Position numbers and translations under genes: made by a program
Origin: Candidatus Rifleibacteriota bacterium
GTDB taxonomy: Bacteria; Muiribacteriota; Ozemobacteria; Ozemobacterales; Ozemobacteraceae
Length of the DNA: 33,280 nucleotides
Reading direction: 5' to 3'
Assembly: GCA_012517355.1 (NCBI GenBank)
Contig: JAAYVD010000155.1
Span: 1-33,280 of the forward strand
The notes under the pieces: model-generated
Databases searched by the model: none
The model's input: only the letters and a program-made list of their open reading frames with translations
What the model was told of the DNA's origin: nothing
Shown here: positions 1-33,280 of the stretch, one piece after another
Layout of the letters: each line of letters starts with the position of its first letter
Position numbering within the stretch: position 1 is the stretch's first letter

Positions 1-197
1 AGGCGGCTTTCGGCGGCGGGGAGTCACCGACTTCTGGAACGGTCAGGGAATGGGAGAAGCGGGGGAAGGGGCGAGCGTGGCTGCGGAGTTGGCGTGTCTT
101 GCCGTTCCCGGCTGAAGAGGAGTCGAAGAAGGAAGGCGGCTTTCGGCGGCGGGGAATCCCCCCACTTCAGGAACGATCAGGGGAAGGGGCGAGCGGG
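1..197. repeat. Imperfect direct repeat, two copies (about 1-80 and 134-197)
   Basis: The first 22 bases of the window recur exactly at 134-155. The similarity then continues imperfectly: a block like acttcnggaacgntcag is shared, and both copies end with ggggaaggggcgagcg near 65-80 and 182-197. The second copy is shorter because a segment in the middle is missing. The unit lies downstream of the Uma2 gene and overlaps no convincing gene. The first copy may extend beyond the left edge. It could be an intergenic repeat family; a loosely similar stretch occurs near 21590-21625. I see no gene in 1-279. Confidence 0.6.
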
Positions 198-279
198 GCA
201 GTGGGTCAAACGTGGCAGGTTCGATCCCAGCGATGGGACTGGGGGCGGAAGGAAAGGACAAGGCAGGGCCGGCGATCGA

Positions 280-906
280 TCAGCCGTATTCGGCGGGGCC
301 TTCTCTGACGACCTTTGGTTGCGTGGGAAAGACCTTCGACAGGTCGACCTCGAGGCCGGGAAAGGCGCGGGAACGCACGGTGTCGGTGTCGTCGAACGTA
401 TCAACCCGGCTGAAGACACCGTCGCTGCCGAGGGAAAAAAGCATCACCACCCGGTTCTGCGGATCGACGGTCCAGAACTCCCGCACCCCGTGCTTTTCGT
501 AGATCGCCTTTTTGCGGACGCAGTCGTGCGAGGCGGTGGTGGGTGACAGGATCTCGACGACCAGGTCGGGGGCCCCGCGGCAGCCTTTGTCGTCGAGTTT
601 GCCCGGGTCGCAAACGACCAGAAGGTCGGGCTGGACGACGGTCTTGACCTCCTCGTCGGGTTCATCGCCCTCCGGCAGCCGGATATCGAACGGGGCGTGG
701 TGGAATTCGCACGGTTTCCCATCGAAAAACGCCATGAAGACCCTTTCCAATGCCTGGGAAACAAGTGAATGGATACGGGACGGCGCGGTCATGGCGAAGG
801 CCAAGCCCTCGATCAGTTCCCAGCGACGCTCATCGCTCCACCCGCAGTAGTCCCCGTACGTATGGGCTTTCGGTTTCCTGGCCCTGCTGCTTCCCGCCAC
901 GGTCAT
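280..906 (-). CDS. Uma2-family (DUF820) PD-(D/E)XK nuclease-fold protein
   Basis: A 208-residue protein of the Uma2 family, which has a restriction-endonuclease-like fold. Members are common in multiple copies in some phyla and their role is poorly known. The family signature is visible: an N-terminal segment ending in WELIEG, then VVQPDLLVV, then APDLVVEILSPTT (acidic active-site residues), then a lysine-rich helix KKAIYEKHGVREFW followed by VDP. Length is normal for the family. I chose the ATG at 904-906 because it gives the usual short lead before the TYGDY segment. An AGGAGG lies only one base upstream, which is unusually close, and an in-frame GTG at 949-951 would add 15 residues. It is transcribed in the same direction as the giant lipoprotein gene upstream, across a 172-base gap. 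A function beyond the fold cannot be stated. Confidence 0.82.
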   Translation of the reverse strand: MTVAGSSRARKPKAHTYGDYCGWSDERRWELIEGLAFAMTAPSRIHSLVSQALERVFMAFFDGKPCEFHHAPFDIRLPEGDEPDEEVKTVVQPDLLVVCDPGKLDDKGCRGAPDLVVEILSPTTASHDCVRKKAIYEKHGVREFWTVDPQNRVVMLFSLGSDGVFSRVDTFDDTDTVRSRAFPGLEVDLSKVFPTQPKVVREGPAEYG

Positions 907-958
907 CCCTCCTGCTATTCCAGTCGACGCGTCCAACCCTGGCCGAGCCACCGGGGCA

Positions 959-990
959 AGGCACCCTCACCCTTCCCTTGACAGGTGCCT
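959..990 (-). terminator. Weak hairpin downstream of the giant lipoprotein gene
   Basis: A 7-bp perfect stem (aggcacc at 959-965, ggtgcct at 984-990) encloses an 18-base loop about 90 bases past the lipoprotein stop codon. On the minus strand the stem is followed only by TTGCC, so it is a poor intrinsic terminator. The rest of 952-1078 shows nothing I can name. Confidence 0.25.
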
Positions 991-1078
991 GGATCTTCGG
1001 ATGGACCCTTACCCGTCCTCACCTGAACCCATTCGCGTACATCTGCGGTTCACCCCCCAGAACCAACCCGGGACCTGC

Positions 1079-4000
1079 CTACTCCAGGTCGAGCGAGCGG
1101 CCGTCGGCGAAGACGCCGTTGGAGGTGCCGACCCAGATGCGCCGTTTGGTGCCTGCCGGCCCGGGCGACTGGCAGAAGGAATAGATGGTCAGGGTGCTGG
1201 CCAGGCCCGATTGGATGCGGGACCACGTCGCGCCCGCGTTCTTCGACCGATAGAGGCCGTTCTCGGCGCCGTAGAAGAAGTAGGTGACGTTGGTGGGGTC
1301 GATGAGCGTGGCGTAGGAGTTGGTGCTGGGAGCCAGCAGGGTGAAACTTCGTCCGGCATCGATGCTTCGGTAGACGCCCAACGACGAGGCGACCAACAGG
1401 GTGTTCGGGTTGCCCGGGTCGATGGAGATGTCGTAGATGATCCCCAGGTTGGTGGGACTCGTATTCACTGGCCGCGGAGGAAGCGGGGTGCGCAAGTAGG
1501 GGGCACGGCCGGGGCTGGAGGCCACACCCGAAGGACCATCGAAATACCAGAACCCGGTCACGCTGGAATCGTTCATGGCCAGGGGGTTCAGGATGTCCTT
1601 GATGTCCTGGATGTCGCTGAATTCGCCGGAATAGAACCCCGAATACATGCGGTTGGGATCGGACTTCGCCAAAGCCACCACCTGAGGCGAGTTGGTAAAC
1701 AGGGCTTTCCACTGGGAAGAATCACCGTAGGCGACGACATCGACATCGGCAGGGGGTGACCCCAACGCCCCCGTCCGGGTTTCCTTTTGATAATAGGCAA
1801 CATTCAACCACAGGGGCTCGGAGGCAACGATGGTATAGACACTCGGAGAGGCGGTAACCGTGTTGGCAAACCTGATTCTTTCCAGGCCGTAATCGCGGGC
1901 CAGATACAGGTAAGTGGGGTTGTTCGGATCCCAGGCCAACGACTTGGCAGAACTGGCGGAAAGATTGGCAACCTGAATCGGCGCGCCGAAGGTCCGGGGA
2001 TTGTGCCCTGCCCGCGGAATGATCCAGAGGCCATCTTCCGTGGCGGCAGCGATATCGTGGGTGGAGTTGTTGATGGCGATCTTGTTGACCTGGAACTTGC
2101 TACCCGCCGCCGGGACCGTGGTTCCCAGGGTGGTAGGTCTCCAGACCAGGTCGGAGGGTGTCGTTGCCAGCGTCGCATTCGCGGCGGCATACCAGACGCC
2201 GAACCCCTTCGTCCCCGCATACAGGTTGAAAACAGCAACTCCACTCGCCGTCTCATCGGCGAGATTCGGCCAGATGGGATCGACCAGCAGGGAACTGATG
2301 GGAAGAGGGGTGGAAGCGCCATCGACCAGGCCAACCGACCGGGCCACCCAGAATTCCTTGAGAGAGATGCTGACCGCGGCACTCTTGCTGGGATCGTAGT
2401 TCGAAACCGCGGTGATATCGAAGGAGCTGGGGGAAGGCATGGAAGCCGGAGCCGTGTACAAACCGCTCGAGTCGATGGTGCCGTAGGTCGAATTCCCGCC
2501 GGTGATGCCGTTCACCTTCCAGGTGACCGTGGTGTCGTTCATCGAATTGGTCACGCTGGCGATGAGCTTCAGCGAATCCACCTCCAGGAGAACCTCGGCG
2601 GAGGCCAGCTGGGGATCGGCATACGCATACCCCTTGGAGATCTTCACCTGGACCGGTTGGAGGAGGGTCACGGTGGCGATGGCGGTGGCCGAGGCGTCAT
2701 CGATCGCGGTGGCGATGATCTCGACAGCCGATCCGGAGGCGGGAATGCTGGTCGGTCGCGTGTAGACCCCACTGGAAGCGAGGGTTCCGATGTCCCGAAG
2801 ATTGCCATCGGCGGGAAACAGGAACCCTGGCGGTGACCCACCACTGCGGAAAGACCAGGTCACGCCGTTCTCGGAATTCCGCACGTTGGCCGAGAAGGGG
2901 ATCGGGATGATGACCGAAGGCGCCTGCGTGGCAATGGGGGTGAGGGTGACGGCCACCGCATCCTTCACCTGGATGGTACACGTGGCCGTGGGCGAGGCGG
3001 TCGGCGTGGGGGTGGCATTCGTCCAGGAAGCGACAACCTGGAGGGTGCCACCGGTATCGTAGGGATAGAAGGTAACCGTGTGGTTGTTGGGGGCAACTCC
3101 GGAATCGTCCGTTGTCAGCACCGAATTTGTTGCCACCGTCGATGAGAAGGACCCAGAGGCGGTCCCAGGGATGATGAACCAGGTGATGGAGGAGGGATAA
3201 CTGTCGGTGGTGGCGGTGATCGTGACCGGCGTCCGACGGGCCTGTCCGGTCGCGCTCGTGGGGCTGATGGTGACCACCGGGCCAAGGCTCAGGTAAGCGG
3301 TCAGCACCTGGGTTTTCGACGGGGCGGCGATGCAGCCCACGGTCATGGTGTCGGTCGCACCGGTGTAGGTGGGGGAAGGGGCGGTGTAGAGACATTCGAC
3401 AACGGTGGCCGTGGCCATGTAGGTGGGCGGTGTTGCGATGGTCAGGGTTCCCTGGGTGGGTGGGCTGATGATGGTCAACGTGGCACTCGAGGGAAGGTTG
3501 CGCAGGTAACAGGTGAAGGTCGCGACCTTGCCCACCATGACCGGGCTCTCGGTGTTCACCCATTCCCATTCGACCTGGGTCAGCAGGGAGACGGTGGCGG
3601 TGTCGGACGCGGTGGGATCACTTTCGACATAGGCGAGGATGGTGGCCGTGGCAGGGGCCAGCAGGCTCGCCGGAGCGGTATAGAGGCCGGTGTCGGCATC
3701 GATGTTCCCCGTTCCCGGCCCACTGGTCAACTGCCACTTGATGGGGGGAGCGATGTTTTCGGGGATGGCCGTGAAGGTCTGGCTCTGTCCGGAATACAGG
3801 ATCTTGGTCTTGGGCGTCACCCGGAGGCCGGGGCCCCTGAGGTAGAGGGGTTTCATCTGCACGTCAGACCAGTTGCCGGCCCCGTCACCGAACTTGTACC
3901 AGATGTTGTTCACCAGGCGCTGCAGGGGAGGCTTGTTGACCGCGATCGGCCCGACGGGGGGGATGAGGACGGCCCAGGTGCTGGGAGCGGAGGCGGTATC

Positions 4001-7000
4001 GGGAAGAATGGCGTAGGCCACCGAGGCTGTCCGGGGGTCGTCGATGGTGAAGTGCAGGTAGACGGGCAAAGACCCGACGGCTGCCTCCTCGACCACGGCC
4101 GAGGTGGGGGAGAAGGTGGCGCGGATGGCCATCGAGTTGTTGCTCGGCGGGGTGGTCCCGACAGTCACCGGCAGAGATTGGGTCGGGGTTTCAATGCCCT
4201 TCGAGGAGCGGAACTTGGCGTAGACCGTATAGGCCCCGGGCCCGGGCAGATAAAGCGTCTTGGTGGTGGCGTAGGGATCCCAGCCCACGGCGTCGAGATC
4301 GATGCCAACCTTCATGTCCATGCCGAGGCCGTCGGGGCTCTGGGCATACAGCTTCAGGTTGACGTAGGTGCGGTTGAGGGGCATGGTGTCGTTGGTCGAC
4401 AACGAGGCACTGGCGGGCCCGATGGTGGTGATGGAATCGGACACGGTGACGAGCCCAGACGGTGTCTCGAACCGCACATACACCGTCCGCAACCCTTCCG
4501 GCCCAAAGGTCTTGGTCGGTTCGGCAACGGTTGTGTAGACATTCCAGGAATGGGTGGTGGCATATGGATAGGCCGTGGCTCCGGTGAAATTGCCGTCGTT
4601 GCTGAACCACATGCGGTGGGTGGGCAGGGAATCGGGCGAGGAAAGGGTGAGGTCGACGGTGGGATCAAGCGTCGTGGCATCGCCGCTGTTGATGACGATG
4701 GTGGGCGAGGCCGGGGTCGGCCCGGCCACCTGGACATCGAGGCTGATCCAGTCGGAAACGACCCCGGCCACGCTCTTGAACCTGGCGTAGACTTTCTGCC
4801 ACCCGCTGGTGGGGTTCAACGAGAGGGAGGCGGTGGTGGCGAAGGGAACCCAGGTGGCGATGGACAGGTCGGTATAGGTGGCGGTCAGGGCCATGGAAGC
4901 CACGTTCGTTCCCGCGATCCAGAGATTGACCCCATAGGTGGCCAGAGGCTGGGTGTCGGAGGTGGTCAGCGACAGGCCGGTGGGACCGATGACCTGAATC
5001 GAATCCTGGCCATAGGAGAAGTTTCCTGAGGCATCTTCGAAGCGGGCATAGACGGTTTGCTGGCCGGGCGTCAGGAGCAGGTCGTAGCTGGCCAGCACCC
5101 AGGCATAGGTTGCCGGTGCATAGACGGTCTGGGTGGCGGTACCGAACAGGCCGTCCCGGGACAGTCGGTAGAATTTGGCCGTCGTGGAATGGAGCTTGAG
5201 GGTGGCCGACCCGGAATAGGTCTGGGCGTCTCCGTCATTCAGTTCCACCACGGTCAGCGAGGCAACCTGGATATCGACGTAGGCAACGTCGGATTCGACA
5301 TTCCCGGCGTTGATGAATTTGCCATACACGCGGTGGGTGCCGGGGGTCTGTCCCAGGATGAACGACCTGGTGGGCGCGAAGGCTTCGGAGGCGGTGGTCA
5401 AGAGGGCGGCCGGGTTTTCGCTCAAGCCCATGGAGGTGGCCCCGTTCGCGGTCAAGCTCAATGTCACCGTGTAGGTGGTCACCGGTTGGGAATCGGCACA
5501 GGTCATGGTGACGTTGGTGGGGCCGACGGTCTGGATGGAGTCGCTGACGGTGACATACTCATAGTTGGCGTTCCGAAGGCGGACATAGACGGTCTGGTTC
5601 CCGGGCACGGAACTGAGCTGGATGCCGGTGATCAGGAAAGATCCATCCGGCTGGACCCCACCGGCCGTGATGGTGTTCCAGGTGGCCCCCGTGAAATTGG
5701 GACTTCCGGTGGCCACCTGGTAGGCCAGGTTGTCGCCATAGAACAGGCTGGCATCGACGGAGGAATCGTTCGTGGTCGCGTCCCCATCGTTGATCAGAAG
5801 GGACGAAGAGGCGGGAGGAGGTTGCCCGACCTGCACGTCGAGGGTCAACATCGCCGTCTCGACCGCTCCGGCATTCCGATATTTGCCGTAGATCCGGTGC
5901 TGACCGATGAAGGGCCGGAGCGGATAGCTCGCCACCTGAAAGTCGAAGGGAACCCAGGAGGCAGGGGCGACCGGGTCGAGGTCGTCGTAGGTCTCGGAGA
6001 AGGCCATCGACACGGCCCCGGTGGAGAAGGGCCGAAGGTTCACGGAGTAGGTGGGAATGGGCTGGGAATCGTTGGTGGTCAGGGTCGAGTTCGTCGGTCC
6101 GACGAGGGTGATCGTGTCACTGATATCGACCCAGGCGGTACGTGCGGCGTTCAGCAAACGGACATAGACGGTCTGGAGCCCCGGGCTTGACCCAAGGGGA
6201 ATACTGGAGATCCGAAGCGATCCGTCGGGGTTGAAAGGCCCGACGGAAATGGAGGCGATCGGTTTCCCGGTGAAATCGGCCACGGCGGTCGCCACGAGGT
6301 ATTCCCGGTAATCGGCGAAATACAGGTTGGCCTGGCCGGTGGCCGAGGTGGTGGTCTCCGCCCCGCCGTTGACCATGAGGGTGGGTGACGCGGGCGGTCG
6401 CACTTCGACCTGCAGGTCGAGAGAAAGGATGTTGGTTTCGATCCGGCTGGCGTTGCGATACTTGGCATACACCCGGTGCTGCCCGTTGAAGGGCTGCAAG
6501 GTGAAGGTGGCCAGGTAGGTGAAGCTGGCCCAGTTCCCTGGGATGTCGTCGAGCTCGGCGTAGTCCTCCGTCAGAAGCATGTCCTGTACGCCATTGGCGA
6601 AAGGCCGGAGGAGCACGGAATAACTGGCCAACGGCTGGGTGTCGTTGGTGGTGAGGGCCGCGTTGGTGGGTCCCATGACGGAGATCGAGTCGCTGGCAAT
6701 CACGAACGTGCCGCTGGTCTTGCGGAACCTGACGTAGACGGTCTGGACTCCGACCGTAGGAGCCAGGGTCACGCTGGCGACCCAGATGCCCGTGGGGTTT
6801 TCCAGGGCGGCAATGGAGTATTCAGGAACCGTGGCGAAGGAGTCGGTGAGGGACACGGCGTAGAATTCGTAATCGGATGGATAGAGGCTGACCGACGCCA
6901 GATTGGAGGAGGTCACCGAATCGCCCAGGTTGACCAGGATGGTCGGGGTGCCGAGGGCGGTGGCCGAGGCGACCAGGACGTTGGCCGACAGCACGTCGGT

Positions 7001-10000
7001 CTCGATGCCGCCCAGGTTCCGGTATTTGGCATACACGGTGTGGACGCCCGGTGCGGAGGCCAGCTGGAACAGCGTGGAATAGGAGAAAGACGCCCAGGCG
7101 GGCGCCGCCAGTTTCCCATAATCCTCGGTCAGGAACATGTCGGCGGCATCCATGGCGAACGGCCGGAGGTTCACCTGGAAGGTCGTGAGGGGCTGGGTGT
7201 CGGCCACCACCAAGCTGGCGCTGGAGGGTCCGTTGACGCTGATGGTGTCGCTGGCAAACGAGAAAACCCCGTTGACGTCCTCGAAACGGGCCCAGACCGT
7301 TTGGATCCCGGCCCGCCGCAGGAGCGGGAACGCGGGGTGCAACACCGAGCCATCCGGTTGGTATCCGGTGGCTGGTGGGAACGGGTTGTCGGGAAGGGCA
7401 TTCTCGTAGGAGTTCTCCAGGGCCAGACGGTATTTTTTCGCCACGGGGGAGACCAGGTTGACGCTGACGGTGGCGCTGTCGGTGGTGGCATCCCCGTGGT
7501 TGATGACGATGGATGTGGGCAGGTCGGCGGTGACCGTCCGCAGCTCGATGGTCTTGTACCCGATGGGAGTCGTGTTGCCCAACTGGTCGGCAAAACGGTA
7601 CCACAGGAAGTAGGTGCCGGGACCGGTGATGAAGCGGGCGGCGACCAGGGCCTGCGGGGGGAACGGCGGAGCGACGTTATACAGCACGCCCGCCGTCGGG
7701 GGGGTGGGGTCGTTCACCAGGCCCAGGTAGTAACTGGCGGTGGCCGTGCGGGCATCCTTGATATCGAAGTGCAGGTAGACCGGGAGAACCGTAGTAGATG
7801 CCAGTTCCGTCGAGGTCGGGCTGTACGTTTCCCTGACGAAGACGGTGTTGCCGACGGGCGGGCTGGTGGCGACATCGACGGTCATCGTGATCGGCAGGGA
7901 CTCGATATAGTAGGCGTTGGAGGCGTTGCGGAACTTGGCAAACACCGTATGCCGGCCGCCTCCCGGGTTGAGGGCCACCACGTAGGTCGCCGTGTAGGTC
8001 CGCCAGTCGGTGGACGTCTCGAACACCGCCTGGCTGTCCTTGATCAGCATCTGGACGGCCCCGGCCGCGTAGACGTCGAGGTTGAGGTTGAGGGAAACCA
8101 GGGGCGACGCATCGGGAGTCGAGATGGTCGCGCTCGACGGCCCGATGGCGGTGATGGTGTCGTTCAGGATCAGATAGGCGCCCGAGGCATCCTGGAGGCG
8201 GGCGTAGACGGTCTTCGTGCCGGCCACGTGGTCGATCGTCCAGGGCTGGTTGACCGGGCTGGTCGTGAGCGGAATGCCGGCTCCCGTGCCGAAGTTGCCG
8301 TCGTTCGAGAACCAGGCGGTGCGGTATGCACCCGGGAAAACGGTCAGCACCACGCTGGTGGAGGAGGTCTGCGAGTCGCCCCCGTTGATGATGAGGGTCG
8401 GCGATGCCGGCGGCAGGGTGGTTGCCTGCACGTTGATCGACATCAGCTCCGTCTCGATCTGTCCGGCATTCCGGTATTTGGCGTAGATCGTGTGATACCC
8501 GGGAATCTGGGTCAGCTGGAACAGCTCGGAGGTCACGAAGGTGCGCCAGAGGGTGGGGTCGTTCACCTTGGTGATGTCTTCGGTGACCAGCATCTGGCTG
8601 GCCCCGATGGCGAAATACTTCAGGTTGACCGCATAGGTGGCGAGAGGCTGGGCGTCAGTAGTGCCGAAGGTATAGCTGCTCGGGCCGAGGACCTGGATGG
8701 TATCGCTGGCGAAGGAGAATTCTCCCGAGGCGTTTTCATACCGGACATTGATCATCTGCATGCCCGCCAGCGGGGTCAGGCGGTAGGGGACCCGCAGAAG
8801 GGGAACGGTGAAGTTCTGGTCGGGGACCCCGAAGAAATTCATGTTCTCGGCCAGCCGGTAGAACTTTGCATCGGGGGACCTCAGGTCCAGGGTCACGGTG
8901 GCCGTGGCGGTAGTCTGGTCGCCCTCGTTGATGACGATGGTGCCGCTGCCGGCGGGGGTTCCCTGCATGGTGATCTCGGCGCTGACGATTTCGGAGGTGT
9001 TGGTGGCGTCGTCGACGAACCTGGCATACACCGTCTGCAACCCATAGCCGCCCAGGACCCATTTCGGGATGGTTCTCGAAGAGGAATACATGGAATACGA
9101 GGCGGCCCCGGTGAAGGATTCGTCGTTGGAAACGAAGACGAAAGCCGCGCCGGTGGCCAGGGCGGTCAAGTCCACCCGAAGATCGGTGGTGGTGGTGGCC
9201 CCGTTGTTGATTTTCAGCACGACCCCCTCGGGGGGGGTGGCGTCCAGGATGATGCTGGCGGCGATCGGTCCGAACTCGTTTTCCAGTTCGTCGCGGAACC
9301 GGGCGTAGACGGTCTTCTTGCCGTCGCCTTCGTCAAGGGTCCAGGCGTAGGGCGTCGTGAAGGTCTCCCAGGTGTCACTGGCGGTGAACGCCGAATCATT
9401 GCGGATCTGCATGGTCGAGGCGCTGGTGCGGGCGGTGAGGTTGAGCACGACCGCCCGCTGGTTGGTCTTGGCGGCCCCGCCGTTGATCTTCATGATGACG
9501 TCGGGCCCGGTGGTGTCGAGGCCGATGGTCGCCGTGAAGATGGTGTCGGGATTGGCGCCACCGCCCTGGAACTGGGCATAGACGGTCTTGACCCCATCTC
9601 CCGTGGAAACCTTCCAGCGCCGGATCTCCGCGTAGGTCTCCCAGAAGGAGTTGAAGAAATCCTTCCGGTCGGATACCCGCATCTGCGTTGCCCCGGGATA
9701 CAGGAGGGTCAGGATCACCTCCAGCTTGTTGGTGAACGGCTTGCCGTTGTCGATCCAGACACCGAGATACCCTGCGGTCGTCGTGTTCAGGGTGATGGAA
9801 TCACTGATGACGGGGGACTCGTTGCCCGCCGAGTCGCGGAACTGGACGTAGATCCGCTTGGTGCCGTCACCCGCGGCCAGGGTGTAACTGCGCAGGGTGC
9901 CGACGGATTCCCAGACCTGGCCTGTCAGATCTTCCGAATCTCCCAGGCGCATCTCGACCGCGTTGGTGGAGGTCAACGACACCTTGACCGCCGTGTTGCG

Positions 10001-10726
10001 GGTCTCGAAGGCCCCCTGGTCGATGGCGATGCCCAGGTAGGTGGGGCCGATGGCGCTGGTGGTGCGGGCATCCACCCCGGAATAGCGGAACACCTGACCG
10101 TCCTCGCTGCGCAGGATGACGATGAACCCATAGCGGGAGGACGGGTTGAGGGGAGAAAGCGTGATCTCGTGGGTGGTGCCGTAGCTGGAGCTGACCGGCA
10201 CGGTCTGCTTGTCAGTATCGGTACGCCAGTATTCCAGGAGGGAAGTGCACCGCATGTTCGAGGTGAAGCTCAACCGCAGGCTGGTCGAGGCGATCTTGTC
10301 GAGCACCACGGTCTTGAGGCTGGCCAGGGACTTTTCGGGAAGCTGTTTCTGGCTGGAGGTGGTGATCTGGACACCGGACTCGAAGATGATCTCGCTGTCA
10401 CCCGTCAGGGCCACGAGATCGTAGAGCCCGGGCGGTAGGGTGGTGAACGCGAAGTACCCGCCGCTGTCGGTGCGGGTGGAGGCCACGATGGTGCCCGTGC
10501 CGTCGAAGCGGGCGGAGGCCGTGGTGCCGCCGGTCGAATCCCGGACGATCACGGGGATGCCGCCATACTGCGACCGGTCGGCGAAAAAGACCCGGCCGGA
10601 CAGGACCACGTTCGAGGGGGTTGTGGGGCCGGCGCCGCCATCGCCCCCGCCGCCTCCGCCGCCGCCCAGGCAGCCGAGGAAGACGATCAGGGCCACAACA
10701 ACGGCCAGGGCTCCCCACCAACGCAT
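1079..10726 (-). CDS. Giant modular surface lipoprotein: Ig/FN3-like repeats with C-terminal Asp-box propeller
   Basis: A 3215-residue lipoprotein. Residues 1-18 are a signal sequence with lipobox FLGC (lipidated Cys19), followed by a poly-Gly linker (20-33). About 38-125 resembles a carboxypeptidase-regulatory-like beta domain and about 130-220 an FN3-like domain. From about 220 to 2290 there are about 22 modules of 85-100 residues. Each has a short INxGDxxT-type opening, an LxxxAxxMxLSxD core and a closing VYAxFR/VYAKYRN strand. Many alternate between two types, one ending SDSI and one opening with NDTQPL and a YxVNL strand. Two copies of a third type (VYLHF, WYRF/WYKF) punctuate the array. 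Residues about 2300-2790 hold Ig-like domains, several with a GLYTAP-type motif. Residues about 2793-3215 look like a beta-propeller with two Asp-boxes (YRSIDAGRSF, YRSKNAGATW). The start has no Shine-Dalgarno but an extended -10 lies just upstream. It probably acts as a cell-surface adhesin or scaffold; the ligand is unknown. Confidence 0.9.
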   Translation of the reverse strand: MRWWGALAVVVALIVFLGCLGGGGGGGGDGGAGPTTPSNVVLSGRVFFADRSQYGGIPVIVRDSTGGTTASARFDGTGTIVASTRTDSGGYFAFTTLPPGLYDLVALTGDSEIIFESGVQITTSSQKQLPEKSLASLKTVVLDKIASTSLRLSFTSNMRCTSLLEYWRTDTDKQTVPVSSSYGTTHEITLSPLNPSSRYGFIVILRSEDGQVFRYSGVDARTTSAIGPTYLGIAIDQGAFETRNTAVKVSLTSTNAVEMRLGDSEDLTGQVWESVGTLRSYTLAAGDGTKRIYVQFRDSAGNESPVISDSITLNTTTAGYLGVWIDNGKPFTNKLEVILTLLYPGATQMRVSDRKDFFNSFWETYAEIRRWKVSTGDGVKTVYAQFQGGGANPDTIFTATIGLDTTGPDVIMKINGGAAKTNQRAVVLNLTARTSASTMQIRNDSAFTASDTWETFTTPYAWTLDEGDGKKTVYARFRDELENEFGPIAASIILDATPPEGVVLKINNGATTTTDLRVDLTALATGAAFVFVSNDESFTGAASYSMYSSSRTIPKWVLGGYGLQTVYARFVDDATNTSEIVSAEITMQGTPAGSGTIVINEGDQTTATATVTLDLRSPDAKFYRLAENMNFFGVPDQNFTVPLLRVPYRLTPLAGMQMINVRYENASGEFSFASDTIQVLGPSSYTFGTTDAQPLATYAVNLKYFAIGASQMLVTEDITKVNDPTLWRTFVTSELFQLTQIPGYHTIYAKYRNAGQIETELMSINVQATTLPPASPTLIINGGDSQTSSTSVVLTVFPGAYRTAWFSNDGNFGTGAGIPLTTSPVNQPWTIDHVAGTKTVYARLQDASGAYLILNDTITAIGPSSATISTPDASPLVSLNLNLDVYAAGAVQMLIKDSQAVFETSTDWRTYTATYVVALNPGGGRHTVFAKFRNASNAYYIESLPITMTVDVATSPPVGNTVFVRETYSPTSTELASTTVLPVYLHFDIKDARTATASYYLGLVNDPTPPTAGVLYNVAPPFPPQALVAARFITGPGTYFLWYRFADQLGNTTPIGYKTIELRTVTADLPTSIVINHGDATTDSATVSVNLVSPVAKKYRLALENSYENALPDNPFPPATGYQPDGSVLHPAFPLLRRAGIQTVWARFEDVNGVFSFASDTISVNGPSSASLVVADTQPLTTFQVNLRPFAMDAADMFLTEDYGKLAAPAWASFSYSTLFQLASAPGVHTVYAKYRNLGGIETDVLSANVLVASATALGTPTILVNLGDSVTSSNLASVSLYPSDYEFYAVSLTDSFATVPEYSIAALENPTGIWVASVTLAPTVGVQTVYVRFRKTSGTFVIASDSISVMGPTNAALTTNDTQPLASYSVLLRPFANGVQDMLLTEDYAELDDIPGNWASFTYLATFTLQPFNGQHRVYAKYRNASRIETNILSLDLQVEVRPPASPTLMVNGGAETTTSATGQANLYFADYREYLVATAVADFTGKPIASISVGPFNPDGSLRISSIPLGSSPGLQTVYVRLLNAARTAWVDISDTITLVGPTNSTLTTNDSQPIPTYSVNLRPFSTGAVSMAFSETYDDLDPVAPASWVPFDFQVASYPLRPFIGQHRIYGKYRNAGAVETAMLTLDVQVGQPPPASSSLLINDGDATTNDSSVDASLFYGDNLAYQVATGSPNFTGATWNTITAGGVQPDGSFLITGIQLSSVPGNQTVYVRLRNANYEYVTVSDSIQTVGPTNVTMTCADSQPVTTYTVTLSLTANGATSMGLSENPAALLTTASEAFAPTRSFILGQTPGTHRVYGKFINAGNVESDVAYVDIQVASLTVVELNDGDAQTYSGSATLKLHSTTAKFYRLSRDGLFGTATQTVYAPATYAWVLASYDLLLTPGQQTVYARFEDASGNFSYGQDSIQVIGPTGLSLTTSDTQPLATYGVNLWIAGTNVASMALTATYTDLSIATWVPFATTASLSLNPTSGWQKVYARFKSVAGVVSDWISLDVQVAGPTPASPTIVINSGDATTLDPTVDLTLSSPDSLPTHRMWFSNDGNFTGATAYPYATTHSWNVYTTVAEPTKTFGPEGLRTVYVRFETPSGLVTVSDSITTIGPASASLSTNDTMPLNRTYVNLKLYAQSPDGLGMDMKVGIDLDAVGWDPYATTKTLYLPGPGAYTVYAKFRSSKGIETPTQSLPVTVGTTPPSNNSMAIRATFSPTSAVVEEAAVGSLPVYLHFTIDDPRTASVAYAILPDTASAPSTWAVLIPPVGPIAVNKPPLQRLVNNIWYKFGDGAGNWSDVQMKPLYLRGPGLRVTPKTKILYSGQSQTFTAIPENIAPPIKWQLTSGPGTGNIDADTGLYTAPASLLAPATATILAYVESDPTASDTATVSLLTQVEWEWVNTESPVMVGKVATFTCYLRNLPSSATLTIISPPTQGTLTIATPPTYMATATVVECLYTAPSPTYTGATDTMTVGCIAAPSKTQVLTAYLSLGPVVTISPTSATGQARRTPVTITATTDSYPSSITWFIIPGTASGSFSSTVATNSVLTTDDSGVAPNNHTVTFYPYDTGGTLQVVASWTNATPTPTASPTATCTIQVKDAVAVTLTPIATQAPSVIIPIPFSANVRNSENGVTWSFRSGGSPPGFLFPADGNLRDIGTLASSGVYTRPTSIPASGSAVEIIATAIDDASATAIATVTLLQPVQVKISKGYAYADPQLASAEVLLEVDSLKLIASVTNSMNDTTVTWKVNGITGGNSTYGTIDSSGLYTAPASMPSPSSFDITAVSNYDPSKSAAVSISLKEFWVARSVGLVDGASTPLPISSLLVDPIWPNLADETASGVAVFNLYAGTKGFGVWYAAANATLATTPSDLVWRPTTLGTTVPAAGSKFQVNKIAINNSTHDIAAATEDGLWIIPRAGHNPRTFGAPIQVANLSASSAKSLAWDPNNPTYLYLARDYGLERIRFANTVTASPSVYTIVASEPLWLNVAYYQKETRTGALGSPPADVDVVAYGDSSQWKALFTNSPQVVALAKSDPNRMYSGFYSGEFSDIQDIKDILNPLAMNDSSVTGFWYFDGPSGVASSPGRAPYLRTPLPPRPVNTSPTNLGIIYDISIDPGNPNTLLVASSLGVYRSIDAGRSFTLLAPSTNSYATLIDPTNVTYFFYGAENGLYRSKNAGATWSRIQSGLASTLTIYSFCQSPGPAGTKRRIWVGTSNGVFADGRSLDLE

Positions 10727-10732
10727 GTGACC

Positions 10733-10738
10733 AGTCTA
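10733..10738 (-). promoter_or_regulatory. Extended -10 (TG-C-TAGACT) of the giant lipoprotein gene; predicted leaderless transcript
   Basis: On the minus strand TAGACT, preceded by TGC, ends six bases before the ATG at 10724-10726. The predicted transcription start therefore falls on or next to the start codon. No Shine-Dalgarno sequence precedes the ATG, which agrees with a leaderless mRNA. The -35 region (ttcctt with a 17-base spacer) is poor. Confidence 0.35.
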
Positions 10739-10773
10739 GCACAGGAAATCGGCAGAAGGAATACCTTCACCAG

Positions 10774-10783
10774 GGAAAATTCC
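10774..10783. promoter_or_regulatory. GGAAAATTCC site upstream of the giant lipoprotein gene
   Basis: This 10-base palindrome-like sequence is identical to the core of one of three palindromes upstream of the sigma-54 promoter at 12404-12418. It sits 48-57 bases before the lipoprotein start codon. It could be a binding site of the same regulator or a chance match. The remainder of 10739-10987 shows no gene and no other signal. Confidence 0.25.
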
Positions 10784-10987
10784 TGTTTGTGCCGACCGGG
10801 GCGATCAGGGATGAACCGGACAGCAAGTCACCTGACGGGGATCAGGGGAAGCCCTGGGAGGCCCGTGGTCATTCTCTGGCGCCTCCACGGAACAGGCAGG
10901 CGCGCGCCGCCAGGGGGGTCCGCCGACGGTTGCGGGTGGGAGCAGCCCAGGCCCTGATGACGGCGGGGGCGGCGCCGGTGGGAGCGC

Positions 10988-11836
10988 TCAGGCCCTGACG
11001 GCGGGGGCGCGGGTGGCGTCGATGGTCTGGCTTTCGAGGTGTCGCTTCTGATACAGGCGCTGGGCAGCCTCGGCCACGTCGGCGACGAACAGCAGGTTCA
11101 TGGCGGCGCCCACCCCCCCACCGACCACGGGGATCACCTGCGCGGCCTTGCGGCGGGCGAGGTTGATGCACAACTGCTTGGCCAGGTTGCGGACGGCAGC
11201 GGCGAACGCTTCGCGGCCGAGGATCTCACCCTCGGTCTTCTTCAGGGCGTTCTCGGGCGGGCGGTCGAGGACCGTCTTGAGCTCCATGGCCGCGGCCACC
11301 GCCTGCTTCTTCTCCTCGACGCCGTTGGCCGCCCCGGCGCTCAGGCAGTGCAGGACGAAGGGCCGCTCCTCGTCGCGGGCGGTGTCGTAGCCGTAGCAGT
11401 AGCCGGTCTTGCGGATGGTGCGGATGGCGATGACGATCAAGGCGGGAATGTCGGCGGCCAGACCGAGGAACCCGGTCATGCCGGTGACCGCGCCCTCGGC
11501 GCCGGCCAGTCCCTTTCCCCACTTGGCCACTGAAGCGGCCAGGCAGTCGGCGACATGGAGCGGCGCTTCGCGGAAATCGGTCACGGCCTTGGCCTCGAAG
11601 CCGAGCACGCGGGCCTCGGTCAGCAAATCCTCGCTGCCCGACACGGCCGAGGCCGCCTGGAAGGCGGCGTTGAGGGCCTGTTCCATGGCCGGTTCGGGCA
11701 CCACCTGCTTCGCCGCCCAGGTCAGGGGGGCGGAAAAGAAGCCGACGGCGCGGGCCAGGTGCGAGGGGGAGCGGTCCTCCCATTCCTCGATGGCGCGGAT
11801 CTGCTGCTGCTCGTATTCACCGTGGCGGCTGTCCAT
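10988..11836 (-). CDS. EcsC family protein
   Basis: A 282-residue protein of the EcsC family, named after a Bacillus subtilis gene beside the EcsAB transporter; its biochemical role is unsettled. The family pattern is seen in the N-terminal helical segment with WAAKQVVPEP, the central hydrophobic stretch GMTGFLGLAADIPALIVIAI followed by RTIRKTGYCYGYD, the ERPFVLHCLSAG block, and a C-terminal AAQVIPVVGGGVGAAMNLLF segment that may associate with the membrane. The start is supported by AGGAGG nine bases before the ATG. It lies downstream of the terminator at 11935-11961 and has a possible promoter of its own, so it is probably transcribed alone. The next gene downstream is the giant lipoprotein, across about 260 bases; a functional link is not shown. 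Confidence 0.85.
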   Translation of the reverse strand: MDSRHGEYEQQQIRAIEEWEDRSPSHLARAVGFFSAPLTWAAKQVVPEPAMEQALNAAFQAASAVSGSEDLLTEARVLGFEAKAVTDFREAPLHVADCLAASVAKWGKGLAGAEGAVTGMTGFLGLAADIPALIVIAIRTIRKTGYCYGYDTARDEERPFVLHCLSAGAANGVEEKKQAVAAAMELKTVLDRPPENALKKTEGEILGREAFAAAVRNLAKQLCINLARRKAAQVIPVVGGGVGAAMNLLFVADVAEAAQRLYQKRHLESQTIDATRAPAVRA

Positions 11837-11902
11837 GGGGGGGCCCTCCTGTGGGGTGACGGGCGGCCGCGGGGGAACGGCGGCACGGCTCCGATGCTTT
11901 CA

Positions 11903-11931
11903 GCAGTAATACATCCGTTTCCGTACGTCAA
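11903..11931 (-). promoter_or_regulatory. Possible sigma-70-type promoter of the EcsC gene
   Basis: TTGACG (11926-11931) and a weak -10 TACTGC (11903-11908) are separated by 17 bases. The -35 overlaps the T-run of the upstream gene's terminator. The -10 is a poor match, so this is tentative. Confidence 0.3.
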
Positions 11932-11934
11932 CAA

Positions 11935-11961
11935 AAACCCGGGCCACGAGGGCCCGGGTTT
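11935..11961 (-). terminator. Intrinsic terminator of the small secreted protein gene
   Basis: A perfect 11-bp stem (11935-11945 with 11951-11961, arms aaacccgggcc and ggcccgggttt) with a 5-base loop lies 15 bases past the stop codon. Read on the minus strand, the stem ends in TTTTTGTTG. It separates this gene from the EcsC gene. Confidence 0.88.
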
Positions 11962-11975
11962 GGGGAACGCAGGAC

Positions 11976-12350
11976 TTACTTGGTCTCGGGGGCGGCGGGA
12001 GCGTCGGCCTTCTTCTCCTCGAAGCTCTTCACCATGAAGCCCTCGGACTTGCCGTCCTTGGCGGGAACCTTCTCGCCTTCGAGAACGAAGGTCTTGTCGG
12101 CCAGGCCTTCGACCGCGAGCAGCTCGGTCAGCTTGTCGCAGGGGAGGAGGGTGAGCTCGGCGTCGGCGGTCTTGACGGTGACGACATCGGGCTGGCCTTC
12201 GGCCTTGGTGACGACGATCTTGCCTTCGACCTTGACGAGGGCGGCGGCGGGAGCGGCGGCGTCAGCGGCGGGGGCGGGGGCCGCGGCATCCTGGGCGAAA
12301 ACCGGGAGGGCGATCAGGGCGACGAGGACGGCAAAGATAAAGCGCTTCAT
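11976..12350 (-). CDS. Small secreted Ala-rich protein under a sigma-54 promoter
   Basis: A 124-residue protein not recognised as a named family. Residues 1-18 are a clear Sec signal peptide (MKRFIFAVLVALIALPVFA, cleavage probably before QDAAAP). An Ala/Pro-rich linker follows, to about residue 36. A compact domain then reads VKVEGKIVVTKAEG...VVTVKTADAELTLLP, suggesting a small beta structure. The C-terminus is Glu/Lys/Ala-rich. The ATG at 12348-12350 is preceded by AGGAG at good spacing. The open frame extends upstream to a TTG, but that extension would run through the sigma-54 promoter at 12404-12418, which supports the shorter start. It is expressed as a single gene closed by a strong terminator. 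It is likely a periplasmic or secreted product made when the neighbouring NtrC-type regulator is active. Confidence 0.85.
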   Translation of the reverse strand: MKRFIFAVLVALIALPVFAQDAAAPAPAADAAAPAAALVKVEGKIVVTKAEGQPDVVTVKTADAELTLLPCDKLTELLAVEGLADKTFVLEGEKVPAKDGKSEGFMVKSFEEKKADAPAAPETK

Positions 12351-12403
12351 GTGATTCTCCTGTTGATGGTGTGATTTCGGGCGTGATACCCGACGCCCTT
12401 GGC

Positions 12404-12418
12404 GCAGTACCCGTGCCA
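12404..12418 (-). promoter_or_regulatory. Sigma-54 (RpoN) promoter, -24/-12
   Basis: The minus strand reads TGGCACG-GGTA-CTGC. This is a perfect -24 element, the required GG-N10-GC spacing, and a -12 differing from TTGC by one base. The predicted transcript starts near 12392, giving a leader of about 42 bases to the ATG at 12350. The promoter directly follows the gene for a sigma-54 activator. Confidence 0.8.
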
Positions 12419-12463
12419 ACTCATGAAATCGTCTCCTGAACGGTGTTTCGGCAAACCACCTGC

Positions 12464-12526
12464 GGAGAATTCCCCACGCGGGACTGCGGGAATTTCCCCA
12501 AGCGGAGCTGCACTGGGGAATTTTCC
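12464..12526. promoter_or_regulatory. Three palindromic putative activator (UAS) sites
   Basis: Three related palindromes occur: ggagaattcccc (12464-12475), gggaatttcccc (12488-12499) and ggggaattttcc (12515-12526). Their centres lie about 77, 101 and 128 bases upstream of the predicted sigma-54 start, where enhancer sites for NtrC-type activators are normally found. The outer two also form the arms of a 17-bp imperfect hairpin just after the regulator stop codon. No T-run follows on the minus strand, so a terminator role is less likely. Confidence 0.55.
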
Positions 12527-12531
12527 GCAGG

Positions 12532-13932
12532 TCACCCCTTGCCGGTTTCGGGGTCGCCCAGGCCGTACTTCTTCAATCGGTAGCGCAGGTTGTCACGGGT
12601 CATCGCCAGCAGCCGGGCTGCCTGGGTCTGGTTCCCCTGGCTCTGGGAGAGGGCCAGTTTGAGATATTGCTTCTCGACGGAATCCAGGAGGGTCTGCAGG
12701 TCCAGTCCCTCGTCGGGGAGGGTGGTGGCCGGAGCCGCGGCGGCCAGGGCCGCGACCGCGGCTGGTTCGGGGGCCAGCCCCAGGCTGGTTTCGCCGATCC
12801 TTTCGCCGGTTTCCAGGATCACCGCCCGCTCGACGCAGTTCTTCAGTTCGCGGATGTTCCCCGGCCAGTCGTATCCCAGCAATCGCCGCGAAGCGCCCTC
12901 GGTCAACCCCTGGAAGGTGCGGCGATATTTGTTCTGATACGAGTCGAGGAAATACCGCACCAGCAGGAGGATGTCCTCGCCCCGCTCCCGCAGGGGGGGC
13001 AGGGTGATCGGGACGACGTTCAGCCGGTAGAACAGGTCTTCCCGGAACTCGCCGCGCTGGACGGCCTGGCCGAGATCCTTGTTGGTGGCGGCGATGATGT
13101 TGAGGTCGACCTGGATGGGCCGGCGGCCGCCCACCCGCCAGATCTTCTGCTCCTCGAGCGCCTTGAGGAACTTGGTCTGGATGGTCAGGGGCATCTCCCC
13201 CACCTCGTCGAGGAACAGCGTGCCGCCGTCGGCGACCTCCATCAACCCTTTTTTGCGATCGATCGCACCGGTGAAAGAGCCCTTTTCGTGGCCGAACAAC
13301 TCCGACTCGAACAGGTTCTCGGGAATGGCCCCGCAGTTGATCTCGATGAACGGCGCGTTGGCGCGGGGTCCCAACCGGTGCAGCTCGTTGGCGACCAGCC
13401 CCTTGCCGGTGCCGCTCTCGCCGTTGATCATGACCACCCCCGCCCCGGCCCGGCCGATGCGGTCGATCGACTCGAGGACCGCCTGCATGCGAGGCGACTT
13501 CCCCACCACCCCGTAGCGGGGCCGCCGCTGGGCCCGCTCGGTCTGCAGCGAGTCGACCTCCTTGCGCAGGCGGACGGCTTGTTGGGCATTCTGCAGGGTC
13601 AGCCGGATCTTCTCGAGCGAGAAGGGCTTCAGGATGAAATCGAACGCCCCTCGCCGGATGGCGTTGACGGCCACCTCGACGTCGGCGAAGGCGGTCATCA
13701 TCACGACCTGGGTGTCCTCGTTGACCGCCTTGACCCGCTCCAACAGGTCGAGCCCGCCCATCCCGGGCAGCCGCACGTCGAACAGGGCCAGCTGGAACGG
13801 CCCGTTGTCGAGGTGGGGAAGGGCTTCCTCGGCGGACCCGCAGGCCGTGACCCGGTAGCCCGCCTTCTCGAGGTCCTTCTTCAGACCCCACAGGATCAGC
13901 TTCTCGTCATCCACCAGCAGTATGTTCGTCAT
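12532..13932 (-). CDS. NtrC-family sigma-54-dependent response regulator
   Basis: A 466-residue three-domain regulator. Residues 1-120 are a receiver with acidic pocket D8/D9, phosphoacceptor D52, T80 and K102. Residues about 140-380 are an AAA+ sigma-54 interaction domain with Walker A GESGTGKG (171-178), the sigma-54 contact loop GSFTGA (218-223, canonical GAFTGA), Walker B GGTLFLDE (236-243) and DWPGNIREL near 355-363. After an Ala-rich linker (391-402), residues 411-455 form a Fis-type HTH (QTQAARLLAMTRDNLRYRLK). AGGA lies seven bases before the ATG. It lies 44 bases downstream of the kinase gene, so they form a cognate pair. It activates RpoN promoters when phosphorylated; the nearest is 113 bases past its stop. 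The organisation recalls PilR, but PilR identity is not established. Confidence 0.93.
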   Translation of the reverse strand: MTNILLVDDEKLILWGLKKDLEKAGYRVTACGSAEEALPHLDNGPFQLALFDVRLPGMGGLDLLERVKAVNEDTQVVMMTAFADVEVAVNAIRRGAFDFILKPFSLEKIRLTLQNAQQAVRLRKEVDSLQTERAQRRPRYGVVGKSPRMQAVLESIDRIGRAGAGVVMINGESGTGKGLVANELHRLGPRANAPFIEINCGAIPENLFESELFGHEKGSFTGAIDRKKGLMEVADGGTLFLDEVGEMPLTIQTKFLKALEEQKIWRVGGRRPIQVDLNIIAATNKDLGQAVQRGEFREDLFYRLNVVPITLPPLRERGEDILLLVRYFLDSYQNKYRRTFQGLTEGASRRLLGYDWPGNIRELKNCVERAVILETGERIGETSLGLAPEPAAVAALAAAAPATTLPDEGLDLQTLLDSVEKQYLKLALSQSQGNQTQAARLLAMTRDNLRYRLKKYGLGDPETGKG

Positions 13933-13976
13933 CGTCCATCCTGTGGCCTGTTCGGCCAGTCATCCGCCCATCCGGG

Positions 13977-15716
13977 TCAGGCGGGGGGGCCGCCCTCCAC
14001 CCCCGGCGGCGGGGGGGAGGCCGCGGGATCGTTGCCGCCGCGCGGCAGGCGGATCTCGAAGCGGGCCCCGGGCAGGGTCTGTCCGCCAGTCACCCGCACG
14101 CTGCCGCCGTGCCGTTCGACGATATCGGCGACGATGGCCAGGCCCAGGCCGGTTCCCTTGTTCTTGCGGGAGAAGAATGGGTCGAAGACCCGCTCCCGAT
14201 CCTCGAGGGGGATGCCCGGGCCGGAATCCTCCACCGCCAGCAGGATCATGCCTTCCCGGCCGGACGGGCCGCCCTGAGACCCGGCCGGTCCGGACGTTGC
14301 CGGGAGCGGGGACGGCCCCGGGCCGATGCCCGGAACGGGGGTAGCCCGCGGACCTCCGGGGTGGCCGGAGGACCCTGCCGCCGTCGGGTCGGTGGGAGGC
14401 CCTGCCACCATCGTGTCGGTGGGTGACCCGCGGCCGGCGGGAAGGTCTTCCCCGCCCCCATCCGGGAGGCGGGGAACGGGGACCGACCCCCGAACCGGGG
14501 CGTCCGGGTCGATGGAGACCCTCACCAGGACGCGGCCGCCGTTCCCCGTCGCATCGAGGGCGTTGGTGAGGAGGTTGAGCAGGGCGCGGTGGATCTGCGA
14601 CCGGTCGATCCATGTTTCGTCAGCTTCGGGGGAGACGGTGACCTCGAACGCGGCCTGCCGCTCGGCGAGGGTGGAGGACAGGAGCAGCCGCAGTTCCTCG
14701 AGGAGGGCGGTCCAGCGGCTCCATTCGCGGGTCAGCGGGCGGGGCCGGGAGAAGACCAGCAGGTCGGAGATGATCCCGTTGACCCGGTAGACCTCCTTGA
14801 GGACCTCGCGGAAGATCGGCTTGTCGGGATGCCCCTCCGGGAACCCCCCGTCCAGGACCTGGATGGCGGTGCCGATGGCGGCCAGGGGGTTGCGCACCTC
14901 GTGGGCCACGGTGACCGCCCAGGACAGCATCGAGGACAACCGCTTCTGATGCTGGCGCAGGGAGCGGGTGAGCTGGTTGAACGAGTCGATCAGGTCGCGC
15001 ATCTCGCGGGCCCCGGCCGGGGTGGCGGCGGCGGGGATGCCGGTCTCCTCGGGGTTCCGGATCACCTCCATGAGGTGCCGCAAGGGGGCCATGGCGGCGC
15101 GGTGAAGATACCAGGCGAACAACCCGCCGCCGGCGAGCATCAGGCCGGAAACAACGAGCAGGCGTTCCCAGAGGGTGCCCAGCTGGGACCGCAGCAGGCC
15201 TTCGACTTCGAGGCGGGAGTTGCGCTCCTGGGTCAGGACGGTGCGGATCTGCTCGTGGATCTGCGACCGTGTTTTCTTGATCTTCTGGAGGGTGGCGGGG
15301 GAGACGGCCCCGATCGTGAAGTTGGGGTTGATGGTGAAGGTGGCGTTGGCCAGCAGGCCGGCCATCTCGAGGCGGGCGCGGTCGAGATCCTCCAGTTCCC
15401 GGCCCCGGCGGCGGAAGGTGGGGTTCTCCCTGGCGCGGCCGAGCAGGGTTTCGAGGCGCCGGCTGAACTCGAAGTAGTTCCGCCAGGTCTGCTCGCCGAG
15501 ATACTGGTCGAACACCTCCTGGGTCTGGACCAGTTGCAGCAGGTCATCCTGCAACTGGCTGCCGGCGTGGAGAAAGTCGTCGGTGTCGGCCAGCTCGGCT
15601 GAGGAGTCCAGGGCATCGCGGAACTCCCGCAGGGAGATGCCCATCACCACGAGCACCGACAGGGCCAGGGCGAGGAACCCGAGAAAGATGCGCTGGGAAA
15701 GGCCGATGCGCTTCAT
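13977..15716 (-). CDS. Membrane sensor histidine kinase with Gly/Pro-rich insertion
   Basis: A 579-residue kinase. TM1 is about residues 7-29, the extracytoplasmic sensor about 30-183 (helical, charged), and TM2 about 184-205. A HAMP-like segment follows, then a HisKA domain with H272 in AHEVRNPL, and a HATPase with N-box N385 (LLTNALDA), G1 DSGPG (497-501), F-box DPFFSRK and G2 GTGLGL (521-526). Between the N and G1 boxes sits an insertion of about 86 residues (404-489) rich in Gly, Pro, Ser and Thr; kinases normally have a short loop there. The C-terminal tail (561-579) is also Pro/Gly-rich. The start MKRIGLSQ places TM1 at the N-terminus. Its Shine-Dalgarno is weak, and the gene starts 28 bases after the pseudopilin stop, so it is probably co-transcribed. 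It should phosphorylate the adjacent NtrC-type regulator. Confidence 0.9.
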   Translation of the reverse strand: MKRIGLSQRIFLGFLALALSVLVVMGISLREFRDALDSSAELADTDDFLHAGSQLQDDLLQLVQTQEVFDQYLGEQTWRNYFEFSRRLETLLGRARENPTFRRRGRELEDLDRARLEMAGLLANATFTINPNFTIGAVSPATLQKIKKTRSQIHEQIRTVLTQERNSRLEVEGLLRSQLGTLWERLLVVSGLMLAGGGLFAWYLHRAAMAPLRHLMEVIRNPEETGIPAAATPAGAREMRDLIDSFNQLTRSLRQHQKRLSSMLSWAVTVAHEVRNPLAAIGTAIQVLDGGFPEGHPDKPIFREVLKEVYRVNGIISDLLVFSRPRPLTREWSRWTALLEELRLLLSSTLAERQAAFEVTVSPEADETWIDRSQIHRALLNLLTNALDATGNGGRVLVRVSIDPDAPVRGSVPVPRLPDGGGEDLPAGRGSPTDTMVAGPPTDPTAAGSSGHPGGPRATPVPGIGPGPSPLPATSGPAGSQGGPSGREGMILLAVEDSGPGIPLEDRERVFDPFFSRKNKGTGLGLAIVADIVERHGGSVRVTGGQTLPGARFEIRLPRGGNDPAASPPPPGVEGGPPA

Positions 15717-15744
15717 CAGGGTGTCACGGCCGTCGGCGGGAGGG

Positions 15745-17982
15745 TCAGAACGAGGAGAATTCATCGGCGTCCGAGACCGAGTCGTCCCAGCTGACCAGGT
15801 TGAAGGCGGCTGGGGGATACGGCGGGAAATAGTCGCCGCTGCCGCGCACGAAGGTGGAGTCCCAGACGTTGCGCCGCACGATGCAGAAGTCGTTGCGGAA
15901 CCGGCCGTCCAGGAAGGGCGGGGCGGGGCGGGTCCGCAGGGAGATCCGGCCGCCCAGGTGGCGCAGCAGCATGCGGGAGTCGGAGCCGATGAATGGGAAA
16001 CACCGCATCTCGCGGCTTTCGATGTTGCCCAGCTCGTTCTGGACCTTGGTGGCGCCGTCGCCGGGGTCCCAGCGGGCATTCAGTTCGCCGGAGTCGATGA
16101 GCAGGGCGTTCACGGTCATCTCGGGGAAGCGGAACAGGGTCTTGGGGCGGCTGGTGGCCATCTTGAAGATGCGGTCGGCGATGTTCCAGGGGCCGAGACA
16201 GCGGTCAGGCTCCTGTTCCTCGATTTCTTTGGCGGCCTGGTCGATGGCGGACCCGATGATGTGGTCGCGCTCGCCCTTGGTGAGGAAGCCGGTCATGTAG
16301 CACGCGGTTCCCAGCTTGGCCACCAGTTCCTTGCGCTTGAGGAACCCCTTGATACAAAACCGCTGTTTGTACAATTCGGGATCGGTGGTCGGCTCGAAGT
16401 ATTCCTTCACCGGCTTGAGGGCGGAGTTCATGAACAGGGCGGCCAGGGTGAGGGGAATGACCTCGGGCGGCTCCTTGGGCAGGGCGAACAGGGCGCTGAT
16501 GCCCTTGAAATTGAGGGCGGTCATCGGCAGGCGCTTGTCGGAGGCCGAGGTGCTGAAGCGGGGCGGGTAGACGATGCCGGCCAGCACCACCGGGTTGACG
16601 TCCTTGCCGCCGAGGGCCATGGCCAGGTCGTAGTCCATGACGGTCATCATCTCGCGCCGCAGGAACAGCACGGGGTTCGAATAGTCGAACCAGATGCGTC
16701 CCATCGACAGGACGGCCACGCCGTTCTTGTCGGTGCCGTTCTCGGGCGGGTCGTGGTAGTCACGCCAGCCGAGGTCGTAGTACTGGGGGTTGTCGGGGTT
16801 CTGGTTGAAATCGCCGGCGAAGTAGACGTCCTTCTCGCAGAAGATGGTCAGGGCCTTCCAGGGCGGGCAGCCCCAGATGCGCAGGGGAACCGTGGAATAA
16901 AGCAGGACCTTTTCCTGCTGGTCCCGGTATTTCCAGCCGAAATCGAGGTTGTAGACGACCTCGTCGGGCTTGGCCGGGTTGCGCCACTTGGCCTCCGAGA
17001 ACCCGTCGAACCCGCTGCCGGGGGTCAGCATGGTCGGCCGCGGGTCGGTCGCGTCGCGCCAGTATTTCGGGTTCAGGGGCGGGAACTTCTCCGACTTCCC
17101 GCCGTGCATGCCGTCGAGCACGAAATGGGTCAGCACCGTGTCGCCGCTCATCTCGGGGAAGGTATCGAATTCGCCGGGGTGGCTGGAGTCCTGGTCGGGC
17201 TTCAGGCGCCCACTCTGGTTGTTGCGGAAGGCGACGTGGGTGCTGGCGCTGATCACCAGGTGGCCGGGGGTCGAGATCTTTTCCATCTCCTCGAGTTCGT
17301 GCCCGGCGTCGAACACCCCCCGCTTGCCCACCCGCAGCATCTCATGGCCGTACAGCCGGCCCCGACGCAGGATGCCGGGCACCAGGCGGTAGGGGCCGAA
17401 CCCGCCCAGGTCGAGTACCTGCCCGTCGTACGCCTGGTAGGCCGCCGGCAGGTATTTCTCGAGGACGGCGCTGACCTTGCGGTAGGAGTCCTCGACCCGG
17501 CCGATGGCCTCGAGCTGGAAGTAGCGGTGGGACTCCTCGACGGTCTTGGTGTCGAGGCTGTTCTTGGCGTTGATCAGCTTGACCCGGACCTTGAACTCGC
17601 CCACCAAGCGGTTTTTCCGCAGGGTCACCCGGCCGGAGTAGGTACCCCGCAGGTTGTGGTCGAGTTCCAGCCCGTCGACCTCGCCGACGAGGAAGGGCCG
17701 GTGCCGGGCGGGGCTCGACCAGCCGGCCTGCGGGATGTAATGGTTGCCGTGGGTGCAGAACTGGGGGTTGGCCTTCATCTCGGCCAGGACGCAATGCACC
17801 CCCGCCTCGGCCACGCACAGGGCCAGGAAGTCCTTGGCGGTGCGCGACAGCAGGTGGACCTGCCCGCGCTGGAAGTTGATCATGGCCCCGGCGAGGATGC
17901 CGAGTACCAGGCAGATCATCAGCACGACGAGCAGGGCGTTGCCGCCCGCCGCGGGGCCCCGTGGACGTGGGCGGAGGTTCAT
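15745..17982 (-). CDS. PilX/GspK-like large pseudopilin
   Basis: A 745-residue protein with a single N-terminal hydrophobic helix, GGNALLVVLMICLVLGILAG (residues 13-32), after a short basic leader. This is how PilX/GspK-type minor pilins begin. They carry a Gly before the helix and lack the Glu5 of major pilins. The rest is a large extracellular domain with no recognised fold, much bigger than ordinary PilX. The early part keeps the amphipathic helix pattern AGVHCVLAEM typical of PilX. A GGAG precedes the ATG by about eight bases. The start overlaps the previous stop as ATGA, so translation is coupled to the PilW-like gene. Probably a tip or assembly component of a type IV pilus or type II secretion machine; the large domain may be the effector or binding part. 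Confidence 0.7.
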   Translation of the reverse strand: MNLRPRPRGPAAGGNALLVVLMICLVLGILAGAMINFQRGQVHLLSRTAKDFLALCVAEAGVHCVLAEMKANPQFCTHGNHYIPQAGWSSPARHRPFLVGEVDGLELDHNLRGTYSGRVTLRKNRLVGEFKVRVKLINAKNSLDTKTVEESHRYFQLEAIGRVEDSYRKVSAVLEKYLPAAYQAYDGQVLDLGGFGPYRLVPGILRRGRLYGHEMLRVGKRGVFDAGHELEEMEKISTPGHLVISASTHVAFRNNQSGRLKPDQDSSHPGEFDTFPEMSGDTVLTHFVLDGMHGGKSEKFPPLNPKYWRDATDPRPTMLTPGSGFDGFSEAKWRNPAKPDEVVYNLDFGWKYRDQQEKVLLYSTVPLRIWGCPPWKALTIFCEKDVYFAGDFNQNPDNPQYYDLGWRDYHDPPENGTDKNGVAVLSMGRIWFDYSNPVLFLRREMMTVMDYDLAMALGGKDVNPVVLAGIVYPPRFSTSASDKRLPMTALNFKGISALFALPKEPPEVIPLTLAALFMNSALKPVKEYFEPTTDPELYKQRFCIKGFLKRKELVAKLGTACYMTGFLTKGERDHIIGSAIDQAAKEIEEQEPDRCLGPWNIADRIFKMATSRPKTLFRFPEMTVNALLIDSGELNARWDPGDGATKVQNELGNIESREMRCFPFIGSDSRMLLRHLGGRISLRTRPAPPFLDGRFRNDFCIVRRNVWDSTFVRGSGDYFPPYPPAAFNLVSWDDSVSDADEFSSF

Positions 17983-18728
17983 GGGTTGACTCCGTTCGGC
18001 CGGCCGCGCACCGCGAAGCAGGTGCGGATGACCTGGGCGGACCGGTCCTTGAGATCGGCCTGGCGGGTTCCTTCCCGGACGAAGGTGATGCGGACGTGCA
18101 CGAGAAAGGCCCCGGTGCCGTCAGAGGGGTATGGCTCGAAATCGAGGAAGTTCTTGAAGGGGAGTCCGGCGAACGAGCTGAATTTCACCGGTTTGCGCAG
18201 GGTCGCGAAGACGATCATCTCCTTCACCCCGCCGCAGACCTTGCGGGTGGCCTTGAACGGTGAGGGCAGGCCGGGCCGGGGCGGGATCTCGGAAACCATG
18301 TCGCGGAACAGGTCGAAGGTGCCGTCGGCGGCCTTTTTCAGGCGCCAGTCGACCTTCACGCGGCGGAGGAACTTCTTGTCGGGGGGTTTGACGGCAAAAT
18401 CGAACATGGTTTTCTCGAGGGTACAGACCACCCCTTCCGGGGCGGCGGTCAGGGTGCGGACATCCTCGCGGCGGATCGGCCAGGGGAAGGGCACCCGGTT
18501 GGCGGTGCGGACGTCGTGGCCGAACTGCGCCAGGAAGAGACGGGCGTTCTCGTTGACCCCGATGTGCTCGAGGGCGGTGCGGATCGCCCGGACCTCGGCG
18601 AAGAACAGGCGATAGGCCGCCATCAGCAGCAGCAGGAACAGGGCCATGGCGATCATGGCCTCGACGAGGGTCAGGCCCTTCCCCGGCCGCCGCCCCACCG
18701 CCTGCCAGCGCCGGCCCGTCGTCACCAT
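17979..18728 (-). CDS. PilW/GspJ-like prepilin protein
   Basis: A 249-residue pseudopilin. A basic leader of about 17 residues ends in GKG, followed by LTLVEAMIAMALFLLLLMAAYRLF. This is the type IV prepilin peptidase site (cleavage after Gly) with Glu5 present. The C-terminal domain is soluble and predicted to be periplasmic or extracellular. Two starts are possible, ATG at 18726-18728 and GTG at 18723-18725; both overlap the upstream stop codon. Position in the order V-W-X and size suit PilW or GspJ. It is the second gene of the pseudopilin-kinase-regulator operon. Confidence 0.82.
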   Translation of the reverse strand: MVTTGRRWQAVGRRPGKGLTLVEAMIAMALFLLLLMAAYRLFFAEVRAIRTALEHIGVNENARLFLAQFGHDVRTANRVPFPWPIRREDVRTLTAAPEGVVCTLEKTMFDFAVKPPDKKFLRRVKVDWRLKKAADGTFDLFRDMVSEIPPRPGLPSPFKATRKVCGGVKEMIVFATLRKPVKFSSFAGLPFKNFLDFEPYPSDGTGAFLVHVRITFVREGTRQADLKDRSAQVIRTCFAVRGRPNGVNP

Positions 18729-19216
18729 ACGTCGGCGTGGGTGGTGGCCGCCTCGAACACCATGGGCGTCCCGTCCTCCTGGGCCTTCCACCGGACCGTC
18801 ACCCGCACGAACTTGCACCCCGAGGGCAACCCGTCGAGCAGGCTGGGGCAATCGGTGATGGCGACCTCGCGCTTGAACTCGACGGGGCCCACCTTCACCA
18901 CCGGCACGAACCCCTCGCCCGCCTCGTCGTCGAACGGCTGGCCGAGGTTGTTGAAGTCGTACAGGAGGCTGTCCTTGCGGCCGTCCTTGTCGGCGCCGAG
19001 TTCCCGGTGGCGGGCGGCGCGGACCGCCTCGATGGCCTGGGTGGCCAGGGCCACCGCCACCTCGTAGTCGCGCACCTTGCGGACCCCGAGGAAGGAACTC
19101 GAGATGGTCCACCCGATGGCGAACACCATGGCCAGCAGGGCGGCCGCCACCAGGATCTCCACGAACGTGACCCCGGCGGAACGGCAGCGAAGCGGGGGCG
19201 GGCAGCGGGTCGGCAT
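18722..19216 (-). CDS. PilV/GspI-like prepilin protein
   Basis: A 164-residue pseudopilin. A leader of about 15 residues ends in SAG, then VTFVEILVAAALLAMVFAIG, a prepilin cleavage and methylation site with Glu5. The mature domain contains ATQAIEAVRAARH, the helix continuation typical of PilV/GspI, and a short beta-rich end. The chosen ATG has GAGGAG six bases upstream; a longer open frame upstream lacks such support. It is the first gene of the operon, 36 bases after a predicted transcription start. Confidence 0.85.
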   Translation of the reverse strand: MPTRCPPPLRCRSAGVTFVEILVAAALLAMVFAIGWTISSSFLGVRKVRDYEVAVALATQAIEAVRAARHRELGADKDGRKDSLLYDFNNLGQPFDDEAGEGFVPVVKVGPVEFKREVAITDCPSLLDGLPSGCKFVRVTVRWKAQEDGTPMVFEAATTHADVW

Positions 19217-19258
19217 CGGTCTCCTCGGGGCGGTCCCTGGGGTCGGGCGGACGATTCC

Positions 19259-19264
19259 ATCATA
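19259..19264 (-). promoter_or_regulatory. Extended -10 promoter of the pseudopilin operon
   Basis: The minus strand carries TGGTATGAT, an extended -10 (TATGAT at 19259-19264). The predicted start is about 36 bases before the first pseudopilin ATG. No convincing -35 is seen at 17 bases, which is allowed for extended -10 promoters. Confidence 0.42.
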
Positions 19265-19305
19265 CCACGGAACCCCGTGGGGATACAGGATTCCGGAGAT
19301 GACAA

Positions 19306-19335
19306 GGGCGGGATCGGGGTGTCCCGGTCCCGCCC
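19306..19335 (-). terminator. Strong hairpin after the transglutaminase-like gene
   Basis: A 13-bp stem with one G-T pair (19306-19318 with 19323-19335) and a 4-base loop lies 12 bases past the stop codon at 19348. On the minus strand only TTGT follows, so termination may be partial. It separates the two-gene secreted operon from the pseudopilin operon. Confidence 0.55.
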
Positions 19336-19347
19336 AGGGCGGAAGGC

Positions 19348-20334
19348 TCAGAACAGGTCGCGGGGGTTGAGACCGGCTTCCACGACCACGCTGTCGGGGG
19401 CGAGGGGGACGTCGCCGCCGCCCAGATCGAGGCGTGAGGCCCCCTGGGTGATCTCTTTGACGAACTTCGGGTCGAGCCGGGGGTTTTCCTGGACGGTGCC
19501 GTTCGGGTTGGGGGCGTCGGCGGTGGGCACCCAGACGAAGTCGGGGTGGTTCTGGCGCGAGCCGCCGGTCCATTCGCCGCCGGTGATGTTGCCCTGGCTG
19601 TCGAGGAACAGATTGTAGGTGTAGGTGGTGGAGAACCACTTGGTGCCGATGAAATCGGGGCGGACGCCGTCGTCGGCGTAATAGACGGTGGTCTTGACCT
19701 TCAGCTTGGAGTCGTCGAACCAGCCGGTATCCCAGGAGGATTCGAACTTGTAGCAGGGGAAGTTCCAGACCTGGCGGTCGAAGGCGGTATCGCAGACGAT
19801 GGCGCTCTTGCGGTTGCCGATGTATTCGAGCAGCAGCCGGTGGAACTCGTCCGGATAGATGTCGTCGGGGTCGTCGCCGTGGTTGCCCCAGTTGCGCTTG
19901 CCGTAGAACTGGCAGTAGGTGTTCATGAAGAGTTCCGACAGGATCGCCTTCTGGTCGCTGGTCTCGAAGGTGATGCCGTTGCGGACCTTGGTTTCGCGGG
20001 GCTCGGGGGCGAGGATGGAGGCGGCCGACCAGCCGTTGCAGTGGCCTTCCCAGTCTTCCGCCTGGGGGTTGTAGTGGGTGTTGCGGACGTCGTTTTCCCA
20101 GGCCCAGGCCCCGGGGTTCTTGCCGGTGCGGGACTGGACGAAGGCGTCGTAGCGCTCGAAGGGGGAGGGGGAATGGCCGGGCCAGCCCTTGACCATGAAG
20201 CCCTTCTTGCGGGACCACCAGTCGCCGGACCAGGGGGCCGGCTTGATTTCGCCGGAGGCGCTGTCGTCAGCCCAGCCGGCCGAGGAGATGAGGGACAGGA
20301 GGCAGATCGCGAGCAGGATGTTCAGTCGTTTCAT
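19348..20334 (-). CDS. Secreted protein resembling transglutaminase-elicitor family
   Basis: A 328-residue exported protein with a signal peptide (MKRLNILLAICLLSLISSAG, cleavage near residue 22, before DDSAS). The sequence WEGHCNGWSAAS (C99), a following block of charged and hydrophobic helices, and VWNFPCYKFESSW resemble the transglutaminase-elicitor family (Pfam TGase_elicitor, known from Phytophthora and some bacteria). In that family a papain-like Cys crosslinks proteins. C99 would be the nucleophile. I cannot assign the His and Asp of the triad with certainty. GGAAGGG precedes the ATG, and the upstream gene ends only three bases earlier, so the two are an operon. The enzymatic role is inferred from motif memory and not proven. 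Confidence 0.6.
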   Translation of the reverse strand: MKRLNILLAICLLSLISSAGWADDSASGEIKPAPWSGDWWSRKKGFMVKGWPGHSPSPFERYDAFVQSRTGKNPGAWAWENDVRNTHYNPQAEDWEGHCNGWSAASILAPEPRETKVRNGITFETSDQKAILSELFMNTYCQFYGKRNWGNHGDDPDDIYPDEFHRLLLEYIGNRKSAIVCDTAFDRQVWNFPCYKFESSWDTGWFDDSKLKVKTTVYYADDGVRPDFIGTKWFSTTYTYNLFLDSQGNITGGEWTGGSRQNHPDFVWVPTADAPNPNGTVQENPRLDPKFVKEITQGASRLDLGGGDVPLAPDSVVVEAGLNPRDLF

Positions 20335-20337
20335 GGC

Positions 20338-21198
20338 TCATTTCCCTTCCGTGGACTGGCCGGCCGGCCGGGGGGTGCCGGGCCGGGGCGCGGCGGACCC
20401 CGTCGAGGGGATCAGGCGGACCTTCCGGGCGCGGCTCTCGGAGGAGAGGGCCCAGGGGGACCCTTCCTGCCAGACCTGCACCAGGGCCTCACCCGACCGG
20501 TCGTCGGACAGTTCGACCTGGAATGTTTCCCCGCCGGACCGATAGGCGCCGAAGATGTCGGCATGCTGCTGATCGGGTTTCTTTTCCGCCTGGCGGATCG
20601 TCTTCTTGAACCGGAAGCCGGCCACCGTGGAGACCTTCTCGATCTGGCGCGGCTCGGGGTCCCGATAGGCGGCAAACCCGTCGGCGCGCTGCACGTCCTT
20701 GCGGATCAGGGGGAACAGGGGAAGATCATACGGCACCAGGGAGGCCTCGGCCGACAGCGGCTGGGGCTGGAACGGGTCGATCAGGCGCTCCTGGTGTTTG
20801 ACGCCCTGGTTGGTGGGGTAGATGTCGATGACCCGCAAGGGGTGCAGATCGAGGGTGGACAGGTAGAGGATGGCCTGCACCTTCAGACCACGGGTGCGGG
20901 GGAAGACGTGGACCACGTAACAGTTCTGGCGGTGGAGGGACTTGATGGCCCGGACCTTGAACGTCCAACGGATGGGCGGCAACCAGACCTCGCCGGGGTT
21001 GCGCAGATCGCGGTAGGAGGCCTCAACCGTCCAGCTGTCGCCAACCTTCCAGGCGGGGACGAAACCGGGTTGGGCGGCCTCCGGGACGGCCTGGGGCTCA
21101 ACGGCGGGGAGGGATTGGTCCTGGGCCAGGGCAGAGGCTCCTGACAGGGAACCCAGGATGAGGAGAACAGGGATGCATTTCCGGAAAAACGGTGTCAT
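20338..21198 (-). CDS. Secreted protein of unknown function
   Basis: A 286-residue protein with a signal peptide (residues 1-25, ending ASALA before QD). The mature part starts with a low-complexity Pro/Ala/Gln region. A W-x-V-G-D-x-W motif (AWKVGDSWTV) and alternating beta strands follow, with one Cys near residue 92. The last 30 residues are Pro/Gly/Ser-rich. It resembles no family I can name. The GGAGG seven bases before the ATG and the promoter at 21233-21261 support the start. It is co-transcribed with the transglutaminase-like gene three bases downstream, so it could be that enzyme's substrate, inhibitor or partner. Confidence 0.75.
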   Translation of the reverse strand: MTPFFRKCIPVLLILGSLSGASALAQDQSLPAVEPQAVPEAAQPGFVPAWKVGDSWTVEASYRDLRNPGEVWLPPIRWTFKVRAIKSLHRQNCYVVHVFPRTRGLKVQAILYLSTLDLHPLRVIDIYPTNQGVKHQERLIDPFQPQPLSAEASLVPYDLPLFPLIRKDVQRADGFAAYRDPEPRQIEKVSTVAGFRFKKTIRQAEKKPDQQHADIFGAYRSGGETFQVELSDDRSGEALVQVWQEGSPWALSSESRARKVRLIPSTGSAAPRPGTPRPAGQSTEGK

Positions 21199-21232
21199 GG
21201 CTCACCCTCCAGGGAGGTAATGATGTGCTTTC

Positions 21233-21261
21233 ATTGTACGGATGAATCGACCAACCGTCAA
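21233..21261 (-). promoter_or_regulatory. Sigma-70-type promoter of the secreted two-gene operon
   Basis: TTGACG (21256-21261) and TACAAT (21233-21238) are separated by exactly 17 bases, five of six matches in each box. The transcript should start near 21226, giving a leader of about 28 bases that carries GGAGG. Confidence 0.75.
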
Positions 21262-21635
21262 CTTCCGAGGGAGACCCATGAATCGCGATGACAACAGACG
21301 GGTCTGCCTCGAAAAGGCTGAAAGCCGTCCTGCGTCAACCGTAAGGGCGGACCCGCGTGCCTGCCTCTGCCGGCGATGAACAGACCGGCATTTTCCGAAT
21401 CATCGCAGATTTTGGGGGAGAGGCTTCCGAGGGAAAGGCGGAGAAGGGGGCTTCCGTCACGGCTAGAGGGGAATGGGAGAAAGAGTCGCCGTGGGGAGCG
21501 GCGGTGGCCCCCCTGCGACGCACCAAACGGGCGTTCTGCGCGGCCACCAAGGTCGACAGGGGAAATGATCGAAATCGTTGCGGTCGGTCGGCGAAGGAGG
21601 CCGGCTCCCCTTTTCGCCGGGGATCGCCGGAGCAG
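21262..21635. other. Intergenic stretch, no convincing gene
   Basis: Open frames exist on both strands, but none has a ribosome-binding site, a recognisable motif or sensible neighbours. A GC-rich imperfect hairpin (ccggctcccc with its partner near 21611-21630) lies where the terminator of a tRNA gene would be. This is probably the chromosomal flank just downstream of the element's integration site. Confidence 0.5.
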
Positions 21636-21656
21636 TGCGCCTAGCAAGACTCGAAC
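21636..21656 (-). other. Candidate attachment site: 3' end of a tRNA (Arg-like) gene
   Basis: The minus strand reads GTTCGAGT-CTTGC-TAGGCGC-A. That is a T-loop, the 3' half of a T-stem, the 3' half of an acceptor stem and a discriminator A. The 5' halves needed to pair (GCAAG and GCGCCTA) are absent to the right, where element DNA begins. This is the remnant left at one end when an integrase inserts into a tRNA 3' end. GCGCCTx...xAGGCGCA acceptor stems are typical of tRNA-Arg. The intact tRNA would then lie, on the minus strand, beyond the right edge. Confidence 0.42.
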
Positions 21657-21733
21657 CGGCCTGACTCATGGCCGAAACCGCGCTGTCAGAGGATTTTCCC
21701 GAAAACGGCCATCCCCGGGAACAGGCATTTTAT

Positions 21734-21741
21734 GGTAGAAT
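21734..21741 (+). promoter_or_regulatory. Extended -10 of the integrase gene
   Basis: TGGTAGAAT reads as an extended -10 (TAGAAT at 21736-21741) about 53 bases before the integrase ATG. It overlaps an imperfect palindrome ggtagaatcttacc, which could be an integrase or repressor site. Confidence 0.38.
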
Positions 21742-21794
21742 CTTACCAACTTTGCATCCCCTTTTGCGCCCCTGATTCCCGAGGAGGTCCCATC

Positions 21795-22919
21795 ATGAGC
21801 AGCATCATTCCACGAAAAGGCTTCTGGCACATCCAGTATACCAGAGATGGGAAAAAGGTTCACAAGTCCACCCGGATCAGGATAGACCTGGACCCCGAGA
21901 AGAAGCTTGCTAAGCAGGTGCAGAGGAACTTTGACACCGACGCGGCCAGGGCGGCGGCCGGGCTTGGCGATGTGCCGATGACGATTGCCGAAGGCCTGGC
22001 CGGCTTCATCTCCGCCCGGAAGAGTGAGGGGGTCTCGGAAAAGTGGGTGTCCCTCATGAAGCTGGCGGCCAGGGAATGGGTCGAGTTCTTCAAGAGGGTC
22101 AAGGTGTCCCGCTTCGAGGACATCACCCCTGGCCACGTCAATGCCTTCCTGGTCGAGAAGCGGAAGGCGCTGTCGGAAAAGACCTTGAAAATGAAACTGA
22201 TCATCTTCAGGAGCACGGTGCGGATGGTGAACGAGAACAGGGTGAACAAGATCAAGATGGCGAAATGGCCCGTGATCAAGCGCACCCCGACCAGGAACCC
22301 GGAGCGGATCGGCGGGTATGCTCCCGATGAGGTGGCCCGGCTGTTGGCATACTTCGAGGGGAACCGCCGGCGGCACTGGCTGGCGCCCGTGCTGTTCCTG
22401 GCCTATACCGGGTGCAGGTATTCGGAGATGGCCAGGGCGAAGGTCGGCGATGTCAGAGCGGGCCGGATCAGAATCGAGTCGAAGAAGACGGCCACCAACC
22501 CCAGGAACCAGTTCCGCATGGTAGAGCTGCACCCCCGCTTGGTGGAGGCGCTGGCGCCGATCCTCCAGGACGGCAAGCCCGGCGACCGCATCTTCCCGGG
22601 TGCCGAGAAGAAGTATCCCGACCTGGTGAACGTCTTCCGGCGGGCCTGCAAGAAACTGGGCATCCAGTACCGGCGCGTCCATGGCCTTCGCCATACCTGG
22701 ATCACCCAGCTTCTCATGGCCGGAACCCCCGTTCCCGTGGTCATGACGATGTGCGGGCACCGGGACTTGCAGACGACGCTCCGGTATCTCGATCTGCCAG
22801 ACGGGGCCACCTCGGGATACCTAGGGGCCCTGGATGCGTTCTCTGGCGTCTCCCCCGCTCAGCCGGCGTCGGGCTCGCCGGCAAAGAAGAACGTCGTGGC
22901 GCCGAGGAGGCGGTCATGA
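21795..22919 (+). CDS. int: Tyrosine recombinase / phage integrase
   Basis: A 374-residue tyrosine recombinase that would insert and excise the element. An N-terminal arm-binding-like segment (1-55) is followed by a SAM-like core-binding domain (about 60-165). The catalytic domain (about 180-345) has Arg in AYTGCRYSEM, a lysine-containing beta hairpin (IESKKTATN), HGLRHTW (His-x-x-Arg), GHRDLQTTLRYLDL (His and the nucleophile Tyr). The tail after residue 345 is low-complexity Pro/Ala/Ser. AGGAGG lies seven bases before the ATG at 21795; a longer frame starting at 21732 has no such site. It is the only convincing plus-strand gene. It is placed beside a tRNA-like attachment site, as is usual for integrative elements. 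Confidence 0.93.
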   Translation: MSSIIPRKGFWHIQYTRDGKKVHKSTRIRIDLDPEKKLAKQVQRNFDTDAARAAAGLGDVPMTIAEGLAGFISARKSEGVSEKWVSLMKLAAREWVEFFKRVKVSRFEDITPGHVNAFLVEKRKALSEKTLKMKLIIFRSTVRMVNENRVNKIKMAKWPVIKRTPTRNPERIGGYAPDEVARLLAYFEGNRRRHWLAPVLFLAYTGCRYSEMARAKVGDVRAGRIRIESKKTATNPRNQFRMVELHPRLVEALAPILQDGKPGDRIFPGAEKKYPDLVNVFRRACKKLGIQYRRVHGLRHTWITQLLMAGTPVPVVMTMCGHRDLQTTLRYLDLPDGATSGYLGALDAFSGVSPAQPASGSPAKKNVVAPRRRS

Positions 22920-22938
22920 CCTTCCCCCGGGCGGGCAT

Positions 22939-23130
22939 GTTGTAGATCGGCGCCTCGAAGTCGGTGGCGTGCTCGGCCGCGGCTTGCTGTGGTTTGGTCA
23001 ATTCCGGCAGGCCTGCCGTTTTTGACCAAAGCATCTTGATCACGCCGATGTCGCACCCCACAGCCTCGGCGATCTCCTCCTGGGTGTAGCACTGCATCCA
23101 CAGGTCGATCCCAACGCCTCGGTCTCCACC
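22939..23130 (-). pseudogene. Remnant of a ParB-like / DNA-methylase-associated protein
   Basis: The reading frame encodes DLWMQCYTQEEIAEAVGCDIG, a helix-turn-helix like that after the ParB nuclease domain in phage ParB/methyltransferase proteins. About 30 residues later DFEAPIYN appears, the family's usual end before its methylase part. The frame is blocked upstream by TGA at 23131-23133 and loses similarity downstream where it meets the integrase end. No start or ribosome site is seen. Both ends of the gene are missing, so this is a decayed or recombined fragment. Confidence 0.42.
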
Positions 23131-23133
23131 TCA

Positions 23134-23324
23134 GCGGTCAACCCAAAGGGAGGAACCGCCGGAAAATGGTACTACTGCGTGGCGGTAAAGACCGACCGCT
23201 GACCGATCCTCAACGCCCGCCTTCGGGGGAGGACCCGGAAAAGCCTTTTCCCATGCTGGTCTCCACGGGTATGCCGGTGGCCAGGCGGCGAACTCGGACA
23301 AGTCCATGTTTTCAGCCAGCCATG
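23134..23324. other. Short non-coding stretch
   Basis: No gene can be supported. On the plus strand an open frame from before 23112 to TGA at 23200-23202 ends in GKWYYCVAVKTDR, which looks protein-like. It has no start and may be the last piece of a deleted gene. Confidence 0.3.
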
Positions 23325-23366
23325 CGATCGGGCGGCTGGGAGCCTGAGCCCCTGGCCGCCCGATCG
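23325..23366 (-). terminator. 12-bp perfect hairpin at the end of the element's operon
   Basis: Arms cgatcgggcggc (23325-23336) and gccgcccgatcg (23355-23366) enclose an 18-base loop, starting nine bases after the last stop codon of the tail operon. No T-run follows on the minus strand, so it may act as an RNA-stabilising or factor-dependent end. Confidence 0.5.
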
Positions 23367-23374
23367 GCGGGCTG

Positions 23375-23866
23375 TTACACCCCAGCGACGGTGATGCCTT
23401 CCATCTTGGCCAGGACGCCGGCCCGCTTCATGACGTCGGCCATGAATCCACGGATGAACGCCTCCTGATCCAGGATCTTGATTCTGTGGTCGATCTGACC
23501 CTTGAACTCCTTCATGCTGGTGATCAGGTCGATGGTTGTCCTGATCTGCTGGTTACGCTGCTCGGCCTCCACCTTCCACAGGAACTCCCGATCCCGCAGG
23601 GTGTCCTCCTGCTTGTAGTCGAGGCCCTGGCGCTCGTCTTCCTGAAACCACTTCCAGTCCCTGGCCAGGTCTTCTTCGTAGCGCTTCAGGTCCTTGAGGA
23701 TGTCGGCGTTGAACCCCACGCCCCGGACCGTGATCTCGGCGGGGTCGATGCCGGCCTGTCGGAGGTCACGCTCGATGTCGAGATCCCAGGCGGCCTGGCC
23801 CTCCAGGTATTTCCGCACCCGGTCGGTAACGTCCTCGTTATTCCTGGTCGCGTCTTCGAGGTCCAT
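23375..23866 (-). CDS. Charged helical protein, in frame with and directly after the tape-measure gene
   Basis: A 163-residue highly charged, mostly helical protein with no recognised family. Its ATG follows the TAG of the tape-measure gene immediately and in the same reading frame. It has no clear Shine-Dalgarno. Its character (many Glu, Asp, Lys, Arg; RDREFLWKVEAEQRNQQIR) continues that of the tape-measure C-terminus. It is either a separate, translationally coupled gene or the C-terminal part of a 705-residue tape-measure protein interrupted by an amber codon. Confidence 0.7.
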   Translation of the reverse strand: MDLEDATRNNEDVTDRVRKYLEGQAAWDLDIERDLRQAGIDPAEITVRGVGFNADILKDLKRYEEDLARDWKWFQEDERQGLDYKQEDTLRDREFLWKVEAEQRNQQIRTTIDLITSMKEFKGQIDHRIKILDQEAFIRGFMADVMKRAGVLAKMEGITVAGV

Positions 23867-25492
23867 CTACTGGCGGCGCCGGAGCGCCCGATCTTCCGCG
23901 TCCTGCTCGCGCTTGAACTGCGTGTCCGCCAGCTCCTTGCGACGATCCCAGAAGAGCTCCTCCAGCCGCACCCGGTTCTCCAGGGCATCCTTGACCTTGG
24001 ACATGCGCTCCTCTTCGGCGGCCATCTCGTCGCGCAGCGCCTCCTTCTGCAACTCCCTGGCCCGGTCCATCGACTTCTCGCGGATGGCCTCCTCCATGTC
24101 GGCGGCCTTCTTCGCCAGCTTCTCCCGCTCGTCAACGGTCTTCTTCTCCTCGGCGATCAGCTTCTGGAAGTACTTGTCGATGTCCTTCTGACCGGCCTCG
24201 ATGGCCTCCTGGGTCTTTTCCAGCCGCCCCACGTTGCCCTCGACGTCGGCCTCGGTGATGACCTCGCCCAGCTTCGCCGCGTCCTTGGCCTCGCGGGCGT
24301 TCTGCATGAACTGGAGGTAGCGTTTCTCGAAGTCGGCCACCTCCTTTTCGCTCTTCGCGACGATGTCTTCGCCGGTGAGGAAGTCGAGCATGGAGTTTTT
24401 TCTGGTGGATGTGAGAGCGCCCAGGCCTTCCAGCGTGGTGGCCGTCAGATCCAGGACCGTTGGAAGGCCTCGCTTCGCCGTATCCACGAACAGCTCCACT
24501 TGCTCGGATGCGCTGGTGAACACGTTGGAAACCGACTTTGCGAACCTGTCGAACTCGACGGTGTCGAGGACTTCCCCGATGGCGTCTTTGGTGGCCAGCA
24601 CCGTTTCCGTGAACGACTCCCAGGCCCCGGCGTCGGCGATGCGCTTCGCGGCGTCCTCTCCGAGATCCCCGATCTTGGTGAGCCCGACTTCGGCGGTCTT
24701 CGTGGCCCGCTCCATGGCGCCGGCGTATCGGTCTCCCAGCGCTTCTGTCAGCATGTCCAGGGCCTCGCGGCCGTCCATGGCGTCGGCTCCCATGGCCTTG
24801 ATCTGCTTCGCGGTGAGCCCGGTCTTTTCCTCCAACATCTCGAAGACCGGAATCCCTTCCTTCGCGATCGCGGTCAACGACTTGAAATCGACCAGGCCGG
24901 TGGTGTTCATCTTGGCCAGGGGATCGAGCAGCCTGTCGAACGACATTCCGGTTGCCTGTGCCGCATCGCCCAGGGCCTGCATCATCTTCCCACCGTCGGC
25001 GAGGGGATCAAACCCCTGCCTTTTGAGGGCGATCATGCGCTGGGTCACTTCTTCAACGTCCTGGGGGACCTTGCTCTCGAACTCCTGCGCCCATGCCAGG
25101 GCGCGGTCGCCCATGCCATCGGAACCCCACATGGCATCCATCTGGACCTGGAGCCGGTCGAACTTGGTGCCGACGTCGTAGACGGCTCCGGCCATGGTGG
25201 CCATTCCGTCGGCGACGGCAGACACCCCGGCCTCGAACAGGTTCAGCGGCTCCAGCGCGACCAGGAAGGGCTTCGCGTACCGGTCAACGGCCTCGGCGGC
25301 AATATCGCTCGGCCTCCATGCGTCCTGGAGCTTTTCGAACGCTTGTTTCAGCTCGGCCGATGCGTCCCTGGAGCGCCTGGCCTGGGAAACCGTTTCATCG
25401 GCGAACTGGGATACTTTCTTAGCGGCCGTGTCGAAAGCGTTGGAGACGAGGTCCCCGCCGATTGCGGAGAGTAGGATCTTGAGTTCAGCCAT
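23867..25492 (-). CDS. Phage tail tape-measure protein
   Basis: A 541-residue tape-measure protein, which sets tail length and chaperones DNA ejection in long-tailed phages. The N-terminal domain carries the family pattern: the helical start MAELKILLSAIGGDLV, FDRLQVQMDAMWGS, IALKRQGFDPLADGGKMMQALGDAAQATGMSFDRLLDPLAKM, then LTAIAKEGIPVFEMLEEKTGLTAKQIKAMG. Residues from about 370 to 541 are coiled coil, rich in Glu, Lys, Arg and Ala. There is no transmembrane peptidase-like region, and the protein is short for the family. GAAAGGG lies about nine bases before the ATG. The 79-base gap upstream of it has no clear promoter. The gene ends in TAG and the frame stays open past it. Confidence 0.85.
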   Translation of the reverse strand: MAELKILLSAIGGDLVSNAFDTAAKKVSQFADETVSQARRSRDASAELKQAFEKLQDAWRPSDIAAEAVDRYAKPFLVALEPLNLFEAGVSAVADGMATMAGAVYDVGTKFDRLQVQMDAMWGSDGMGDRALAWAQEFESKVPQDVEEVTQRMIALKRQGFDPLADGGKMMQALGDAAQATGMSFDRLLDPLAKMNTTGLVDFKSLTAIAKEGIPVFEMLEEKTGLTAKQIKAMGADAMDGREALDMLTEALGDRYAGAMERATKTAEVGLTKIGDLGEDAAKRIADAGAWESFTETVLATKDAIGEVLDTVEFDRFAKSVSNVFTSASEQVELFVDTAKRGLPTVLDLTATTLEGLGALTSTRKNSMLDFLTGEDIVAKSEKEVADFEKRYLQFMQNAREAKDAAKLGEVITEADVEGNVGRLEKTQEAIEAGQKDIDKYFQKLIAEEKKTVDEREKLAKKAADMEEAIREKSMDRARELQKEALRDEMAAEEERMSKVKDALENRVRLEELFWDRRKELADTQFKREQDAEDRALRRRQ

Positions 25493-25571
25493 TACGTTTG
25501 CCCTTTCGTGGCCCGCACGGGGCCTGGATTGTCTACTCTAAATATGTCCCGTCTTGACCCCTCTGGCAAGA

Positions 25572-25853
25572 TCAGATTCTGACCTTTCTCTTATCGTCTT
25601 CCCCCACCCTGGCCGGCGAGATGAGCCGCTGCGGGCTCTGCATCAGCCAGACCTCCATGCGTCGCCAGGTCTTGGTTCCGATCTCGAACAGGAGCCGCTG
25701 GTCGAGCGCTCCTCCCTCGGACTCGGCAAGGCCCGCGGCGATGGCGCGCGCGTAGTCGAAGCCCAGGAGATACGCCATCCTGGCCACGGCAAACAATTTG
25801 CGCTCCAACGCTTCACGGGAGGCGACGATCCTATCGGTGGTGGCCATGGTCAC
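25572..25853 (-). CDS. Small protein upstream of the tape measure (possible tail assembly protein)
   Basis: A 93-residue helical protein with no family I can name. The GTG start at 25851-25853 overlaps the previous TGA as GTGA, which favours it over the ATG six bases later. It lies where tail assembly chaperones are usually encoded, just before the tape-measure gene. I see no obvious slippery frameshift sequence, so this role is a positional guess. Confidence 0.55.
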   Translation of the reverse strand: MTMATTDRIVASREALERKLFAVARMAYLLGFDYARAIAAGLAESEGGALDQRLLFEIGTKTWRRMEVWLMQSPQRLISPARVGEDDKRKVRI

Positions 25854-26026
25854 GCCCAGTGGGGTGGGTGAAGGCAGGTCGGCCAGGACTCCAGCCAGGC
25901 CTCCAGCCGGTCGCCGGCCTTGATCGGTGTCTCCAGGAGGAGCCTGGATTCAACCAGGCCGTGGGAGAACCGGTAGCCAGTCTCGATGGCGGCCCTGGTG
26001 GCGTCGTTCTGGCGGAGGTAGCCCAT
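25850..26026 (-). CDS. 58-residue protein
   Basis: An unrecognised small protein, starting MGYLRQNDATRAAIETGYRF and ending in HPPHWA. Its ATG lies three bases after the previous stop and its TGA overlaps the next GTG start. This close packing and a sensible helical, amphipathic composition support it as a real gene. Confidence 0.55.
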   Translation of the reverse strand: MGYLRQNDATRAAIETGYRFSHGLVESRLLLETPIKAGDRLEAWLESWPTCLHPPHWA

Positions 26027-26029
26027 AGG

Positions 26030-26374
26030 TTAGGCCTGGGTCGCTTCCGACCCGGTCGGCCCGGTCGGCTCGGTCGGTCCGACGTCTGCCTGCTCGGCGC
26101 CGGCCGGAACGGCTCCTGCCTGCTCGGCCATGCTGACGAAGGCGGCGGCCAGGTGCTCGGCCTCGGGGGTGTGCGGCCCCCACTTCCCGCCAGGCGCCCG
26201 GCCGCGGGCCTGCCACAGGCGCACCAGGTGAGCGGCTGGCATGCCGGAAGGCAGGCGGTCGCGAGGCCCGAAGGCCTTGTCTCCGGCCACCAGGACCGGC
26301 TGGTTGTAGCTGCTGGCCGGGTGATCGGTGGTCAAGCAGGCCTCCACGCCGGAGTTTCGGTAGATGATGTTCAT
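26030..26374 (-). CDS. 114-residue element protein of unknown function
   Basis: An unrecognised protein starting MNIIYRNSGVEACLTTDHPA, with a central PGGKWGPHTPEAEHLAAAF segment and a Thr/Gly/Pro-rich C-terminus. GAGGAG nine bases upstream marks the ATG at 26372-26374; a GTG at 26405-26407 would add 11 residues. A 12-base exact repeat (ttcattttttgg at 26370-26381 and 26393-26404) surrounds the start. The upstream copy begins an 8-codon frame whose TGA overlaps this ATG, a possible leader peptide. It lies in the small-gene block before the tail genes. Confidence 0.6.
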   Translation of the reverse strand: MNIIYRNSGVEACLTTDHPASSYNQPVLVAGDKAFGPRDRLPSGMPAAHLVRLWQARGRAPGGKWGPHTPEAEHLAAAFVSMAEQAGAVPAGAEQADVGPTEPTGPTGSEATQA

Positions 26375-26420
26375 TTTTTGGATCTCCTCGTTTTCATTTT
26401 TTGGCACTGGCAGGTTACAT

Positions 26421-26651
26421 TTACATCAGAATTTCGAGGTCAGAGTAGGCGAGGCGATCGGCATGCCAGACCCTCCCCGCGGTGGCACGGATAAGGACCC
26501 GTAAAACATTCTTCCAGCGCAGGTCTCCGGCCATCCCCGCGCCATTTCGCCGGAAACGGCCCGTCCTTGCGTCGGCGCGATGGTCGAGGAGCCGAGTAGC
26601 CGGGCATGCCCAGCCGATGGCCTTCCTGGCCGTCCTGGCGTTGCGGGTCAC
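26421..26651 (-). CDS. 76-residue basic protein
   Basis: An unrecognised, Arg-rich protein starting at GTG. It contains a C-terminal motif GDLRWKNVLRVLIRATAGRVWHADRLAY. Its GTG overlaps the stop codon of the 23-residue membrane peptide gene (GTGA), which is why I prefer this frame to an overlapping alternative at 26440-26676. Confidence 0.45.
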   Translation of the reverse strand: MTRNARTARKAIGWACPATRLLDHRADARTGRFRRNGAGMAGDLRWKNVLRVLIRATAGRVWHADRLAYSDLEILM

Positions 26652-26719
26652 AGGATGCCACCTCCCTGCCGGGCAAGCAGGAGGAGGAGCGCCAGGCAGA
26701 ACAGGGCGGTGCCGATCAC
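26648..26719 (-). CDS. 23-residue membrane peptide
   Basis: A tiny frame encoding a single hydrophobic helix (IGTALFCLALLLLLARQGGG). Its GTG start overlaps the upstream TGA and its own TGA overlaps the next GTG. The chained overlaps on both sides support translation. It could be a membrane-anchored regulator or a holin-like peptide, but the function is unknown. Confidence 0.42.
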   Translation of the reverse strand: MIGTALFCLALLLLLARQGGGIL

Positions 26720-27009
26720 GGAGTTGTGCCCTCGCCGGCGCCTGGTCGAACGGTCCATCCTTCCCCGAGGCGGGCGGCGCAGGCCTCGGCCTTCGCCCGC
26801 TCGTGGTGCCGGTGGCCGCAGCGCTTGGCGTCTGTGTGCGCCTCCCACCAGGGGAGCGGCGGGGGGTTGGACATCTGCCCCCGAAGTGTCGCGGCCGCTG
26901 CGTCAATTCGGGCCAGGGTCTCCGGGGAGAGTTTGGCGAACATGGCGCCGTCTGTCGGGTCGCTGGCCAGGCCGGCGCGGATCGCCACCAGCACGTAAAT
27001 GGAAATCAT
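26716..27009 (-). CDS. 97-residue protein, Trp/His-rich C-terminal half
   Basis: An unrecognised protein starting MISIYVLVAIRAGLASDPTD. It has a helical N-terminal half (LSPETLARIDAAAATLRGQM). The C-terminal half contains HTDAKRCGHRHHERAKAEAC, a Cys/His-rich stretch that may bind a metal. GGAGG seven bases before the ATG supports the start. It follows the terminator-like hairpin at 27027-27060, so it may begin a new transcript unit. Confidence 0.6.
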   Translation of the reverse strand: MISIYVLVAIRAGLASDPTDGAMFAKLSPETLARIDAAAATLRGQMSNPPPLPWWEAHTDAKRCGHRHHERAKAEACAARLGEGWTVRPGAGEGTTP

Positions 27010-27026
27010 GGGACACCTCCAGGCGG

Positions 27027-27060
27027 AAAAAGGGAGGCGGGGGAGGAGCCCCCGGCCTCC
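27027..27060 (-). terminator. Intrinsic terminator inside the element's operon
   Basis: An 11-bp stem with one bulged base (GGAGGC-GGGGG arms at 27033-27043 with 27049-27060) and a 5-base loop is followed on the minus strand by CTTTTT (27027-27031). It lies between the 252-residue and 97-residue genes and could reduce expression of the tail block. Confidence 0.6.
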
Positions 27061-27118
27061 AGAGTCGAAGGAGAACCGGCGGGATCATTCTGCAGAGGCG
27101 CCCCGCCGGGCAGGAGGA

Positions 27119-27877
27119 CTATCCCAGAAGGCGACCCGCCGCGGCGAAGTCGCCCTTGGAGGCGGCGCACCGGCCGAGCGCGTCGAGGACGATGTCATGG
27201 TCGGGAGATCCCGTCTCCTCGCTGATCCGGAGCGCGGCCCTCAAGTGCGGCTCGGCGAGGAGGGGTTTGCTCTTCTTCAGCAGGATCTCGCCGACCCGCA
27301 AGTGCGCCTCGCCGGTGTTGCTGGAGGACTCACCGTTGGGCAGTTCCCGAAGCAAGGTCAGCATGCGGATCGCCTCGGCGGCGGCCAGGTCGAACTTTCC
27401 GGCAGCCTCGAAGGCTGCGCTTCGGACGTCGTGGCCTCGGATGGTCGCGTCCTTGGGCAGATCGAGGGCGTGGGCGTCCTCGGAGATGGCGATGGCGGCA
27501 GCCTTGGCCGCGGCGTCGAACTGGCCGATGGCGAGCAGTTTCTCGGCGGTGTCGAGTTGAACAACGATCTGGTCGCGCTTCTCCTGCCGGGTCGCTTCCT
27601 CGGCGGCGAAGTCGTAGGCTCGGATTCCTGCTTTGATGGCGGCCTCCAGGGTCTCTCCCCGGGGGAACCCGGACGGGTGCGCGTTCCCGACGTGCGTCGG
27701 GTAGCACGTTGCGCACAGCTGAAAAACGATCACGCGATCCGCGGTCGGCACTCCGTAATACCCGGAGCGGCGGTAGTCAACGGCAATCGACGGAATCGCG
27801 GTTCCTGGCGGTTGCCCGCAGATCAGGCACTGGTTCGGGCTGAGATGGATTCCGTCACTGAGTGGGTGGAACGGCAT
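27119..27877 (-). CDS. Zinc-ribbon-like protein with helical (TPR-like) repeats
   Basis: A 252-residue protein. The N-terminus has CLICG and, about 35 residues later, CATCYPTH, two CxxC pairs suggesting a zinc site. From residue 75 on it is all helix, with repeated AEKLLAIGQFDAAAKAAAIAI and HLRVGEILLKKSKPLLAEPHL patterns that resemble TPR units. AGGAGG nine bases upstream fixes the ATG within the last 23 bases of the preceding gene. No named family is recognised; a protein-protein scaffold is the most that can be inferred. A terminator lies after it. Confidence 0.65.
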   Translation of the reverse strand: MPFHPLSDGIHLSPNQCLICGQPPGTAIPSIAVDYRRSGYYGVPTADRVIVFQLCATCYPTHVGNAHPSGFPRGETLEAAIKAGIRAYDFAAEEATRQEKRDQIVVQLDTAEKLLAIGQFDAAAKAAAIAISEDAHALDLPKDATIRGHDVRSAAFEAAGKFDLAAAEAIRMLTLLRELPNGESSSNTGEAHLRVGEILLKKSKPLLAEPHLRAALRISEETGSPDHDIVLDALGRCAASKGDFAAAGRLLG

Positions 27878-28454
27878 TCGATGTTTCCTCCTGTTCCCCG
27901 CCGGTCTCGGCGGGGTTTTCGATGGTGATTTTGCAAGAAAAGTCCTTAGGGAAGTATGTGACCGCGCATTCGTAGAGCCAGAATCTGGTGACCAGTTGTT
28001 TCGGCCCGCTGAACCGGCCACCCAGGACTGTCTCGGCCCGGTCCGGCCCGACCCTGTGTTTTTCTTGAATGACGAACCCGGCCGAGCAGTATCCAATGTT
28101 CCCGCGGAGGACCTCGCTCTCGACCTGCCTGGCCATTGGGTGGTCGCTGAACTCCAGCGTTCCGGTGATTGCGAACATCCAGGAACCGAGCGCATCGAAC
28201 TGGACCTCCTCAATCCGAAGGTTCCCCACTCCACCGATGACCTTGTCGGAGTCCTTGAGGTGATCGGTGGTGAGCGCCAGGCGGGGAGGCAGCCACGTGC
28301 CGGGCCGGATGACGACGACCTGTTCGTTTCGCCCAAGGTCCTCCGGCGCCTCGTCGCCGATCTTGAGCCCGCGGTCGGTCAGGATGATGGCGCGGATCTT
28401 CGGCTTCGGCCTGGTCTGGCGGCCGGTTGGCAAACTCTCGGGAAGCGCGGTCAT
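27855..28454 (-). CDS. HK97-prohead-protease-like (S78) protein
   Basis: A 199-residue protein whose central part matches the layout of HK97-type capsid maturation proteases. H65 lies in LTTDHLKDSD, a segment FAITGTLEFSDHPMAR follows, S124 lies in GYCSAGF (normally VSVGF), and E162 lies in WLYECAVTYFP (normally WELxEVSxVPxP). In HK97 gp4 the catalytic His, Ser and Glu are at similar spacing. GGAGGG eight bases before the ATG and an ATGA overlap with the previous gene fix the start. No portal or major capsid gene is adjacent, unlike usual phages, so it could be a diverged relative with another job. Confidence 0.45.
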   Translation of the reverse strand: MTALPESLPTGRQTRPKPKIRAIILTDRGLKIGDEAPEDLGRNEQVVVIRPGTWLPPRLALTTDHLKDSDKVIGGVGNLRIEEVQFDALGSWMFAITGTLEFSDHPMARQVESEVLRGNIGYCSAGFVIQEKHRVGPDRAETVLGGRFSGPKQLVTRFWLYECAVTYFPKDFSCKITIENPAETGGEQEETSNAVPPTQ

Positions 28455-28705
28455 CGCACGCTCCCTCCGTGCCCCGTCGAGAGCCCAGGCCCTCCGACCC
28501 GGGTGGTGATCCGGCCGGTGGAATGGCCAGACGGCCCCCTGTCCAAGGTCCGGCGCAGTATCTCGGCCAGCGCGGCGCGATCACTGGGGATGCCGAGCTG
28601 CCGTTGAAGCGCCAGCAGCATGGCGCGGACCACCTCGGATGTCGGCAAGCGCAGGTCCTGAGCGAGGTCTTGAACGGTCATTCTGGTTTCGGGGTCGAGA
28701 TTCAC
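28451..28705 (-). CDS. 84-residue small helical protein (possible DNA-binding)
   Basis: The N-terminal half (MTVQDLAQDLRLPTSEVVRAMLLALQ) looks like an HTH or IF2-N-like three-helix unit. The C-terminal part is Gly/Ser/Thr/Arg-rich and probably disordered. The GTG start is preceded by AGGAGG seven bases upstream, and its TGA overlaps the next ATG. The role is unknown; a small regulator is a reasonable guess. Confidence 0.55.
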   Translation of the reverse strand: MNLDPETRMTVQDLAQDLRLPTSEVVRAMLLALQRQLGIPSDRAALAEILRRTLDRGPSGHSTGRITTRVGGPGLSTGHGGSVR

Positions 28706-28758
28706 GGGGATTCCTCCTGTCTTTTTCGGTTGGCCAGGCGCCCAGCCTGGTTGATCTG

Positions 28759-29163
28759 CTACTTGCGCGCGGGTCGGCCAGTGCCTTCGAGGTAGTAGCC
28801 GGTGGCCCCGTGAGGCATGTATGGGTTTTCTTCAGGCTGGCAGCCTTCCTGCTCCAGCAGGTAGGTCATGATCTCTGGCGCTACCAGATGCGGGTTCGCG
28901 GCCAGCCAGTGGTTGACGTAGATGCGGAAGGGAAGGTCGCCGCGGGCGGGGAGGCGCTTCCCGAGGACCTTCTTCTGGTAGGCCCGGCCCCTGGCATCCA
29001 GCTCCTCAATGGCCCGCCAGTAATGGGCCTCTGCGATCCGCAGGAGCGCGGCGGCCCGGACCTCGACAGTCTTTGTGGTGTCGCGGTAGACCGGCCAGGC
29101 CTCCTGCTTCATCGCCTCTCGGTCCTGGTAGCCGGGGATGTTGTAGACGAAGTGCTGCTTCAC
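28759..29163 (-). CDS. 134-residue element protein of unknown function
   Basis: An unrecognised mainly helical protein starting MKQHFVYNIPGYQDREAM, with a central RAAALLRIAEAHYWRAIEEL helix and a C-terminal HGATGYYLEGTGRP segment. The GTG start at 29161-29163 overlaps the previous TGA as GTGA. A longer frame reaching 29430 runs through the upstream gene in another frame and is not used. Confidence 0.6.
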   Translation of the reverse strand: MKQHFVYNIPGYQDREAMKQEAWPVYRDTTKTVEVRAAALLRIAEAHYWRAIEELDARGRAYQKKVLGKRLPARGDLPFRIYVNHWLAANPHLVAPEIMTYLLEQEGCQPEENPYMPHGATGYYLEGTGRPARK

Positions 29164-29369
29164 TTGCGGGCCTCCTTGACGGTGGTGGATATGGAGGACA
29201 GGACACTGATGAGCGCATGGTCGTCGCCGGCGGTCTCGGCCGTGAGAGCCTGGTCGATCAGCGACGACAGCCTGCTCCAGGTCGGGGAGTCCCGGCCGGC
29301 CAGGTCGGCCGTGCGGCAGGCCTGGGAGATGATGGCCGGGATGTCGGCCATGCAGATGGTGGTGGTCAT
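29160..29369 (-). CDS. 69-residue element protein
   Basis: An unrecognised helical protein (MTTTICMADIPAIISQACRT start). AAGGAG nine bases before the ATG and an ATGA overlap with the primase stop support it. It ends by overlapping the next GTG, so it is coupled on both sides. Confidence 0.58.
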   Translation of the reverse strand: MTTTICMADIPAIISQACRTADLAGRDSPTWSRLSSLIDQALTAETAGDDHALISVLSSISTTVKEARK

Positions 29370-30520
29370 GCCTGGGCTCCTTCGTAGGACTGGCCGCTGG
29401 CAAGCACGCCGGCCAGCCGGTTGGCTTCACTGCGGGTGAGGCCGGCGTCGTGTTCCAGGATGGCCGCCCGCTCCTCGATGATCTCGGGGTCGGCGGTGGA
29501 GTCCGTGGATGCCTGGCTGGCAGGCTCGGACCCGGAGGCGTTGAGCCCCTCGGCCACCCATGACCGGATCGGAAGCCCGGCTTTCCACGCCTCGGCGGGG
29601 TCCTTGCCGTACGGGGTGGGCCAGCGGATCGCCGTGGGATAATTGGTCATCCAGAACCGATGGGCGTTTCTGGCCCCGGCCTCGTCAGAGTCGAGGGCCA
29701 CCAGGGCGGCCGGCCTGGCCGTGATGAAGGCATGGGCGGTCCGATTCGGGCGGGTCGTTGCCGATCGGAGCGAGACCGCCGCCACCAGGTCGCCGGCTTC
29801 CTGAGCGATCAGCAGCGCGTCAAGGTCGCTCTCCACGATCACGGCACCCAGTTCGCCCTTGCCGGCCACCAGGACAGACCCGGGATCGGACCCACGGACC
29901 AGCCGATACCCGCCCTTGGGGAGGCGGACCTGGATCCGGTCCAGGGCGAAGCCTCGGAAGGAGGGGATCACCAGGCCAGCCGGGAGCATGAGCTTGAGGG
30001 CCTTACCGTCGTCGCGGAGCTCCTCGGGGAGCCCCCACTCCTGCGGATCTCGCCAGGAGTCGGTGGCGGCCCACCCCAGCCGGAAACGCTTCACGGTCTC
30101 GACGGTGAGCCCGCGGGTGTCGGCGAGCCAGGCGAGGCGGGAGGGGTCGTCCAGCAGGCGGGCGTGGGCCTCCTGGACGAACGCTCGGCCGGCGTCCTGC
30201 CATCGCGCCGACGGTAGGCAGGGCAGGGCAGGAGTCCAGGCGCTGGGGTTGGCGCTGGCGGGCCGCATGGCCGCGGGGCGGGGCTCGATTCCCAGGGCGC
30301 GGCAGGCGGCCGGGTAGCTCATGGCGGGGTCGAGAAGCTGCGCCAGGGCGATGGCGTCTCCGGCCTGGTCGCAACCGCGGCAGAACCAGCGGCCCCGGGC
30401 TGGCCAGATGCGGAACCGATCACTCCCGCCGCAGCGGGGGCATGGGGCAGACCACTCTCTGGCGCCGTGCCGGGCGGGGGTGATCCCGGCCTTGCGGAGC
30501 AAGGCGACAAGGTCAGGCAT
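29366..30520 (-). CDS. DNA primase (CHC2 zinc finger plus Toprim)
   Basis: A 384-residue primase that would make RNA primers for the element. The N-terminal zinc ribbon has C27, C30, C47 and C50 (CPRCGGSDRFRIW, then WFCRGCDQAGDAI). A linker helical region leads to a Toprim domain with the Glu motif VIVESDLDAL and the DxD motif ALDSDEAG. The C-terminal tail is helical. GGGAGGA precedes the ATG at 30518-30520. A longer open frame upstream would run into the helicase end and has no support. The stop of the helicase gene overlaps it by eight bases, so the two are coupled. It lacks a helicase domain, so it should work with the adjacent AAA ATPase. Confidence 0.88.
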   Translation of the reverse strand: MPDLVALLRKAGITPARHGAREWSAPCPRCGGSDRFRIWPARGRWFCRGCDQAGDAIALAQLLDPAMSYPAACRALGIEPRPAAMRPASANPSAWTPALPCLPSARWQDAGRAFVQEAHARLLDDPSRLAWLADTRGLTVETVKRFRLGWAATDSWRDPQEWGLPEELRDDGKALKLMLPAGLVIPSFRGFALDRIQVRLPKGGYRLVRGSDPGSVLVAGKGELGAVIVESDLDALLIAQEAGDLVAAVSLRSATTRPNRTAHAFITARPAALVALDSDEAGARNAHRFWMTNYPTAIRWPTPYGKDPAEAWKAGLPIRSWVAEGLNASGSEPASQASTDSTADPEIIEERAAILEHDAGLTRSEANRLAGVLASGQSYEGAQA

Positions 30521-32171
30521 CTGGGTCCTCCCGGGTGACGTCGCCGGACCCCAAACCCCGTAGGGGGAGGGTGCCAAGGGCGATGGCACTTCCCCCCGTA
30601 GGGGGCCTTGGATTCCTTGGATTGCTTTTTCCCCGCAAACCCGCATCACCACAAGCGCAATCCAAGGGCAGGGCGCCCAGCGGGGAGGCCGTTTTTCCTT
30701 GGATTTCGCCCGAACCCCCGCGATTAGCTTCCGGTGAGTATTTCACCTCGGGATGCTCTGCCGCCCCTTGGGCGCCCTTGGCGCCCTTGGCCTTCTGATC
30801 GGCCTGCCCTTGGAATCCTTGGATGGACACGGCACCAACACAGGGGTTTCGGAGGGTGGCGGTTTGCTTCCCGTTGATGGCAAATTCTTCCGATCTGACG
30901 AGTTTCCCCCCATCGACCGCCGCGGCCACGATGAGCGGGAGTTCCACGGCCAGGGAGATCCTCGGGAACGCTTCCCGCAGGGCCTGGCGGATCGCCCTGG
31001 TCCCCTTGGTGCTGCCCTTCCGCAGCTCGTTCTCTGTGACCAGCCCCTCCTCGCCGATGAGGTCCGCCAGCATGTCAGCCTGGCGACGGCGGATTCCCGT
31101 ATCGAGCTCGACCGGCTCCAGGATCCCGTGTTTGCCACGGCGGAAGTACATGTCGCTCCCGGCCCTGGCGGCGTGGTTCATCTTGGGGGTCTGGAGACAG
31201 ACGTAGGCATACCGGTCGGCCTGGTCGATCCCGAATTGCCGGAGGTCGGCATCCCTGAGGTCGGACAGGCTCATCACGAACCGGCAGCCGTCCCCGATGG
31301 CAGATGCCCCGCGGCCGGTTAGGTCGGCCCCGTCCTTCCCGGCACCCTTGCTGACGTGGTGGGCGAACAAGATGGTCAAGGAGTGCTTCTTCGCCATGGC
31401 CTCCAGGGCGGCCACCCAGGCGGTCGCGTCGGTGTTGCTGTTCTCGTCGAGCCCGTAGAACCGGCTCATCGGATCGACGAGGAGTAGGTCAACGGGCCTT
31501 CCGGCTGCCGTCATGGCTCCCAGGCTGTCGGACAGCCAGGCAAAGGTGGGGGTTGCGGCGGGGTTCCCTGCGGGGTCTCGGCCGATCAGGACACGGTCTT
31601 CCCCCACCAGGGAGACGGCTGCGAAGTTCGCCCTCAAGACCGGCTCAATACCAGTGCCTGCGAGCCCAGGGCCGGCCAGGCGCATGCCGAGGGCTGCCGC
31701 CCTGATCCGACGATGCAGAACGTCGGTCGGGTCTTCCCCGGCCAGCAGCAGAACGCGGCGAGGCTTTCCAGGGATGAACGGTCCGAAGGCCTCACCGGTC
31801 GCGGCGGCGGCTGCCACCTGGATGAGGAGGAATGATTTCCCGCTCCCCCCCTTGGCCACCAGCGCACCAACAACCCCAGCGGGGATCAGGTCCCGGAAGA
31901 GCCAGTCAACAGGGCCTGGGTCGGTGTCCAGGAACCGGCCGACCGACTCCCACGCCATGAGCGGCCTTGCTGGCGCAGCCTCTGGCGCGTGCTCCTGACG
32001 CTCCGCGTCTACCCTGTCGCGGATCTTTGCAAGGTCACCGGGCGGAAGTCCTGGCACAGAACGGTGTTGCGCCAGGCTCTCGCCCGTGGTATGCTTTCCC
32101 TTGGCTGTTTCTTCGCGTTGGGTCGCCGGTGGCAGGCGGCCCTTCTCGCTTTTCTGGGGGTCTTCGGTCAT
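30513..32171 (-). CDS. RepA-like AAA ATPase / replicative helicase
   Basis: A 552-residue protein of the RepA/AAA_25 group (RSF1010 RepA-like hexameric helicases). Walker A is AKGGSGKS (about 106-113), Walker B LLLVDPMS, and a later sensor-like stretch is ILFAHHVSKGAG. The first 70 residues are a charged, low-complexity lead. After about residue 440 the protein becomes repetitive (QGFQG, KGAKGAQG). The coding sequence of that tail holds the CCTTGG repeats described separately. I chose the second Met (32169-32171), which has GGAG nine bases upstream; the first Met, at 32178-32180, is overrun by that site. It would unwind DNA at the element's origin, together with the primase that overlaps it. 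Confidence 0.85.
   Translation of the reverse strand: MTEDPQKSEKGRLPPATQREETAKGKHTTGESLAQHRSVPGLPPGDLAKIRDRVDAERQEHAPEAAPARPLMAWESVGRFLDTDPGPVDWLFRDLIPAGVVGALVAKGGSGKSFLLIQVAAAAATGEAFGPFIPGKPRRVLLLAGEDPTDVLHRRIRAAALGMRLAGPGLAGTGIEPVLRANFAAVSLVGEDRVLIGRDPAGNPAATPTFAWLSDSLGAMTAAGRPVDLLLVDPMSRFYGLDENSNTDATAWVAALEAMAKKHSLTILFAHHVSKGAGKDGADLTGRGASAIGDGCRFVMSLSDLRDADLRQFGIDQADRYAYVCLQTPKMNHAARAGSDMYFRRGKHGILEPVELDTGIRRRQADMLADLIGEEGLVTENELRKGSTKGTRAIRQALREAFPRISLAVELPLIVAAAVDGGKLVRSEEFAINGKQTATLRNPCVGAVSIQGFQGQADQKAKGAKGAQGAAEHPEVKYSPEANRGGSGEIQGKTASPLGALPLDCACGDAGLRGKSNPRNPRPPTGGSAIALGTLPLRGLGSGDVTREDPDA
30574..30825. repeat. CCTTGG-type repeat cluster in the helicase gene: candidate replication origin
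   Basis: Ten copies of CCTTGG or its complement CCAAGG lie within about 250 bases (30574, 30606, 30615, 30662, 30697, 30766, 30776, 30785, 30808, 30817). Six extend to a CCTTGGA(A/T)(T/G) unit, including a near-copied double unit at 30606-30623 and 30808-30825. An 11-bp inverted repeat (30615-30625 with 30657-30667) flanks a segment with a T-run. Repeats inside a replication gene recall the origin of lambda in gene O. Confidence 0.45.
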
Positions 32172-32222
32172 GCGCTGCATCTCCAGTCCCGGGCGTGCCG
32201 TTGGCCAGCGGCGCGCCGCTTT

Positions 32223-32585
32223 TCACTTCGCTCCGGGATGCCACGGACAGATCGCCACCTTGTCGAGCGCCGCCCGCGGGTAGCGCCATCGCCTACCGAC
32301 CAGGAGAGCCTTGACGCGGCCCTCAGAGCGCCAGGCGCACAAGGTTTTCGGAGAGACGTTCAAATAGGCGGCCCCCTGGGCGAGGGTCATCAGCCCATCG
32401 GGTGCGGGAGAGGTCCGGCGCTGGTGCCGCAGTTCCCTGACGACGCTGTCCTCGATGGCCTTAGCCAAGATCGGCCCCAAGGCCGGGGCGATTGCCTCGG
32501 CCAGGGCCTGGAGGTCGAGGTCGGCGACGGAGGGTATCCGGCGGGGTTTCGTGCTGCTCTGGGATTCGGCGTCGGCGGCGGTCAT
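32223..32585 (-). CDS. Helix-turn-helix (excisionase-type, HTH_17) protein
   Basis: A 120-residue protein. Residues 1-60 are a helical, charged lead. Residues 66-111 (LMTLAQGAAYLNVSPKTLCAWRSEGRVKALLVGRRWRYPRAALDKV) are a winged/MerR-like HTH of the excisionase type. The ATG overlaps the TGA of the preceding gene (ATGA). In such elements this kind of protein acts as excisionase or as operon regulator. No DNA site can be named. Confidence 0.75.
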   Translation of the reverse strand: MTAADAESQSSTKPRRIPSVADLDLQALAEAIAPALGPILAKAIEDSVVRELRHQRRTSPAPDGLMTLAQGAAYLNVSPKTLCAWRSEGRVKALLVGRRWRYPRAALDKVAICPWHPGAK

Positions 32586-33073
32586 TCCTCATCGCCCTCC
32601 CCGGCGGGGTCGCCGATGCTGGCTCTGGAAGCCTGGAACAAGATGTTCTGGAGGAGCAGGGTCAGGCGGTTGGCGGCTCCCAGCATGGCCTTCGCCCGCC
32701 CCAGGTCTCCGATGGATTCGTGGCCACGTTGAACAGCGTGGGTCCAAAGGTCGGAGACGATTTCGAGCGACTCCTCCACCAGGCTCCGCAGAAGGTCGGA
32801 ATCCTTCTTGGGCGTGATCCAGTCCAGGGCCGAGAGGGCCGGAACGTTGCGGAAAGGAGGGTGGCCCTCGTCGGCGGTCTGAACGTCGGCAGGCCGGACT
32901 GTGGCGAGGGCGCCCACAACTCCGGCCAGGCGGTTGGCCATTCCTGCGGCAACGCGGAGTCCTTGGTGGTCCGGCTCGTCGCCGGACAGGGCGATCAGGT
33001 GGTCGGCGAGCTGGTCGGTTAGCGGCATGGCCTTCTCTTCCAGCATCTGGAGGCGCGATTCGTTCAGAGTCAT
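32582..33073 (-). CDS. 163-residue element protein of unknown function
   Basis: An unrecognised helical protein with a long first helix (NESRLQMLEEKAMPLTDQLA) and a C-terminal amphipathic helix (AANRLTLLLQNILFQAS). AGGAGG eight bases upstream supports the ATG at 33071-33073, and its TGA overlaps the next ATG. It is the first complete gene of the minus-strand operon visible in this window. Confidence 0.65.
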   Translation of the reverse strand: MTLNESRLQMLEEKAMPLTDQLADHLIALSGDEPDHQGLRVAAGMANRLAGVVGALATVRPADVQTADEGHPPFRNVPALSALDWITPKKDSDLLRSLVEESLEIVSDLWTHAVQRGHESIGDLGRAKAMLGAANRLTLLLQNILFQASRASIGDPAGEGDEE

Positions 33074-33212
33074 CGCCGCACCTCCTGACCGTCGTCGGCC
33101 TTGGGCCTGTGGATGCGGCTTTCGATGAACGCGGCCAGGTCTTCACCGCCGGTGGTTCCATTTCGTGATCACCGGTCTGGTCCCCGAAAGCGAAGGCCCC
33201 CCGAATTAGCAC
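33074..33212 (-). pseudogene. Possible frameshifted small gene
   Basis: A GTG at 33210-33212, overlapping the previous TAA, opens a frame reading MLIRGAFAFGDQTGDHEM. A different frame nearby reads GTTGGEDLAAFIESRIHRPK and ends in TGA overlapping the start at 33073. Joined by a shift near 33160 they would make one small gene; as read, neither alone is convincing. Confidence 0.22.
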
Positions 33213-33280
33213 CTTCCCTCGAAGGATTGGTCCGGCATGCGTCCTTTCCCATCCTGAGTTTGCCCTTTCCGCCGGTCATC
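33206..33280 (-). CDS. Partial 3' end of a gene entering from the right edge
   Basis: An open frame runs from the window edge to TAA at 33206-33208. The product end (DDRRKGQTQDGKGRMPDQSF, then EGRC) is charged and not recognisable. It may be part of the same operon. Confidence 0.3.
   Translation of the reverse strand, partial: DDRRKGQTQDGKGRMPDQSFEGRC

Follow-up and report, generated by a model that had tools for sequence, protein, structure and literature searches.

The genes under sigma-54 control tend to be those for exported and surface proteins (PMC3162934), and most of the two-component sigma-54 regulons of Desulfovibrio vulgaris hold one to four operons (PMC4641369). In Aquincola, the gene for the exported PEP-CTERM protein PepA is RpoN-dependent, with a mapped promoter reading TGGCAC / CTGCTT and a predicted upstream enhancer (PMC9850573). 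The kinase PilS of Pseudomonas aeruginosa has six transmembrane segments, which are counted here as a difference from the present locus (PMC6058289). For the phylum considered here, a literature search found no regulatory work.

The window, meaning the whole stretch of 33,280 nucleotides that was analysed, comes from a metagenome assembled genome of the Ozemobacteraceae (Riflebacteria), 7.1 Mb in size, that groups with Candidatus Ozemobacter and other Riflebacteria. On its minus strand, which carries all parts of the locus placed below, a regulator gene is followed by three 16-bp palindromes, a sigma-54 promoter, and the ATG of an exported protein. From sequence and comparison, a two-component system behind pseudopilin-like genes probably (at about 0.78) drives this one output gene via the local palindromes and the sigma-54 promoter.

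The kinase and regulator genes follow, in the same order as in relatives, a GspJ-like pseudopilin (17979..18740; weak matches to TIGR01711, gspJ, and TIGR02532, prepilin N-terminus) and a large protein of 745 aa directly ahead of the kinase (15745..17982), in which a prepilin-like N-terminus was read from the sequence and for which no Pfam or NCBIfam family match was obtained. The initial annotation makes no mention of this pseudopilin-like setting. The sensor histidine kinase (13977..15719; Pfam HisKA and HATPase_c) has a membrane-anchored N-terminus and keeps its position in relatives. The response regulator (466 aa, 12532..13932; orthologues 62-80% identical) has the NtrC-type arrangement of a receiver, an AAA+ sigma-54 interaction domain, and a Fis-type HTH (PF00072, 1.3e-26; PF00158, 1e-66; PF02954, 3e-12; also PF25601), and its AAA+ loop reads GSFTGA, listed as a functional GAFTGA variant (PMC4641369). 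It scored 425.5 bits against the NtrC equivalog TIGR01818 (cut-off 558.6) and 395.2 bits against PrsR TIGR02915 (cut-off 502.6), and passed no NCBIfam equivalog cut-off among the best 25 matches listed. Elsewhere in the window, 1079-10726 encodes a protein of 3215 aa whose N-terminus is lipoprotein-like (LGCLGGGG) and for which Pfam gave no match.

The exported protein (124 aa, 11979..12350) was predicted in the initial annotation and is borne out by the open reading frame, which encodes a signal peptide, an Ala/Pro-rich linker, and a domain at residues 39-112; its orthologues are 59-75% identical. The AlphaFold2 model has a five-strand, one-helix domain (pLDDT 80-88 in the core, 69 overall), and Foldseek returned OB folds, none with E < 0.001. 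The domain is thus a predicted OB fold. The protein itself has no Pfam or NCBIfam match, and for the BOF family (PF04076) none of the six orthologues gave a Pfam match up to E = 5.

The promoter was read directly as TGGCACGGGTACTGC at 12418-12404, which is where the initial annotation had placed a minus-strand TGGCACG-N4-CTGC between the regulator and the exported protein. It has the form GG-N10-GC (-24/-12; TGGCACG-GGTA-CTGC against TGGCACG-N4-TTGC), and this invariant core is kept in its counterparts in six genomes. The ATG at 12350 lies 67 bases from the -24 GG, and a +1 placed about 24 nt after the GG would give a leader of about 42 nt, in which case the 42-base leader proposed earlier is recovered. 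The window genome has 109 matches to TGGCAY-N6-TGC, and the reversed control gives 91; because of this near-equal frequency the promoter pattern alone is weak evidence, and the weight of the match rests on its position and its conservation in six genomes. No sigma-70 promoter-like site was found by the consensus scanner in 11800-12700. The rpoN gene was not found in the fetched stretches, a small share of the window genome, and its presence is implied by the 18-19 strong sigma-54 activators, with differing HTH regions, that this genome encodes. A GC-rich hairpin with a T run (AACCCGGGCCCTCGTGGCCCGGGTTTTTGTT, 11925..11965) stands 3' of the exported-protein stop codon as a probable intrinsic terminator; the transcript is therefore probably monocistronic. 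The hairpin is absent from the consensus-scanner list, and similar ones follow the gene in two relatives, G003 and G014.

The three activator-like palindromes are TGCGGAAAATTCCCCA (palindrome 1, 12514..12529), TGGGGAAATTCCCGCA (palindrome 2, 12485..12500), and TGGGGAATTCTCCGCA (palindrome 3, 12461..12476), all identified by direct reading and comparison of site centres and the first two also by a strict-motif scan. Measured from the -24 G, their centres fall 104, 75, and 52 bases upstream, or at about -128, -99, and -76 relative to the expected +1, in close agreement with the earlier estimate of about 77, 101, and 128 bases upstream of the predicted start. The interval 12404-12526 given with that estimate was right in its palindromes and slightly short at its end, as palindrome 1 ends at 12529/12530. 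As candidate sites, recognised from sequence, they fit the inverted repeats expected 80-150 bp upstream for NtrC-type activators. The motif CTGCGGRRAWTTCCCCA has exactly three mismatch-free occurrences in the 7.1-Mb genome, all at the locus, and the strict symmetric palindrome TGNGGRAWWTYCCNCA has two, both at the locus (reversed control, 0). Strict copies elsewhere in relatives lie in a 16S rRNA gene or in coding sequence and are without a sigma-54 promoter.

Of 24 family genomes, 8 have an orthologue of the regulator. A close orthologue of the exported protein is encoded in six of these eight and in none of the other 16 (Fisher p = 2e-4, relatedness not corrected). The order regulator, palindromes, promoter, exported protein is common to six family genomes, and TTGGCA[C/T]-N6-TGC occurs 67-79 bp ahead of the exported protein in all six. 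Loss of the palindromes where the gene pair is kept had been named at the outset as an outcome that would count against the proposal; they are retained in all six genomes with both genes. Centres lie 103, 75, and 51 bases upstream of the -24 G in G001, the middle one placed by hand (O. sibiricus: about 75 and 51), 103 and 73 in G014, and 115 and 86 in G004, about one helical turn further than in the window. Two-fold symmetry is retained within changed sites (TGAGG..CCTCA in G001, TGTGG..ACACA in G004). The palindromes of G003 are weak or degenerate, and in G007 a repeat insertion has moved them about 700 bp away from the promoter. Within that insert (L048:6430-6800) a palindrome of the repeat is present in four copies about 78 bp apart, and activator sites and promoter are both kept. 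G010 and G008 keep the regulator, with no site or promoter in the 357-417 bp before the contig end, which is consistent with loss or displacement and not decisive. In genus g4, where the regulator is absent, weak and more distant homologues of the exported protein are without a sigma-54 promoter. A distant homologue from another family of the phylum (L036, G031:C51) is preceded by TGGCATGTAAGTTGCT, about 84 bp ahead of its likely ATG, and no regulator was found within the 3.3 kb examined.

The local palindromes have relatives elsewhere in the genome, and another activator of a wider set of exported proteins with TGNCGGAWWTCCGNCA-like sites might bind them, the promoter being sigma-54-dependent all the same and the neighbouring regulator incidental. 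Motif work drew on a sample of about 100 fetched sigma-54-like sites, not the whole genome, and 34 of these stand within 100 bp of a gene start that has a ribosome-binding site. An unbiased search of 34 other sigma-54-like promoter regions gave TGCCGGAATTCCGGCA, with an objective of 115, whereas 12 shuffles, made in blocks and not preserving exact dinucleotide counts, reached no more than 49. Its profile ranked two held-out window sites 1st and 2nd in 33 kb, so the local palindromes do resemble the wider motif, and a score of at least 12 was reached by 10 of the 34 gene-bearing promoters and by 1 of 65 controls. Since some ten other sigma-54-like promoters carry a related palindrome, another of the 18-19 activators could act here. 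Against this, the local half-sites have the form TG-N-G, and 28/28 from the six genomes with the adjacent regulator carry G at position 4, whereas at other sigma-54 promoters position 4 of the related motif is C in 25/30 and G in 4/30, in a comparison that was not blind, as the sites were chosen by hand and by profile. The locus is the only place in the genome with the strict form, and the sites are spaced 29 + 23 bp, whereas those elsewhere form tandem pairs 21-23 bp apart. Control by such an outside activator is accordingly judged unlikely. Because the motif is unique and conserved and differs from the related one at position 4, the local sites look specific to the adjacent regulator, which on the simplest reading would have its own site and essentially one target. 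Within this genome, the position-4 rule (G or C) may tell one activator apart from a related one.

It is common for activators to control their own genes, and the palindromes adjoin the regulator gene. The initial annotation had allowed that the sites might autoregulate the regulator operon. This suggestion did not hold up well: the sites are 3' of the regulator and kilobases away from where its gene run begins, the strict palindrome has no copy elsewhere in the genome, and the placement of the sites with respect to the downstream promoter is conserved, which makes it very unlikely that they serve mainly the kinase-regulator operon, with or without the exported gene. A role at the RNA level, with the repeats forming hairpins at the 3' end of the regulator transcript and the promoter match coincidental, would suit the 19-nt inverted repeat formed by palindromes 1 and 3 and the folding of the 201-nt region (z = -2.2 against shuffles, 6/200 as good). 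It is nevertheless highly improbable, as symmetry is conserved within each site and not between sites, no T run follows the repeats, no Rfam match was obtained, and the promoter (in six genomes) and the site-promoter distances are conserved. The conserved stretch might also be explained by a translated ORF of 24 codons overlapping the promoter (ATG 12424), which has AGGAG 8 bases before its ATG and overlaps the exported-gene ATG as ATGA. This candidate was rejected and its probability is practically negligible, since GG-N10-GC is conserved and the codons are not, and a TAA, read by eye, interrupts the frame in O. sibiricus.

Other sigma-54-like promoters with the TGNCGGAWWTCCGNCA motif were seen in G000 at L134, L137, L144, L165, L176, L184, L193, L203, and L219. 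They mostly precede small exported proteins, some of them Gly/Gln-rich, and the motif often forms tandem pairs with a spacing of 21-23 bp, at roughly -65 to -127 relative to the -24 element. At L165 (contig C61:78000-79400), two divergent perfect sigma-54 promoters are each followed by a small exported protein and share two central palindromes; in O. sibiricus, a perfect sigma-54 promoter (L273) precedes an exported protein similar to the minus-strand one. Sigma-54 promoters also stand before a Flp-type pilin in G000 as well as in G001 (L180 and L276). For a pilC/gspF-like gene (L179, L307, L308), G000 and G004 show a sigma-54-like promoter and G014 a weaker match, and in G004 there is a TGTGCGGAAATCCGCAC-like palindrome. 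Two candidates for further targets were rejected: a pseudopilin operon on contig C54, considered as a regulon member because of a strong palindrome and a perfect promoter in its upstream region, whose arrangement is not kept in G001 or G004, and a pilC-like gene on C95, whose palindrome differs (TGTGC-N8-GCACA).

The preferred reading, a local two-component system with one output, can be set out as follows. The histidine kinase would phosphorylate the NtrC-type regulator, dimers of which would bind the three TGNGGAAWTTCCNCA palindromes just downstream of their own gene, the sites being drawn from sequence and conservation. The AAA+ domain of the regulator would then remodel sigma-54 RNA polymerase at the TGGCACG-N4-CTGC promoter. 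Remodelling of this kind is established for the regulator family. The transcript would start about 42 nt before the ATG, at an expected position of about 12393, and probably end at the hairpin-plus-T terminator, carrying only the 124-aa exported OB-fold-like protein. The earlier proposal that the adjacent regulator drives this protein as a dedicated output thus gains support from comparison, through the six-genome conservation and the locus-unique strict palindrome. A further step, in which the kinase senses the exported OB-fold protein itself as an extracytoplasmic report on the function of a pilus-like apparatus, closing a one-gene feedback loop, is speculative and quite unlikely; the parallel is PilS, which senses PilA, except that the reporter here would not be a pilin. 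The locus offers a ready-to-test trio of activator, sites, and promoter from this phylum, and the known leaning of sigma-54 towards genes for exported and surface proteins gains an example from the Riflebacteria.

Among known proteins and systems, the exported protein is, like the BOF family (periplasmic OB-fold proteins such as E. coli YgiW, PDB 1nnx), small and exported, but it differs in having no Pfam match; the Foldseek match to YgiW (TM 0.42/0.54, 20% identity, E 0.03) is not significant by E-value. The Aquincola PrsK-PrsR / RpoN system (PMC9850573) shares with the locus the promoter type, a predicted upstream enhancer, an exported product, and an implicated two-component system, whereas the regulator here falls below the PrsR cut-off and the exported protein has, by eye, no PEP-CTERM motif. 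PilS-PilR / RpoN / pilA of P. aeruginosa (PMC6058289) is alike in tying a kinase-regulator pair to pilin-type genes and in the sigma-54 promoter of one exported protein, but the adjacent target here is a predicted OB-fold protein and not a pilin. The local regulons of D. vulgaris (PMC4641369) likewise have the activator gene beside its sigma-54 target and sites upstream of GG-N10-GC, and differ from the locus in phylum, motif, and target protein. The arrangement is a known, ordinary type of bacterial control, in which an NtrC-type regulator is encoded beside the single sigma-54 target gene that forms its output.

Follow-up and report, generated by a model that had tools for sequence, protein, structure and literature searches.

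Putative iteron origin within the 3' end of a RepA-like prophage helicase gene, with the winged helix of that helicase as its probable reader

The window analysed here, a 33,280-nucleotide stretch of DNA from a Candidatus Rifleibacteriota bacterium, carries a helicase gene, the primase gene that follows it and, upstream of the helicase, a gene for an HTH_17 excisionase-like protein (Table 1). The helicase matches Pfam AAA_25 (E 7e-39), which places it among the RSF1010-RepA-like helicases, and among solved structures its nearest relative is that of RSF1010 RepA (1g8y; E 1.4e-47 when alignment A7 was the query), in line with the top Foldseek matches (1nlf/1olo/1g8y). An AlphaFold2 model built on an alignment of 22 relatives predicts a core of the RecA type, followed by a winged helix (residues 359-445) and by disorder from residue 450 onward. 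Because the window encodes both the excisionase-like protein and a tape-measure protein, its helicase end is taken to be a prophage, or what remains of one, truncated where the contig stops, while the left part is probably host chromosome, judging from an NtrC-type sigma-54 response regulator. A 3215-codon open frame also lies in the window, and a 1199-aa part of it has no Pfam match. The last 130 bp recur elsewhere (C182:29164-29294, C118, C116 (100%), C152 (89%) and, partly, C162), and since four copies lie at or near contig ends, this segment looks like the terminus of a mobile element at which the assembly broke. It is this mobile repeat that interrupts a third copy of the helicase, on C182, after about residue 373.

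Table 1. Positions of the features discussed in the text (numbering of the window; "forward" and "inverted" refer to the sense of the helicase gene).
Feature	Position	Strand	Remarks
Helicase gene	30513..32180	-	555 residues; RSF1010-RepA-like RecA-fold ATPase, Pfam AAA_25
Winged helix-turn-helix (predicted)	30846..31106	-	codons 359-445; pLDDT about 80-93; proposed iteron reader
Disordered tail (predicted)	30516..30839	-	codons 448-555; pLDDT 33-44; translated iteron region
Primase gene	29366..30520	-	zinc ribbon, DnaG-like; ATG overlaps helicase stop
HTH_17 excisionase-like protein	32223..32585	-	upstream of helicase; rival candidate reader
Putative iteron cluster	30574..30822		ten CCAAGG units, 8 forward and 2 inverted
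Dense sub-cluster	30766..30822	-	five forward iterons; spacing 9-23 bp
Second sub-cluster	30574..30702		forward 30697, inverted 30662, doublet 30606/30615, inverted 30574; pattern matches C61
CCTTGG, + strand	30606, 30615, 30697, 30766, 30776, 30785, 30808, 30817	+	
CCTTGG/CCAAGG, - strand	30574, 30662	-	
Inverted repeat	30615-30625 / 30657-30667		perfect, 11 nt; short T-run adjoining
Spacer GATGCGGGTTTGCGGG	30632..30647	-	16 nt; identical in C61, absent elsewhere in the genome
Small hairpin	30593..30605		sense CCCCC-TAC-GGGGG; between doublet and last inverted iteron
Tape-measure protein	23867-25492		
NtrC-type sigma-54 response regulator	12532-13932		
3215-codon open frame	1079-10726	-	
Recurrent window end	33150-33280		130 bp

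The initial annotation had described ten CCTTGG/CCAAGG sites, six of them with an extended unit, together with near-copied doublets and an inverted repeat beside a T-run, all in the low-complexity tail of the helicase, and our count bore out each of these observations: all ten sites fall within helicase codons 448-555, six copies extend to CCTTGGA (CTTGGA x6), the doublets CCTTGGATTCCTTGGAT and CCTTGGAATCCTTGGAT differ by one base, and the inverted repeat is a perfect pair. No canonical 6-mer of the window other than CCAAGG attains 10 copies within 252 bp (the runner-up reaches 7), and when the 38 CCAAGG sites of the window were placed uniformly, none of 20,000 trials put 10 of them into 252 bp (p 5e-5). 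The total of 38 against a shuffle mean of 25.9 is a mild excess over the whole window, and the CCAAGG signal is one of clustering.

An AT-rich unwinding element was sought in the array of the window and none was found (array 35% AT; best 40 nt 50% AT, with 42% of other windows equally AT-rich), and the GC skew of the window has no switch at the repeat cluster, which makes the skew check proposed in the initial annotation uninformative. Across the relatives described below, AT enrichment is weak, with 15 of 42 arrays in the top 10% of their own locus and a median AT excess of 0.06.

The ten sites span codon phases 0, 1, and 2, and two of them are inverted relative to the other eight. A second copy of the helicase, on contig C61 of the same genome, is identical to that of the window at 249/283 positions in the core, 52/89 in the winged helix, and 38/108 in the tail, and the C61 tail carries [AG]CGGGA sites in place of CCAAGG. 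Seven of the ten window sites have a C61 counterpart that lies no more than 4 columns away and points the same way, which none of 300 circular shifts equalled; together with a shared 16-nt spacer (Table 1), this coincidence indicates that the positions were kept and the repeated word was changed. The paralogous module (L007, G000:C61:55574-60202) is preceded by a tyrosine integrase and an AlpA-like regulator, a setting as in an integrative element or satellite.

In another genome of the same family, the stretch separating helicase from primase gene carries AACTGAAG repeats at one locus and TGTCGGAA repeats at another, and more distant relatives, several with a fused primase-helicase, carry arrays of other words directly after the helicase stop. 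These arrays bear on the reading that selection acted for a glycine-rich, low-complexity protein tail and produced the DNA repeats as a by-product. A spacing of 9 bp does yield G-x-x peptides in places in both paralogs, but a peptide repeat accords poorly with three codon phases and inverted copies, with a predicted disordered tail so little conserved between the paralogs, and with relatives whose arrays stand outside the coding frame; we find this reading hardly credible, and a repeat at the peptide level was rejected on the codon phases and inverted copies. The initial annotation had itself proposed that conservation as protein sequence only would refute an origin, and such conservation is contradicted by the three phases, the two orientations, the different motif of the paralog, and the intergenic arrays of relatives. 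Since the repeats are not conserved as protein only, the helicase tail would be a by-product of read-through, as the annotation had suggested and as the predicted disorder of the tail also favours.

The position of the arrays was surveyed in loci gathered by protein similarity alone, using as score how far 300-bp windows close to the helicase stop exceeded all other windows of the locus in pairs of matching 8-mers. The first set comprised 58 loci less five duplicates (L045, L047, L049, L050, and L083); loci without a complete helicase ORF match (e.g., L010, L036, and the primase-fetched L021-L028, L030, and L031) were not in this test. In 40 of the 53 non-redundant loci the helicase end was more repetitive than any other part of the locus as fetched, where chance predicts about 3.9, and in 47 it was in the top 5%; with the four loci that had given the idea left out, it was best in 36/49. 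A second set, collected later and scored in an identical way, was drawn from 80 of 246 loci, with 14 on already-used contigs omitted, and gave 65 new loci (64 with a complete helicase, 54 non-redundant, 51 with enough flank). Here the helicase end was the maximum in 32/51 (4.1 expected) and in the top 5% in 43/51. It was not the most repetitive spot in 13/53 and 19/51 loci, respectively, and L042, close kin of array-bearing loci, has no array. Short-repeat arrays were also seen away from the helicase end (L038:2807-2861, L041:628-733, L088:1481-1732, and L085:2669-2990). A single-protein helicase query against genome contigs and viral contigs retrieved no relatives, and alignment queries worked better.

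Among eight named phages, the helicase end bears an array in three (CGphi29, 1N2-2, and PB15), and none was found there in the other five (P26218, Vibrio 1.123.O, ctfPj964, BUCT618, and Yersinia vB_YenM_12). In P26218, TGCTACAA repeats lie one small gene downstream of the helicase; in Vibrio 1.123.O, repeats lie upstream of it; and in ctfPj964, they lie within a pentapeptide-repeat gene.

Many of the related arrays hold a hairpin with a pyrimidine 5' arm, a purine 3' arm, and a short loop of the TAAA/TAC type, often placed between one forward and one inverted iteron (e.g., L044, L034, L032, L087, L040, L051, and L058, among others), and a small hairpin is also present in the window (Table 1). 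With a search pattern composed after viewing the array sequences, and therefore post hoc, TAAA/TAC-loop hairpins occurred at 2.17/kb in arrays versus 0.57/kb and in 30/43 loci. The fold of the window's hairpin and array was not significant against shuffles (z -0.71); of five stretches tested in all, three gave z of -3.8 to -4.6, one -2.1, and that of the window -0.7. A search of eight loci at the Rfam gathering threshold returned two tRNAs and no family for the array or the hairpin. That the hairpin serves as a primase or single-strand start (priming) site is only a guess.

The cluster might instead be an operator, a terminator, or a copy-control element of the helicase-primase operon and not a place where replication starts. 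Its location between two probably co-transcribed genes, its inverted copies, and its hairpins are all compatible with such a role, and copy-control iterons exist in other replicons. However, relatives carry up to 8-12 copies, no T-run follows the hairpins in the arrays that were read, and arrays also stand behind genes for a fused primase-helicase and stop before unrelated genes downstream, so that we regard a purely regulatory element as quite improbable. As a cluster of short direct repeats at a presumptive initiator gene, the locus has the form of an iteron-type origin. The initial annotation had taken it for the origin of the element, and the codon phases, the orientations, the C61 positions, and the intergenic arrays of relatives all point the same way, although replication itself is here inferred. 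We judge it likely, on these comparisons, that the cluster is the iteron part of a prophage origin, at which the C-terminal winged helix of the helicase would probably bind and replication would start. What speaks against this is the absence of an AT-rich element and of a significant fold in the window, the five of eight named phages with no array at the helicase end, and the loci in which another spot is more repetitive.

The case for the winged helix as reader comes from the covariation of repeats and protein. For the first partial Mantel test, loci with a score <9 or a rank fraction >0.04 were excluded (42 left) and L005 was removed by hand (41 loci). With the core controlled for, iteron similarity correlated with similarity of the helicase C-terminal domain (partial r 0.45, p 0.0005); with the C-terminal domain controlled for, it showed no positive correlation with the core (-0.25). 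Partial Mantel tests leave phylogeny in, so that shared ancestry can inflate the correlations. The second set (31 loci) gave 0.34 (p 0.0005) and 0.01 (p 0.46), respectively. Because the C-terminal domain adjoins the iterons, linked recombination could yield part of the correlation. In both sets, repeat similarity follows the C-terminal winged-helix domain and not the ATPase core. Contigs L073 and L074 share 93% and 95% identity on the two sides of a break that falls where the winged-helix region ends; the iterons read CTTCCAACCCC in the former and CTTCATCCCCC in the latter. Phages 1N2-2 and PB15 differ by a single base in almost all iterons: GGTAC is matched by GGTTC in the same column at 10 of 11 sites, no site stays unchanged, and the spacers are identical at 91/153 positions. 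RSF1010 RepA stops where the winged helix would start, and an IncQ2 repA, which also lacks it, has no array at the gene end.

An iteron origin might instead have another reader, such as the primase, the HTH_17 protein, or an initiator encoded elsewhere, with the helicase recruited indirectly. In the window the HTH_17 gene is directly upstream of the helicase; an AlpA-like HTH protein is encoded in C61, and two small proteins that look HTH-like are encoded at this place in G021:C179; and in IncQ plasmids it is a separate protein, RepC, that binds the iterons. Against this, the HTH matches are excisionase/AlpA-like, and in both data sets iteron similarity goes with the C-terminal domain of the helicase; a separate reader therefore seems unlikely to us. 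A RepC (PF06504) search of the genome gave no match, nor did its controls.

We favour an origin at the 3' end of the RepA-like helicase gene, inside the coding frame in this element, whose most likely reader is the winged helix of the encoded helicase. The helicase would be a hexameric ring ATPase of the RSF1010-RepA type, by homology, whose C-terminal winged helix would bind the CCAAGG iterons in the last part of the gene that encodes it; this binding would bring the ring to the origin, where it could be loaded, and the primase encoded next would then prime. The low-complexity tail would simply result from the reading frame crossing the origin. Beyond this element, we lean towards the view that phage AAA_25 helicases with a C-terminal winged helix are widespread, unrecognised self-targeting initiators with the origin at their own 3' end, and that domain and array change jointly, at times by a concerted base switch across almost all iterons, as between 1N2-2 and PB15. 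No paper on iterons at the gene ends of AAA_25/RepA-like phage helicases turned up among the openings of open-access abstracts. With so many winged helices and iterons paired in nature, it would become possible to test directly how origin specificity evolves, and perhaps whether there is a recognition code.

Among known systems, RSF1010 and the IncQ plasmids supply the closest solved relative of the helicase, RepA, which differs in having no winged helix, the iterons there being bound by RepC. In lambda, the origin repeats lie inside the gene of their binding protein O, a replisome organiser. The initial annotation had drawn its analogy from lambda, which is right in kind; membership in a lambda-like class was rejected as too loose, because an O-type initiator has no helicase domain and the gene here encodes an AAA_25 helicase. 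Lactococcal phages TP901-1 and Tuc2009 likewise have origin repeats inside the gene of their binder, according to passages of PMC8965321, and these binders, too, are replisome organisers and not helicases, whereas here the gene encodes the helicase itself. The origin of pRN1-type plasmids resembles our locus in lying directly downstream of a replication gene for a winged-helix protein and in having a structure of non-conserved sequence, according to passages of PMC4234260; it differs in consisting of one 100-nt stem-loop, with an SF3 helicase, in place of many short iterons. A closer match than lambda, with iterons next to the helicase gene, is the rep-ori of the staphylococcal islands: SaPI Rep helicases recognise iterons directly downstream of their own gene through the C-terminal domain (as stated in passages of PMC7581432), and PICI origins lie 3' of rep (in the sections drawn on from PMC6092414). 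The C-terminal domain of an initiator helicase (here the proposed reader), iterons at the 3' end of the gene, and a primase alongside are common to both, as far as these sections go. The helicase here belongs to another superfamily (RecA-fold AAA_25) and is not a SaPI-type Rep, the iterons of the window are inside the coding frame (in relatives they are downstream of the gene), and its two sub-clusters have no AT-rich region between them. The best reading, by analogy, is that the element of the window may work like a SaPI rep-ori while standing outside that family. It would extend to an unrelated helicase a rep-ori plan that the sections cited from PMC6092414 describe as shared by PICIs and present in "no other known bacterial replicon."
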